This document shows positions 1 through 39,536 of a stretch of 39,536 bases of DNA, one piece after another. The notes beneath the pieces are model-generated. The model made no database searches. It had not been told where the DNA came from and was given only the letters and a program-made list of their open reading frames with translations. Position 1 is the stretch's first letter; every line of letters begins with the position of its first letter. The stretch is from a virus. The translations under genes and the position numbers were made by a program. The DNA is taken from positions 1 through 39,536 of IMG/VR virus record IMGVR_UViG_3300022752_000168; one strand, given 5' to 3'.

Positions 1-86
1 GCGCACTTCGCCAACAGGCTGCAACAGCGACCGCACGCACGACCGGGCGCGCTGCTGGCGGCGCCGGCGCATCTCAGAACCGATAA
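1..86 (+). CDS. C-terminal end of the large ejection-type protein (gene crosses the window junction)
   Basis: The frame starting at base 3 encodes 27 residues (ALRQQAATATARTTG...) and stops with TAA at 84-86, ten bases before the tail-fibre ATG. No start codon with a ribosome binding site precedes it. The open gene at 37475-39536 ends with one leftover base that, joined to bases 1-2, makes a CGC codon and continues exactly in this frame, giving a protein of about 715 residues. I therefore treat it as the 3' end of that gene on a circular or circularly permuted molecule. If the window is instead an arbitrary cut from a larger genome, it is the tail of some upstream gene. Confidence 0.75.
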   Translation, partial: ALRQQAATATARTTGRAAGGAGASQNR

Positions 87-95
87 GAGGCCGAC

Positions 96-1223
96 ATGCC
101 CACCCAAACCTCTGTCTACAACCTCAACAAGCCCACAGTCTCCGGCGACCCCGACACCTGGGGCGGCTCGACGGGGCTTAACGGCACGATCGACAAAACC
201 GAGGCCGCGCTGAAGGCGACCGCGACGACGGGCTCGAGCAATGCCTACGTCCTGTCGAGCGGACTGACGCTCGCCGCATACGCCACGGGCCTGACGCTGC
301 GGATCATTCCGAACTTCACCAACAGCGGCGCCGCGACGATCAATGTGGACGGGCTCGGCGCCAAGAACGTCACGAAGCTTGGCGCGACGGCGGTGGCGTC
401 GGGGGATATTACGAGCGGGCGGATTTACACGCTTGGGTACGACGGAACGCAATTTCAGATCGTCGAAATCAACGCGATTGACCCGACGCTGGCGACCATC
501 GCCGCGCTCACGCCGACGACGGACCAGTTCATTTACTTCACTGGCACGGACACGGCTGCGACCACGGGCATTACGTCAAGCGGGCGCACGGCGCTTGCAG
601 GCGCGACGGCGGCGGGATCGTCCATGATGACGGCGGCAAGTGCTGCCGCGCAGACCGCATTGCTGAACGCCTTCACGGGCGACAGCGGGTCGGGTGGCGT
701 TAAGGGCATGGTGCCTGCGCCATCGTCGGGCGATGCTTCAAAATTTCTCAAGGGCGACGGCACATGGGCGGTTGGCGGCGGCGCATGGGGCTCGCCGATC
801 GCCTCGTGGACATATTCGACCGGCGTCACGCAAGTCGATTTCACGGGGCTGTCGGCCTATACGGAACTGCTGGTCATCGCGCACAACATCCAATGGAGCG
901 GCGGCGACGACCTCGCCGTCCGCTGGTCCACGGACAACGGCTCAACCTTCATTGCGACGAATTACGAAAGCGGCCCCTCATCGACGATGGCGCAGATGAG
1001 CGCGGGCGCGGCGTTCACCAAAGGGCGCGGCGTGATGCACATACTGAATTGGAACAGCGCATCGCAAAATACAAACGCAATTCCGCTTGGCAGCGCATCT
1101 GCTGGCGGAAGCCTGACGCCCATCATCGACTCGACGGTTCGCGCAAAGAACGCGTTGCGCGTCCTTGCTGTGGCCGGGAGCACGTTCACCGCCGGTTTCA
1201 TCCGCATTTACGGCAAGGCGTAA
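96..1223 (+). CDS. Tail fibre / receptor-binding-type virion protein
   Basis: This 375-residue protein is rich in Thr, Ser, Gly and Ala and has almost no Cys. It opens with PTQTSVYNLNKPTVSGDPDTWG, a start common in phage tail-fibre proteins, in which a short particle-binding segment is followed by beta-rich repeats. Residues 40-130 (TLRIIPNFTNSGAATINVDGLG and following) resemble fibre modules of the 'trivial amount, then position and time' type; the C-terminal third (about 230-375) looks like a compact beta head domain. It is followed after 2 bases by a small fibre-associated gene and preceded by the ejection protein. The SD is the run AAGAGG about 6 bases before the ATG. Fibre assignment is by composition and position; the receptor is unknown. 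Confidence 0.65.
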   Translation: MPTQTSVYNLNKPTVSGDPDTWGGSTGLNGTIDKTEAALKATATTGSSNAYVLSSGLTLAAYATGLTLRIIPNFTNSGAATINVDGLGAKNVTKLGATAVASGDITSGRIYTLGYDGTQFQIVEINAIDPTLATIAALTPTTDQFIYFTGTDTAATTGITSSGRTALAGATAAGSSMMTAASAAAQTALLNAFTGDSGSGGVKGMVPAPSSGDASKFLKGDGTWAVGGGAWGSPIASWTYSTGVTQVDFTGLSAYTELLVIAHNIQWSGGDDLAVRWSTDNGSTFIATNYESGPSSTMAQMSAGAAFTKGRGVMHILNWNSASQNTNAIPLGSASAGGSLTPIIDSTVRAKNALRVLAVAGSTFTAGFIRIYGKA

Positions 1224-1225
1224 CC

Positions 1226-1552
1226 ATGCCCCTTTATCGCGAAATCATTGGCCCGAACGGCTCGCAGATCGTGCAGCTTACTGCGGAAGAGGAGGCGGCG
1301 ATCATCAATGCGCCGCAGCCCGTCCCCGCCGAGGTGCCACAATGGCAAGCGCGCCGCGCGCTCCTCGCTGCTGGCCTGCTGACGGCTGTTGAGGCCGCTG
1401 TCGCTGCGGCTTCGCAGGACATCCAGATCACCTGGGAGTATGCGCCGAACATCGTTCGCAACTCGCCCTTCATCGCGGCGATGGCGCCGGCGCTCGGGCT
1501 GACCGACGCGCAGATTGACGATTTGTTCCGCGCCGCAGCGGCAATTACCTAA
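1226..1552 (+). CDS. Small protein of the tail-fibre locus
   Basis: The 108-residue product starts MPLYREIIGPNG and contains the pattern RRALLAAGLL...V...I...WEYA..I.R.SP.I......LGLTDAQIDDLFRAAA. Proteins with this pattern commonly sit directly after phage tail-fibre genes; their exact role (assembly or minor fibre component) is not settled. The start at 1226 is chosen because it lies 2 bases after the fibre stop, whereas the upstream extension of the frame runs antiparallel in meaning through the fibre gene and has biased, low-complexity content. The gene is probably translated together with the fibre. Confidence 0.6.
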   Translation: MPLYREIIGPNGSQIVQLTAEEEAAIINAPQPVPAEVPQWQARRALLAAGLLTAVEAAVAAASQDIQITWEYAPNIVRNSPFIAAMAPALGLTDAQIDDLFRAAAAIT

Positions 1553-1562
1553 GGCTGGACAT

Positions 1563-2264
1563 ATGAACATTCGGGAAGAAGTGGCGGCCATCCTTGAAGG
1601 ATGGACGGTGACGACGTGCGCGCAACAAGGGCATTTCTGGACGATCGCGGGCCTTGATCCGTACGGCCGCAGTCACGCGGGCTCGCGCGTCGATCCGATC
1701 GCCCTTGCGCGCGACCTGGCGCGCTGCGTTGAACCGCCGCCGATCCTTGAGGTCGCGCCGGAACCGCAGCTGGAACCATCTGAACCCCCTCCCACGGCGC
1801 AGGCGATCCAGCCCGACCTTGCGCTGACGGCGAGCGCGGGCGTCGAGGAGGCCCCACCTGCCTCGGCGCCCGCTGCGCTCGCTGATGAAGTCGAGCAGGT
1901 CGAGCCTGCGCCGCAACCTTCGCCTTCTTACCCCGGCCTGATGGTCCGCGAGGACCGCGAGAACTTCCTGCGCGGCCAGATCACGGTGCGCGCCACGCGC
2001 ATCGAACAGAACCGCCTGCAGGGGCGTTTTGACGTCAACGCGCAGGAGCGGCAGCGGTGGGGCTGGGTGACGTACCAAAACCTCCGCGCAAAAGAGTTGC
2101 CGATTCCGGACGACGTGTCGGCGGCCTACGAAGAATTCCTGGCCGCAGACGGCTGGATCAAAGCCACGAAGGCGCATGCCGACAATTTGCGAGCAGCAGC
2201 GATCAGCGTGCCGCTTGAGATGCTTGAGGCCATGCAAGATCAGATTGACGAGGGCTGGCCATGA
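1563..2264 (+). CDS. Hypothetical protein with a proline/glutamate-rich linker
   Basis: I do not recognise the family. The 233-residue product has an N-terminal segment (1-60, MNIREEVAAILEGWTV...), a low-complexity Pro/Glu/Ala linker (about 60-130) and a C-terminal helical part with several Trp residues (about 130-233). There is no signal peptide, membrane segment or peptidoglycan-hydrolase motif, so I do not call it the endolysin even though the next genes are for lysis. The ATG at 1563 is preferred over an in-frame upstream start inside the previous gene because it follows AAGG at a suitable distance. It overlaps the next start by 4 bases (ATGA). Confidence 0.6.
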   Translation: MNIREEVAAILEGWTVTTCAQQGHFWTIAGLDPYGRSHAGSRVDPIALARDLARCVEPPPILEVAPEPQLEPSEPPPTAQAIQPDLALTASAGVEEAPPASAPAALADEVEQVEPAPQPSPSYPGLMVREDRENFLRGQITVRATRIEQNRLQGRFDVNAQERQRWGWVTYQNLRAKELPIPDDVSAAYEEFLAADGWIKATKAHADNLRAAAISVPLEMLEAMQDQIDEGWP

Positions 2265-3241
2265 GCAACTGGCAGAGTTTCGGCACGGAAGAGGACCGCC
2301 CCGGCTGGGGCACGTCCTTCATGCGTCAACTGCGCATCTGGATGGGCCTCGCCTATCACTCCTCACGCGAAGGCCTGCGCAAGCTGCAGCGCACGCAGAT
2401 CAAGCTGGTGGTGCGGCTCGCGCCGCTCGACGTGGCGGATGCGGTAGCGCTCGGTGAAAAGCTGTTTCAGACGCCGCCCAAGGATGTGGCCGAAAAGCAA
2501 CTGCGCGACGCTGCGACGACCTACTTGGCCAAAGAGGCCAACACGCGCCTTGAGCCTGACGAGTGGCTGACGCTCGCGCAAGTCCTGCGCACGCTGCGCA
2601 CGGATTACCAACAAGACGTGCTGTCGCAGATGGTGCACGCGGCGTTGCATCGTGCACGGGCCAAGGTTGCAGCGCCGGCTGCGCCTGCGAAAGCGCCCGC
2701 GTACCAGGTGCAATCCTTCGCCGGCCTGCCGGGCCTCAGCATGACCATGCCCTTCGCGTACCTGTCGATGGGCTTGGCCGTCGCGGTGCTGATGCTTGGC
2801 GGGTGGGTGTGGATTGCGGAAACGCGGATCGACTCGCTGAAGCTCAAGAACGCGCAATTCCGCGAAAACCAAAAGGCCATGCTCGCCGAGAACGCGGAAC
2901 TGCGTGACCGCATCCAAGCCGACAGCGGGCGCATCAGCGAGGCGAACGCCGCAGCGATGGAAAACGCCAAGCGGGCAAGCGACGTGATCAATCGTGAAGT
3001 TGGACGACGACAAACAGAGACGGCGATGCGCCGTCGAGAGGAGGCCAGACGTGCGGCTGAACGTCAAAACAACCCTGATGGGACTATCGCTGATCCTAAC
3101 GCCTGGCTGCGCGAGCTTGCCGCTCAGCCCCTCCTATCGGCCCCAGCCATTACCTCCCCCGACGCCCCCGGCCCAGCCGGCGGTGGTCATTCCAGCGGCG
3201 TGCCTGGAGACACCGGAGGCCAGACCGGCCCCAGCCGGTGA
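2261..3241 (+). CDS. i-spanin-like inner-membrane protein with an extra N-terminal domain
   Basis: The 326-residue protein has a single membrane segment at about 163-186 (MPFAYLSMGLAVAVLMLGGWVW), followed by a heptad-like coiled coil (about 188-255) and a C-terminal region with NAWLRELAAQP. Membrane anchor plus periplasmic coiled coil is the plan of Rz-type i-spanins, which connect inner and outer membranes and complete gram-negative lysis. A lipoprotein gene with its own strong SD is nested in the +1 frame at its 3' end, the classic Rz/Rz1 arrangement. The oddity is about 160 residues before the membrane segment (canonical Rz proteins begin almost at the anchor); this helical, charged domain is presumably cytoplasmic and I do not recognise it. 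Confidence 0.6.
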   Translation: MSNWQSFGTEEDRPGWGTSFMRQLRIWMGLAYHSSREGLRKLQRTQIKLVVRLAPLDVADAVALGEKLFQTPPKDVAEKQLRDAATTYLAKEANTRLEPDEWLTLAQVLRTLRTDYQQDVLSQMVHAALHRARAKVAAPAAPAKAPAYQVQSFAGLPGLSMTMPFAYLSMGLAVAVLMLGGWVWIAETRIDSLKLKNAQFRENQKAMLAENAELRDRIQADSGRISEANAAAMENAKRASDVINREVGRRQTETAMRRREEARRAAERQNNPDGTIADPNAWLRELAAQPLLSAPAITSPDAPGPAGGGHSSGVPGDTGGQTGPSR

Positions 3242-3407
3242 ACCTGCGCCTGCACCAAACGCGGGCGAACTCGCCCTCGCTCAGTGGGCGGCGGGCGTGG
3301 CGAAGGACTACGCGCGCGACCTCGTCCTGTGGGGCGAACGGCTCGTGCTGAAACAGACGACATGCAAGACCTCGCTCGAGGCGCAGACGACAATTCCCAA
3401 GACCTGA
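3051..3407 (+). CDS. o-spanin-like lipoprotein, nested in the i-spanin gene
   Basis: The GTG at 3051 follows a strong AGGAGG (3039-3044) at 6 bases and gives a 118-residue protein with a short basic N-terminus, a hydrophobic segment and a loose lipobox LTPGC (Cys20). It continues with a proline-rich stretch (PPPTPPAQP), two further cysteines and a helical tail. Rz1-type o-spanins are small, proline-rich outer-membrane lipoproteins encoded in or over the i-spanin gene. About 190 bases lie inside the i-spanin frame and the rest extends beyond it. An upstream ATG at 2994 is also in frame, but it lacks such an SD and would put 19 charged residues ahead of the signal. Confidence 0.7.
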   Translation: MRLNVKTTLMGLSLILTPGCASLPLSPSYRPQPLPPPTPPAQPAVVIPAACLETPEARPAPAGEPAPAPNAGELALAQWAAGVAKDYARDLVLWGERLVLKQTTCKTSLEAQTTIPKT

Positions 3408-3426
3408 AAACACACAGGGGGCTGGT

Positions 3427-3777
3427 GTGAATAACGATGATTTGGATCCGCGATACCCGGATTTCCGCGCGCACGCCGCGCTGCAGGAGCGCGTGTCAAA
3501 GCTGGAAGCCAGCTTGATGCACCTGCCCAACGACGTCGCAGAACTGCGCCGTCGCCAGGACCAGATATTCGCCAAGTTGGACCTGCTCGGCGAGAAGATG
3601 GACAGCATGAAGGGCGGCCCCGTCGATCACGGTGCGCTTGCTCTGCAGCGCATGCTGGACGTGGTCGAGCGGCGCGGCGGTGCGCCTGGCCCGTCGTGGG
3701 TGGAGCGGGCGATTGCGCTCGTAGGGGCGATGGCGATTGGCGGCTTGTCGATCAAGCTGTTGGGGCTGATGGGATGA
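3427..3777 (+). CDS. Holin-like protein with coiled coil and C-terminal membrane segment
   Basis: The 116-residue product has a helical, heptad-like region at about 18-62 (LQERVSKLEASLMHLPNDVAELRRR is characteristic) and one hydrophobic segment at the extreme C-terminus (about 94-115). This resembles XhlA-type lysis proteins: coiled coil first, single membrane anchor last. It sits directly behind the spanin genes and overlaps the next membrane-protein gene by 4 bases (ATGA). The start is GTG at 3427 after an AGGGGG run. I infer a role in membrane permeabilisation; a non-lytic membrane protein is the alternative. Confidence 0.45.
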   Translation: MNNDDLDPRYPDFRAHAALQERVSKLEASLMHLPNDVAELRRRQDQIFAKLDLLGEKMDSMKGGPVDHGALALQRMLDVVERRGGAPGPSWVERAIALVGAMAIGGLSIKLLGLMG

Positions 3778-5207
3778 GGCTCGCCTTCCCGCGCCCGGTC
3801 GCGAAAGATCCGGATCCGCCAGGCGTTACGATCCCCGAAAGCCTCGTCAAGTCCGCGAAGCTGGCGAGCTGGCTGGCGTTCTTCTCGCTGGTCTATTTCC
3901 TTTGGCTCTACACGCTCGACATCGCCAGGGACCGCGCGGCAGCCCTGCAGATCAACGACGTCGGCCCGTTCATGGGCCTGGGCCTGGAATTTTGGTTTCC
4001 CTACATCATCGGCTTTGCGATGGTGGCGATCGGCATTCCGTACGTCGCCAAAATCTCCATTCCGCTGTTCATGTCCTTCCGCTGGAAGGGGCAATTCTAT
4101 GCCAAGATTTGGTCGTTGGTGATCGCCGTCTCCGTGTCGCTCGTCGTCATCGCCGGGACGTTTTCGATCCAGGGCGAAGCGGTCATGGAAAAGGGCCGCG
4201 ACAGCGCGGTCAAGGTCGAGCAGATCGGCCAAAACCGTGCGGCGATCGAGGCGCAGCTCGCGCTCGCCAAGCAAGAACTCACCGACATGATGAATAGCCG
4301 CAGCGGCTACCTCTCGCAGGCGGCGAGCGTCGGCGCGGCGCAATGGCAAGCGGAATACGTCGCCAAGTTGAAGTCCAACGATCCGAACGCTGACCGCATC
4401 ACGCGTGCGCTTGGTGCGGCCAAAGCAGCGGACGCCAAGCGTGACGAGATCAAAGCCCTGACGCTCGCCCTTGCTGCGGCGCCCACAATCGCCAGCGTGC
4501 AGCAGCGCGTGACGTCGAGCGGCACGGGCTGGATCGGCTCCACGATCGACTGGCTCGAGGGGGCGCGCGCCATGCTGCTCGCGCTCGTCATGGATATCGT
4601 TTGCCTCGTCATGCCGTGGATTGCCCTGCGCCTCGAGCAGGCGCGCAAGCTGCAAATGGATGCGGCGGCGCCACAGGTCGCGACGGTGGACGACGACGAG
4701 TCCCGCCCGTTTGCCATCGAAGACCTGCGCACCGCCGCACCGGTCACGCCGCAGCCCATGGAATGGTACGACGAGAACGGCGACCCCATGACAATGGTCA
4801 GCGCGCACCCGCGTAAGAAAGGTCGCAAGAAGGGCGGCAAGACGGGCAAGATCGATCAGGACGGCACGCAATTCGAGGTTGCGCCAATCCTCAGCGACAC
4901 AGACCCGCGCAAGGTGCCTGAGTTCGTCAATGCCGAGCCTTGGGTGGTCGATGTGGTTGCCGACATTGCTCGGCGCGTGTTGTACGGTAAGCCGCGAGCA
5001 GAAGCGCCCGCCGTTGAGCCGGAGCCGGAGCAACCGACGACGCACGCAGAGCGCGTCCTGACGATCGAAGAGGCTGAAGCCCTCGTCAGCGCCGGCACGC
5101 ACGCGTGGGACATTGACGACGCGGGCAATCGGTTCGTGCGCGAGCTGGAGGCGCAGGCGAAGGCGCTGCCGAATAATGAGGGCGTAATGATTGAGGAGCG
5201 GGCCTGA
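3774..5207 (+). CDS. Polytopic membrane protein of unknown function
   Basis: This 477-residue protein has about four membrane segments (30-49, 74-96, 111-130 and 264-286). Between the third and fourth is a polar, helical loop of some 130 residues, and after the fourth a charged tail of about 190 residues with a Lys/Arg-rich patch (RKKGRKKGGK). The start at 3774 overlaps the previous stop. No enzyme motif is visible. The layout (three segments, polar loop, one segment, charged tail) is shared by the reverse-strand protein at 5823-6551, suggesting distant relationship or similar function. Its place in the lysis region could mean control of lysis timing or superinfection exclusion; both are guesses. 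Confidence 0.6.
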   Translation: MRLAFPRPVAKDPDPPGVTIPESLVKSAKLASWLAFFSLVYFLWLYTLDIARDRAAALQINDVGPFMGLGLEFWFPYIIGFAMVAIGIPYVAKISIPLFMSFRWKGQFYAKIWSLVIAVSVSLVVIAGTFSIQGEAVMEKGRDSAVKVEQIGQNRAAIEAQLALAKQELTDMMNSRSGYLSQAASVGAAQWQAEYVAKLKSNDPNADRITRALGAAKAADAKRDEIKALTLALAAAPTIASVQQRVTSSGTGWIGSTIDWLEGARAMLLALVMDIVCLVMPWIALRLEQARKLQMDAAAPQVATVDDDESRPFAIEDLRTAAPVTPQPMEWYDENGDPMTMVSAHPRKKGRKKGGKTGKIDQDGTQFEVAPILSDTDPRKVPEFVNAEPWVVDVVADIARRVLYGKPRAEAPAVEPEPEQPTTHAERVLTIEEAEALVSAGTHAWDIDDAGNRFVRELEAQAKALPNNEGVMIEERA

Positions 5208-5779
5208 TGGGCATGACGGCGGCGCAGTTGCGGGCGTTAAAACGTGCAAGCACTGGCGCAGCTATTGGCGCCGGCGCGCTCGCGTTGCAGCCCGACGACG
5301 CCGAAGCCGCCCCGCGCATGACGCCCGAGCAGATCGCGGCGCTCAAGCGGTCGATCAAGGCGCAGACGGTCAACGACAACCGCACGGATGATTTGCAGTC
5401 GCTGCGGGCGAGTTTGGGCGTGCAGAAAGGGCCGGACCTGCGCGTTGTTTCTGGCGCTGCGGCAGGGCTGGCGCCGGGGGCGGCGGATGCGTTCAACCGC
5501 AACCTCGACACATCGCTCGACCTCGCCAGCTTCTTCGATCCATCCATGGGCTACGCAACCGAAACAGCTCGAGCGCTCAAGGACCTGCCGGGCAAGGTCG
5601 GCGGCGCGGGCACGCTTGCGCTTGCGCCTGTCGTCGGCGCGACGAACATGCTCGGCAGCATCGGCCAACTGCCCGAGGCCGCAATCGGCGGCTATGACGC
5701 GCTCAAGCGCACGCTCAAGCAGATGAAGGTGGACGCTGAGCGGCGGAAGGGGACGGACATCAAGACGTATCGGCGGTAG
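5207..5779 (+). CDS. Hypothetical Ala/Gly-rich protein, last gene of the late operon
   Basis: The 190-residue product is not a family I recognise. It has an Ala/Gly-rich segment near the N-terminus (STGAAIGAGALALQP), a helical middle (TPEQIAALKRSIKAQ) and further mildly hydrophobic Gly/Ala stretches (about 80-95 and 130-155). Such stretches resemble those in the ejection protein encoded at 37475 onward, so a virion or membrane-active role is possible, but no catalytic motif supports an endolysin. The ATG overlaps the previous stop by one base (TGATG). A strong terminator hairpin follows directly. Confidence 0.55.
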   Translation: MGMTAAQLRALKRASTGAAIGAGALALQPDDAEAAPRMTPEQIAALKRSIKAQTVNDNRTDDLQSLRASLGVQKGPDLRVVSGAAAGLAPGAADAFNRNLDTSLDLASFFDPSMGYATETARALKDLPGKVGGAGTLALAPVVGATNMLGSIGQLPEAAIGGYDALKRTLKQMKVDAERRKGTDIKTYRR

Positions 5780-5789
5780 GGCAAAGAAA

Positions 5790-5818
5790 AACCCCCGCCG
5801 CGGTGAGCGACGGGGGTT
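5790..5818. terminator. Transcription terminator between convergent genes
   Basis: AACCCCCG (5790-5797) pairs perfectly with CGGGGGTT (5811-5818), and an inner CGC/GCG pair extends the stem. Read on the reverse strand, the hairpin is followed by a run of five T, so it is a good intrinsic terminator for the reverse-strand gene at 5823. On the forward strand it ends the long late operon, but without a U-tract. Confidence 0.8.
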
Positions 5819-5822
5819 AGGG

Positions 5823-6551
5823 TTAGGCTGACTTCCGGACCCAGTCTTGCAAGTCGAAGACGTTGCCCTTGCGGGCGGCCTTCGCCTTCTCGGCCTTCTT
5901 GGCGTCGCGCTCGGCCTTGCGGCGGGCCTTCTCTGCTGCGTCCAGCCGATCCCGGCGTTGTGCGTCGGTTTCGGGTGGGGCGAGCATCGCGAGCGAGCCG
6001 GTGAGCCAGATCGCGAAGTGGATAAGCGCCGCTTTGATGAACTCCCCGATTTCCGGCTGAGCCTTTGCGATCGGCGCGGCCTTCTTGAGGTTTTCGCGGG
6101 CTTCCATTTTGACCCGGCTGTCGGCTTGGGGGTCGGCGATGATGGCCTGATCGGCCGCCATGGCGTCTGACCCAAGATACGCCGCCCGCTCGGCTTCCTG
6201 CCGGGGGATGGCGAAGCCGCTCGCAAGGTATGCGAAGGGCACCGACAGCAGCGCGAGGCTGAGTGCGGCCGCAGCCGGAGCGCGTTTGCGTTGCTCCGGT
6301 CGCGGATCGTTCGCCATCTGGGCAGACACCGTGCTGACCCAGAAGGACAGCATGGCGAGCGAGAAGGTGATGGCGATCTCGACGTAGCCAAGCCGGATCG
6401 TGTGACCGAAGAGGCTTAGCGTCGCCTTATTCACCTGCAGAATGCCGAACGCCGCGAAGGCCTCGGCTGCTGCAAGGGCGCCCCATCCGAGTGCGAACAG
6501 GGGCCAGTTCTTTGCCGCCTTGCGGCGGCGGGTGGTATTGGTGATGAGCAT
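5823..6551 (-). CDS. Four-segment membrane protein, probable lysogenic-conversion gene (moron)
   Basis: The 242-residue protein has membrane segments at about 17-39, 54-76, 92-114 and 171-191, a polar loop of about 55 residues before the last one, and a strongly basic Lys/Arg/Ala tail. It stands alone on the reverse strand between the end of the late operon and a forward regulatory gene, with its own terminator and a 165-base upstream region. An autonomous unit in opposite orientation at a module border is typical of morons expressed from the prophage, often for superinfection exclusion or host-envelope change. The function itself is not visible in the sequence. Its topology matches the protein at 3774-5207. 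Confidence 0.6.
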   Translation of the reverse strand: MLITNTTRRRKAAKNWPLFALGWGALAAAEAFAAFGILQVNKATLSLFGHTIRLGYVEIAITFSLAMLSFWVSTVSAQMANDPRPEQRKRAPAAAALSLALLSVPFAYLASGFAIPRQEAERAAYLGSDAMAADQAIIADPQADSRVKMEARENLKKAAPIAKAQPEIGEFIKAALIHFAIWLTGSLAMLAPPETDAQRRDRLDAAEKARRKAERDAKKAEKAKAARKGNVFDLQDWVRKSA

Positions 6552-6570
6552 TAGGTTGATTCCTGATGTT

Positions 6571-6612
6571 GACCCCCGCTCGTCGAGCTGCCAGGCGGGG
6601 CGGGTGGGGGTC
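6571..6612. promoter_or_regulatory. Inverted repeat in the moron leader region
   Basis: GACCCCC (6571-6577) and GGGGGTC (6606-6612) are perfect inverted copies enclosing about 28 GC-rich bases. On the reverse strand this would form a hairpin in the 5' leader of the membrane-protein gene, 20 bases before its ATG; on the forward strand it is followed by GGTTTTC. It may be an attenuator or mRNA-stability element. No assigned operator resembles it. Confidence 0.4.
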
Positions 6613-6658
6613 GGTTTTCAAAGAGCGTCGGCAGGGATGTTCGGTCCCGTCCTGAGCG

Positions 6659-6713
6659 CTAATCTAGCTCTAATAGCGCCCTTGTCAAGCCCTAATAGCG
6701 TGCTATCTTCCGG
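6659..6713 (+). promoter_or_regulatory. Promoter embedded in 11-bp phased repeats
   Basis: Units starting CTAAT occur at 6659, 6670 and 6692; at the intervening and following 11-bp positions the units begin CTTGT (6681) and CTATC (6703). CTAATAGCG itself occurs twice (6670 and 6692), 22 bp apart. Inside the array lie a -35-like TTGTCA (6682-6687), a 16-bp spacer and a -10-like TATCTT (6704-6709), ending 7 bases before the ATG at 6717. One-turn spacing suggests cooperative binding of a small protein on one DNA face, most simply the ribbon-helix-helix protein encoded next. Binding is inferred. Confidence 0.55.
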
Positions 6714-6716
6714 GGC

Positions 6717-6950
6717 ATGAAAGAGACCTCAAAAGCCGTGAAAGCCAGCCGCGAACGCGCCGGCGCCAAGTCAACCTCTATCTACCTGACGGACGAGCAG
6801 AGGGAGGCGCTGGACGCCTTCAAGAAGCGCGTCGGCGCAGCGGGGCGGGGCGAGGCCATAGCGATCGCGATCGCTGCGTTTGGGCGCAATGAGCCCACGC
6901 AGGCGGACGTGCTGGAGTGGATCAAGAACAACACGAAGGAGCGCAAATGA
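6717..6950 (+). CDS. Ribbon-helix-helix-type DNA-binding protein
   Basis: The 77-residue product has a basic N-terminal tail, then a beta-strand-like STSIYLT (about 19-25) followed by two helices (DEQREALDAFKKRV and GRGEAIAIAIAAFG). This is the strand-helix-helix order of Arc/MetJ-type repressors, which dimerise and bind tandem repeats. The 11-bp repeats overlapping its own promoter are the obvious candidate target, implying autoregulation. Its ATG lies 7 bases behind a -10-like TATCTT, so the mRNA may be leaderless. It overlaps the next start by 4 bases. Confidence 0.6.
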   Translation: MKETSKAVKASRERAGAKSTSIYLTDEQREALDAFKKRVGAAGRGEAIAIAIAAFGRNEPTQADVLEWIKNNTKERK

Positions 6951-7621
6951 ACCGCGTTGCGATCCCGCTGCATGGCCCGCGGGCGAACGGCCGCGTTGCT
7001 TGGGTTTCGCCCCAGGACGCGCCTTTGGTGAGCCAATACACTTGGCGAGCGCACACGTACCGGGGCGGCCCGCTAACCTACGCAAGAGCCAACGTAAACG
7101 GCAAATACCTCCACATGCATCGGCTGTTGCTCTACAGCCCGCCGCTTGTAGTCGATCACATCGATGGCGACGGGCTAAACAACACGCGCGAAAACATCGA
7201 GCTTGTGACGATGTCCGAAAACATGCGGCGCGCGAACTTTGTCGATAAAAGCGTTAAAGAGCGCAAAGAACAGGCCAAAGCAGCAGCTTTGCTTGCCGCC
7301 GCGAACAAGGATCGAGCGGCGACCGTGCACGAGCTGGCCTATTACATGAGAAATTCAAAGCGACTCGACAGGGGCTTGAAAGGCTCCACCAGGACCGCGA
7401 TCGGCGGACTCGCGCGGTGGACTGCGGCTGACGGTGCACTGCTCTGGTCGGGCTCAATCGCCGATGAGGCGTCTTCAATCGACAAGATCGCTGCGGCGTG
7501 GCTCAATTGGATGGCTGTAAAACACAATGACAAACTGACCGCTGCCCCCAAGGGGGACAAGGGAAAAGACGAGACACTGGATCTCGGTATATTTCATGGG
7601 CGGCAATGGGTGCGCCCGTAA
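6947..7621 (+). CDS. HNH endonuclease
   Basis: The 224-residue protein carries VVDHIDGDGLNNTREN (about 68-83) and NIELVTMSENMRRAN, the core of phage HNH nucleases in which the His and Asn residues bind the catalytic metal. Upstream YLHMHRLLL (about 55-62) fits the family's first strand-His element. The C-terminal half (about 100-224) is helical and not recognised. The start at 6947 overlaps the preceding stop (ATGA); an earlier in-frame ATG inside the previous gene is less likely. As a free-standing HNH enzyme at the integrase border it could be a homing nuclease or a DNA-processing enzyme. Confidence 0.8.
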   Translation: MNRVAIPLHGPRANGRVAWVSPQDAPLVSQYTWRAHTYRGGPLTYARANVNGKYLHMHRLLLYSPPLVVDHIDGDGLNNTRENIELVTMSENMRRANFVDKSVKERKEQAKAAALLAAANKDRAATVHELAYYMRNSKRLDRGLKGSTRTAIGGLARWTAADGALLWSGSIADEASSIDKIAAAWLNWMAVKHNDKLTAAPKGDKGKDETLDLGIFHGRQWVRP

Positions 7622-7629
7622 ACCGGGGG

Positions 7630-7650
7630 CGAATTTGCGGGGTCAATTCG
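7630..7650. other. Inverted repeat next to the integrase gene, candidate attP core
   Basis: CGAATT (7630-7635) and AATTCG (7645-7650) are inverted copies around a 9-base centre. The 45-base gap between the HNH gene and the 3' end of the integrase gene is the only free space beside the integrase. Tyrosine recombinases cross over between short inverted arms, so this is a plausible attP core, but the bacterial site is not in the window. A weak terminator is the alternative. Confidence 0.25.
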
Positions 7651-7666
7651 GGCCGGATGTAAACCG

Positions 7667-8701
7667 TCAAGACGTCCCCTCAACGCGCCGGACGATCGCT
7701 GCGGCAACCTCTCGGCGGCTCACATAGCGTCGAATGATTTCGTCCACGCGCCGCTCGCCCCATCCCATGATGCGGGCGATTTCGGGGGCGCTGATACTCG
7801 CACGGGCAAACATCGTCGCCGCCGTGCCGCGAAGGTCATGAAAGCGCTTATCGACTCCAGCGACAGCCTTTGCGCGATGAATAGCCGTTTGCACCCCGCC
7901 AATCGTCCATGGGCGCCCCCAGGTGTTGACAATGACCGTGGGGGTGTCGCGTGAGCATTCGCTCAAGACGGCGCGAACCTGAGACAGAATCGGCACGACG
8001 GCGCGCGTTTTGCCGCGCGACTTGTTGGTGGCTCGGTCAATCACCCCCGCGTCGTCGTCGATGTCAGCCCAGCGCAGGCCGATCACATCGCCGAGACGAA
8101 GGCCTGTGTAGGCGGCCACAATGCACACGCGGCGGCACGGTGGATTGGCGGCGGCAAACAGTTTTTCAAGCTCGTCGGGCGTCCACACAACGTCGCTATG
8201 ATCGACCTTCTCGTGCCGGCGAGCGATCTTTGCGGCCGGGTTGATCGGCGCTAGGTCAAACTCAACAGCCCACGAAAGCAGGGCCGACAACGTCGAAAGG
8301 CGGGCGTCAGCCGTTCGTGTTGCTTTGCCCTTTGAGTGCCAAGAGCGGATCTCGGCGCGCATTCCACGAGCCGCCAGAGCGTCAACCGGAAGTGTGGCAA
8401 AGTGCTCTTCAACCGCGTCTAGGTGGCGCTCATAAAAGGCGCGAGTGGACGGCGCGAGCCCGGCATATTCTGGGCTGATGCGATAAAGTGCAATGATGTC
8501 AAGGAGTGTCTTAGGCGCGCGCGCGATCGGCGCAGCGCGAGCCTGGACGGCCTCGGCGTACGCAATCAGGTAGGCGCGCTGGTCCTTGGGGTCGGGCAGG
8601 CGCGGACCCCCGCGCCAAGCATAGTGGTAGGCGACGGACGAACCGTCACGCAGTCGTTTCCTTACGACGTGAACGCCGGGAGGTTGTGGCAGTCGAGGCA
8701 T
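7667..8701 (-). CDS. int: Tyrosine-recombinase integrase
   Basis: The 344-residue protein has an N-terminal arm-binding part, a core-binding SAM-like domain (about 66-150) and a catalytic domain (about 170-335). Visible catalytic residues are Arg202 in YTGLRLGD, His288 and Arg291 in HDLRGTAAT, Trp314 in IMGWGERR and the nucleophile Tyr326 in IIRRYVS. A lysine of the TNKSRGKTR turn (227 or 231) probably completes the set. It would recombine attP with a host attB, so the phage is temperate. It lies at the end of the leftward early operon and overlaps the preceding gene by 56 bases. Confidence 0.95.
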   Translation of the reverse strand: MPRLPQPPGVHVVRKRLRDGSSVAYHYAWRGGPRLPDPKDQRAYLIAYAEAVQARAAPIARAPKTLLDIIALYRISPEYAGLAPSTRAFYERHLDAVEEHFATLPVDALAARGMRAEIRSWHSKGKATRTADARLSTLSALLSWAVEFDLAPINPAAKIARRHEKVDHSDVVWTPDELEKLFAAANPPCRRVCIVAAYTGLRLGDVIGLRWADIDDDAGVIDRATNKSRGKTRAVVPILSQVRAVLSECSRDTPTVIVNTWGRPWTIGGVQTAIHRAKAVAGVDKRFHDLRGTAATMFARASISAPEIARIMGWGERRVDEIIRRYVSRREVAAAIVRRVEGTS

Positions 8702-8876
8702 TGGTCCAGCGCGCTAACGCTAGATCAGCCTTGGGGGCAGAGTCGAATCCGGGCGGCTCGGTGAAGGTGGCGTCTATCTCGAACGTGCCGTCTGCGCTCA
8801 TGCGGATCGTCGCCCGCGTGGCGCCCATGGCTTTAGCTTTGGCGAGCAACGCGGCGGCGTCACGGGGGCGCATCGC
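8646..8876 (-). CDS. Small basic protein upstream of the integrase, possible recombination-directionality factor
   Basis: From the ATG at 8876 the product has 76 residues, beginning MRPRDAAALLAKAKAMGATRATIRM and ending in a very basic tail (RRSRRKE). The same frame opens further upstream, but that extension overlaps the previous gene and is low in information. A small basic protein translated just before and overlapping the integrase gene is where excisionases are often found. No helix-turn-helix is clear, so the excisionase idea rests on position and charge only. Confidence 0.45.
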   Translation of the reverse strand, partial: AMRPRDAAALLAKAKAMGATRATIRMSADGTFEIDATFTEPPGFDSAPKADLALARWTNASTATTSRRSRRKETTA

Positions 8877-9129
8877 CCGCCTCCTTTTTCCCGGCCGGCG
8901 TCGCGGGCCACCAATGATCATCGGAGAACGTGTTTTCAAAATCGGCGACGGCTTCCTCGAGTTCATCGAAGTGCTCGGCCATGCGCTCCGTGATCGCATA
9001 GAGATCGTCGGGCAGCTCGTCAGCGTCCCATTCGACGTAGCGGCGAAGTTTGCTCATGAGGTCGTGCATTACGTCGAGCGCTGCGCGCGTGCCTTGCAGG
9101 TCGAACGGTTCTTCTGGTTCGTCACTCAT
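8860..9129 (-). CDS. Hypothetical acidic protein
   Basis: The 89-residue product (MSDEPEEPFDLQG...) is strongly acidic and mostly helical, with no recognised domain. The ATG at 9129 is preferred over one four codons earlier because GGAGG precedes it at about 6 bases. It overlaps the preceding gene's stop by 8 bases and the next gene by 17. Small acidic early proteins of temperate phages often bind host proteins; nothing here shows which. Confidence 0.55.
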   Translation of the reverse strand: MSDEPEEPFDLQGTRAALDVMHDLMSKLRRYVEWDADELPDDLYAITERMAEHFDELEEAVADFENTFSDDHWWPATPAGKKEAGDAPP

Positions 9130-9406
9130 CCCCGCCTCCATTCAGGAACGCGCGGATCGCGGCGCGGGCCAAAATTTGGGCATCGCCACGCCCCCTTAAA
9201 ATGAAGGCGTAGTTTTCTCGATACCCGCGCCATATCGCGTCAGCGGCCCGCTCCACATCCTCGTCGCTCGGCTCAACAGGCACGATCCGCAGGCCGGCGG
9301 CGGTGAGGGCGTCTAGTGCGTCGTGGGCATACGCGAGCGCCATAGCGTCGTCGTCGTCGTCTCTGACGCCGGCAATCAATTCCAGCGCACGGGGGTCATG
9401 CGTCAT
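9122..9406 (-). CDS. Hypothetical small acidic early protein
   Basis: The 94-residue protein starts MTHDPRALELIAGVRDDDDD and contains EPSDEDVERAADAIWRGYR, a pattern common in short phage proteins of unknown role. No membrane segment, metal site or nucleic-acid-binding motif is seen. It is embedded in a tightly overlapping reverse-strand operon, sharing 11 bases with the gene before it and 8 with the gene after it. Confidence 0.6.
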   Translation of the reverse strand: MTHDPRALELIAGVRDDDDDAMALAYAHDALDALTAAGLRIVPVEPSDEDVERAADAIWRGYRENYAFILRGRGDAQILARAAIRAFLNGGGDE

Positions 9407-9827
9407 TCTCAGCCTCCATAATTTGCGCCTCCAAGAGCGCGGCGAGGAGGGCTAGGGCGGGGGTTGGGGCTTTGCCGCTCCCTGAGCGGCGCCCTGTGCC
9501 GATCGACGCTCGCGTGTAGCCCTCTTCTTGGAACACGGTGATTGCGATGATCGCCCCCGGCATCACCCGCTCGACCAAAGCAAGGGCGGCGTCGAGGCTG
9601 AAGGTGTAGGACGGCTCCGACAGTGCGCTGGGCGAGTCCGCAAAGATTTGGCCCTGCCCGTTGTCGATCCACTTGCACTCGGGATACTTCCGGCACAGTT
9701 CGTGGTCGTCGGGCAGGTGCGACCAGCCATCCAGCGCGAAGCCAATGTCGCGGTCGAGTTCGTACTCGTCTTCGGTCGCGCTTTTCACCCGCTCCAGCAG
9801 GCCGCGCAGGGTTGAGGGGTCAGCCAT
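9396..9827 (-). CDS. Hypothetical conserved-type phage protein
   Basis: The 143-residue product has a charged N-terminus, a middle with two Cys (LCRKYPECKW), then SLDAALALVERVMPGAIIAITV and a C-terminal APTPALALLAALLEAQ. The 'DAALALVERVMPG ... TPALALLAALL' arrangement is frequent in small proteins of alphaproteobacterial and other phages, whose role I do not know. It overlaps the gene on each side by 8-11 bases. Confidence 0.6.
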   Translation of the reverse strand: MADPSTLRGLLERVKSATEDEYELDRDIGFALDGWSHLPDDHELCRKYPECKWIDNGQGQIFADSPSALSEPSYTFSLDAALALVERVMPGAIIAITVFQEEGYTRASIGTGRRSGSGKAPTPALALLAALLEAQIMEAENDA

Positions 9828-10254
9828 TGTCCTGTCCTCCCAAAGCTTCGGCGATCTCGGCGGCGAGGGCGCGGGCGGTCATGTTTTCTAGCGACGGCTC
9901 CAAGCTATGGCGCGTGTTGTCCGCATCTTCATGCCGGATCAGCGCGTGCATTGCCTCCATCGCCTGCACCAGCAGCGCCTCGCGCGCGGCGAGGGTGGCG
10001 CGGACATCGGGCTCGTAATCGCATAGCGGTGTGTCGCCAGGCGGCTTTCCGACAACAAGCGCATAGAGCGCGGCGCACGTTTCATTGGCCTCGTTGCGGT
10101 CATCGCGCAGAATTCGGATCAGCCGCTCGTCCGCCTCCAACTCAATCGCCGCCGCCCTCAGGCCGCGCGCATATTCGCGGCAGCCTTCGCCGTAAAGTTC
10201 CGCGTCGGCGGCGAGGGCGTGGAGGCGGGAGGGGGTGGTTTCGGGAGCGGTCAT
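9820..10254 (-). CDS. Hypothetical helical early protein
   Basis: This 144-residue protein is almost entirely predicted-helical and Ala/Glu/Arg-rich (for example RLHALAADAELYGEGCREYARGLRAAA is opened by its first helices). No catalytic or binding motif is visible. The ATG at 10254 overlaps the stop of the upstream small membrane-protein gene in an ATGA junction, so translation is probably coupled. Confidence 0.55.
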   Translation of the reverse strand: MTAPETTPSRLHALAADAELYGEGCREYARGLRAAAIELEADERLIRILRDDRNEANETCAALYALVVGKPPGDTPLCDYEPDVRATLAAREALLVQAMEAMHALIRHEDADNTRHSLEPSLENMTARALAAEIAEALGGQDNG

Positions 10255-10409
10255 TGCTTCACAATCCTCACGACATTATTGGGCCGCTTCCGCGCCTCCG
10301 GCCTGCCCGCCGCAACCATCATCGCGCCGAACACAAGGCCCAGGACGAACGACACGAGCGACGTGCAGACGAGCAGGAAGGCGCCGGCGATGAGGGAGAG
10401 GGCGGTCAT
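10251..10409 (-). CDS. 52-residue single-span membrane protein
   Basis: Reading the reverse strand from ATG at 10409 gives a 52-residue peptide starting MTALSLIAGAFLLVC, with one long hydrophobic segment (about 4-36) containing small-residue patterns, and a basic tail rich in Arg and Lys. The topology is N-out with a cytoplasmic basic tail by the positive-inside rule. Its start overlaps the stop of the upstream gene and its stop overlaps the next start (both ATGA), so a real coupled gene is likely despite its size. Function is unknown; small early membrane peptides can act in immunity or host-envelope modulation. Confidence 0.6.
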   Translation of the reverse strand: MTALSLIAGAFLLVCTSLVSFVLGLVFGAMMVAAGRPEARKRPNNVVRIVKQ

Positions 10410-10612
10410 AGGCGCAGATCCTCAATGCGGGCGTTTCCGCAGTTGCTGAAGAACGCGCAGAACATCCCGCGGGGCGTGTCGAGGTAAAGGGCGGACCCCG
10501 GACCATCGCCAAGGCTGTACCACGCCCGAGCTTTCACGCTGCGGTACGGGCGACCGTCGTCAAACGCCAACGACTGAGGCGCGATGAAGTCATAAAAGCG
10601 GGGATACATCAT
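10406..10612 (-). CDS. Hypothetical small early protein
   Basis: From the ATG at 10612, which overlaps the upstream stop as TGATG after a GGGGAGG SD, the product has 68 residues (MMYPRFYDFIAPQSL...). It is aromatic-rich with two Cys near the C-terminus (MFCAFFSNCGNARI). I recognise no domain. The longer open frame reaching to 10654 lies inside the preceding gene and lacks a comparable SD. Confidence 0.5.
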   Translation of the reverse strand: MMYPRFYDFIAPQSLAFDDGRPYRSVKARAWYSLGDGPGSALYLDTPRGMFCAFFSNCGNARIEDLRL

Positions 10613-10875
10613 CAGAGCCTCCCCGCCATCGTCGGCATCGTCTGCCGCCGCCACGCCTCGGCGTCCTCGCGCAACTCACGCTGCAACAGCTCGTCGAGCG
10701 ACCTGTCCGTGTGCTGCACATCACGCATGAGGTCGATCGCGTGATTGATTACGTCCTGGCATGTGCCGCGCTCGAAGCGGTACGCGTCGTCGCCGGCGCG
10801 GAGTTCGCCGAGGGCGGCGTACAGGGCCTCGAGGGCGGCGTTGATGTGGGGGAGGCAGGGGTGGGGTTTGTGCAT
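10612..10875 (-). CDS. Hypothetical helical early protein
   Basis: The 87-residue product (MHKPHPCLPHINAALEALYAALGELRAGDDAY...) is helical, with His residues at the N-terminus and an acidic C-terminal half. No family is recognised. A 73-base gap separates it from the SSB-like gene upstream; that gap holds an AGGA about 8 bases before the ATG and nothing else notable. Confidence 0.5.
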   Translation of the reverse strand: MHKPHPCLPHINAALEALYAALGELRAGDDAYRFERGTCQDVINHAIDLMRDVQHTDRSLDELLQRELREDAEAWRRQTMPTMAGRL

Positions 10876-10948
10876 AGCGGGGCATCCTGGTGGAGGGCGT
10901 GGGCGCGGGCAGCGTTGGCTGCCACGCGCGCGAAAAGGGAACCGGCGC

Positions 10949-11641
10949 TTACCACGGCACTTCGTCGTTCAGGTCGTCGGACAGATCGACCTGCTCGCGC
11001 GGCATGCCGAAGCCTGCGGCATTGCCGTTCTTAGTGGGGGCTTTCGCAGCTTGAGCGGGAACGACGCGCACCGTCTGCTTGGGCGGCGGGTTGATGATCG
11101 CCTGATACTCAGGCGACTTGGCGATCCACTTCTTGAGGCCGTCGCCGAACGAGCCGAACAGATCCTCGTCGAAGTCGTCGAGCGAAAACACGAACGGCGT
11201 AACACCCGGTTCCGGGGCCTTCATGCCCTTGGTGAGCGGCATGACCGCCTGCACCTGGGCGGCGATGTCGCCGTTCTGCTTGGCCTTGTGGATCACCTGC
11301 ACCTGGCAGCCGCGGCCAAGCAGCTTGGACATGTCGAACGAGCCCTCGGACGGGGCCTTGCCGAACCAAGACACAAGCAGCTTATGAAGCGACGACTTCG
11401 GATGAAGCGAGGCCGTGTACTTCTTGCTGAGCGCAAACGGTCGGCCGTCGCCCATGCGCTCGTCCGTGTCGAGCTCCCAACGGATGAGGATCTGACGCGC
11501 CGTCTTGGCCTCGCCGTTGTATTCCTCGGTCTGCGTGCCGAGGTCCGTGATGCTGACGCACACGGCCGGCCAAACGCCCGCAGGGGCAGGCGTGAATTGC
11601 GAGCCGGCGTCAGCCGCCGGCACCTTGAGGGTGAGGGACAT
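10949..11641 (-). CDS. Phage single-stranded-DNA-binding-like replication protein
   Basis: The 230-residue protein matches a widespread phage family from the opening LTLKVPAADAGSQFTPAPAG, through RWELDTDERMGDGRPFALSK and KYTASLHPKSSLHKLLVSWFG to VIHKAKQNGDIAAQVQAVMPL. These proteins are thought to be ssDNA-binding replication proteins. The C-terminus DLSDDLNDEVPW is an acidic tip reminiscent of the DDIPF tail by which bacterial SSBs recruit partners, here ending Val-Pro-Trp. The middle is an OB-fold-like beta region; 165-215 is a linker. It is the second gene of the leftward early operon and would work with the PrimPol-helicase encoded on the other strand. Confidence 0.65.
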   Translation of the reverse strand: MSLTLKVPAADAGSQFTPAPAGVWPAVCVSITDLGTQTEEYNGEAKTARQILIRWELDTDERMGDGRPFALSKKYTASLHPKSSLHKLLVSWFGKAPSEGSFDMSKLLGRGCQVQVIHKAKQNGDIAAQVQAVMPLTKGMKAPEPGVTPFVFSLDDFDEDLFGSFGDGLKKWIAKSPEYQAIINPPPKQTVRVVPAQAAKAPTKNGNAAGFGMPREQVDLSDDLNDEVPW

Positions 11642-11644
11642 GGA

Positions 11645-11857
11645 TTAGTCTTTCAGTTGAGCTTGGAGAGTGCGGATGTGGTCGGCGATCGCGTCCCAGC
11701 GGGCCGCTTTGTTGCGGGACCGCTGGGCGCGCTGCAGCAGCTCTTCCGCCTGCCGCTCAAACATGACGGCGCGGTCCCGCTCGCCCGCTGCCATCCGGCC
11801 TAGGTCGAACAGGGCGCCGTCGTCGTCAGTTTCAGGGGTGGGGGCGTCGATCTGCAT
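11645..11857 (-). CDS. First gene of the leftward early operon, small helical protein
   Basis: From ATG at 11857 the protein has 70 residues (MQIDAPTPETDDDGALFDLGRM...), acidic first and then a basic helix (AEELLQRAQRSRNKAARW). An upstream in-frame TTG at 11893 would lie in the -35 box and overlap an operator, so the ATG is preferred. It lies 6 bases after a -10-like TACGGT with no SD, consistent with a leaderless transcript. Family and function are not recognised. Confidence 0.5.
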   Translation of the reverse strand: MQIDAPTPETDDDGALFDLGRMAAGERDRAVMFERQAEELLQRAQRSRNKAARWDAIADHIRTLQAQLKD

Positions 11858-11929
11858 GGGCAGACCGTACGCTGTGTACGATTGCCGGGTCAATACCCCG
11901 GCGCAATTTTCCGTACAAAAAGTGCGATG
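11858..11929 (-). promoter_or_regulatory. Leftward early promoter with two repressor operators (PL/OL)
   Basis: Operator copies are CCGTAC-GCTGT-GTACGA (11865-11881) and CCGTAC-AAAAA-GTGCGA (11911-11927), both variants of the perfect palindrome CCGTAC-N5-GTACGG found beside the cro-like gene. On the reverse strand a -35-like TTGACC (11893-11888), 18-bp spacer and -10-like TACGGT (11869-11864) lead to the ATG at 11857 after 6 bases. The first operator covers the -10 box, so repressor binding would block transcription. The site lies just downstream of the repressor gene's stop. Confidence 0.7.
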
Positions 11930-12523
11930 CTACTTTTCGACGGTCCCCCGGATGCGCCAAGCGCGCTCAATCTCGACATCGTGAATGGGGGAATAGCGCT
12001 CGCTGAGCAGCGTGAAGAAGCCCGGAGCTGAGCCGAGCGCCAGTGTCTTCACAAATCGGCGACCGTCCGAAAGGTGAACGATTGCGCGCTTATGGACCAG
12101 CGACATGACGTCAAAAGTCTCTTCGCCGATCAGGATCACGCCCTCTTCATAGCGGGGCCACATGCTGTCGCCGCGCACGATGAAGGCGACGCAGTTGGCA
12201 TTGACCTGAAACGGCACGTCGATGACGTCAAGTTCCTGATCTTCTATAGGAAAAACTTCAGCCCTTGCCCCAACGTAACCCACTAAAGAGACTCCCCAAA
12301 CACCCGGTTTCATTTGACCGGAGCCGCCGACCAACCAGTCAAGCGACACGCGGAAGCCCTTAGCATACCTTTCCGCTGCGGAACGTGAAGGGTCTCGATT
12401 GCCATTTTCGGCGCTTGTGTAGGTGTTGGTATTCCAAGCGAAGGCGCGGGCGGCGTCTGCGGCAGTCGCATAACCGGCGGCAATGCGTGCGTGCCGCAAA
12501 CGTTTGGCGATGGAATCTCTCAT
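11930..12523 (-). CDS. LexA/CI-like prophage repressor (XRE HTH plus S24 peptidase domain)
   Basis: From ATG at 12523 the product has 197 residues. Residues 3-62 form an XRE helix-turn-helix (RLRHARIAAGYATAADAARAF...TYTSAENGNRDPS). Residues about 80-195 form an S24 domain with Ser120 in RGDSMWP and Lys159 in GRRFVKTLA, the dyad used for RecA-stimulated self-cleavage. The usual Ala-Gly cleavage bond is Ala86-Arg87 here (VGARAEVFP), which may alter or abolish cleavage. The frame is open further upstream, but that extension runs through the operator and promoter. It faces the cro-like gene across the right operator. Confidence 0.85.
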   Translation of the reverse strand: MRDSIAKRLRHARIAAGYATAADAARAFAWNTNTYTSAENGNRDPSRSAAERYAKGFRVSLDWLVGGSGQMKPGVWGVSLVGYVGARAEVFPIEDQELDVIDVPFQVNANCVAFIVRGDSMWPRYEEGVILIGEETFDVMSLVHKRAIVHLSDGRRFVKTLALGSAPGFFTLLSERYSPIHDVEIERAWRIRGTVEK

Positions 12524-12605
12524 ATCGAAGGCAATGGCGCCGCTTGTCGTACATGGGGCGCTGACGGTCTTGTCATCGCGCCGTACGCCATGTACGGTCG
12601 CCAAC
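12524..12605 (+). promoter_or_regulatory. Rightward early promoter and operator (PR/OR)
   Basis: A perfect palindrome CCGTAC-GCCAT-GTACGG occupies 12581-12597. A -35-like TTGTCA (12570-12575, five of six consensus bases), a 17-bp spacer and a -10-like TACGGT (12593-12598) end 7 bases before the ATG at 12606. The operator overlaps spacer and -10 exactly as at the left promoter, whose -10 has the same sequence. A half-site TCGTAC at 12547-12552 may be a weaker second operator. The repressor's own promoter must also be here, but I cannot place it. Confidence 0.75.
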
Positions 12606-12830
12606 ATGACCACACCGTCTTCCTTCTCCGAGGTCATCGACCTTTGGCCCTCAATCGCCGAACTCGCGCGCGATATCGGCGAGCCTTATGAAACCGTTAG
12701 ACAGTGGCGTTTGCGCGACAGTGTGCCCGCGCGCGCCCTCGACAAAATCAAACGCGCAGCAGGGCTGCGAGGTTTCGACCTGTCCGCGGACGTCCTTATG
12801 CGCATCGCCGCGCAACGGGGCGCCGCATGA
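12606..12830 (+). CDS. Cro-like helix-turn-helix regulator
   Basis: The 74-residue protein (MTTPSSFSEVIDLWPSIAELARDIGEPYETVRQWRLRDSVPARAL opens the domain) has the 'F..VI.LWPS...LA.D.G....TVR.WR.R..IP' pattern of short Cro/YdaS-like HTH proteins found opposite repressors in proteobacterial prophages. It is the first rightward early gene, divergent from the repressor, and should compete for the same operators to commit to lytic growth. The ATG at 12606 is immediately downstream of the promoter; the frame upstream of it is promoter DNA. Confidence 0.75.
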   Translation: MTTPSSFSEVIDLWPSIAELARDIGEPYETVRQWRLRDSVPARALDKIKRAAGLRGFDLSADVLMRIAAQRGAA

Positions 12831-13093
12831 CGCTCCCACCCAGCTACACGCGCTTCGCGCTCATCGCCGCAATCAATGCGTACCGCGACCACCTCGAGCG
12901 TGAGCCCGAGGCTGATGTCGCCCTGCGCCTGCAACGCCTGCTGCTGGAAGCCCAGGCGGAACTCTCACACCTTGAAGGGTTGACCAATGGCAAATCTGTG
13001 GACGGACGAAGCGTCGGACTTGGCGGCGAGCCTGTGGCGCGAGGGGTTTTCCGGCGGTCAAATCGCCAGCGCTTTGGGCGCGCACGGGGTTAA
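12827..13093 (+). CDS. Hypothetical early protein, 3' end overlapping the gcrA-like gene
   Basis: The ATG overlaps the cro-like stop (ATGA). The 88-residue product begins with a helical region (YTRFALIAAINAYRDHLEREPEADVALRLQRLLLEAQ) of unknown family. Its frame does not close until 13093, 107 bases inside the next gene, and the last 30 or so residues (SVDGRSVGLGGEPVARG...) look like out-of-frame reading of that gene. Either the overlap is real or the original stop near 12990 has been lost by an indel. Confidence 0.5.
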   Translation: MTLPPSYTRFALIAAINAYRDHLEREPEADVALRLQRLLLEAQAELSHLEGLTNGKSVDGRSVGLGGEPVARGVFRRSNRQRFGRARG

Positions 13094-13475
13094 GGTTAGC
13101 CGCAACAGCGTACTTGGTAAGCTGTTTCGCATGGGCCTTGTGGGCGCCAGCACGATCACGCGCAACACGTCGCTGGTCAGCAAGCGCAACGGACGGATGC
13201 GGGCGCAGGCCAAGGAATTGCGCAAGCTGGTCGCCTGCGAGAAGCCGCGGGCGGCGACGGTGAAGGCCAAGCCGCAAGCGGTGCGTCCCTCTGTTGAGGT
13301 CGACCCGCTTAACGTCCCGCTCCTCGAGCTGCAGGCGTTCCAATGCCGCGCGGTCACGGACCCTACGCGCTTTGCCCAGCGCTTCTGCGGGCACATGCGC
13401 GTCGAAGGCCGCGCCTGGTGTGCGGCGCACACGGCGGCGTTCGTGGCGGTCAGTGAGCAAGGGAGGGCGGCATGA
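12987..13475 (+). CDS. GcrA-like cell-cycle regulator homologue
   Basis: The N-terminus (WTDEASDLAASLWREGFSGG, then VSRNSVLGKLFRMGL at about 37-51) matches the GcrA DNA-binding helix-turn-helix. The C-terminal region has CRAVTDP...FCGH...WCAAH (Cys120, Cys134, Cys145, His148), like the GcrA end that contacts sigma-70. In alphaproteobacteria GcrA joins the housekeeping holoenzyme and activates promoters with GANTC sites methylated by CcrM. The phage copy has 162 residues, similar to cellular GcrA, with a longer basic linker. It sits early in the rightward operon, so it could steer host polymerase or tie phage genes to the cell cycle. No CcrM-like methylase is in the window. Confidence 0.75.
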   Translation: MANLWTDEASDLAASLWREGFSGGQIASALGAHGVKVSRNSVLGKLFRMGLVGASTITRNTSLVSKRNGRMRAQAKELRKLVACEKPRAATVKAKPQAVRPSVEVDPLNVPLLELQAFQCRAVTDPTRFAQRFCGHMRVEGRAWCAAHTAAFVAVSEQGRAA

Positions 13476-14047
13476 AGGAGCCTTGCTACACATCGCGCAT
13501 CGTCACGGTGCGCCACACGTTCGCGGACGGGACGGTGCACTTCCGCAAGGGCTGCGCTTACTGCCGCAGCTTTGACTCGGCATGCGTCCCGAAGGCCTCG
13601 GTGACGGCGGAAGACCTCGCAGAAGCGTTTGACAAATCGTCCAACAATGATGCGCGCGACGCTGAATGCCCTGACATCATCGAAGCGCGCGAGGCTCGTA
13701 TCGCGGAACTGCGGGCATTCAGAAGTCTGCCGGCAGACGAACAAGCGGCCGCATATGAGGTTGGGCGCGTTAGCCGGTACGAAGACCCATCCTGGCGCCC
13801 GTTGCGCGAAGAGGTTTTGCGTCGAGCAGGGGCTAAGCCGCCTTTTGTTTTTGCGGTCTGCCAAATCGGCGTCATTCGCGCCGGCCTAGAATGCGGGCGC
13901 GCCGCCTGCGAGGCGCACCACCTGCACTACAACACGTTTTGGAACGAAAGCCCGGAAGACCTTGTAGCGCTGTGCGCTGAATGTCACCACGCTGAAACGA
14001 AATACACGCGGCGCAACGGCTCATCGCCCCGGATCGTGGGGCTGTGA
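13472..14047 (+). CDS. HNH-family nuclease-like protein
   Basis: The C-terminal half has CEAHHLHYNTFWNESPEDL followed by VALCAECHHAETKY (about 146-178), the ...HH..Y...ENP.DL..LC..CH arrangement of HNH nucleases, with His149/150, Asn158 and His172/173 as likely metal and catalytic residues. A CAYC...C cluster near the N-terminus (about 28-38) may bind another zinc. The middle (45-110) is a charged helix. It overlaps its neighbours by 4 bases on both sides, so it is an integral operon member rather than an obvious homing insertion, and may serve replication or recombination. Confidence 0.65.
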   Translation: MKEPCYTSRIVTVRHTFADGTVHFRKGCAYCRSFDSACVPKASVTAEDLAEAFDKSSNNDARDAECPDIIEAREARIAELRAFRSLPADEQAAAYEVGRVSRYEDPSWRPLREEVLRRAGAKPPFVFAVCQIGVIRAGLECGRAACEAHHLHYNTFWNESPEDLVALCAECHHAETKYTRRNGSSPRIVGL

Positions 14048-15861
14048 CCATGGGCCTTTTTGCCGGCCTCCCCGCCGACCCCAAGCAATGCGCGCTGGAA
14101 TACGCTAGGCGGGGCATCCCCGTGTTTCCGTGTGCGCACACGAAGCAGCCTCTCATCAAGACCGGCTTCAAGGCCGCGACCACGGATCCGATTCAGATCA
14201 ACAAGTGGTTTTCGTCTTGGCCCCGCGCGCTGATCGGTATCCCGACCGGGCCTGCGTCGGGTTACATGGTCCACGATCTCGACGCCAAATCCTGCGACGT
14301 CGAGATGGCGCTCGCCGAGCTGGAGGCGGATTACGGGCCGATCATCGGTCCCTTGGTCCGCACCATGTCGGGCGGGTTTCACGTCTGGACGCGCTGGGTC
14401 GATGGCATCCGCAACAGCGCCAGCAAGCTGCGCCCCGGCTATGACGTTCGCGGGGAGGGCGGTTACGCCATCGCGCCCGGCTCAATGGGCTATCAGCTTA
14501 TTCGCGACGTTGAGCCTGGCGAGCCGCCCGCGGGGCTGATCGCCGCCCTGCGCAGTCTTGCGGGCAAGCCCGCCCTCGCCGTTGTCGGCGGGACTCAAAG
14601 CGGCTTAGTCCTTAGCGTGCCGCAGACGCTCGAACAGCAGATTGAATCCGCCATGACGGAGGGGTCGCGCCATGACGCGACCGTCCGTCTTGTTTGGTCT
14701 CTGGTCAAACGCGGCATGTCCCTAGACGAGGTTATGGCGTTCGCGCCCTTCCTCGGTCGGTCCAACGGCTGGTCGATGGAGGAGGCCCAGAACGAAGTCT
14801 ACAAGGCCGCAAAGTCAGCCTTTGAGAAGCAGGGGCTTGCGGCAACCGGCAAGGCCGAGCCGCAGCCGATCCAGATTTACAGCCTGCAGCAACTGCAAAG
14901 CCGCGATCCGCCTGATTGGCAAATTGACGGCGCAGTTCCTGAAGGCGGTCTTTCGGTTCTGTTCGGCGACAGCGCGACGTTCAAGACGTTCGTCACGCTC
15001 GATATGGCGCTGTCGATTGCTTACGGCGTGCCGTGGCAGGGTCGGGCGGTCAAGCAAGGGCCAGTCATTTACGTTCTCGGCGAGGGCCAAGGCGGCTTCG
15101 CCAACCGCGTGCAAGCCTGGCGTGAGGCTCACGGCCTCGCTGATGTAGACGCCCCGTTCTTCACGATCCTGCAGCCGGTGCCGTTCGGAGACTTCAAGGC
15201 CGTCGCCCTGCTCGTCAAGGCGATCGAGGCGACGGGCGTCAAGCCCGTGCTGGTCATCATCGACACCCTGGCTCGGAATTTCGGCGGCGGCGATCCCGAC
15301 AAGACGCAGGACATGACGACGTTCGTGACCGGCCTTGATGCCGTCCGTCACCAGTTCAGCACGGGCGTGTTCGTCGTCCACCATAGCGGCAAGGACAGCG
15401 CCAAGGGCGCGCGCAACTCGTCCGTGCTGCGCGCTGCCGTCGATTGCGAGATCCGCGCTGAGCGCGAAGAGGGCGCCCAGCGGGTCAAGCTGACCAACAC
15501 CAAACAGAAAGAGGGCGAGGAGTTCCGCCCCCTCTGGGTGTCGGTTGAGCCCATCGAAATCATCGACGGGCGCACTGGCGAGGTCGTCAAATCGCTTGCC
15601 GTGAAGTCTGACAGCGCCACGAACGCAGGCGTTGAGATGAAGTCCAGCCGCATCGGCAAGGTCGAAAAATGGATCATCGAAACCCTTGCTGATGCGGGCA
15701 CTCTGACCATGCCTGAACTTGTTTCAAGGGGGTCAGATCACAACCGTCAGAACCTCTACAGGACGGTAAACACGCTTACAGAGAAGGGCATCGTGTGCCG
15801 TGACGACGGACCCCCTGTCGTCATTTGGTTAGCCGATCAATATCAACATGATGAGGGCTGA
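14044..15861 (+). CDS. PrimPol-helicase fusion (replicative primase/helicase)
   Basis: Residues about 10-165 form a PrimPol domain with MVHDLDAKS (acidic Asp78/Asp80), SGGFHVW (His113) and YDVRGEGGYAIAPGS. Residues about 295-500 form a RecA-like AAA helicase with a Walker A variant GDSATFKT (308-315), in which the second Gly is Phe, and Walker B VLVIIDT (402-408). Residues 545-600 resemble a winged helix. Such fusions prime and unwind at phage and plasmid origins. The start is GTG at 14044 (overlapping the previous stop) or ATG at 14050. It ends at the repeat-rich candidate origin, two copies of whose motif lie in its last codons. Confidence 0.85.
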   Translation: MTMGLFAGLPADPKQCALEYARRGIPVFPCAHTKQPLIKTGFKAATTDPIQINKWFSSWPRALIGIPTGPASGYMVHDLDAKSCDVEMALAELEADYGPIIGPLVRTMSGGFHVWTRWVDGIRNSASKLRPGYDVRGEGGYAIAPGSMGYQLIRDVEPGEPPAGLIAALRSLAGKPALAVVGGTQSGLVLSVPQTLEQQIESAMTEGSRHDATVRLVWSLVKRGMSLDEVMAFAPFLGRSNGWSMEEAQNEVYKAAKSAFEKQGLAATGKAEPQPIQIYSLQQLQSRDPPDWQIDGAVPEGGLSVLFGDSATFKTFVTLDMALSIAYGVPWQGRAVKQGPVIYVLGEGQGGFANRVQAWREAHGLADVDAPFFTILQPVPFGDFKAVALLVKAIEATGVKPVLVIIDTLARNFGGGDPDKTQDMTTFVTGLDAVRHQFSTGVFVVHHSGKDSAKGARNSSVLRAAVDCEIRAEREEGAQRVKLTNTKQKEGEEFRPLWVSVEPIEIIDGRTGEVVKSLAVKSDSATNAGVEMKSSRIGKVEKWIIETLADAGTLTMPELVSRGSDHNRQNLYRTVNTLTEKGIVCRDDGPPVVIWLADQYQHDEG

Positions 15862-15953
15862 AATGACGACAAATGACGACACTGACGACAAGGCGGTGAC
15901 GACGTGTCGTCACTTGTCGTCACTTCCTATAAGAAGTGACGACAATGACGACA
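15801..15953. repeat. TGACGAC iteron-like array with a long hairpin, candidate replication origin
   Basis: TGACGAC(A/G) occurs in forward orientation at 15801, 15864, 15874, 15883, 15897, 15937 and 15946, and inverted (TGTCGTCA) at 15816, 15905 and 15915: ten copies in 153 bases. The inverted pair and the last two direct copies form a hairpin: TGTCGTCA, one bulged C, then a 13-base arm (15914-15926), loop CTATAA and matching arms to 15953, 21 base pairs in all. No T-run follows. Repeats plus a strong hairpin beside the PrimPol-helicase gene suggest an origin; an RNA or protein-binding regulatory element is the alternative. Confidence 0.6.
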
Positions 15954-15976
15954 GCGGAGGGGGCGACAGCCAATGA
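15863..15976 (+). CDS. Possible 37-residue peptide encoded across the repeat array
   Basis: An open frame starts with ATG one base after the helicase stop and ends with TGA overlapping the next ATG (ATGA), exactly bridging two genes as in the rest of the operon. Its product is low-complexity (Asp, Thr, Ser, Asn and Gly) because it is made of the TGACGAC repeats. A GAGGGC precedes the start. It may be translated merely to couple its neighbours, or be an accident of the repeat. Confidence 0.25.
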   Translation: MTTNDDTDDKAVTTCRHLSSLPIRSDDNDDSGGGDSQ

Positions 15977-16365
15977 CCCTCCGCCCTCGCTCCAAATACA
16001 ACGCCCGCCGCGTCACCATCGACGGCGTCACCTTTGACAGCGTCGGCGAGGCCAACCGCTGGCGACAGCTCAAACTGCTGCAGCGGGCGGGGGTCATCAA
16101 AGGGCTCGGCGAGCCGCACCCGTCATTTCCGATCGTCCTCAACGGGACCACCGTCTGCACGGTCGAGATGGACTTTGCATATTCGGAAAACGGACAGGCC
16201 TGCGTCGAAGATTACAAGGGCCGCGACCTCCCCATGTCCCGGCTCAAGCGCAAGCTGCTCGCTGCGGCTTATCCGCACCTGACCATCATCGTGACGGGGC
16301 CAGGCGCACCCAAGCCCCGCAAACCACGCAAGGCTGCTGGCAAGGCGAAGGGGGTGGCGCGATGA
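15973..16365 (+). CDS. DUF1064-type predicted nuclease
   Basis: The 130-residue protein matches the DUF1064 pattern: RSKYNARRVTIDGVTFDSVGEANRWRQLKLLQRAG is its opening, then EMDFAYSENG.ACVEDYKGRD (Asp and Glu-Asp-x-Lys, a PD-(D/E)xK-like core) and LKRKLL. The family is predicted to be a phage nuclease, perhaps resolving Holliday junctions. It lies 20 bases after the origin hairpin and beside replication genes, which fits resolution of replication or recombination intermediates. The basic C-terminal tail (KPRKPRKAAGKAKG) would bind DNA. Confidence 0.75.
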   Translation: MTLRPRSKYNARRVTIDGVTFDSVGEANRWRQLKLLQRAGVIKGLGEPHPSFPIVLNGTTVCTVEMDFAYSENGQACVEDYKGRDLPMSRLKRKLLAAAYPHLTIIVTGPGAPKPRKPRKAAGKAKGVAR

Positions 16366-17204
16366 AGGAGGCATGGCTTCACCGGAGGGCGCTTAAGGGC
16401 GGCCTTAAACCACACATCCCGCTTTACCTTTTGACCGCAGAAGCGTTTCAGGCGGGGATTGACGCGGTTTACGCGGATATTGATGCGGTCAAGCAATACG
16501 CGCCGTTCCCGCAAGATTTGTTCGCCGTCGAACTTCCTTTGCAGGTCGATCGCTGGGGAACTCAATGGTTCCCTGATGGCGGACACAAGCGAGCCTTGCT
16601 GATTTGCTGCAGAAACGCCAAAGAATACATGGAAGTCTTCGCCGTGTGCGACGACGACAGATTCGACTACGGAACCGTCTTTTGCGGAGCGTTTTGTTTA
16701 ACAGACAGCTTCGACATCATGGTGATCGGAACGACGCGAGAGGCAGAAGTCCGGTCTTGGATAGAAGATGACCGCTGCGCAAAATCTATCGGGGCCGGTG
16801 GATTTGATTTCCTCAGCAATGACGAGCGAAGCGATTTTTACAAAAACGTTGCGCAGTTGGGCCACGATTGGCTGGTCGCCGCTTGCGCCGTCATCGCCAC
16901 CCCCGGCCTGCCACGCGAAGAAGGCCGCTCCCGCGCCCCAGAGCCTAAGCAACGCACCCGCGGCGCCGTAACCAAGCCTGCAGAGTTTGCATGGTCGCGC
17001 ATCAGCCTCGACATCGACCGAACCGTTAGCGGCGGCGAGAAGGCCCAAGAGGCCGAGGCCCGCAAGCTGGCGCTGCACCGCGTCCGCGCTCACTTGCGCT
17101 TCATCAAGGACAAAGGCCTGGTGCCCGTCCGCTCGCACATGCGGGGCAACGCGGCAAACGGCGTCCGCATTGGCCGGACGCTGGTTCACAAGGGGGGGCA
17201 ATAA
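16362..17204 (+). CDS. Hypothetical early protein, two-part
   Basis: I do not recognise the 280-residue product as a whole. The C-terminal 45 residues (LALHRVRAHLRFIKDKGLVPVRSHMRGNAANG is the key stretch) resemble the 'HRVRGH.R.y..g....V..H.RG' box of a common phage family of unknown role. Residues 1-170 have a different character: Cys- and aromatic-rich, from DNA that is visibly less GC-rich than its surroundings. A Pro/Arg-rich linker (about 185-205) joins them. This could be a fusion of a recent acquisition with a resident phage domain. Its start overlaps the nuclease stop (ATGA). Confidence 0.5.
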   Translation: MKEAWLHRRALKGGLKPHIPLYLLTAEAFQAGIDAVYADIDAVKQYAPFPQDLFAVELPLQVDRWGTQWFPDGGHKRALLICCRNAKEYMEVFAVCDDDRFDYGTVFCGAFCLTDSFDIMVIGTTREAEVRSWIEDDRCAKSIGAGGFDFLSNDERSDFYKNVAQLGHDWLVAACAVIATPGLPREEGRSRAPEPKQRTRGAVTKPAEFAWSRISLDIDRTVSGGEKAQEAEARKLALHRVRAHLRFIKDKGLVPVRSHMRGNAANGVRIGRTLVHKGGQ

Positions 17205-17205
17205 T

Positions 17206-17613
17206 ATGCCTGACCCCGAAACCGCACTCGCATGGCAGGCGCAGCGCATCGAAGCGCTCGAGGCCGAGGTGGCCTACCTCCGCGGCCAGCTCGCCGAAGC
17301 TACCGGCGACGCCAGCCAGAGCATCCTGATGAGCGAATACGGCCTCACGCATCAGGAAGCCCGCGTGCTGGCCCGCCTGATGCAACCCGCGCCCACGCTC
17401 GCTGCCCTCGCGGCTGCAATGCGCACGGAAAGCACGCTGCCCGAGAAGCTCGTGCAAGTGCTGATCTGCCGGATCCGCGCCAAGCTCGCCCGCGTTGGCC
17501 TTGTCCACGCAATCGAGACGGCTGTCGGACTCGGCTACCGCCTGACCCCTCACGCCCGCCGCGCGCTCGCCGCAGCGCTTGACGAACCCCCTGCGCAGGA
17601 GATGAGCCGATGA
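17206..17613 (+). CDS. Winged-helix (OmpR-type) transcriptional regulator-like protein
   Basis: The 135-residue protein has an N-terminal coiled coil (about 6-35) and then LTHQEARVLARLMQP...LPEKLVQVLICRIRAKLARVGLVHAIETAVGLGYRL (about 45-115), following the C-terminal DNA-binding domain of response regulators, in which the recognition helix is K.V.V.I.RLR.KL and the wing ends GVGYRL. There is no receiver domain; the coiled coil probably dimerises it. A GGGGGGG run gives the SD before ATG 17206. As one of the last early genes it is a candidate activator of the late operon beginning at 18347. Confidence 0.65.
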   Translation: MPDPETALAWQAQRIEALEAEVAYLRGQLAEATGDASQSILMSEYGLTHQEARVLARLMQPAPTLAALAAAMRTESTLPEKLVQVLICRIRAKLARVGLVHAIETAVGLGYRLTPHARRALAAALDEPPAQEMSR

Positions 17614-18155
17614 GCCGGATATGGGACCAGTGGCGCGCCGAGAAATGGCAAGAGCGCGCCGAGTACGGCATCGAGGGCCGCCGCCCGCCGCAGGACCGCT
17701 GGTGCGTCCGGCGCTGGGTCAACGACGGCGATATGCCGTCCGCCTTCTTCGACGCAGCCGTGTGGTACGAGGGACGCCTCGAAGCCGCTTCCGGCTGTAA
17801 GGGTAGCGGACCTATCGCCGAACGCGTCCAGGGCGGCTCTAATGGCCAGGAAAAGGCATACCTAGAGGCCATCCACGCCGGCAATGAGCAGGCGAGCGCA
17901 CGCATGGCCGTCTGGCGTTTCTGCGAGTGTAAGCCGACGCTGCTGGTGTTCGACGCCCTGTTTGAGCGCGAGGACGGCGACGACATCCTGCCAGGCCGCC
18001 CCTCGCTCGATGCGCTTGCCCGCCGCTTTGGCCGGCGTAAGGCCGCAATCAAAGCCATGGCCATGCTGTCGCTGGAGGGCTTGGCGAACTACCGGGAGCG
18101 GACCACGAAAGAGCGCGATTTGTGGCTCAAGCGCGGCGGGATACCTACCCGTTGA
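17610..18155 (+). CDS. Last early gene, possible late regulator with HTH-like C-terminus
   Basis: The 181-residue product is not a family I can name. It has several Trp residues, two Cys (FCECKP) and a C-terminal segment, RPSLDALARRFGRRKAAIKAMAMLSLEGL (about 135-165), that looks like a helix-turn-helix. Position at the end of the early operon, right before a terminator and the late genes, is where lambdoid phages keep their antiterminator, and that is the best guess. It overlaps the previous gene by 4 bases. Confidence 0.5.
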   Translation: MSRIWDQWRAEKWQERAEYGIEGRRPPQDRWCVRRWVNDGDMPSAFFDAAVWYEGRLEAASGCKGSGPIAERVQGGSNGQEKAYLEAIHAGNEQASARMAVWRFCECKPTLLVFDALFEREDGDDILPGRPSLDALARRFGRRKAAIKAMAMLSLEGLANYRERTTKERDLWLKRGGIPTR

Positions 18156-18202
18156 CGACGGGACCAGTTTGCCCCATGATTTGGTCAAGATCGAATTGAT
18201 TC

Positions 18203-18234
18203 GCCCGGCCGCCCCAAAAGCGCGCCGGGCTTTT
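18203..18234 (+). terminator. Intrinsic terminator between early and late operons
   Basis: GCCCGGC (18203-18209) pairs with GCCGGGC (18224-18230), followed by TTTT (18231-18234). It lies 47 bases after the last early gene. The remaining intergenic DNA up to 18346 shows no clear sigma-70 promoter; the late promoter, presumably activator- or antitermination-dependent, should be within 18156-18346. Confidence 0.65.
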
Positions 18235-18346
18235 CGCATTCCGCCGGCCGGATAACCGATCACGGGCGCGTCCCCACCCAAGCCATAGCCCTGAACGACC
18301 CGCTGCCGGCGGAACCCCCATCCACATCCATGGAAGGCTGGAAACC

Positions 18347-18697
18347 ATGGCAAACGTCCTGAAGGTGGCTCCCCCACCTAGCGAGGCCGAACGCCTCGAG
18401 CGCCTACAGCGCGAAGCATTGGAAGCGATCAACCGCCGCCTGACCGACGAGATCGCCCCCGCCTTGCGGGCCGAGATCGTGGCTGAGGTCAAGGGCACGC
18501 TTGAGGACACGCGGTCCACGGCATTCGCCCATGGGCACGCTCACGCCATGAGCAAGACCTGGCGCTTCCTCGTCGCAGGCGCGCTGGTGGGCTTCCTGGC
18601 GGCCGTCATGACGTACGGCGTGGCTAGCCTGAACGGCGGCTACCTCGCATCAATGGAACGGAAAAACGACGAAATTCGGAGCCTGTTGAACCAATGA
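18347..18697 (+). CDS. Single-span membrane protein, first late gene
   Basis: The 116-residue protein has a long helical, charged N-terminal half (about 12-60), a His-rich turn (AHGHAHAMSK), one membrane segment (about 72-94) and a short charged tail. No family is recognised. It could be an additional holin-like or structural membrane protein. Its stop overlaps the next start (ATGA). Confidence 0.55.
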   Translation: MANVLKVAPPPSEAERLERLQREALEAINRRLTDEIAPALRAEIVAEVKGTLEDTRSTAFAHGHAHAMSKTWRFLVAGALVGFLAAVMTYGVASLNGGYLASMERKNDEIRSLLNQ

Positions 18698-18906
18698 GTC
18701 CGGGTCCGACTTCGCTTGAAAATTGGCCGCTTAGCGCGCACGCGCGCAATCGTCTGCGCGACAACGGCATCACCACGAAAGAACAACTTCTGTCGAAAAC
18801 AGAGGTAGATTTACTCAGGCTCAATGGTTTTGGGCGGCTTTCGCTTGTTTCTGTGAAAGCCGCTCTCAAAGGATATCGACTTAAGCTGAAAGGGCATGGC
18901 CAGTGA
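18694..18906 (+). CDS. Stand-alone RNA polymerase alpha-subunit C-terminal-domain-like protein
   Basis: The 70-residue product aligns by eye over nearly its full length with the bacterial alpha-CTD: LENWPLSAHARNRLRDNGI, TTKEQLLSKTEVDLLRL and FGRLSLVSVKAAL correspond to ELTVRSANCLKAEAI, YIGDLVQRTEVELLK and LGKKSLTEIKDVL of the E. coli subunit. The helix-hairpin-helix Gly (47) and the Ser-Leu pair (50-51) are kept, as is the Asn equivalent to E. coli 268; the Arg265 position appears to be His. In the host this domain binds UP elements and activators. A free copy at the head of the late operon could bind late promoters or titrate host activators. It is coupled by overlap to both neighbours. Confidence 0.75.
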   Translation: MSPGPTSLENWPLSAHARNRLRDNGITTKEQLLSKTEVDLLRLNGFGRLSLVSVKAALKGYRLKLKGHGQ

Positions 18907-19151
18907 CCTACACCGAAGCGGCCCGCGTGGCCGAAGAGAACGCGCGCTGGATCCGCAACAACGATGCGGAGCGCATGCGCAAGGTTGAGCAGCTCGAGCG
19001 CGCACGCGCCGTGATTTCGGCCGCGCTCAACATCGACCCGATCGTCGCTGAGCCTGACAGCCTGCCGCCGACCGACAACATTGTGTCCATCATGGACCCG
19101 GTGCCGGTTGTGGTTGATGCGCGCGCTCAACAAGGCGAGGACGCGGCGTGA
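18903..19151 (+). CDS. Hypothetical small helical protein
   Basis: The GTG start at 18903 overlaps the previous stop (GTGA). The 82-residue product has a charged N-terminal helix (about 3-43, MTYTEAARVAEENARWIRN...) and a Pro-rich acidic second half. No motif is recognised. It ends in a GTGA overlap with a 37-residue membrane peptide. Confidence 0.5.
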   Translation: MTYTEAARVAEENARWIRNNDAERMRKVEQLERARAVISAALNIDPIVAEPDSLPPTDNIVSIMDPVPVVVDARAQQGEDAA

Positions 19152-19261
19152 ACATCAACCTCAACAGCATCGTGGCCAAGGTCTTGGACGGCACGTTGAT
19201 CGGCGTTGGCATCATCATTGCCGTCGTGGTGACGCGTAAGCTGTTGCCGGGCGTGATTTAG
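19148..19261 (+). CDS. 37-residue single-span membrane peptide
   Basis: GTG at 19148 overlaps the upstream stop and gives MNINLNSIVAKVLDGTLIG followed by a hydrophobic run (VGIIIAVVV) and a basic TRK, then stops at 19261, 7 bases before the small-terminase ATG. The coupled start, conserved-looking spacing and clear membrane-segment composition argue for a real micro-gene. Function is unknown. Confidence 0.45.
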   Translation: MNINLNSIVAKVLDGTLIGVGIIIAVVVTRKLLPGVI

Positions 19262-19268
19262 TTGGCAA

Positions 19269-19634
19269 ATGGCACACGCGAGTATTAAAGCGCGCGGTCG
19301 TCCGCCTTACCAAAGAAGCGAGAGCGACGCCGCTCGCATTGAGCGCATGGCTGCTTACGGCATTACGCACGACCAAATTGCGGCGATCGTCGGCATCAGC
19401 GACGAGACGCTGCGCAAATACTACCGCGACGAACTGGACCTTGGAAAATCCAAGACGGTTGCGCGTGTTGCTGACAGCCTTGTCGAAGTCGCTATGAGCG
19501 GTGACGTGCAGGCGCAGAAGTTCTTCCTTTCAGCTCGTGGCGGCTGGAGCGAGAAGCAAACGACCGAGATAGCTGGCGAGCTTAAGGTCAACAAAATTGT
19601 CCTCCGCGGCGTCCGAGCAAACGCTAACGATTGA
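19269..19634 (+). CDS. Terminase small subunit
   Basis: The 121-residue protein has a basic start and an HTH at about 22-55 (IERMAAYGITHDQIAAIVGISDETLRKYYRDEL), then helices with ALSVEVAMSGDVQAQKFFL-like sequence (DSLVEVAMSGDVQAQKFFLS). This is the pattern of small terminases, which bind the packaging site and recruit the large subunit. It directly precedes and overlaps the large-terminase gene by 38 bases. The pac or cos site is probably in or just upstream of this gene. Confidence 0.8.
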   Translation: MAHASIKARGRPPYQRSESDAARIERMAAYGITHDQIAAIVGISDETLRKYYRDELDLGKSKTVARVADSLVEVAMSGDVQAQKFFLSARGGWSEKQTTEIAGELKVNKIVLRGVRANAND

Positions 19635-20907
19635 CATCCCTGACAAGCTCGTCCCGGTCTTTGAGGGCGTAGCGCGTTATCGGGGGTCATTCGGCGGACG
19701 GGGCAGCGCCAAGACGCGCACCTTTGCCAAGATGACGGCTGTTGCTGCCGCGACCGCCGCAGAAGAGGGGCGCTCAGGCATTATCTTGTGCTGCCGCGAG
19801 TTCATGAACACGCTGGCGGACTCCTCGCTCAGCGAGATCAAAGCCGCGATCGACAGCGAGCTGTGGCTGCAGCAGCAGTTTGAGGTGGGGAAAGAATACG
19901 TCCGCACACGGTGTGGCCGCGTCGAGTACGCGTTCACCGGCCTGCGGCACAACATCGAGAGCATCAAGTCGAAGGCGAACATCCTGATCGCCTGGGTCGA
20001 TGAGGCCGAGCGCGTCAGCGACGAGGCCTGGACAAAGCTGATTCCGACCGTCCGCGAGGAAGGGTCGGAGATCTGGGTGACGTGGAACCCGGAGCGCAAA
20101 GGCAGCGCAACGGACTTGCGCTTCCGCGGCAAGAGCGACCACGACATGCGCATCGTCGAGATGAACTGGCGGGACAACCCTTGGTTCCCCAAGACGCTCG
20201 ACGACGAGCGCTTGCGCGATCGACGCGACCGGCCCGACCAGTATCCGCACATCTGGGAAGGCGAATATGCGACCGTCGCGACGGGCGCTTATTACGCTCG
20301 CAACCTGATCGAGGCGAAGGACCAGGGTCGCTTCACGCGTCTGGCGCCGGATCCGCTGCTCAGCATCCGCAGCTATCACGACATCGGCGGGTCGGGGGCG
20401 AAGGCGGACAACTACTCGATCTGGGTGTGCCAGTTCGTAGGCAAAGAGATCCGCGTGTTGGACCACTACACTGCGAAGGGCCAGCCAATCGGCGCGCACG
20501 TTGCGTGGATGCGCAACAGAGGGTGGGACAAGGCGCAGATCATCCTCCCGCACGACGGCGTGCAGCAGGACGCTCTGGCGTACTCGTGGGAGGACCACTG
20601 GCGCGCGGCCGGCTTTACGGCGCGGGTCATTCCGAACCAAGGGCCAGGCGCTGCCATGATGCGCGTCGAGAACGCGCGGCGCTGGTTTAATCGCATGTGG
20701 TTCGACGAGGAACGCACGCAGGTCGGGCGCATCTCGCTCGGCATGTACAAGCCCAAGATCAGCAAGGAAACCGGCGCCGATCAGGGGCCGGACCATGACC
20801 TTTACTCACACGACGCAGACGCCTTCGGGCTCATGGCGTCAGACTACAAAGAACCCACCACCACAGCCGAAACCGCGGCCCGCCCGCGGTACGGCACGAT
20901 CGCTTGA
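19597..20907 (+). CDS. Terminase large subunit (packaging ATPase/nuclease)
   Basis: The 436-residue protein has Walker A GGRGSAKT (33-40), Walker B ILIAWVDEAE (Asp135, Glu136) and the coupling motif TWNP (162-165) in the ATPase half. An RNase H-like nuclease half follows with YHDIGGSGAKADNYS (Asp262), ILPHDGVQQDA (Asp320) and DLYSHDADAFG (Asp406/408). It pumps DNA into the prohead and cuts concatemers; the sequence resembles the PBSX/headful-type subfamily. The start is TTG at 19597, inside the small-subunit gene after AAGG. No better start exists before the conserved FEGVARYRGSFGG. Confidence 0.92.
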   Translation: MSSAASEQTLTIDIPDKLVPVFEGVARYRGSFGGRGSAKTRTFAKMTAVAAATAAEEGRSGIILCCREFMNTLADSSLSEIKAAIDSELWLQQQFEVGKEYVRTRCGRVEYAFTGLRHNIESIKSKANILIAWVDEAERVSDEAWTKLIPTVREEGSEIWVTWNPERKGSATDLRFRGKSDHDMRIVEMNWRDNPWFPKTLDDERLRDRRDRPDQYPHIWEGEYATVATGAYYARNLIEAKDQGRFTRLAPDPLLSIRSYHDIGGSGAKADNYSIWVCQFVGKEIRVLDHYTAKGQPIGAHVAWMRNRGWDKAQIILPHDGVQQDALAYSWEDHWRAAGFTARVIPNQGPGAAMMRVENARRWFNRMWFDEERTQVGRISLGMYKPKISKETGADQGPDHDLYSHDADAFGLMASDYKEPTTTAETAARPRYGTIA

Positions 20908-20916
20908 GGAACCAGC

Positions 20917-21204
20917 ATGTCGTTCAGAGAAGGCACACGCGCCTACGGCGTGCCGCAGCGTGTGAGCGTGTCCAGCTCGTCAACGCAATCGTCCGTGTTG
21001 ACCGAAGTAGACGAGGTGCTGATGCACGCAACGACGGCCTGCTACATCGTAACCGGCTCCAACCCGACCGCGACGACCAGCACGGGCATCCCGCTTATTG
21101 CGGGCGAGAAGTTTCACATGCGGATTACGCCAGGCACGCGCATCGCGGTGATCCGCGACTCTGCGGACGGCTTCCTCTTCATCGTGCCGACCCGCTCGAG
21201 CTAA
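20917..21204 (+). CDS. Small beta-rich head-associated protein (probable decoration)
   Basis: The 95-residue protein is Ser/Thr-rich with alternating hydrophobic strands (ACYIVTGSNPTATTSTGIPLIAGEKFHMRI). It lacks membrane or catalytic features. Short beta-rich products between terminase and portal are often minor head or decoration proteins, and a near-identical style (GSNPT...IPL..GE) is seen in such phage proteins. It overlaps the next start in TAATG. Function is inferred from context. Confidence 0.5.
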   Translation: MSFREGTRAYGVPQRVSVSSSSTQSSVLTEVDEVLMHATTACYIVTGSNPTATTSTGIPLIAGEKFHMRITPGTRIAVIRDSADGFLFIVPTRSS

Positions 21205-22499
21205 TGCCGCAACTCATTCGCGTGGCGACGCTGCTTGAGGGCGGCACGCTGCCGCCGTGGGCGCGTTACTCAGGCGCGCTGGCTGCTCTGCTCAACGAGG
21301 CGCAGAACAGCGGCCTGGTGCTCGACTTCACGCAGGACATCGCGTTTCGCACGGGTACGCAGTCCACGATCGCCGGCGTCTCCGGCTGGGCCTACACCCG
21401 CAGCGGCTCTGCCTACGACCTCGCTGGGTCCACGCTCTTCGGAGCCAACACGCCACGCCGCACGAGCGCGGGGCTGCTGGTGGAGGCCAGTGGGACGAAT
21501 CTGCTGTTGCAGAGCCAGACGTTTGACACAACGTGGAGCCGAAATGGCGCGACCGTTACGGCAGATGCCGGAACTGCCCCAGACGGGACGTTGACCGCCG
21601 ACAAGCTGGCCGAAACGGCGACTTCTGGAACGCACGATGTGCGGCAGACATACGCGTTCGCGGCCTCTACGACATACACGCTGTCAGTTTTTTTCGCTCC
21701 TGCCGAGCGCACGTTCGCTTCCGTCATCGCGTTTGGCGCGGCGTTTGCGTCATCGACTGGGGTGCAAATCAACCTCACCACGGGCGCAGTCACCACGCTT
21801 GGTGGGTACGTTGCGTTTTCGACAACCACCGTCACCATGCTCGCCGGCGGCATCGTTCGCGTCGCCTGCACGTTCACGACGAACGGGTCTGGCGGCTCGT
21901 CTACGGTGGGCTTCCTGACCTCAAACGGAACGGCTTCGGATAGCTTTTCGGGAACGCTTGGAAGCGGCGTATTCCTCTGGGGCGCGCAACTCGAAACCGG
22001 CTCCACCGCGACGAGCTATGTTCCCACCACAACAGCCAGCGCATCGCGAGGCGCTGATGCGGCGAGCATTACGGGGCTGAGCTTTAGCGGGGCGCATTCG
22101 GTGATTGCGATCACGGGGGTGAAGGGGGTCGGCAGTTCGGAATCGGTCTACCAGCTCAGCGACGGAACAACGAACAACCGCAGCTTGATTTATCGCAACT
22201 CGGCAAACGTAATGGCGCTTGTCGATAGCGGCGGGGCCAACCAAGCGAACCAAGCAAGCGGATCTTGGACGGGTTCTGCGCAGAACATTGCAATGCGCGT
22301 CAACACGAACGACGTTCGGGCGGCTGTCGGCGGAACGCTTGGCACGGCAGACACGACGGCGACGCTTCCCGCTGGCACGCTGACGACGCTTATTCTTGGG
22401 GATACGCCAACCACGGTCGAGCTAGGCGGCCCCATCCAACTCCTCGCCATCCTGCCACGCGCCCTCACTGACGGCGAACTGACCGGGTCCACATCATGA
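21204..22499 (+). CDS. Carbohydrate-binding/jelly-roll-type virion protein
   Basis: From the ATG at 21204 (overlapping the previous TAA) the protein has 431 residues. About 95-290 is a jelly-roll-type carbohydrate-binding module seen in many phage proteins: TNLLLQSQTFDTTWSRNG, then APDGTLTADKLAET, TTYTLSVFF, and finally FLWGAQLETGSTATSYVPTT. Residues 300-431 form a second beta domain of LamG type ending in a PRALTDGEL motif. It could decorate the capsid or bind host glycans. The frame upstream of 21204 crosses another gene and is ignored. Confidence 0.65.
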   Translation: MPQLIRVATLLEGGTLPPWARYSGALAALLNEAQNSGLVLDFTQDIAFRTGTQSTIAGVSGWAYTRSGSAYDLAGSTLFGANTPRRTSAGLLVEASGTNLLLQSQTFDTTWSRNGATVTADAGTAPDGTLTADKLAETATSGTHDVRQTYAFAASTTYTLSVFFAPAERTFASVIAFGAAFASSTGVQINLTTGAVTTLGGYVAFSTTTVTMLAGGIVRVACTFTTNGSGGSSTVGFLTSNGTASDSFSGTLGSGVFLWGAQLETGSTATSYVPTTTASASRGADAASITGLSFSGAHSVIAITGVKGVGSSESVYQLSDGTTNNRSLIYRNSANVMALVDSGGANQANQASGSWTGSAQNIAMRVNTNDVRAAVGGTLGTADTTATLPAGTLTTLILGDTPTTVELGGPIQLLAILPRALTDGELTGSTS

Positions 22500-22930
22500 C
22501 CCGCCGCCGCCTCGTAGACGCCACGCTGTTCGCCGCGCTCATCGCAACCATGATCGCCATTGCGCTTCTGGTAAGCGGCTGCATGACGATCCAGCCGATC
22601 GAGCCGGTGATTAATCCGCCGGGACGGTATCAGGGCGACACGTCGGTCAAAGTTGAGTTCGTGCATCCCGCCTTGGTCGGCGTCCGCTGCGCCAAACGCG
22701 GCGCAAAGATCATCGGCCTGCCTGCCATCAATTCCGCCGCTTGCTCCGACACCAAGCTCATGACCCTGCCCAACCCGTGCTTCACGCTGACGGGCGGCTG
22801 GTATGCGCGGGTGCTGTGCCATGAAATGGCGCACGCAAATGGCTGGGAGCCGAACCATGCGGGCGGGTCTTATGTGAAGCGCGAGGATCCAATCCTGCCG
22901 ACTGACTTTATGCCGAAGGCCGCGCCCTGA
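22496..22930 (+). CDS. Lipoprotein with HExxH zinc-metalloprotease motif
   Basis: The 144-residue product has a basic start, a hydrophobic segment (about 9-28) and a lipobox LVSGC (Cys29), so it should be exported and lipidated. The mature part contains VLCHEMAHANGWEPNH (about 107-121): His109, Glu110 and His113 form the HExxH zinc site, with His121 as a possible third ligand, as in metzincin-like enzymes. Cys65, Cys83 and Cys95 may form disulfides. It lies between a carbohydrate-binding virion protein and the portal. Possible roles are envelope protein processing, lysis or superinfection exclusion; none is shown. Confidence 0.65.
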   Translation: MTRRRLVDATLFAALIATMIAIALLVSGCMTIQPIEPVINPPGRYQGDTSVKVEFVHPALVGVRCAKRGAKIIGLPAINSAACSDTKLMTLPNPCFTLTGGWYARVLCHEMAHANGWEPNHAGGSYVKREDPILPTDFMPKAAP

Positions 22931-23442
22931 TGGCTATGATGCTCGTCCGTTCACGCATCACGCGGCCGAACGACACGACCCCGTACGCGGTGGGCGATCT
23001 GCTTGCCAACTCGACGACCGCGGGCAGCGTCACGCCGTTCACGTTTACCCATGACGGCGTCGTGCAGCCGGTGCAGGTAAGCCGCTTCATCATGAAGTCG
23101 TCGCAGGATTTGGTCACGAACAAGAACTTCCAGCTTTACCTGTTCTCGCGCTCGCCGACCGTCACCAACGGCGACAACGGCGCATTCGCCGTGACCGCTG
23201 CCAACGGCGTTGACAACCTCGGCGGCGTGTACGGATCGTCAGCAGCGGTCAACACGGGTGCGGGGGCGATCAACTATCTCTACCCGCTGGACGCGGCCGG
23301 CACCTTCGCCAACGGCTGGATTCCGCAAGTGTTCGCCCTGCCGTTCTTCGGCCTCATCAAGGTCAACGCGGCCTACACGCCAACGGCGCTGGAGACGTTT
23401 GAACTCAGCGCCGAGTGCGACATGATCTCATATGGCAGATAG
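22930..23442 (+). CDS. Beta-rich head-associated protein (probable decoration or minor capsid)
   Basis: The 170-residue protein is beta-rich and low in charge (RITRPNDTTPYAVGDLLANSTTAGSV..., SRFIMKSSQDLVTNKNFQLYLF). The 'I..pndTtpYaaGDvi..st' opening followed by 'i.ra.l..s......f.l.lf...Pt' is common in phage head proteins next to portal or scaffold genes. It overlaps the portal start by 11 bases. A role as head decoration protein is inferred. Confidence 0.6.
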   Translation: MAMMLVRSRITRPNDTTPYAVGDLLANSTTAGSVTPFTFTHDGVVQPVQVSRFIMKSSQDLVTNKNFQLYLFSRSPTVTNGDNGAFAVTAANGVDNLGGVYGSSAAVNTGAGAINYLYPLDAAGTFANGWIPQVFALPFFGLIKVNAAYTPTALETFELSAECDMISYGR

Positions 23443-25747
23443 CTCTAGTTACGCCCAGTTCGGCAGTCAGGCCGAACGTGAGGCCGAATTGCTCCGACTG
23501 CTGAAGGGCGAAGAGAACGACGCCCTCGGCTATCGTCAGAGCGAGTTGCAGCAGCAGCAGATCGATGCGCTGAAGCACTTCTTTGGCGAGCGCTATGGCG
23601 ACGAGGAAGACGGACGCTCGCAGGTCGTCACCCGTGAGGTTTTTGAGGTCATCGAGTGGACCATTCCTGACCTCATGCGCGTATTTGCCGGCGGCAATAA
23701 CGTCGTCTACCTCGAAGAGACGAGCCAGCAGGATGCGAAGTTCGCGCGGGATGCGGCGGACTACCTCAATTGGATCTTCTACACCGACAACTTCGGCTAC
23801 GAGCTGCTGCACGACTTTGCGTTCGACGGCCTGTTGAACCGTCGCGGCTTCCTGGCCTGCTACTGGCGCGAGAAGGAATATTACGCGCCGGAGACCCTGA
23901 CGGGCCTCAACATGCCGCAGGTGCAGCAGATCGCGAACGATCCGAACCTGGAGATCGTCGGCCAGGATTTCGACCAAGAGACCGACGCGGGCGGCATCAC
24001 GCTACAGGTGCGGCGCGTCAAGGCGTGCGCGCGGGTCGAGATCACGGGCGTCGCGCCGGAAGACATGCGGCTGAACGGCCGCGCCGTTGACATCGATAAT
24101 GCGCGATATGTGGGGCGTGTCGTCCGTATGCTGCGCGGCGAGGTCGCGGCGATGTGGCCGGACAAGGCCGAGCAGATCCGCGCGTACAGCGGCAGCGCAG
24201 TCAGCGGGCCGCAGAACATCCGCCGCGGGTCTGACGTGCGTATGGTCCGCTTCAATGACCAAAGCGACGACTGGCAGGCAACGGGCAACAATCCGGCGCA
24301 GCAGCTCGAGCTGCTTGAGGAGTACCTGCGCGTTGACCTCAACGGCGACGGCTACCCGGAACTGATCCGGTCCTACCGCGTCGGCGACCTGATCCTGGAA
24401 GAGTCCGAGGTCAACGAAAATCCGTTCGGCTCGTGGACCCCGATCCGCGTGCCGCACCGCTTCTACGGCCTGTCGATGCACGACATCACGGCGGACCTGC
24501 AGCGGCGCTCGACCGTGCTGACGCGCGCGGCGCTCGACGCGGTCTATCAGAGCGTGATCAACCGCGAGGCGTTTGACCGCAACCGCGTGAACGTCGATGC
24601 GCTGCTTGCCACCTACGCCGGCGCGAAGATCCCCGTGGACGGCGATCCTGGCAGCGCGATCATGCCGCTGACGGGCGGGCTGGATACGGCCAAAACCGCA
24701 TGGGACGCGCTCAATCAGTTGACCGCGACCTTGGAGAACCGCACCGGCGCCACGCGCCAGACGCAGGGCGTGGACCCTGACGCGCTGCTCAAGGGCGCGC
24801 ACTCAGGCAAGGCGATCGACCTCCTGCAGACCGCAGGCGCGGCGCGCAAAGAGGTGATGGCGCGCAACATGGCCGCGGGCCTTGAGCGCTTCTTCGCCAA
24901 GCTCTACCGCCTGGTGTGCCGTCATCAGAACGAGCCCATCCAGACGCGTGTGGGCGGCAAGTATGCGCAGTTCGATCCGCGTGAGTGGAACCAGAACCTG
25001 CGCGTGCATATCCACACCGGCACGGGCACGGGCAATCGTGACCAGACCGTTGCGGGGCTCAACCTGATTGGCCAGGCCATGCAGGGCATGGTGGAGATGG
25101 TGGGGCCGGACAATCCGGTGATCACGACGGAACATCGCTATCGCTGGTTCGAGGAACTGTGCCGCGCGCTGGGCTATCGCTCAGCCGAGCCGTTCGCTGC
25201 CGAGCCGCCTGAAGTGCCCGTGCAGGGGCCAAACGGGCAGCCGGAGATCAATTCGGAGACAGGACAACCGGCCACCAAGCCGTGGTCGCCGCCGCCCAAG
25301 CCTGACCCTGCGCAGATGAAGGTGCAGGCCGACATGCAGGCCACGCAGGCGAAGATGCAGACCGACACGCAGATGGCGCAACTCAAGCACGGGCTTGAGC
25401 AGCAGAAGGCGCAGATCGACGTGCAGATGCAGGAGCGCCGCGCGCAGGCTGACATGGAGATTGCGCGCTACAAGGCCGAGCTTGACGCGCAACTGGCGCG
25501 CGACAAAGCGGCGGCCGAGGCGGACCTCGCGCGAGAGAAGTCCGCGCAGGAATTGCAACTGGCGTACGCCAAGCTCGAGGCTGAGACGCAACTCGCTCGC
25601 GAGAAGATGCAGATCGAGGCTGAGGTTGCGCGCCAGAGCGCGAAGCTGAACGCCAAGGCCAAGGCGTCCGCGAACGGCGCCGACATCGGCGACGACGATG
25701 ACGACGCCTTGCCGTCGTACCGATCGGGCGGCGCTTTGGATGAGTGA
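23432..25747 (+). CDS. Portal protein (P22-like)
   Basis: The 771-residue protein matches large P22-type portals: an N-terminal region with EVFEVIEWTIPDLMRVFAGG, NWIFYTDNFGYELLHDFAFDG and LLNRRGFLACYW, a central clip/stem region, and VPHRFYGLSMHDITADLQ around residue 350. A C-terminal run of some 130 residues (about 625-745) is a continuous Gln/Ala/Lys/Glu helix, like the barrel of P22 portal that extends into the head. Twelve copies form the DNA gate at one vertex, docking the terminase and later the adaptor. It is preceded by head proteins and followed by the scaffold. Confidence 0.9.
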   Translation: MADSSSYAQFGSQAEREAELLRLLKGEENDALGYRQSELQQQQIDALKHFFGERYGDEEDGRSQVVTREVFEVIEWTIPDLMRVFAGGNNVVYLEETSQQDAKFARDAADYLNWIFYTDNFGYELLHDFAFDGLLNRRGFLACYWREKEYYAPETLTGLNMPQVQQIANDPNLEIVGQDFDQETDAGGITLQVRRVKACARVEITGVAPEDMRLNGRAVDIDNARYVGRVVRMLRGEVAAMWPDKAEQIRAYSGSAVSGPQNIRRGSDVRMVRFNDQSDDWQATGNNPAQQLELLEEYLRVDLNGDGYPELIRSYRVGDLILEESEVNENPFGSWTPIRVPHRFYGLSMHDITADLQRRSTVLTRAALDAVYQSVINREAFDRNRVNVDALLATYAGAKIPVDGDPGSAIMPLTGGLDTAKTAWDALNQLTATLENRTGATRQTQGVDPDALLKGAHSGKAIDLLQTAGAARKEVMARNMAAGLERFFAKLYRLVCRHQNEPIQTRVGGKYAQFDPREWNQNLRVHIHTGTGTGNRDQTVAGLNLIGQAMQGMVEMVGPDNPVITTEHRYRWFEELCRALGYRSAEPFAAEPPEVPVQGPNGQPEINSETGQPATKPWSPPPKPDPAQMKVQADMQATQAKMQTDTQMAQLKHGLEQQKAQIDVQMQERRAQADMEIARYKAELDAQLARDKAAAEADLAREKSAQELQLAYAKLEAETQLAREKMQIEAEVARQSAKLNAKAKASANGADIGDDDDDALPSYRSGGALDE

Positions 25748-26030
25748 CCGCATCGAAGTTTTACGGGACGCCCTCGCGAACGCCGAAAGCGCGCGACGCA
25801 TGAGGAGCGAGCCTGTCTGGAATCCCATCTGGGACACTCTCGAGCGAGAGCTGCTTGGGCGGCTGCTCGACCTTGGACCTGACGATGACGAGGCGCGCTG
25901 GCGTCTGTCGCAGGCCATCAACGTGACGCGGCGGGTGAGATCACTCGTCGAGTCAGAAGGGGCGACGCGGGACCAGATCATTCGTGAACTGGACCGTTTA
26001 GAGGGCCGGACCATGCCGGCCGTTGCATAG
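25740..26030 (+). CDS. Small helical protein between portal and scaffold
   Basis: Starting at ATG 25740, which overlaps the portal gene by 8 bases, the 96-residue product is helical (SDRIEVLRDALANAESARRM, RWRLSQAINVTRRVRSL). No domain is recognised; similar small proteins often occur between portal and scaffold genes of podoviruses. The frame continues upstream but only over portal codons. Confidence 0.55.
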   Translation: MSDRIEVLRDALANAESARRMRSEPVWNPIWDTLERELLGRLLDLGPDDDEARWRLSQAINVTRRVRSLVESEGATRDQIIRELDRLEGRTMPAVA

Positions 26031-26039
26031 GAATCGCGT

Positions 26040-27074
26040 ATGACGACGGAACTAAGCGGCGAAGATGCCAGCATCCAAGCGGCAACGGCGAAGATCCTCA
26101 GCCTCGGGCCATCGGCCTGGGGTGATGATGTGCCTGCGCAAGCTCCGAAGCAGCGCGAGAACCGTCTCGATCGTGACCCCATCGAAAGAGAAACCAGCAC
26201 GGACCTAGCCGAATCCGAAAAGGAAGAGGCACAGGGCCAGGCTGACCAGAAGGCCGAAACCAAGGCGCCCGAAGAGGGTGCGGCGGACTATCTGGAAATA
26301 CCCGGCGAGGAAGGCCAAGAGGCGGAAAAGGTTCCGCTGGCTGACGCCGTCGAAGCCATCAAACAAATGCGAGCGCTCCAGGGCGACGTCGCGTCAGCAG
26401 TCAACAAAGCGGAAGCGGAATATCAGGAAAAGGTCGATGCGGGCCTAAGCGAGATGTCGCGCGTCTATGACGCCGTCATTCAGCAGGCGCGGACTGTCAT
26501 CCAGTCCATGCCGTCGCCACAGCCGCCAGACCGATCCCTGATTACCCAAGACCCGGAAGTCTACCAACTGCTCCTGCAGCAGTACGAGTATCAGGTGCAA
26601 ATGCTGAATGGTGCGCAAGAGCGTGCGCAAGAGGCGGCGAAAGAGCAGGCGCAAGTTCGCCAGCAGCAAGCCGCCTTGCGCATGCAACGCGAGAACGAGC
26701 GGCTTGGTCGTTATATCCCTGAGTGGAAAGACGAGAAGAGCCGCACGGACCTCGCGTCACGCATGAGCGAGTTCATGTCGAAACAGTACGGGCTCGACGA
26801 GGCGACCATGAACGAGGTCGCCTTCGATCACCGGCTTGTACGCGCCATGCACGAGCTGATGACGCTCAAAGCGCAGGCGAGCAAAGCACCCGAGGTTCGC
26901 AAGGAAGTGCAGGAACGTGCGCCGAAAATCACGAAGGCCGCCCCGTCGCAACAACGTGCGCCGGATGGTCGTTTCGCGAACGACGCCGCCAAGCAGTTGA
27001 AGGATTCCGGATCGGAAGAAGCCGCAGCCCGTTTGTTCCTGTCTGACCCGCGATTTAAGTCGCTCTTTGCTTAG
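26040..27074 (+). CDS. Scaffolding-type head assembly protein
   Basis: The 344-residue protein lies just before the major capsid gene, as scaffolds do. It has an acidic, disordered N-terminal third (TDLAESEKEEAQGQADQKAE...), a long Gln/Ala/Glu-rich coiled-coil middle (about 100-240), and a C-terminal region with PDGRFANDAAKQLKDSGSEEAAARLFL. Composition, length and position all fit an internal scaffold that guides capsid assembly and is removed before packaging; no protease for it is encoded nearby. The 9-base gap to the preceding gene has its SD-like GGAA. Confidence 0.75.
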   Translation: MTTELSGEDASIQAATAKILSLGPSAWGDDVPAQAPKQRENRLDRDPIERETSTDLAESEKEEAQGQADQKAETKAPEEGAADYLEIPGEEGQEAEKVPLADAVEAIKQMRALQGDVASAVNKAEAEYQEKVDAGLSEMSRVYDAVIQQARTVIQSMPSPQPPDRSLITQDPEVYQLLLQQYEYQVQMLNGAQERAQEAAKEQAQVRQQQAALRMQRENERLGRYIPEWKDEKSRTDLASRMSEFMSKQYGLDEATMNEVAFDHRLVRAMHELMTLKAQASKAPEVRKEVQERAPKITKAAPSQQRAPDGRFANDAAKQLKDSGSEEAAARLFLSDPRFKSLFA

Positions 27075-27076
27075 CG

Positions 27077-27093
27077 CTCATCCAGTAGATGAG
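27077..27093 (+). promoter_or_regulatory. Hairpin ahead of the major capsid start
   Basis: CTCATC (27077-27082) and GATGAG (27088-27093) form a 6-bp stem with loop CAGTA, 8 bases before the capsid ATG at 27102. The SD GAGG (27091-27094) is largely inside the stem. It may stabilise or cleave the mRNA between scaffold and capsid or tune capsid translation. No T-run follows, so it is not a classic terminator. Confidence 0.45.
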
Positions 27094-27101
27094 GTTATGA
27101 C

Positions 27102-28073
27102 ATGACGACGTATACTACATATACCCAGATCGGCATTCGCGAAGACTTGTCGAATGCTATCTATGACATTAGTCCATTAGATTTTCCCTTCATGACGTCC
27201 ATCTCCCGCGGCGCACCGGCTAAAAACCGGTTCGTTGAGTGGCAGACGGACGCCTTGGCCACGGCAGTCACGACGAACCAGGCGATCGAAGGCGCCGACG
27301 CGTCCTACTCGACCGCAACGCCGACCGTCCGCCTTCGGAACTTCACGCAGATCTCGCAGAAGAGCATCAGCGTGTCGGGCACGGCGCAGGCGGTGACGAC
27401 GGCGGGTCGCGAGGAAGAATTGGCTTACCAGATCGCCAAGCGCTCGAAAGAGATCAAGCGCGATATGGAAAGCTCGTTCACGCAGAACATTGCTTCGCGC
27501 GCTGGCTCTGCATCGACGGCCCGCCGCATGGCCGGCTATGAGGCGTGGATCACCACGAACACGTCGCGCGGCACGGGCGGTTCTAGCGGCGGCTATACCG
27601 CTGCGGGCACGGTCACGGCGGCGACGGATGCGTCATCGACGAACCAACGGACCTTCACGGAAACGCGCTTGAAGTCGGTCATCCAGCAATGCTGGTCGAG
27701 CGGCGGCAATCCGAACCTCGTCATTGTCGGGCCGATCAACAAGCAGAAGGCTTCGGCCTTTGCGGGCATCACGACGAAGTTCTCGGAGTTCGGCAATCCG
27801 TCGTCGTCGGCGGCGCTGACGATTGTGGCGGCCGCAGACCTGTATTTAAGCGATTTTGGCAAACTCAAGATCGTGCCGAACCGCTTCAGCCGAGAGCGGT
27901 CATGTTTGGTCATCGACCCGGAATACTGGTCGATTCACTACCTGCGTCCGTTCGCCGTCAACCCGATCAACAAGACGGGCGACGCAGACAGGCGTCAGTT
28001 GATTACCGAGTACACCCTGTGTTCGCGCAATCAGCGGGCGTCAGGAATTTTGGCGGATTTGACGACGACTTAG
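27102..28073 (+). CDS. Major capsid protein (SU10-like)
   Basis: The 323-residue protein follows the SU10 major capsid family (DUF5309): an early DLSNAIYDISPLDFPFMTSI, the segment FVEWQTDAL, RLRNFTQISQKSISVSGTAQAV, a long acidic helix KEIKRDMESSFTQN and the C-terminal ADRRQLITEYTLCSRNQRASGIL. These proteins have the HK97 fold and form the icosahedral shell. Its first dozen codons are AT-rich compared with neighbours, typical of highly expressed genes with an open start. It follows the scaffold and precedes an inserted HNH gene. Confidence 0.9.
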   Translation: MTTYTTYTQIGIREDLSNAIYDISPLDFPFMTSISRGAPAKNRFVEWQTDALATAVTTNQAIEGADASYSTATPTVRLRNFTQISQKSISVSGTAQAVTTAGREEELAYQIAKRSKEIKRDMESSFTQNIASRAGSASTARRMAGYEAWITTNTSRGTGGSSGGYTAAGTVTAATDASSTNQRTFTETRLKSVIQQCWSSGGNPNLVIVGPINKQKASAFAGITTKFSEFGNPSSSAALTIVAAADLYLSDFGKLKIVPNRFSRERSCLVIDPEYWSIHYLRPFAVNPINKTGDADRRQLITEYTLCSRNQRASGILADLTTT

Positions 28074-28108
28074 GTGGTTGTAAGCTGATAGTCCGGACAC
28101 CACATATG

Positions 28109-28126
28109 TTGCACTGAGAGGTGCAA
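28109..28126 (+). promoter_or_regulatory. Hairpin holding the SD of the HNH gene
   Basis: TTGCAC (28109-28114) and GTGCAA (28121-28126) form a perfect 6-bp stem ending 1 base before the ATG at 28128. The only SD-like sequence, GAGAGG (28116-28121), lies in the loop and first stem base. This would hinder ribosome access. Homing endonuclease genes of T4 use similar RNA hairpins to limit translation. Formation in vivo is unproven. Confidence 0.55.
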
Positions 28127-28127
28127 A

Positions 28128-28730
28128 ATGACGTGTGTGGTGGACGGCTGTCAGAGGCCCATTTATGTCAAAAAGCGCGAGCTTTGCTCGGCCCATTACA
28201 ACCGCCTGATAACAACGGGCAGTGTTGAGGACACGATCAAGGCTCGCGCGCCTTTTGAACAACGGGTCTGGCGGCAAATCGAGAAGCGAGGGCCAGACGA
28301 GTGCTGGCCGTGGACGGCAAAATCAAAGGTTACTGGCTACGGCACGATCGGGCGCGGTGGGCGTGACGGCGAAAAGGTGCTGGCGCATCGAGCCGTTTGG
28401 GAATTGACCAACGGACCAATCCCTAAGGATGGCCCCGGCCATCACGGCTGGGTCGTGCTGCACACCTGCGACAATCGATTGTGCTGCAACCCTGCGCATC
28501 TGCGACTCGGCACGCAACGCGACAACGTCAAGGACATGGACGGCAAGCGCCGGCGCAAGACGGTGGCGCGTCAAGGCGAAGCGCACTCACAGGCCAAACT
28601 TACCGAGGCCGACATTCGGGACATTCGCGCCAGTTCGCTGAACAACGCGGAATTGGGCCGGCACTACGGTGTTGAGCGCCAAACAATCCGATCCATCCGG
28701 ATCGGCAATACATGGTCACGCGTAAAATAG
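28128..28730 (+). CDS. HNH homing-type endonuclease inserted after the capsid gene
   Basis: The 200-residue protein has an N-terminal zinc-knuckle-like C..DGC...C..HYNR (Cys3, Cys8, Cys20, His23), the HNH core VLHTCDNRLCCNPAHLRLGTQRDNV (about 110-134) and a C-terminal helix-turn-helix of the type KLTEADIRDIRAS...ELGRHYGVERQTIRSI...NTW. This finger/HNH/HTH order is typical of phage intron- or intergenic-homing nucleases. Its location between major capsid and the next head gene in a virion operon is not explained by capsid assembly. The downstream gene's AGGAG follows its stop at once, as expected for a compact insertion. Confidence 0.85.
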   Translation: MTCVVDGCQRPIYVKKRELCSAHYNRLITTGSVEDTIKARAPFEQRVWRQIEKRGPDECWPWTAKSKVTGYGTIGRGGRDGEKVLAHRAVWELTNGPIPKDGPGHHGWVVLHTCDNRLCCNPAHLRLGTQRDNVKDMDGKRRRKTVARQGEAHSQAKLTEADIRDIRASSLNNAELGRHYGVERQTIRSIRIGNTWSRVK

Positions 28731-28743
28731 GAGAGCGACCGCA

Positions 28744-29145
28744 ATGGCGGACGATAACGACAACGGACAAGACCCGACCCTGGAACTGGCCCCGATCAAG
28801 CGCGGCCCTGGCGGTCGCCCTGTGCGCGCGCCGGAGCCTGAGCCCAAGACGAACGACGTCGCTGCAGCGCTCAGCAAGGTGCTGGCCGCGGCGCTTGGCG
28901 ATGTGGTCGCCAAGGAGCCGGAAGTGCGGTTGCCGGACGATCGCGGCGAGGTGCGCCTGCGCGCTAATCGCGGCTTTCACGTTGCGGCCGAGCATCTCGC
29001 GCGCTCGCAGATCGAGGGCAGCGTGTACGGCATGGACGGCATGGGCATCACGGTGGAGCAAAACCAGCTCTTCATCGTGCGGCCTGGCGCGCATGTGGAT
29101 TGGCTGCTCGACAACGGCTTTGCCCGTCCGGAGCGCGCCGCTTGA
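28744..29145 (+). CDS. Hypothetical protein of the head-completion region
   Basis: The 133-residue product has a disordered acidic N-terminus (MADDNDNGQDPTLELAPIKRGPGG...), then a helix AAALSKVLAAALGDVV and a compact alpha/beta part with RGFHVAAEHLARSQIEGSVYGM. I do not recognise it. It lies between the HNH insertion and a conserved phage protein and ends in a TTGA overlap with the latter. An AGGAG SD (28730 onward) precedes it. Confidence 0.55.
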   Translation: MADDNDNGQDPTLELAPIKRGPGGRPVRAPEPEPKTNDVAAALSKVLAAALGDVVAKEPEVRLPDDRGEVRLRANRGFHVAAEHLARSQIEGSVYGMDGMGITVEQNQLFIVRPGAHVDWLLDNGFARPERAA

Positions 29146-29486
29146 GCGTGCTGCTTGATGTGAACCCGTGGGGCGCCGTCGAGACGATGAGCTTTGACCA
29201 CGCGACCGGCAATCTCACGATTGCGCGGACGACCGACATCCAAGCGATCTTGGACAATAACGCCGAGCTGGCTGCGGGGTTCAACAAGAAGGGCGACTGG
29301 TGGCCGATCGCCAGCATTCCGCTTGAGGTGTTGGCCGACTGGCTCAAGGAATACGAGACGGAAACGGGCCGCACGATCGGCTCGCCGTTTAGCGACGACG
29401 AGGACTGGAACAAGTGGTGTTATGGCCGCTTGGACAGCAATGAGTTCCTGAAGCTCCGCACCGGCCATTTCAGGATCGGCCGATGA
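29142..29486 (+). CDS. Conserved-type phage virion-region protein of unknown function
   Basis: The 114-residue product from a TTG start at 29142 (overlapping the previous stop, 8 bases after GGAG) has the pattern 'D..tg.ltI.r.tDi..il..N......f..kgdww.iAsIPl.vl..w......G......dde.w.kw.....s.efrtr.G+', which is common in podovirus-like genomes near the tail module. GTG at 29148 is an alternative start. Its precise role is unknown. Confidence 0.6.
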   Translation: MSVLLDVNPWGAVETMSFDHATGNLTIARTTDIQAILDNNAELAAGFNKKGDWWPIASIPLEVLADWLKEYETETGRTIGSPFSDDEDWNKWCYGRLDSNEFLKLRTGHFRIGR

Positions 29487-30865
29487 ACGAGCGGGGCGTC
29501 GATACTGAGATTGAGCGGCTGATCGAAACCGCTCAACAGGCCCTGGAGGCGGGCGACCGCGGCCGGGTCATCATTGCATGTGACGAGGTGCTGCGGCGTG
29601 AGCCGGCGCAGGTCGATGCGCTGTTCCTGGCGGGAACGGCGTTTCTCGGCGGCGGCAATCCGGGGCTCGCGTTGCAGATGTTCAACACGGCGCGGGCCGC
29701 GACGCAGGACGGGCGCAAGCTCGCCGCGATATGGAACAACATCGGGGCGTGTCTTCAGGACAACCACCCGGCTGAGGCGTATAAGGCGCTGATCAAGGCG
29801 TTGGAGTACAGCGAACCGCGGGAGACGTACGACAACCTTTGCAACGTGTCGTCGCAGATCGGGCGGCACGCTGAGGCGTTGGATTGGGCCGAGAAGAGCG
29901 AGCGCGAAAGCCGCAAAGATGCGAGCTACAACCGCTCGTTTGCGCTGTTCAGCCTTGGCCGTTGGCGTGAGGCTTGGGCGGCGTTTGACAAGGCGATCCC
30001 GAACCGTGACGGCGCGGCAAGGTCGTTTGGCTTCCCGCGCTGGGACGGCAAGTCGGGGCGTCCGGTCATTCACGGCGAACAGGGCATCGGTGATGAGATC
30101 CTGTTCCTGTCGATGCTCAAGCCCGACTTTGACGGCGTGATTGAGTGCAACGCGCGCAATGCCGCGCTGGTGCAGCGCTCGTTCCCGGCGGCAAGCGTCT
30201 ACGGCACGCTCGGCGAAAGCGTGATCGATTGGTGCGAGATCGAGGAGCCGACCCATGAGATCGAGATGGGCGGCCTGGGCACGCTCTTTGCGCCGGAGCC
30301 TTTCCGCCGCGGTGCGTTTCTTAAAGCGGATCCGGCGAAGGTCGCCATGTTCCGCGCCTGGCTTGACGGCGCGGCCAAGCAGCCGATCCGCATCGGCGTG
30401 GCGTGGACGGGCGGCTCGTGGTCAACGGGACGCCTGAGGCGGTCGCTGCCGTTCGAGCAGGTGATGCAATTGCTGAGCATCCCCGGCGTGACGCCGGTTT
30501 GCCTTGAGTACGACGACAGGACCAAGCAGCTCGAGCCGTGGAAGCACGTCCTGTACCCCAAATGGGCCGTGCAGAAGGGCGCGGACTTTGACGATACGGC
30601 GGCGCTCGTGTCGTCGCTTGATCTGGTCATTTCGGCCACCACGAGCGTCGTGGACCTGTGCGGCGCGCTCGGCGTCGAGTGCTGGGCCATGGTGGATGCA
30701 CATCCGCAATGGCGGTACTCGCCGCAGGCCGGCAAGGATCGCATGTGGTTCTATGAGTCGGTGCGGACGTTCCGCCAGCGGCCGGATGAGACCGGCTGGG
30801 GGCGTGTCGTCAGCGAGGTGCGCAAGGCCGTGCTTGAGCGCTTCCCGCTGGAGCGCGCGGCATGA
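29483..30865 (+). CDS. TPR-domain glycosyltransferase
   Basis: The first 180 or so of 460 residues are TPR-like helical repeats (AGDRGRVIIACDEVLRREPAQVDALFLAGTAFL is the first, then AAIWNNIGACLQD and ASYNRSFALFSLGRWREAW). The second half resembles GT9-like, GT-B-type transferases linked to TPRs, with HGEQGIGDEILFLSML (about 197-212), IECNARNAALVQRSFP and SLDLVISATTSVVDLCGALGVECWAM (about 380-405, a nucleotide-sugar-binding-like loop). TPRs usually hold the protein acceptor, so it may glycosylate a virion protein. It starts the sugar cassette and overlaps its neighbours by 4 bases on each side. Confidence 0.75.
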   Translation: MNERGVDTEIERLIETAQQALEAGDRGRVIIACDEVLRREPAQVDALFLAGTAFLGGGNPGLALQMFNTARAATQDGRKLAAIWNNIGACLQDNHPAEAYKALIKALEYSEPRETYDNLCNVSSQIGRHAEALDWAEKSERESRKDASYNRSFALFSLGRWREAWAAFDKAIPNRDGAARSFGFPRWDGKSGRPVIHGEQGIGDEILFLSMLKPDFDGVIECNARNAALVQRSFPAASVYGTLGESVIDWCEIEEPTHEIEMGGLGTLFAPEPFRRGAFLKADPAKVAMFRAWLDGAAKQPIRIGVAWTGGSWSTGRLRRSLPFEQVMQLLSIPGVTPVCLEYDDRTKQLEPWKHVLYPKWAVQKGADFDDTAALVSSLDLVISATTSVVDLCGALGVECWAMVDAHPQWRYSPQAGKDRMWFYESVRTFRQRPDETGWGRVVSEVRKAVLERFPLERAA

Positions 30866-31398
30866 GGGACGGCGTCTTCATTCATCCGATGGCGGTCGTT
30901 CATGATGATTGCAAGATCGGCAAGGGCACGAAGATTTGGCAATTCGCGAGCATTCTGCGCGGGGCAGAGCTTGGCGAGGATTGCACGGTCGCAAGCGGGG
31001 CGTGCTTTGACGGCAGCCGCGCCGGCAGCCGCACGATCCTGAGCCACAATCTCGCGGCAGGGCCGGGCTTCTGGCTGGGCGATGATGTGTTCATTGGCCC
31101 GAACTGCTGCTTGGGCAACGACGCTTGGCCGCGGGCGCGCAAAGACGGGTTCGACGTGCGGGCCTTTGACGGCACGCGCTGGGCCATCGTGATCGAACAC
31201 GGCGCGAGCGTCGGGGCGATGTCGATGGTCCTGCCGGGCGTCACGATCGGGCGTAACGCCATGATCGCGGCGGGGTCGGTGGTCAGCAAGAACGTGCCGG
31301 CCAATCATCTGTTCGTGAAAGGCGTGTGCAAGCCGATCGCGAAAGAGGCGGATCGCATGCGGTTCGCGCAGGAAGAGTTGGGGCTGGTGCGGCAATGA
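30862..31398 (+). CDS. Hexapeptide-repeat N-acetyltransferase (WlbB/FdtC-like)
   Basis: The 178-residue protein is a left-handed beta-helix acyltransferase: FIHPMAVVHDDCKIGKGTKIWQFASIL, then GEDCTVASGACF, DVFIGPNCCLGNDAWPRA and GVTIGRNAMIAAGSVVSKNVP. The 'GKGTKIW.F..I', 'F.GPN....ND..PR' and 'GASVGA...' elements match enzymes that N-acetylate UDP- or dTDP-3-amino sugars (WlbB and FdtC relatives). It lies between two glycosyltransferase genes, so it probably supplies or trims an acetylated amino sugar. The substrate cannot be read from sequence. Confidence 0.8.
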   Translation: MRDGVFIHPMAVVHDDCKIGKGTKIWQFASILRGAELGEDCTVASGACFDGSRAGSRTILSHNLAAGPGFWLGDDVFIGPNCCLGNDAWPRARKDGFDVRAFDGTRWAIVIEHGASVGAMSMVLPGVTIGRNAMIAAGSVVSKNVPANHLFVKGVCKPIAKEADRMRFAQEELGLVRQ

Positions 31399-32018
31399 TT
31401 ACCGTTGCAACCCTGCTCTGGCAGTCGAACGCCCACAGCCTGCCCACGTCCTGCTGCTATGATGAGACATGGGCTGAGAAGCTATATCGCGGCTTCGCCC
31501 GCAACCTCACGCAGCCGTTTAGATTCGTGGTGTTCACGGACAGGCCGCGCCGGTTCGGCATTCCGATCGAGCAGCGGGCCATCCGCGAGGACCCGCCGAC
31601 GTATGCGTGTTGCCTTGAGCCGTACCGCATGGACGTGCCCATGATCTTGGTCGGGCTCGACACGATCGTGACGGGGAATATCGACCACCTCGCAACCTAC
31701 TGCCTGACGGCGGACAAGGTGGCGGTGCCGCGCGATCCGATCTTTACGGATACGGTGTGCGACGGCGTGCATCTGGTGCCGGCGGGGTTCGCGCATTGGT
31801 ACGAAGAGGCGGCCGGCGCGAACGACATGGAGTTCATCCGGTCCCGCAAGGATCAGGTGAACGTCATTGACGACATGTGGCCGGGGCACGTCCGTAGCTA
31901 CCGCTGCGACATCAAAGACAGGGGCTTCGGGGATACGCGGATTGCGTACTTCCACGGTCAGCTTAAGCCGCATGAGATCGTCGATCGTGAGCCCTGGGTT
32001 CGGAGGCACTGGCAGTAA
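31395..32018 (+). CDS. Small GT-A-type glycosyltransferase-like protein
   Basis: The 207-residue protein has features of GT-A transferases found in phages: an N-terminal VATLLW..., a central YRMDVPMILVGLDTIVTGNIDHLA (about 77-98) where the LDT replaces the usual LDLD metal-binding DxD, and a C-terminal HG..KPHE...W. Its ATG overlaps the acetyltransferase stop. The altered DxD could mean weak metal dependence or a changed sugar donor. It closes the three-gene glycan cassette before the adaptor gene. Confidence 0.7.
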   Translation: MITVATLLWQSNAHSLPTSCCYDETWAEKLYRGFARNLTQPFRFVVFTDRPRRFGIPIEQRAIREDPPTYACCLEPYRMDVPMILVGLDTIVTGNIDHLATYCLTADKVAVPRDPIFTDTVCDGVHLVPAGFAHWYEEAAGANDMEFIRSRKDQVNVIDDMWPGHVRSYRCDIKDRGFGDTRIAYFHGQLKPHEIVDREPWVRRHWQ

Positions 32019-32690
32019 ATGGCGCTGACGAACTACGGAACGCTTCGCGCCGCCGCGCTCGACTGGTCGTGGACAACGGGCAGCCTCACCGACACGACGA
32101 TGGCGAACGACATCTTCCCGATCGTGCAGAGCCAAGTCTATTGGGGCGACAAGACCGCAGGCATGCAAGAGATCGAGCCGCTGCGCATCCGGTCGATGGT
32201 TTCGACGGGCACGTTCACACCGGCCACCGGCGGCACGGTGACGATCTCGTCGGACGTCTCGAGCTCGTGGCTCGAGTTCATCGAGCTGGTGCCCGTCTAC
32301 AATTACGCGCGGTCCATGAGCTACGTCGAGCCGTGGAGCTTCCGCAAGCAGGTGGACGCGCTTTCAAGCACGGTTGCGCCGCAATGGATTTACACGGTGG
32401 AGGGCGACACGCTCTATGTCGCGCCGGCTGCGGTGCAGACGATCCGCGCGGCTTGGTACGCGAAGTTTGCGGCGCTCAGCAGCGACGCCTCGACCGACTA
32501 CATCATCACAAACGCCCCGCAGGTGTACCTGTACGGCATGATCGCGCAGGGGTGCTTGTACACGCAGGACGATCGGTATGCGCAGTTCCGGGCGTTGTTC
32601 GCGGGTGCGATCAAGGCCCTCAACGATACGGACCAACAGCAACGGGCAAGCGGGTCGCAGTCCGTCGCACGCCCGCGGGTGGTGATTTGA
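32019..32690 (+). CDS. Head-tail adaptor (SU10/P22 gp4-like)
   Basis: The 223-residue protein has the adaptor-type helical/beta build: TNYGTLRAAALDWSWTTGSL, ANDIFPIVQSQV..., and the long C-terminal helices YIITNAPQVYLYGMIAQGCLYTQDDRYAQF...ALNDTDQQQRA. This matches podovirus adaptors that ring the portal after packaging, such as the SU10-type adaptor and P22 gp4. It starts immediately after the glycan cassette and overlaps the next gene. The function is well supported by fold-type pattern and order. Confidence 0.75.
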   Translation: MALTNYGTLRAAALDWSWTTGSLTDTTMANDIFPIVQSQVYWGDKTAGMQEIEPLRIRSMVSTGTFTPATGGTVTISSDVSSSWLEFIELVPVYNYARSMSYVEPWSFRKQVDALSSTVAPQWIYTVEGDTLYVAPAAVQTIRAAWYAKFAALSSDASTDYIITNAPQVYLYGMIAQGCLYTQDDRYAQFRALFAGAIKALNDTDQQQRASGSQSVARPRVVI

Positions 32691-33127
32691 TGCAAACGAT
32701 TTTCGGGGAAATCACGCTGCAGGATATGCGGGCGTCGCGGCAGATCACGGAAATGGTGATGCCGATGGTGGCGCGTGCGTGCCAGTTTGCGGGCGGACGG
32801 TGGACGCCTGAAGAGGTCGCGGACGGTCTGATTGATGGCCGGTTCCGCCTGTGGGGCGCGATGCGTCCGCCTGCGGACCTTCAGGCGGTGGCGGTCACGT
32901 TCCTTGAGCCCGAGGGCAAGCCGAAGCGCGCAATGGAGCTGTTGCTGCTCGGCGGGCCGGACATGCGGGCGATGTTCAAGTTCCTGCCGGCCATGCAGAA
33001 GCTTGCGCGCCAGCAGGGCGCGGCCGTGATGCGTGTGCATGGCAAAAGGTCTTGGCAGGACCACATGGGCGACGACTGGAAGCCGGTTGTAACCATATAC
33101 GAGCAGGCCGTTGGCGAAGCTGGTTAA
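32690..33127 (+). CDS. GNAT-like virion-region protein
   Basis: The 145-residue protein from ATG 32690 (overlapping the adaptor stop) has a C-terminal AMELLLLGGPDMRAMFKFLPAM and AAVMRVHGKRSWQDHMGDDW, the 'v.GR.gW.r.l...gw' ending of GNAT-like proteins found among tail and internal-virion genes of podoviruses, such as T7 gp13. Clear acetyl-CoA-binding R/QxxGxG/A residues are not seen, so the fold may be structural. The larger upstream frame belongs to the adaptor. Confidence 0.55.
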   Translation: MQTIFGEITLQDMRASRQITEMVMPMVARACQFAGGRWTPEEVADGLIDGRFRLWGAMRPPADLQAVAVTFLEPEGKPKRAMELLLLGGPDMRAMFKFLPAMQKLARQQGAAVMRVHGKRSWQDHMGDDWKPVVTIYEQAVGEAG

Positions 33128-34583
33128 GATCGACTTCCCGCCGGGCTTATCGCGGCGCGGCACGCTCTACGAGACGCAGGGGCGGTGGTACGACGCGAGC
33201 CTGGTGCGTTGGCTCGAGGGGTCCATGTACCCCGTGGGCGGCTGGTCGGTGCGCTCGTCGGCGGCCTTGAGCGGGTCGGCGCGGGCAATACTGGCGTGGG
33301 TGGACGAGAGCGCGAACGTCTTCGTTGCGGTCGGCACGAATACGAAGCTCTACTATTTCACGGCGAGCGCAACGACGGGCACGGACATCACGCCGAGCGG
33401 CCTGACGACGGGGCGCGCGGACGCATTGGACGGCGCGGGCTATGGCGCCGGGAACTACGGCGCTGGCCTCTACGGCACGCCGTTCATCAACTACTCGACC
33501 GTGCAGGAGGCCGACCGCTGGACGTTCGACACGTACGACAGCTCGCTGCTGGCGTGCCTGACGAGTGACGGCCGCATTTGGAACTGGCCGCGCACGGGCT
33601 CGCCCGCGGCGCTGACGAATGCGCCGACGAACTGCAAGGGCGTGCATGTGACGCCTGACCGGTTCGTGTTTGCGCTGGCGGCGGGCGGGTATTCGCGGCT
33701 GGTGCAATGGTCGGACCAAGAAGCGCCGACGACATGGACGCCCGCGTCCACGAACCAAGCGGGAGACTTTACCCTGCAGACGCAGGGGCGCATTCAGTGC
33801 GCGGGGTCGGGCCGGTTCGGCACATTGATCTGGACCGACCTCGACGTGCACTTGGCGCAGTACATTCGCCTGCCGTACGTCTACACGATCAATCAGGTGG
33901 GCGATCAGTGCGGGATTATCTCGAAGGCGGCGTTCGCCATCGTGGACAGCGCAGCCTTCTGGATGAGCCCCAACGGGTTTTTCAAGTTCGAGGGCGGCGG
34001 CGCGCAGAAGCTCGGCTGCGAAGTGTTCGACGCCGTCTTCGGCGACTTCAACCGCGTGCAGGCGAGCAAGACGTGGGCTTGGTACAATTCCAAGTACGGC
34101 GAGGTGTGGTGGCATTATTGCTCGGCAAGCTCGACCGAGATTGACCGCTACGTCGCCTATAATCCGCGTGAGGATCATTGGACGCTCGGCGCCTTGGTCC
34201 GCACGACAGGGTCTGATGCGGGCGTGCTGGGCTTCCCAGCGCTGATGGGTTCTGACGGGCTCATGTACAATCATGAGATCGGCACGTCGTGGGGTGGGTC
34301 GTATCCGTATGCGGACAGCGGCCCGACCGAGATCGGTCAGGGCGACACGATCGCGCGCGTGCGGCGGGTTATTTTCGACGAGAAGACCAGCGGCGACGTG
34401 CGGGTGAGCCTCAAGACGCGTGATTGGCCGAACAGCACGGAAACGACGTCCGGGCCATATGCGAGCGGCAACCCGGTGAGCGTGCGCGTCGCGGGTCGCC
34501 AAGTGCGGCTGCGTGTGGAGTTTCTGCAAGCGGGCGAGTGGGGCACGCCGCGGCTTGAGATCATCGAAGGGGGCAAGCGTTGA
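33111..34583 (+). CDS. Packaged-DNA stabilisation / tail-hub-like protein (P22 gp10-like)
   Basis: The 490-residue protein opens KLVKIDFPPGLSRRGTLYETQGRWYDASLVRWLEG and has an early ALDGAGYGAGNYGAGLYGTP (about 107-126), the YG-rich loop of P22 gp10-like stabilisation proteins. The rest is beta-propeller-like with repeated LxW/DLD segments (TWTPASTNQAGDFTLQTQG, LIWTDLDVHLAQY). It should bind below the adaptor to close the tail. The start is TTG at 33111, overlapping the previous gene by 17 bases with AGG upstream. Confidence 0.75.
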   Translation: MAKLVKIDFPPGLSRRGTLYETQGRWYDASLVRWLEGSMYPVGGWSVRSSAALSGSARAILAWVDESANVFVAVGTNTKLYYFTASATTGTDITPSGLTTGRADALDGAGYGAGNYGAGLYGTPFINYSTVQEADRWTFDTYDSSLLACLTSDGRIWNWPRTGSPAALTNAPTNCKGVHVTPDRFVFALAAGGYSRLVQWSDQEAPTTWTPASTNQAGDFTLQTQGRIQCAGSGRFGTLIWTDLDVHLAQYIRLPYVYTINQVGDQCGIISKAAFAIVDSAAFWMSPNGFFKFEGGGAQKLGCEVFDAVFGDFNRVQASKTWAWYNSKYGEVWWHYCSASSTEIDRYVAYNPREDHWTLGALVRTTGSDAGVLGFPALMGSDGLMYNHEIGTSWGGSYPYADSGPTEIGQGDTIARVRRVIFDEKTSGDVRVSLKTRDWPNSTETTSGPYASGNPVSVRVAGRQVRLRVEFLQAGEWGTPRLEIIEGGKR

Positions 34584-34786
34584 GGTTTCAACCGGCGCCG
34601 CCGCAATATTCAGCGACCGAGCAGAACGAGTTTCGGGCCAACGTCGCGCGCGAGATGAACACGGTGCTGCGCTCCGATCGTGATGTTGAGTTGGTCACGA
34701 CGCGCATCATCCTGCGCAGCCCCAACGGCTCGCGCTGGGCGCTGACGGTGAGCAACGCGGGCGCCCTGTCGGTGACCGCCCTATGA
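34580..34786 (+). CDS. Small tail-region protein
   Basis: The 68-residue product begins at TTG 34580 overlapping the previous stop (TTGA). It has an N-terminal Pro-rich part with a helix (TEQNEFRANVAREMNTVL) and a C-terminal beta hairpin with RSPNGSRWALTVSNAGALSVTAL, a motif typical of tiny phage tail or head-completion proteins. The exact role is unknown. It overlaps the next gene by 4 bases. Confidence 0.55.
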   Translation: MRFQPAPPQYSATEQNEFRANVAREMNTVLRSDRDVELVTTRIILRSPNGSRWALTVSNAGALSVTAL

Positions 34787-34992
34787 GAGTGACCATCGAC
34801 GAGGCGGCGTGGCAGGCGCGAGGCGTGCCGACGATCGTCGAAGATAACCGCGTGCGCGTGCGTCTGCTGAATGACCACGCGTCGCATGTGTGGATTGACC
34901 TACAGCGCGAGGGCGATTGCGTCCTGCTCGCGGTCGATCGTTCTTCCCTGCATCGCCGCATCGCTGAAGCGATCGGCGTTTCCGAGGTGTAG
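34783..34992 (+). CDS. Small hypothetical tail-region protein
   Basis: The 69-residue product is alpha/beta (MRVTIDEAAWQARGVPTIV..., VRVRLLNDHASHVWIDLQREGDCVLLAV). No family is recognised. It starts in an ATGA overlap with the previous gene and ends 2 bases before the next ATG, so it belongs to the coupled series between stabilisation and ejection proteins. Confidence 0.5.
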   Translation: MRVTIDEAAWQARGVPTIVEDNRVRVRLLNDHASHVWIDLQREGDCVLLAVDRSSLHRRIAEAIGVSEV

Positions 34993-34994
34993 CG

Positions 34995-36194
34995 ATGGCC
35001 GGCATGTTTGGCTTCAGCGCAAGCAAGAGCAACCAAAAATCAAGCTCTAACTCTACCGAGACGACGACGCCCAACGTGCCGGAATGGCTGCGGGCTCCGA
35101 CTGCCGAATACGTCGATCAGTGGCGCAACATGATCGGGGAGACGGAAAACCCGTCGCTTTACACGGTCGGAGAGAACAGCAATCAGGTCAACGCGTATCG
35201 GAATGCGCAAGGCATCGGCCCCAACGCCGGCATGACGCAGGGCCAAGGCCTGACGGGCGAATTGGCGAACGCCTCGCTCGTGTCCGGAATGCCGTATATG
35301 TGGCAGGCTGGCGCGGGCTTGCAGGGGCTTGGCAATTACAACGCGCCAAAAACGACCATGCCGCAGGATTGGCAGGCGTCGCTGACGTCGCCCACGGGCA
35401 ATTACAACGCCAACACGCTCGCCGGGACGGACCTGTCTTCATACTTCAGCCCGTTTCAGTCGCAGGTCATCGACGCCTCGATGGGCGATTATCGCAACTT
35501 GCTCGCCGAGGGCATGAATTCGATCAAGGCCAACACGCCGCAAGGCGCGTATGGCGGATCGCGTCAGGGCGTGGCGATGGGCCAGTTCGCGGCGGATGCG
35601 GCGCGCGGTCAGGCTTCGCAACTGGCGGGCTTGCGGCAGTCGGGCTTCCTCAACGCGCAGAACGCGGGCCAATTCGACGTGGGCAACCGCAACCAGTTCC
35701 AAGGCCAACAAAACGCCGACTTGTTCTCGGCCAGCAATCAAAATGCTGCGGCGCGGAATAACCTGCTCTCGCAGCGCAACGCGGCCGACATCAACACGCA
35801 GCAATTCAACAGCGGCCAGGACCTGGCGAGCGCCGGCCTTCGTCGTGGCGTGTATGGCGACCTCGCCGGGCTTGGCGCCAGCATTAACGCGCAGGAGTTG
35901 CAAAAGGCGAACTTCCAACGCGGCATTGCGGGCGATTTGTTTAGCCAGGGTGTGGCGGGCAATGCCGATGCGCGTGCGAATACAAGCCTGCTGCAGCAGA
36001 CGGGCGACAGCATGCGCGACGTGCAGCTCGCCAACAATCCGCTGCTCGCGCGGTTGCAGTACCTCGGCAACCTTGGCGGCATGCTCGGCTACTCGAATGC
36101 GGACCTGTTCACGGGCAGCACGACAACGGGTTCGTCGAGCAGCAAGGGCAGCGGTACAAAATTCGGCGCAGAAGCCAAATTTGGAGGGGCGTAG
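34995..36194 (+). CDS. Ejection/internal virion protein with GGSRQG motif
   Basis: The 399-residue protein is Gln/Asn/Ala/Gly-rich. Its centre has FQSQVIDASMGDYRNLL...AYGGSRQGVAMGQFAADAARGQASQLA (about 150-215), a pattern very common in podovirus and roseophage internal proteins ('VVDASL.D......GAFGGSRQG'). The N- and C-termini are low-complexity Ser/Thr tails. I infer it is carried in the virion and helps DNA entry; a tail-needle part is the alternative. It is followed after 3 bases by the next ejection-type gene. Confidence 0.65.
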   Translation: MAGMFGFSASKSNQKSSSNSTETTTPNVPEWLRAPTAEYVDQWRNMIGETENPSLYTVGENSNQVNAYRNAQGIGPNAGMTQGQGLTGELANASLVSGMPYMWQAGAGLQGLGNYNAPKTTMPQDWQASLTSPTGNYNANTLAGTDLSSYFSPFQSQVIDASMGDYRNLLAEGMNSIKANTPQGAYGGSRQGVAMGQFAADAARGQASQLAGLRQSGFLNAQNAGQFDVGNRNQFQGQQNADLFSASNQNAAARNNLLSQRNAADINTQQFNSGQDLASAGLRRGVYGDLAGLGASINAQELQKANFQRGIAGDLFSQGVAGNADARANTSLLQQTGDSMRDVQLANNPLLARLQYLGNLGGMLGYSNADLFTGSTTTGSSSSKGSGTKFGAEAKFGGA

Positions 36195-36197
36195 GTC

Positions 36198-36851
36198 ATG
36201 GCATTGTTCGGATACCGCCGCCCGGATCAGATCGGGGCGGGCTACAGTCCCAATGCGCGCTCGCAGGCCGTCGCACCCGATATGCCTGTCGCAGCCGCCG
36301 CGCCTCCTGCGGTCGGCATGACGAAAAGCGGCAAGCCGCGCGGGCTGTTCGGCAGGATCGGGCATTCGCTCAATGCGTTCGATGACGACCCGACGTTTGG
36401 TGACTGGCTGCTCGGCGGCATGGATCGCATGGACGACCTGCGCGACCGCAAGATCAAAGGGCAGCAGGAGCTGCGGGCGCAGGGGCTGCTCGATCAGTAC
36501 GTGCAGGGCCTGCCGCCTGAGTTGCAGCCGCTTGCGCGGCTCATGCCGGATGACGTCGGCAAGGCAGTGCTGAAGCAATACGAGCCGGAAGAGTACGGAT
36601 ATTCGGACGGGGTTTCGTACAATAAGCGCACGGGCCAGGCGCAGCGCGCCATTCCCGCCGATCAAAGCCCGCTTGTGCTTCGCCCCGGTGATGAGGTGTT
36701 TGAGCGCGATGAGACGGGGCGCCTCGTCCGTGACCCGATAACGGGCATGCCGAAGCGGTTGATGGCGAACGACAGGTTTCGCCCGCCGCCGCCGAAAGTG
36801 ATCCCGTCCGATCCGACTTCTAACAATCCCGATCTCGCGTGGGAGAAGTAG
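36198..36851 (+). CDS. Hypothetical ejection-region protein
   Basis: The 217-residue product has a disordered N-terminus (GYSPNARSQAVAPDMPVAAAAPP), a short amphipathic helix (GLFGRIGHSLNAFDDDPTFGDWLLGG) and a helical region with LLDQYVQGLPPELQPLARLM. The segment with RPGDEVFERDETGRLVRD is compact. Such Pro- and Gly-rich pieces with an F..DPTF.DWL box occur in phage internal virion proteins. The precise role is unknown. It lies between two ejection-type genes with 3-base gaps. Confidence 0.55.
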   Translation: MALFGYRRPDQIGAGYSPNARSQAVAPDMPVAAAAPPAVGMTKSGKPRGLFGRIGHSLNAFDDDPTFGDWLLGGMDRMDDLRDRKIKGQQELRAQGLLDQYVQGLPPELQPLARLMPDDVGKAVLKQYEPEEYGYSDGVSYNKRTGQAQRAIPADQSPLVLRPGDEVFERDETGRLVRDPITGMPKRLMANDRFRPPPPKVIPSDPTSNNPDLAWEK

Positions 36852-36854
36852 GCA

Positions 36855-37478
36855 ATGGCAAATGATCCGAACATTGGCCGGATTGCTGTCAACAAGAAGA
36901 CCGGCCAGCGTCAGATGTGGATGGGCGCGACGCGCGGCTTTGAGCCGGTTGATGACAACAACCGCTCTGCGCCGCCTGATGAAATTAAGGCCTCTCTTGG
37001 CGCCATTGAAGAAGCCCGCGCGCGTCGCGACGCTTCTCGTGCTGTGGTTGATGGGCTGGGCACGTTCAACAAGCTCAACCAGCGCCGCGGCACAGGGCCG
37101 ATCCTGAGCAACATCAATTTGCCGTTCATCGGGGCCGTCAATCCTGGGCGCTTTGTCACCAACGCCATCAATCCCGACGCTGCGGCGGATTATCAAACGA
37201 TGGATTCGATCGTTGATCGCCTTGCGCCGCAAATGCGCGTTGCGGGGTCTGGCGCCACGACAGACAAGGACATCGAAGGCTTTAAGCGGTCCATCCCTGG
37301 CACTGATAAGTTCGGCGCGTCTAACGCGCAGATCTCGGCTGAGTATCAACGCCTTCTGGCCCTAAACCAGCGCCGCTTCGACGAGCTGTCCGAACAATAC
37401 AACCGCACGCGCTCGGTTGTCGGTCCTAAGCCCGCCGGACGCCGCAAGATTGACCTCAACGGGAATCCTGTCGAATGA
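36855..37478 (+). CDS. Hypothetical ejection-region protein
   Basis: The 207-residue product starts MANDPNIGRIAVNKKTGQRQMWMG and has helical segments (EIKASLGAIEEARARRDASRAV), a Pro-rich linker and a C-terminal SEQYNRTRSVVGPKPAGRR. The fragment SATTDKDIEGFKRSIP-like (ATTDKDIEGFKRSIPG) recalls a short repeat in other phage internal proteins. I do not recognise the family. It overlaps the following large gene in an ATGA junction and likely works with it. Confidence 0.55.
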   Translation: MANDPNIGRIAVNKKTGQRQMWMGATRGFEPVDDNNRSAPPDEIKASLGAIEEARARRDASRAVVDGLGTFNKLNQRRGTGPILSNINLPFIGAVNPGRFVTNAINPDAAADYQTMDSIVDRLAPQMRVAGSGATTDKDIEGFKRSIPGTDKFGASNAQISAEYQRLLALNQRRFDELSEQYNRTRSVVGPKPAGRRKIDLNGNPVE

Positions 37479-39536
37479 GCTACACCGTCGTCTTGCCCAA
37501 CGGCGAAGAGGTGGACGTTGACGCGCCCGATGAGAAGGCCGCGGCGCAGGCCGCGCGCCAGTACTATTCCCGTTCGTCGGCCGCGCAGCCGCCAGCCGCC
37601 AGTGCGCCGAGTCGCCGGAAGACCCCTTGGCAAGCCTCGGCGGCGATTGGGGCGGCGGATGTTGGCCTTGCTGGCTTTGCCGATGAAATTACGGCGCGCA
37701 ATGAGGCCATTGCGAGAGCCTTCACGGCGGGCGATTACTCCACCACGGCGGCTAAAGCCTTGGGCTATCTCACGGCTCCGGGCCGGGCGCTCTTCAAGCA
37801 AGTGGGCCTGAACAACCTCGCCAAGGATTACAGCGACGACCCGACCGAGGCGGCGCGCCGGCAAGAGCTTCGGACGATCAACAGACAGGCCGCCAAGGAC
37901 AACCCGTTGTCCTATCTCGGCGGCGGGCTTGTGGGCGGCGTCGCAACCGCTCCGGCCTATGGCATGGCCGGCGCACGCGCGGTGCGTGCGGGGCTGTTCG
38001 GCAACGGCATGCGCGAGGCCCAAGCGCTTGCGCCCACGGTCGCCAAGACGGCGGCCCAACGCTTTGGCGCGGGCGCCGCTGCTGGCGCGCCGCAGGGCGC
38101 GCTGTACGGCGCCGGCGCTGGCGACGAGGGCAACCGCGGCGATAGCGCGTTTCGCAACCTAATGGTTGGCGCAGGCGTTGGCGGCGCCATTGGCGTTGCC
38201 GCGCCTGCCGTGGCCAAGGTCGGCGCGCCGCTGTTGCAGGCAGGACAGGATGGCATCGACGCGGCCGGGCGCTTCGCCAGCTCGTTCATTCCCCGCCCCG
38301 GCACGATGACGACGAACGCCATGGTCGGCGGCCTGCCGCGCTCTGGCGGTGGCGGGCGCGCTCGGCCGCCGTCTGTGCCGCGCAATTATGACCCGGTTGC
38401 CGAGCAACTGGCCAAGCTCGCCGAGCGCGAGAACCTGTCGGCCGACCAGATCAGCGAGGCCCTGCAGCAGGCCGCCGCCGATCCTCGAGGGCGGGTTATG
38501 GCGGACATCCTCGGCGAGAACGCCGTGGTGCGCGCCGGTACGCTGGCGGAACTGCCGGGCAAGACGAAGCCGCTGGCCAAACGCATGATGGAGGCGCGCA
38601 GCGCTGGCCAGCTTGAGCGCTTGCAGGCGGGCATTGACCGCGAGCTTATGCCGACGTCGTTCGGTCAAGCCGAGGACGATATCGCGGCGCAGTTCGATGC
38701 GGCAAGCGAAGAACTTTACCAGCCGGTTCTGTCGCAACCGCTGTCGCCGCAAGCAGCGGAAGCGCTGGACGCCGTGACCGCGCGCCTGCCGCCTGAGATC
38801 ATTTCTATGGCCGAAGACAGCATGCAGTCGGTTGCGCGCATGCGGGGGCAGCCTGTGCTGCAGCGCGGAGAGCCGCGCTATTACCACAACCTTTATCGCG
38901 CGGTCGGCGGGCTTATCCGCAACATCGAACGCAACCCCGGCGTCATGCAGAAGAAGGTGTTCACGTCCGACGAGCTTGGCGGCATGAAGTTCGTCAAGGG
39001 CCGGCTCATGGAAGCACTCGACAACGGGCTTCCTGGGTATCGGCAGGCGGCCAGCGTGTGGCGTGGCGTTGCCGAGGGCGAAGAGGCGCTTGAAGCTGGC
39101 CAGCGCGTGTTTAGCGGCACGGGCGGGCAAATGGCGGACGCGGCGCCGGAAACCTTGGTGCGTCAGCTTGGCCAGATGAGCGACGGTTCGCGGCGCATGT
39201 TTGAAATTGGCGTGCGCTCGTCAGTGCGCGGCATGTTGCAGTCCGCCGACAAGGACGGGGCCGCCAACATCGCCAATGCTCTGAGATCAACGGCCAAGCG
39301 CAACATGCTGCGGGCGGCCATTGGGCGCGAGAGGGCGGATCGCCTGATTGCATCGATGGATGAGGAAATTCGCCTCTTCCAATCGGCCAACGAAATGACG
39401 CCATCGCGGAACGCGCAGACGTTTCGGCGCGGCGCAGATGCGGCCGACATGATCGCCAGCGAAATGTCCCTCAACCCGGCGCAAATCGCCAACACGGCGC
39501 TCGGTTATGTGACCTCGCCCGTTCGCATGGGCGTGC
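37475..39536 (+). CDS. Large ejection/internal virion protein, running off the right edge
   Basis: 687 codons are present, and joining the window ends gives about 715 residues. Residues 1-30 form a small domain (MSYTVVLPNGEEVDVDAPDEKAAAQAARQYY). About 55-270 contains Ala/Gly-rich hydrophobic segments that look membrane-active (for example LSYLGGGLVGGVATAPAYGMAG), as in injected podovirus proteins. The rest is helical, with DNGLPGYRQAASVWRGVAEGEEALEAGQRVF as a hallmark of a family common in alphaproteobacterial prophages. No lysozyme or transglycosylase motif is seen. It precedes the tail fibre across the junction and its start overlaps the previous stop (ATGA). Confidence 0.7.
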   Translation, partial: MSYTVVLPNGEEVDVDAPDEKAAAQAARQYYSRSSAAQPPAASAPSRRKTPWQASAAIGAADVGLAGFADEITARNEAIARAFTAGDYSTTAAKALGYLTAPGRALFKQVGLNNLAKDYSDDPTEAARRQELRTINRQAAKDNPLSYLGGGLVGGVATAPAYGMAGARAVRAGLFGNGMREAQALAPTVAKTAAQRFGAGAAAGAPQGALYGAGAGDEGNRGDSAFRNLMVGAGVGGAIGVAAPAVAKVGAPLLQAGQDGIDAAGRFASSFIPRPGTMTTNAMVGGLPRSGGGGRARPPSVPRNYDPVAEQLAKLAERENLSADQISEALQQAAADPRGRVMADILGENAVVRAGTLAELPGKTKPLAKRMMEARSAGQLERLQAGIDRELMPTSFGQAEDDIAAQFDAASEELYQPVLSQPLSPQAAEALDAVTARLPPEIISMAEDSMQSVARMRGQPVLQRGEPRYYHNLYRAVGGLIRNIERNPGVMQKKVFTSDELGGMKFVKGRLMEALDNGLPGYRQAASVWRGVAEGEEALEAGQRVFSGTGGQMADAAPETLVRQLGQMSDGSRRMFEIGVRSSVRGMLQSADKDGAANIANALRSTAKRNMLRAAIGRERADRLIASMDEEIRLFQSANEMTPSRNAQTFRRGADAADMIASEMSLNPAQIANTALGYVTSPVRMGV

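Follow-up and report, generated by a model that had tools for sequence, protein, structure and literature searches.

The origins of the PICI/SaPI elements SaPIbov1 and EcCICFT073 lie directly 3' of rep and carry short iterons in two sets (PMC6092414), and these iterons are read by the C-terminal domain of Rep, a self-loading helicase (PMC7581432). In pRN1, PrimPol, helicase and winged helix are combined in one protein, ORF904, and an essential stem-loop is located directly behind orf904 (PMC4234260). At oriV of RSF1010, RepC binds the iterons, RepA unwinds the DNA and RepB' primes at the hairpins that are exposed (PMC4234260).

In this study, we analysed a repeat array in a stretch of DNA, referred to as the window, which covers all 39,536 bases of one virus record (IMG/VR record IMGVR_UViG_3300022752_000168) and contains the temperate phage genes integrase, S24-type repressor, terminase, portal, scaffold and major head protein. 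Because the position and make-up of the array match those of known origins, we consider it very likely to be the replication origin of this phage, with the helicase encoded just before it as the initiator. The array is best read as a putative binding site of the helicase's own winged-helix tail, which agrees with the first-pass reading of a candidate origin probably bound by the helicase or another replication protein. The features of the locus are as follows.

14044-15861, plus strand: gene of a PrimPol / RSF1010-RepA-type helicase / winged-helix protein, 605 aa, the proposed initiator
15619-15858, plus strand: C-terminal winged helix, about aa 526-605, the proposed reader of the array (H-E-H-H-E-E, two models)
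15801-15823, no strand assigned: inverted repeat pair within the gene (15801 plus, 15817 minus), in the last helicase codons
15823-15863, no strand assigned: AT-rich stretch (61% AT), candidate melting region
15864-15903, plus strand: four direct repeat copies (15864, 15874, 15883, 15897) at spacings of 10, 9 and 14
15889-15894 (approximate), plus strand: AAGGCG core word between repeats, overlapping the end of the third repeat
15905-15953, no strand assigned: hairpin of 8+13 bp with the copies at 15906 (minus), 15916 (minus), 15937 (plus) and 15946 (plus)
15923-15936, no strand assigned: near-palindromic hairpin apex, CTTCCTATAAGAAG
15973-16365, plus strand: DUF1064 / phrog_190 (Holliday junction resolvase) gene (PF06356, 7.5e-14; phrog_190, 7.3e-21)

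The first-pass annotation had claimed ten copies of TGACGAC, seven direct and three inverted, and this proved exact to the base, with the copies spanning 15801-15952. The word is located on the plus strand at 15801, 15864, 15874, 15883, 15897, 15937 and 15946 and on the minus strand at 15817, 15906 and 15916, all exact, and is followed by A in eight copies and by G in two. As had also been claimed, the array starts inside the last helicase codons, with the first two copies in the final codons of the 14044-15861 gene, and it ends 92 nt past the helicase stop. It is the peak of a window-wide scan for clusters of any single 7-mer. When the array's own sequence was dinucleotide-shuffled 2000 times, no shuffle held more than four copies against the ten observed, which excludes chance by a wide margin. 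In the whole window, TGACGAC was observed 30 times against 6.0 expected, and TGACGACA ten times against 1.1 expected, eight of the ten within the array. Neighbouring copies in the main array are mostly 9-14 nt apart, about one helical turn, which is an iteron-like spacing. Between the in-gene pair and the main array, the stretch 15823-15863 is among the most AT-rich 0.17% of the window's 41-nt stretches and is weakly conserved in relatives. Elsewhere in the window there are 20 further copies of TGACGAC, roughly threefold the number expected by chance (those at 25699, 26041 and 27103 among them); several are apparently gene starts reading ATGACGAC, and this excess is probably a start-codon context effect.

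The hairpin also has the form first described for it, with 13 plus 8 bp, one bulged C, a CTATAA loop and four repeat copies. It starts 43 nt past the helicase stop; 15905-15912 pair with 15946-15953 and 15914-15926 with 15933-15945, leaving the bulged C at 15913 and the loop at 15927-15932. Its energy of -22.2 kcal/mol with DNA parameters (z -9.2) was equalled in none of 200 shuffles, and the hairpin of the nearest relative, L003, is of the same design. The hairpin may serve for priming, form a cruciform or simply be the symmetric centre where two assemblies face each other, and the recurrence of its apex among relatives argues that it matters by itself. By eye only, GTG was often seen just 3' of the hairpin centre (L016, L018, L139, L169 and others), and this is partly a product of the repeat words themselves; the pRN1 primase is reported to start at GTG (PMC4234260).

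The 605-aa protein matched the Pfam families Prim-Pol (PF09250, 8.7e-31) and AAA_25 (PF13481, 1.2e-34), and the relatives of its N-terminal PrimPol include 1rni by profile match and 3m1m by fold match. The AlphaFold model (pLDDT 86.9) has high confidence inside all three domains, and the placement of the domains relative to each other is uncertain (pTM 0.51). According to the structure matches, the motor is of the RecA fold and RepA/DnaB-like, with RSF1010 RepA (1g8y) as the best match (Z 23.4, rmsd 2.4 Å, 221 residues). A single-sequence search of the PDB with the protein gave no match, whereas a profile search matched the motor to 1g8y at 1.8e-6. The C-terminal domain, with its winged helix at residues 539-596, matches winged helices of the MarR/HxlR/Zalpha type (Z 10-11), and in the model residues 568-580 are likely to be the recognition helix.

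A search for the same array downstream of homologous helicases had been proposed from the window alone; an array is indeed present there, but its repeat word differs. Counting as an array any 7-mer that occurs five or more times in a cluster, we found arrays at the 3' end of the helicase gene in 66 of 86 non-redundant PrimPol/RepA-type loci; of 1471 control stretches taken from these loci, 6 had one. In several of the remaining loci the arrays are degenerate or displaced. At L163, L176 and L182 an intact array lies 780-950 nt downstream of the helicase, separated from it by extra sequence that is apparently a gene. The word is TGACCCC in L003 (64% identical), AAACGCC in L024 (a Bradyrhizobium-labelled MAG contig) and TTTATAC in Roseobacter phage CRP-831, and further lineages carry TGGGACA, CGTAACA, GGTACCT, TGTCCAA, ACGATAC and others. 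Array position, layout and a TWWA-centred hairpin are largely kept across lineages, whereas the word is not. The common layout comprises direct repeats, often AAGGCR, more repeats, a hairpin with a TWWA apex and inverted repeats. A palindrome centred on YTWWAR is present in 24 of 51 arrays against 0.35% of control stretches, and AAGGCR in 28 of 51 array loci against 21%. By the same measure, no array was found at L206 (AGRM01000003), L207 (Vibrio 1.210.O), L208 (SETP3) or L205 (Caulobacter GB2A), the last three of which have distant RepA-type helicases. In Rhizobium phage 16-3 (L204), 12 copies of CGTGACA follow the p101 helicase gene, a candidate origin in a phage that is in culture and has been studied genetically.

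The word as the conserved feature was tried and rejected: exact TGACGACANTGACGACA was searched in 2.9 million viral contigs, and most contigs with a dense cluster were without a detectable relative of the window helicase, so the word itself is not what is conserved. In one unrelated viral contig (L116, near 5544), a GTCGTCA cluster shortly precedes a frame resembling the start of a DnaB helicase, seemingly the same word reused near another replication gene. The viral contig L049 (12215-12481) carries long head-to-tail GTGACGACA runs in both orientations, with no detectable relative of the window helicase in the stretch examined. DUF1064 as a second search anchor yielded one find, an already known relative.

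A helicase of this kind, followed immediately by an array, is also present in circular phage-like plasmids, for example Methylobacterium currus unnamed4 (word CGCAACA, CTATAG hairpin), pMRAD08, Ca. Promineifilum plasmid III and Caenibius p1. The gene tables of the first three, which are incomplete, name no further replication initiator. In some of these plasmids the primase has a gene of its own, so an array does not depend on fusion to a PrimPol. No description of the array family was found in the open-licence literature.

Like the PICI/SaPI origins, the iteron array is located immediately 3' of the proposed initiator gene (as in the 66 of 86 relatives), and by comparison with Rep, whose C-terminal domain reads the iterons, the winged helix is the predicted reader here. 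In PICI/SaPI origins the two iteron sets flank an AT-rich melting region; the AT-rich 15823-15863 lies between two groups of repeats here, with weak conservation among relatives. In contrast, the motor here is AAA_25 and nearest to RSF1010 RepA, whereas theirs is DUF927 or D5/Primase_Cterm; those elements are satellites, whereas the window is a complete temperate phage with terminase, portal, scaffold and major head protein; and the conserved TWWA-tipped hairpin is a further difference. With pRN1 the locus shares a PrimPol of the ORF904 kind (PF09250, 1rni, 3m1m), a single protein that unites PrimPol, helicase and winged helix, and a stem-loop directly behind the gene, but the motor is SF3 there and RecA-fold here, and descriptions of the pRN1 origin give a stem-loop and no iteron array, whereas ten repeats are present here. 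RSF1010 (IncQ) has the same motor fold (1g8y), with hexameric assembly predicted for the window protein, and the window array likewise combines iterons with a hairpin, but RepA, RepB' and RepC are three separate proteins there and one fused protein here. The repeat length and layout of RSF1010 also differ from those of the window array. The alpha protein of P4 is of the SF3 type, and this one protein serves priming, unwinding and origin recognition at ori/crr, where its C-terminal domain binds iterons. It is mentioned in PMC6092414 and is set beside the window protein, as one protein for these replication roles, by description alone. By analogy, the array would work as the origins of SaPI/PICI, pRN1 and RSF1010 do, but it is a member of none of these families, because each differs from it in at least one of the defining features tested (motor type, fusion or satellite status). 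Here a PrimPol and a winged helix flank an RSF1010-RepA-type motor in one chain, and the locus is classed as a variant within the iteron-origin kind.

The repeat word was found to follow the winged helix. Among 62 loci, similarity of the repeat word is predicted by C-terminal identity over and above the identity of the helicase core (partial Mantel 0.49, 0/2000 permutations), and in a joint regression on five segments (PrimPol, linker, helicase, post-helicase and winged helix) only the winged helix is significantly positive (beta 1.05, 0/1000); both sets of permutations ignore kinship, are not tree-aware, and many loci are related. At a helicase identity of 0.60-0.75, winged-helix identity is 0.72 for same-word pairs versus 0.30 for different-word pairs, and PrimPol identity is 0.67 versus 0.68. 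The helicases of L189 (ACGTAAC) and L179/L190 (GGTACC) are 95-96% identical and their winged-helix regions 62%. Between L189 and L179, DNA identity is 0.79-1.00 upstream, 0.50-0.73 over winged helix and array, and 0.87-0.97 downstream; winged helix and array were exchanged together, and the remaining DNA is about 93% identical. The window and L003 have the same dip in identity over winged helix and array. From these sequence comparisons, winged helix and array appear to behave as one cassette, and the simplest cause of the linked change would be that the winged helix reads the array. Winged helices sharing no more than 11-23% identity can also go with one and the same word (e.g., CGGGACA), and since shared ancestry is uncorrected as well, no readable code is claimed; a protein-to-word code, judged from these pairs, does not appear simple.

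Four alternatives were weighed. The strongest, although unlikely, is that the array is an operator only, with which the helicase or a repressor controls its own operon or the DUF1064 gene while replication starts elsewhere. The array does lie between two co-directional genes, and a repressor and other regulators are encoded nearby. However, it is 3' of the helicase and not at the helicase promoter, ten copies with a conserved-apex hairpin exceed usual operators, the word-tracking domain belongs to the helicase itself, and no sigma-70-like promoter was found in the region, which is a weak test. A partition, packaging or recombination site is less likely still: repeat arrays and hairpins serve these roles too, and winged helices of centromere-binding proteins are among the weak fold matches, but no partition gene was recognised among the scanned ORFs, the integrase is about 7 kb upstream and the large terminase 3.6 kb downstream, and the array accompanies the helicase across phages of different make-up. 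That the hairpin acts as RNA, as a terminator, attenuator or structured leader, is very improbable despite a strong RNA fold (z -6.4). It had been described as not a terminator, and in agreement no T-run follows it and it is absent from the terminator scan list; moreover, there is no Rfam match, the direct repeats lie outside the hairpin yet their word changes along with it, and the array is linked to a DNA-binding domain. It is scarcely credible that the array codes a 37-aa peptide (15863-15976), as the open frame overlaps the start of the DUF1064 gene but its translation is repetitive and Asp/Thr-rich, the array sequence turns over in L003 like non-coding repeats and the inverted copies would be left unexplained; this 37-codon frame through the array is probably due to chance.

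For the array as an origin served by the helicase, we propose a plausible model. By comparison with the systems above, the C-terminal winged helix would bind the TGACGACA repeats, which are mostly about one helical turn apart. As suggested by RSF1010 and SaPI, several bound protomers would then build a RepA-type ring motor on the site. Melting would expose single strands, perhaps at the AT-rich 15823-15863 or through extrusion of the TWWA-tipped hairpin. In the weakest step, the N-terminal PrimPol of the same protein might prime there, possibly at the hairpin, like RepB' at the RSF1010 ssi. GC skew had been proposed as a check on the origin; the skew extreme of the window is not at the array and gives no support, a result counted as uninformative and not as refuting because phage GC skew often fails to mark origins. 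Among four plasmid records the skew was mixed, and two had minima within about 1-3.5 kb of the array.

More tentatively, and with slightly less confidence than an even balance would give, these loci may represent a widespread undescribed class of phage replicon, in which one protein takes the roles of RSF1010 RepB', RepA and RepC, a swappable winged-helix/iteron cassette acts as lock and key and changes specificity as a unit, and the TWWA hairpin is the priming site. If this is true, the cassette would keep related phages that replicate in the same cell from cross-recognition. The array marks a putative origin, from sequence alone, in many uncultured and cultured phages and phage-plasmids. It also provides dozens of natural pairs of a DNA-reading domain and its target word, including near-identical phages differing mainly there, and the joint specificity change of initiator and origin becomes testable by domain swaps. 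If self-replicating, the module would be a small one-gene replicon for alphaproteobacteria.

Of the surrounding genes, the DUF1064 gene behind the array is probably a neighbour that lies outside the origin. A gene of the GcrA cell-cycle-regulator family (PF07750, 5.7e-22) is located at 12987-13475, shortly before the replication genes.

Follow-up and report, generated by a model that had tools for sequence, protein, structure and literature searches.

A window of 39,536 nucleotides (the whole stretch analysed, positions 1 to 39,536 of the viral record IMGVR_UViG_3300022752_000168) contains, at positions 29483-32018, a cassette of three genes flanked by SU10-type head genes on one side and by the SU10 adaptor gene on the other. 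The preliminary description had proposed a TPR-glycosyltransferase, a WlbB/FdtC-like acetyltransferase and a small GT-A-like transferase at this site; open reading frames and Pfam, PHROG and profile matches confirmed three such genes, the third being GT8/glycogenin-related, as well as their placement, and all three genes are co-directional and joined by 4-base overlaps. The features of the locus are:

23432-25747, SU10_portal (Pfam/PHROG, 1.9e-149)
27102..28073, plus strand, SU10_MCP, major capsid protein and putative acceptor (Pfam/PHROG, 5.6e-97)
29157..29486, plus strand, phrog_3982 gene, left border of the insertion site, start codon uncertain (PHROG, 8.1e-11)
29483..29486, plus strand, ATGA overlap of the phrog_3982 and TPR-glycosyltransferase genes (sequence)
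29483..30865, plus strand, TPR-glycosyltransferase, 460 aa (ORF, Pfam, structure model, 66-sequence alignment)
30862..30865, plus strand, ATGA overlap of the TPR-glycosyltransferase and acetyltransferase genes (sequence)
30862..31398, plus strand, hexapeptide (LbH) acetyltransferase, WlbB/FdtC-like, 178 aa (ORF, Pfam, alignment)
31395..31398, plus strand, ATGA overlap of the acetyltransferase and GT-A-like genes (sequence)
31395..32018, plus strand, small GT8/glycogenin-related GT-A-like transferase of the "GLD" subfamily, 207 aa (ORF, PHROG, profile match)
31653..31661, plus strand, G87-L88-D89 codons, aligned with the glycogenin DxD (Gly in place of the first Asp, last Asp retained)
32019..32690, plus strand, SU10_adaptor, head-tail adaptor, right border of the insertion site (Pfam/PHROG, 3.6e-16)

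The start of the small transferase gene was placed at the ATG at 31395, the GTG frame from 31326 being regarded as a mechanical extension, and the TAA of this gene (32016-32018) is directly abutted by the adaptor ATG (32019). No sigma-70-like promoters were found in 27000-33200 (0 observed as compared to 1.2 expected from shuffling); terminator-like sites numbered 8 as compared to 4.7 expected, and one of them, within the TPR-glycosyltransferase gene, was treated as a chance occurrence. An Rfam scan gave no match at the gathering threshold, positions 27000-36000 showed no DNA similarity to phage records, and none of the three cassette proteins presented a strong hydrophobic segment (maximum 19-residue mean 1.54).

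In the TPR-glycosyltransferase, Pfam detected a TPR_12 match (2.8e-7), and a structure model with a pLDDT of 94 placed TPR helices at approx. residues 9-174 (29507-30004) and a GT-B domain at approx. residues 187-455 (30041-30847). A Foldseek search with this model ranked OGT and SPINDLY first (top four matches at 2.8e-10 to 7.9e-10). The model confidently shows a TPR part joined to a GT-B domain, i.e., an O-GlcNAc-transferase-like build with a GT9-like catalytic half. The protein has in common with O-GlcNAc transferase and SPINDLY (GT41) a predicted N-terminal TPR superhelix and C-terminal GT-B domain; unlike in GT41, however, the catalytic half superposes on the GT9 structure 3tov (Z 17.6, rmsd 3.4 Å, 251 residues), whole-chain OGT superpositions were poor (rmsd about 15 Å), and the GT41 Pfam model did not match the window copy at E <= 1. 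TPR-glycosyltransferase copies numbered 85, or 69 at 80% identity; the alignment comprised 66 sequences, with four of the 69 omitted (two from named phage records, and L150 and L154, which have odd ends). Among the 66 members, 64 were matched by the TPR_2 model and 8, not including the window copy, by Glyco_transf_9 (PF01075) at E <= 0.01 (best 4.5e-4). G198, E199, Q200, G203, D204, G310, G311, R320, Y343 and G397 are invariant in all 66, and TPR asparagines are spaced every 32 residues (N86 in 57, N118 in 52 and N150 in 47 of the 66).

The acetyltransferase matched Hexapep (PF00132; 1.1e-23) over four stretches, corresponding to hexapeptide repeats of a left-handed beta-helix. Its closest solved chains were 7s43/7s3u, 4mzu and 3mqg (6e-26 to 3e-21), which we take to be 3-N-acetyltransferases; scores were 91-94 bits for 7s43, 7s3u and 4mzu and 79 for 3mqg, as compared to 45 or less for all others (33 for QdtC). 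N86, D87, P90 and R91 are invariant in 6 of 6 aligned sequences, and an N/ND..PR segment is common to the phage enzyme and the WlbB/FdtC-type sugar N-acetyltransferases 7s43/7s3u and 4mzu. Unlike WlbB/FdtC systems, however, the phage records lack matched partner genes for amino-sugar biosynthesis: DegT aminotransferase (PF01041) and epimerase/dehydratase (PF01370) matches were found in 0 of 17 records, a set that contains the window and in which 16 have the acetyltransferase. An acetylated amino sugar would therefore need a precursor made by the host.

The small transferase was matched by PHROG 1962 ("glycosyltransferase"; 3e-34), and its profile matched Skp1 galactosyltransferase and glycogenins (best 2.2e-5) across the DxD region. 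The preliminary description had singled out the altered motif of this gene (LDT in place of LDLD) as an oddity; the motif is indeed present, but it is not peculiar to the window copy. In 62 members, window copy included, the first DxD position is Gly in 49, Asp in 12 and Gln in 1, which rules out a mutation specific to the window copy; D89 is conserved in all 62, and an H-G-x-x-K segment is conserved in the GLD form. Judged by this alignment, the LDT/GLD motif is a subfamily trait. While the likeness to GT8 (glycogenin) is a profile match, the phage subfamily associated with the acetyltransferase/transferase pair differs from it by GxD in place of DxD and by its shorter length. Pfam matches were absent in 62 of 62 family members, and the structure model, obtained from only 6 sequences, was poor (pLDDT 48.6). 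A tblastn search of 50,697 phage records with the window copy found none at 1e-3; a relative from locus L034 found two, XacN1 and phiNP.

The distribution of the TPR-glycosyltransferase was assessed in the best 80 of 381 relatives, with contig genes called from six frames and with HMMs that themselves derive from these loci. The locus count excludes the window and thirteen duplicate loci but keeps near-identical contigs. In all 68 uncultured-phage loci that showed both genes, the TPR-glycosyltransferase was located between capsid (SU10_MCP in 52, Phage_capsid_3 in 16, by Pfam) and adaptor genes; the premise that phage sugar genes usually sit apart from virion genes thus fails for these lineages. 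Extra putative sugar or methyl genes were found in this interval in 61 of the 68 loci, or in 53 if only library-supported families are counted (cluster labels were weak for c8, c16 and c87 and assigned by eye for c33, c49, c39 and c132). The trio itself is syntenic in other contigs and, judged by this and by the dN/dS values given below, is no chance arrangement. In relatives, other transferases and methyltransferases occur in place of the acetyltransferase/transferase pair, which suggests that the TPR-glycosyltransferase stays constant while the glycan varies.

In 72 loci lacking the TPR-glycosyltransferase, phrog_3982 and the adaptor gene are a median of 3 nt apart (upper quartile 474), as compared to 2892 nt in 54 carriers. 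The Thr fraction of the phrog_3982 protein was 0.072 in carriers as compared to 0.050, a difference confounded by lineage and base composition. Among loci sampled by capsid (the best 80 of at least 556; 79 new loci were taken and the carrier L077 was omitted), 2 of 65 carried the TPR-glycosyltransferase (3 of 66 if L077 is counted), and this rarity indicates an accessory insertion; the two nearest relatives, L016 and L076, were missed by the capsid-based scan. Two copies (L002 and L121) were located outside the slot. Searches of the 50,697 phage records yielded five with a TPR-glycosyltransferase, i.e., MW202512 (in the slot), RHph_X2_30 (elsewhere) and three Synechococcus phage records. As the same slot also takes unrelated genes (a GDSL hydrolase in phiM5, an HNH in RHph_N3_2), position alone is weak evidence.

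Of 63 records with the acetyltransferase/transferase pair (51 of them distinct at the 95% DNA identity level, with some prophages present both as a viral and as a genome contig), 58 have, in the locus and on the strand of the pair, a packaging, head or connector gene identified from the libraries; in 39, such phage genes flank the pair on both sides. The pair and the TPR-glycosyltransferase cassettes sit among head genes of phages with three Pfam capsid families. In bacterial genome contigs carrying the small transferase, a same-strand gene of this kind was identified in 9 of 9 loci (two being near-identical contigs of one assembly). Residence in host O-antigen clusters only, with degenerate phage copies, which the preliminary description had named as evidence against its reading, was therefore not seen, and restriction to such clusters is ruled out.

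As compared to contig 3300023179_000202, dN/dS was 0.13 for the TPR-glycosyltransferase, 0.09 for the acetyltransferase and 0.06 for the small transferase, values that rule out a degenerate remnant; as compared to two more distant contigs, cassette values were 0.28-0.40. By these sequence comparisons, the cassette is kept by purifying selection. In Mantel comparisons, TPR-glycosyltransferase divergence follows that of the portal (r 0.94, n = 36) and of the capsid (r 0.87, n = 50) as tightly as capsid and portal follow each other (r 0.86, n = 46); linkage may be all that this co-divergence reflects. For the GT8-like c8 gene, the correlation with the capsid is weaker (r 0.50, n = 22). The acetyltransferase tracks the capsid as well (r 0.81, n = 11, i.e., few loci); swapping is thus not seen for the acetyltransferase.

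The most likely explanation, which we hold with moderate confidence, is that the cassette represents an accessory virion-glycosylation system. It is inserted at the phrog_3982/adaptor junction and would be expressed late with the head operon. The LbH enzyme would N-acetylate an amino-sugar nucleotide supplied by the host, the TPR superhelix would bind an assembling virion protein, to which the first sugar would be attached, and the GLD-type GT8-like transferase would add the acetylated sugar or extend the glycan. The benefit would likely lie in a particle surface that is changed and variable, with effects on adsorption, stability or shielding. The preliminary description had also arrived at virion glycosylation, a reading that is supported in part: the cassette is real, is held by purifying selection, keeps to the capsid-adaptor junction in many phages and has a main enzyme of O-GlcNAc-transferase-like build, but a virion protein is only a candidate acceptor, the binding of protein acceptors by TPRs is an inference, and the acetylated amino sugar would need the host-made precursor. 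Glycosyltransferase genes, as recognised by homology and fold only, are present in the phage genome. The reading is favoured by the placement and exact insertion site of the TPR-glycosyltransferase, its co-divergence with capsid and portal, its OGT-like model, the pair's position among phage genes, the low dN/dS and the mycobacteriophage precedent. Against it stand the temperate nature of the phage, the unmatched amino-sugar synthesis genes, the unrelated cargo of the slot, the TPR-glycosyltransferase copies outside it, the poor whole-chain OGT superpositions and the weak neighbour labels; moreover, capsid proteins of carriers were not enriched in Ser plus Thr but ran the other way (median 0.189, 59 proteins, as compared to 0.199 in 73 without the TPR-glycosyltransferase). 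More tentatively, and on balance doubtful, the site may be a hypervariable virion-glycan locus, in which the TPR-glycosyltransferase, OGT-like and directed at a particle protein, would be inherited with the capsid while neighbouring sugar genes (transferases, methyltransferases, acetyltransferases, aminotransferases, radical-SAM enzymes) would be swapped in an O-antigen-like diversification.

The main rival to virion glycosylation, unlikely in our judgement, is late modification of the host surface, in which lipopolysaccharide or capsule sugars would be altered during lytic growth or, to a weak degree, in lysogens, and progeny would not stick to debris, or competitors would be excluded. Enzymes of the GT8, GT9 and WlbB types are as a rule lipopolysaccharide enzymes, and the acetyltransferase relative 3mqg is named as one; a host-made amino sugar is required in any case, and in Citrobacter phage phiNP a related transferase/sialyltransferase pair is located outside the head genes. 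Integrase and repressor genes show the window phage to be temperate, so that host conversion is possible, and in excerpts of PMC7029224 the GT8 genes of pelagimyophages are read as O-chain modification. On the other hand, an integrase is often unseen in carriers: tyrosine integrase was found in 9 of 24 records of at least 37 kb and 10 of all 39 searched, records that may be fragments, and serine recombinase in 0 of the 15 remaining long records. The lack of sigma-70-like promoters around the cassette and the location of cassettes among head genes across three capsid families also argue against this rival. Phage-encoded sugar transferases in a temperate phage recall GtrABC-type lysogenic conversion; unlike GtrABC, however, the cassette lies in the head operon and its proteins lack strong hydrophobic segments, and GtrA, like acyltransferase-3, was matched in 0 of 25 records, window included, which likewise counts against the host-surface rival.

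A slim chance remains for genes that merely hitchhike in the slot as morons, i.e., a junction permissive for insertion whose cargo has diverse or transient functions unrelated to virions. The GDSL hydrolase and HNH cargo and the rarity of the TPR-glycosyltransferase in capsid-sampled loci would fit, whereas the bias of its co-cargo to sugar and methyl genes, its co-divergence with capsid and portal, and the presence of the pair close to packaging, head or connector genes of phages whose heads are of other types would not. It is very improbable that the proteins are lectin-like or structural parts built into particles, with an inactive GLD transferase; loss of the first DxD Asp in the pair-associated subfamily would agree with this, but the conserved remaining Asp and H-G-x-x-K segment and the invariant GT-B residues speak against it. 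Glycosylation of hypermodified phage DNA against restriction deserves hardly any credence, even though phage glycosyltransferases often act on DNA according to excerpts of PMC12619734: the TPR and acetyltransferase parts fit poorly, and it was rejected as a first choice because a thymidylate-synthase-type match, the one route covered by the search, occurred in 0 of 25 records, window included.

With regard to virion glycosylation, no earlier description of the cassette was found in the open-access literature (most subscription journals were outside the scope). In the excerpts of PMC11256854, PMC11600133 and PMC12619734, glycosylated virions are reported, among tailed phages, for some actinobacterial ones, and capsids and tail tubes of mycobacteriophages are glycosylated, with transferase and methyltransferase genes (Freeman 2023, as cited there). 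The mycobacteriophages concerned (Che8, Rita and those of cluster O) encode glycosyltransferases, cluster O with an added O-methyltransferase gene; the genes are reported close to the 3' genome end in Maravista, and in cluster O as a tandem of three following the O-methyltransferase gene. Unlike these, the window cassette is located in the head operon of SU10-like phages and combines an OGT-like TPR-glycosyltransferase with an acetyltransferase. If the proposed reading is true, virion glycosylation would occur in many uncultured phages, with a recognisable address and a combinatorially variable glycan, and an OGT-like enzyme would have its protein substrate plausibly encoded in the same operon; this would bear on particle recognition and stability and on finding or making glycosylated particles.

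The window, 39,536 bases long, is a single IMG/VR virus record and carries an SU10-type head set (portal, capsid and adaptor) together with the following genes:

7667-8701, minus strand, tyrosine integrase
11930-12637, minus strand, repressor
14044-15861, primase/polymerase-like gene
19597-20907, terminase

As integrase and repressor genes are present, the phage is, judged by its gene content, temperate. An ORF check bore out the layout of the cassette (29483-32018) given in the preliminary description: the genes for the TPR-glycosyltransferase (TPR-GT; P0001, 29483-30865), the acetyltransferase (P0002, 30862-31398) and the small transferase (P0003, 31395-32018) are joined by 4-base overlaps, with the capsid side on their left and the adaptor on their right. 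The first cassette gene is coupled to the upstream phrog_3982 gene by an extra ATGA overlap, and the adaptor start directly adjoins the stop of the last. An HNH endonuclease gene (28128-28730), located after the capsid gene and before the next gene, looks like a homing-endonuclease insertion, as it is absent from the corresponding site in the close relatives L016 and L018.

A TPR-GT profile found 381 relatives, and the best 80 of these were studied. With duplicate loci dropped, 84 copies were considered. In all 68 loci showing both a capsid gene (SU10_MCP in 52, Phage_capsid_3 in 16) and an adaptor, the TPR-GT was located between the two, within 4 kb and 6 kb of those flanks in 67. Among the remaining copies, 14 were cut off or lacked one recognised flank and two were located elsewhere (L002 and L121). 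In L002 (5742-9275), from Rhizobium phage RHph_X2_30, the TPR-GT homology lies in a protein of 1177 residues, whose annotation reads glycosyltransferase family polysaccharide biosynthesis; the 17 kb covered contain no annotated head gene. A search for the trio beside SU10-like capsid genes elsewhere, suggested at the outset, was successful: the full trio was found in the same place in IMG/VR contigs 3300023179_000202 (85/95/97% identity to the window for genes 1/2/3), 3300023179_000307 (67/64/62%) and 3300046011_003664 (46/67/56%), in further contigs, and also in a Bradyrhizobium MAG, on a contig of 41.6 kb (L163). The interval from TPR-GT to adaptor holds the acetyltransferase and small transferase in 9 of the 68 loci. 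One or more further putative sugar or methyl genes occupy it in 61 loci, in many combinations. This number was 53 if only well-supported library families were considered (acetyltransferase, P0003 family, c17 and c24/c35/c84 methyltransferases, GT9-like c19, FkbM c22 and DegT c85); the neighbour labels c8 (GT8-like, E 0.0097), c16 and c87 fall under Pfam cut-offs, and c33, c49, c39 and c132 were assigned by eye.

When loci were sampled by capsid rather than by sugar gene (the top 80 among at least 556 capsid relatives; 79 new loci counted), a TPR-GT was located between capsid and adaptor in 2 of 65 loci showing both, one being a contig already known, or in 3 of 66 with the addition of L077, which was listed outside the first count. 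In TPR-GT carriers, the phrog_3982 gene and the adaptor are 2892 nt apart (n = 54), as compared to a median of 3 nt (n = 72; upper quartile 474) in loci without cassette, and the TPR-GT started at a median of -6 nt from the phrog_3982 gene end (n = 59). This rarity and exact spacing indicate that the cassette is an accessory, precisely placed insertion. In Sinorhizobium phage phiM5 (L011 7728-9038), the same slot is occupied by a GDSL/SGNH hydrolase, which according to the record's annotation was seen in the proteome of the particle. In L115, L131, L135 and L097, L129, L130, genes for radical SAM/SPASM proteins and DegT aminotransferases occur in or beside the slot, and some relatives may thus make unusual sugars themselves.

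P0001 shows TPR matches in its sequence, and its structure, modelled from 66 sequences (window and fetched loci), was predicted with a pLDDT of 94. Foldseek comparison with solved structures placed bacterial OGT 2jlb first (2.8e-10), along with SPINDLY, and then other OGTs; in a second comparison, OGTs gave Z 17-19 at an rmsd of about 15 Å, a Z that designed TPR proteins also reach. The C-terminal half (187-455) superposes on GT9 3tov (Z 17.6, rmsd 3.4 Å, 251 residues). TPR_2 matches 64 of the 66 members and Glyco_transf_9 eight, P0001 not being among the latter. The fold check of the proteins thus upheld an OGT-like TPR build for P0001, with the combination of TPRs and GT that OGT and SPINDLY share; the predicted catalytic half is GT9-like, and P0001 was not classed as a GT41 member. 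OGT has an asparagine ladder in its TPRs, which the spacing in P0001 resembles: three TPR asparagines at intervals of 32 residues are kept in 57, 52 and 47 of the 66 sequences. P0002 is a hexapeptide acetyltransferase; its nearest solved structures are 7s43/7s3u, 4mzu (WxcM-like) and 3mqg, a group which, following the preliminary description, we take to be WlbB/FdtC.

P0003 matches PHROG 1962 'glycosyltransferase' (3e-34). None of 62 P0003 relatives matched a Pfam family; their profile matched Skp1 galactosyltransferase 6mw5 and glycogenins (best 2.2e-5) in an alignment spanning the DxD region, where G-L-D in the window protein occupies the D-x-D place. The altered LDT, previously regarded as an oddity of this gene, proved to be common, as the first motif position is Gly in 49 relatives (Asp in 12, Gln in 1); all 62 retain the last Asp. 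Leaving the window protein itself aside, the acetyltransferase adjoins 44 of 48 relatives with GLD, and the motif thus marks a subfamily travelling with the acetyltransferase. Six of the 12 DLD copies also score as acetyltransferase-adjacent; the gene orders of these contigs show a second transferase copy 3' of the acetyltransferase.

A P0003-family gene follows the acetyltransferase in 63 records, of which 51 are distinct at 95% DNA identity. Packaging, head or connector genes, identified by library matches and record annotation, were present on the same strand of the same locus in 58 (library-identified) and flanked the pair on both sides in 39. The partner within 2.6 kb of 64 acetyltransferase copies was the c15 protein (PHROG 4603, sialyltransferase) for 25, the c39 protein (similar by eye, without Pfam match) for 10, the TPR-GT for 13 and none of these for 16. 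By its gene order, the cultured enterobacterial Citrobacter phage phiNP (L243 6415-7600) is a counter-example to head location; here a related transferase overlaps an 'alpha-2,3-sialyltransferase' gene between lysis and terminase genes. Larger cassettes (L049, L051, L054, L055, L058, L062, L063, L068) contain sialyltransferase-like, GT8-like and GT9-like genes, methyltransferases, a DLD transferase, an acetyltransferase and more transferases; portal or gp6-like connector genes adjoin or interrupt those in L054, L055, L058, L062 and L063.

Compared to the nearest relative, dN/dS was 0.13, 0.09 and 0.06 for cassette genes 1, 2 and 3, and 0.155 and 0.096 for capsid and portal; compared to two more distant contigs it was 0.28-0.40, with high synonymous divergence. 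TPR-GT distances correlated with capsid distances (r 0.87, n = 50) and portal distances (r 0.94, n = 36) as strongly as the latter two did with each other (r 0.86, n = 46). The acetyltransferase gave r 0.81 against capsid (n = 11), and the GT8-like c8 gene r 0.50 against capsid (n = 22) and 0.61 against TPR-GT (n = 39). These correlations, from Mantel tests on related sequences, demonstrate linkage rather than function.

Several observations speak for a function during the lytic cycle, and above all for a virion acceptor: positional specificity and co-inheritance, the OGT-like build, the lack of any strong hydrophobic segment found in the three proteins, and carrier records in which no integrase was detected (of 24 long ones, 9 have a tyrosine integrase, and none of the other 15 has a serine recombinase). 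Host-surface modification by the cassette enzymes is a serious rival, and the virion reading is weakened as the window phage is temperate, the slot takes other cargo, no amino-sugar synthesis genes were found in 17 records, and a search for Ser/Thr enrichment in the capsid found none. Pelagimyophage GT8 genes are interpreted as O-chain modifying in a passage of PMC7029224. The classical conversion genes GtrA and acyltransferase 3 were each found in 0 of 25 records, as was a thymidylate-synthase-type enzyme.

With regard to a virion acceptor, capsids and tail tubes of mycobacteriophages are glycosylated by phage-encoded transferases, according to excerpts citing Freeman et al. 2023 (PMC11256854, PMC11600133, PMC12619734; also cited in PMC10955285 and PMC13313380). 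Excerpts of PMC10783043, on alphaproteobacterial phages, mention a single glycosyltransferase, which belongs to a myophage-type cluster, and contain nothing resembling the cassette. Our search, confined largely to open-access literature, found no description of this cassette.
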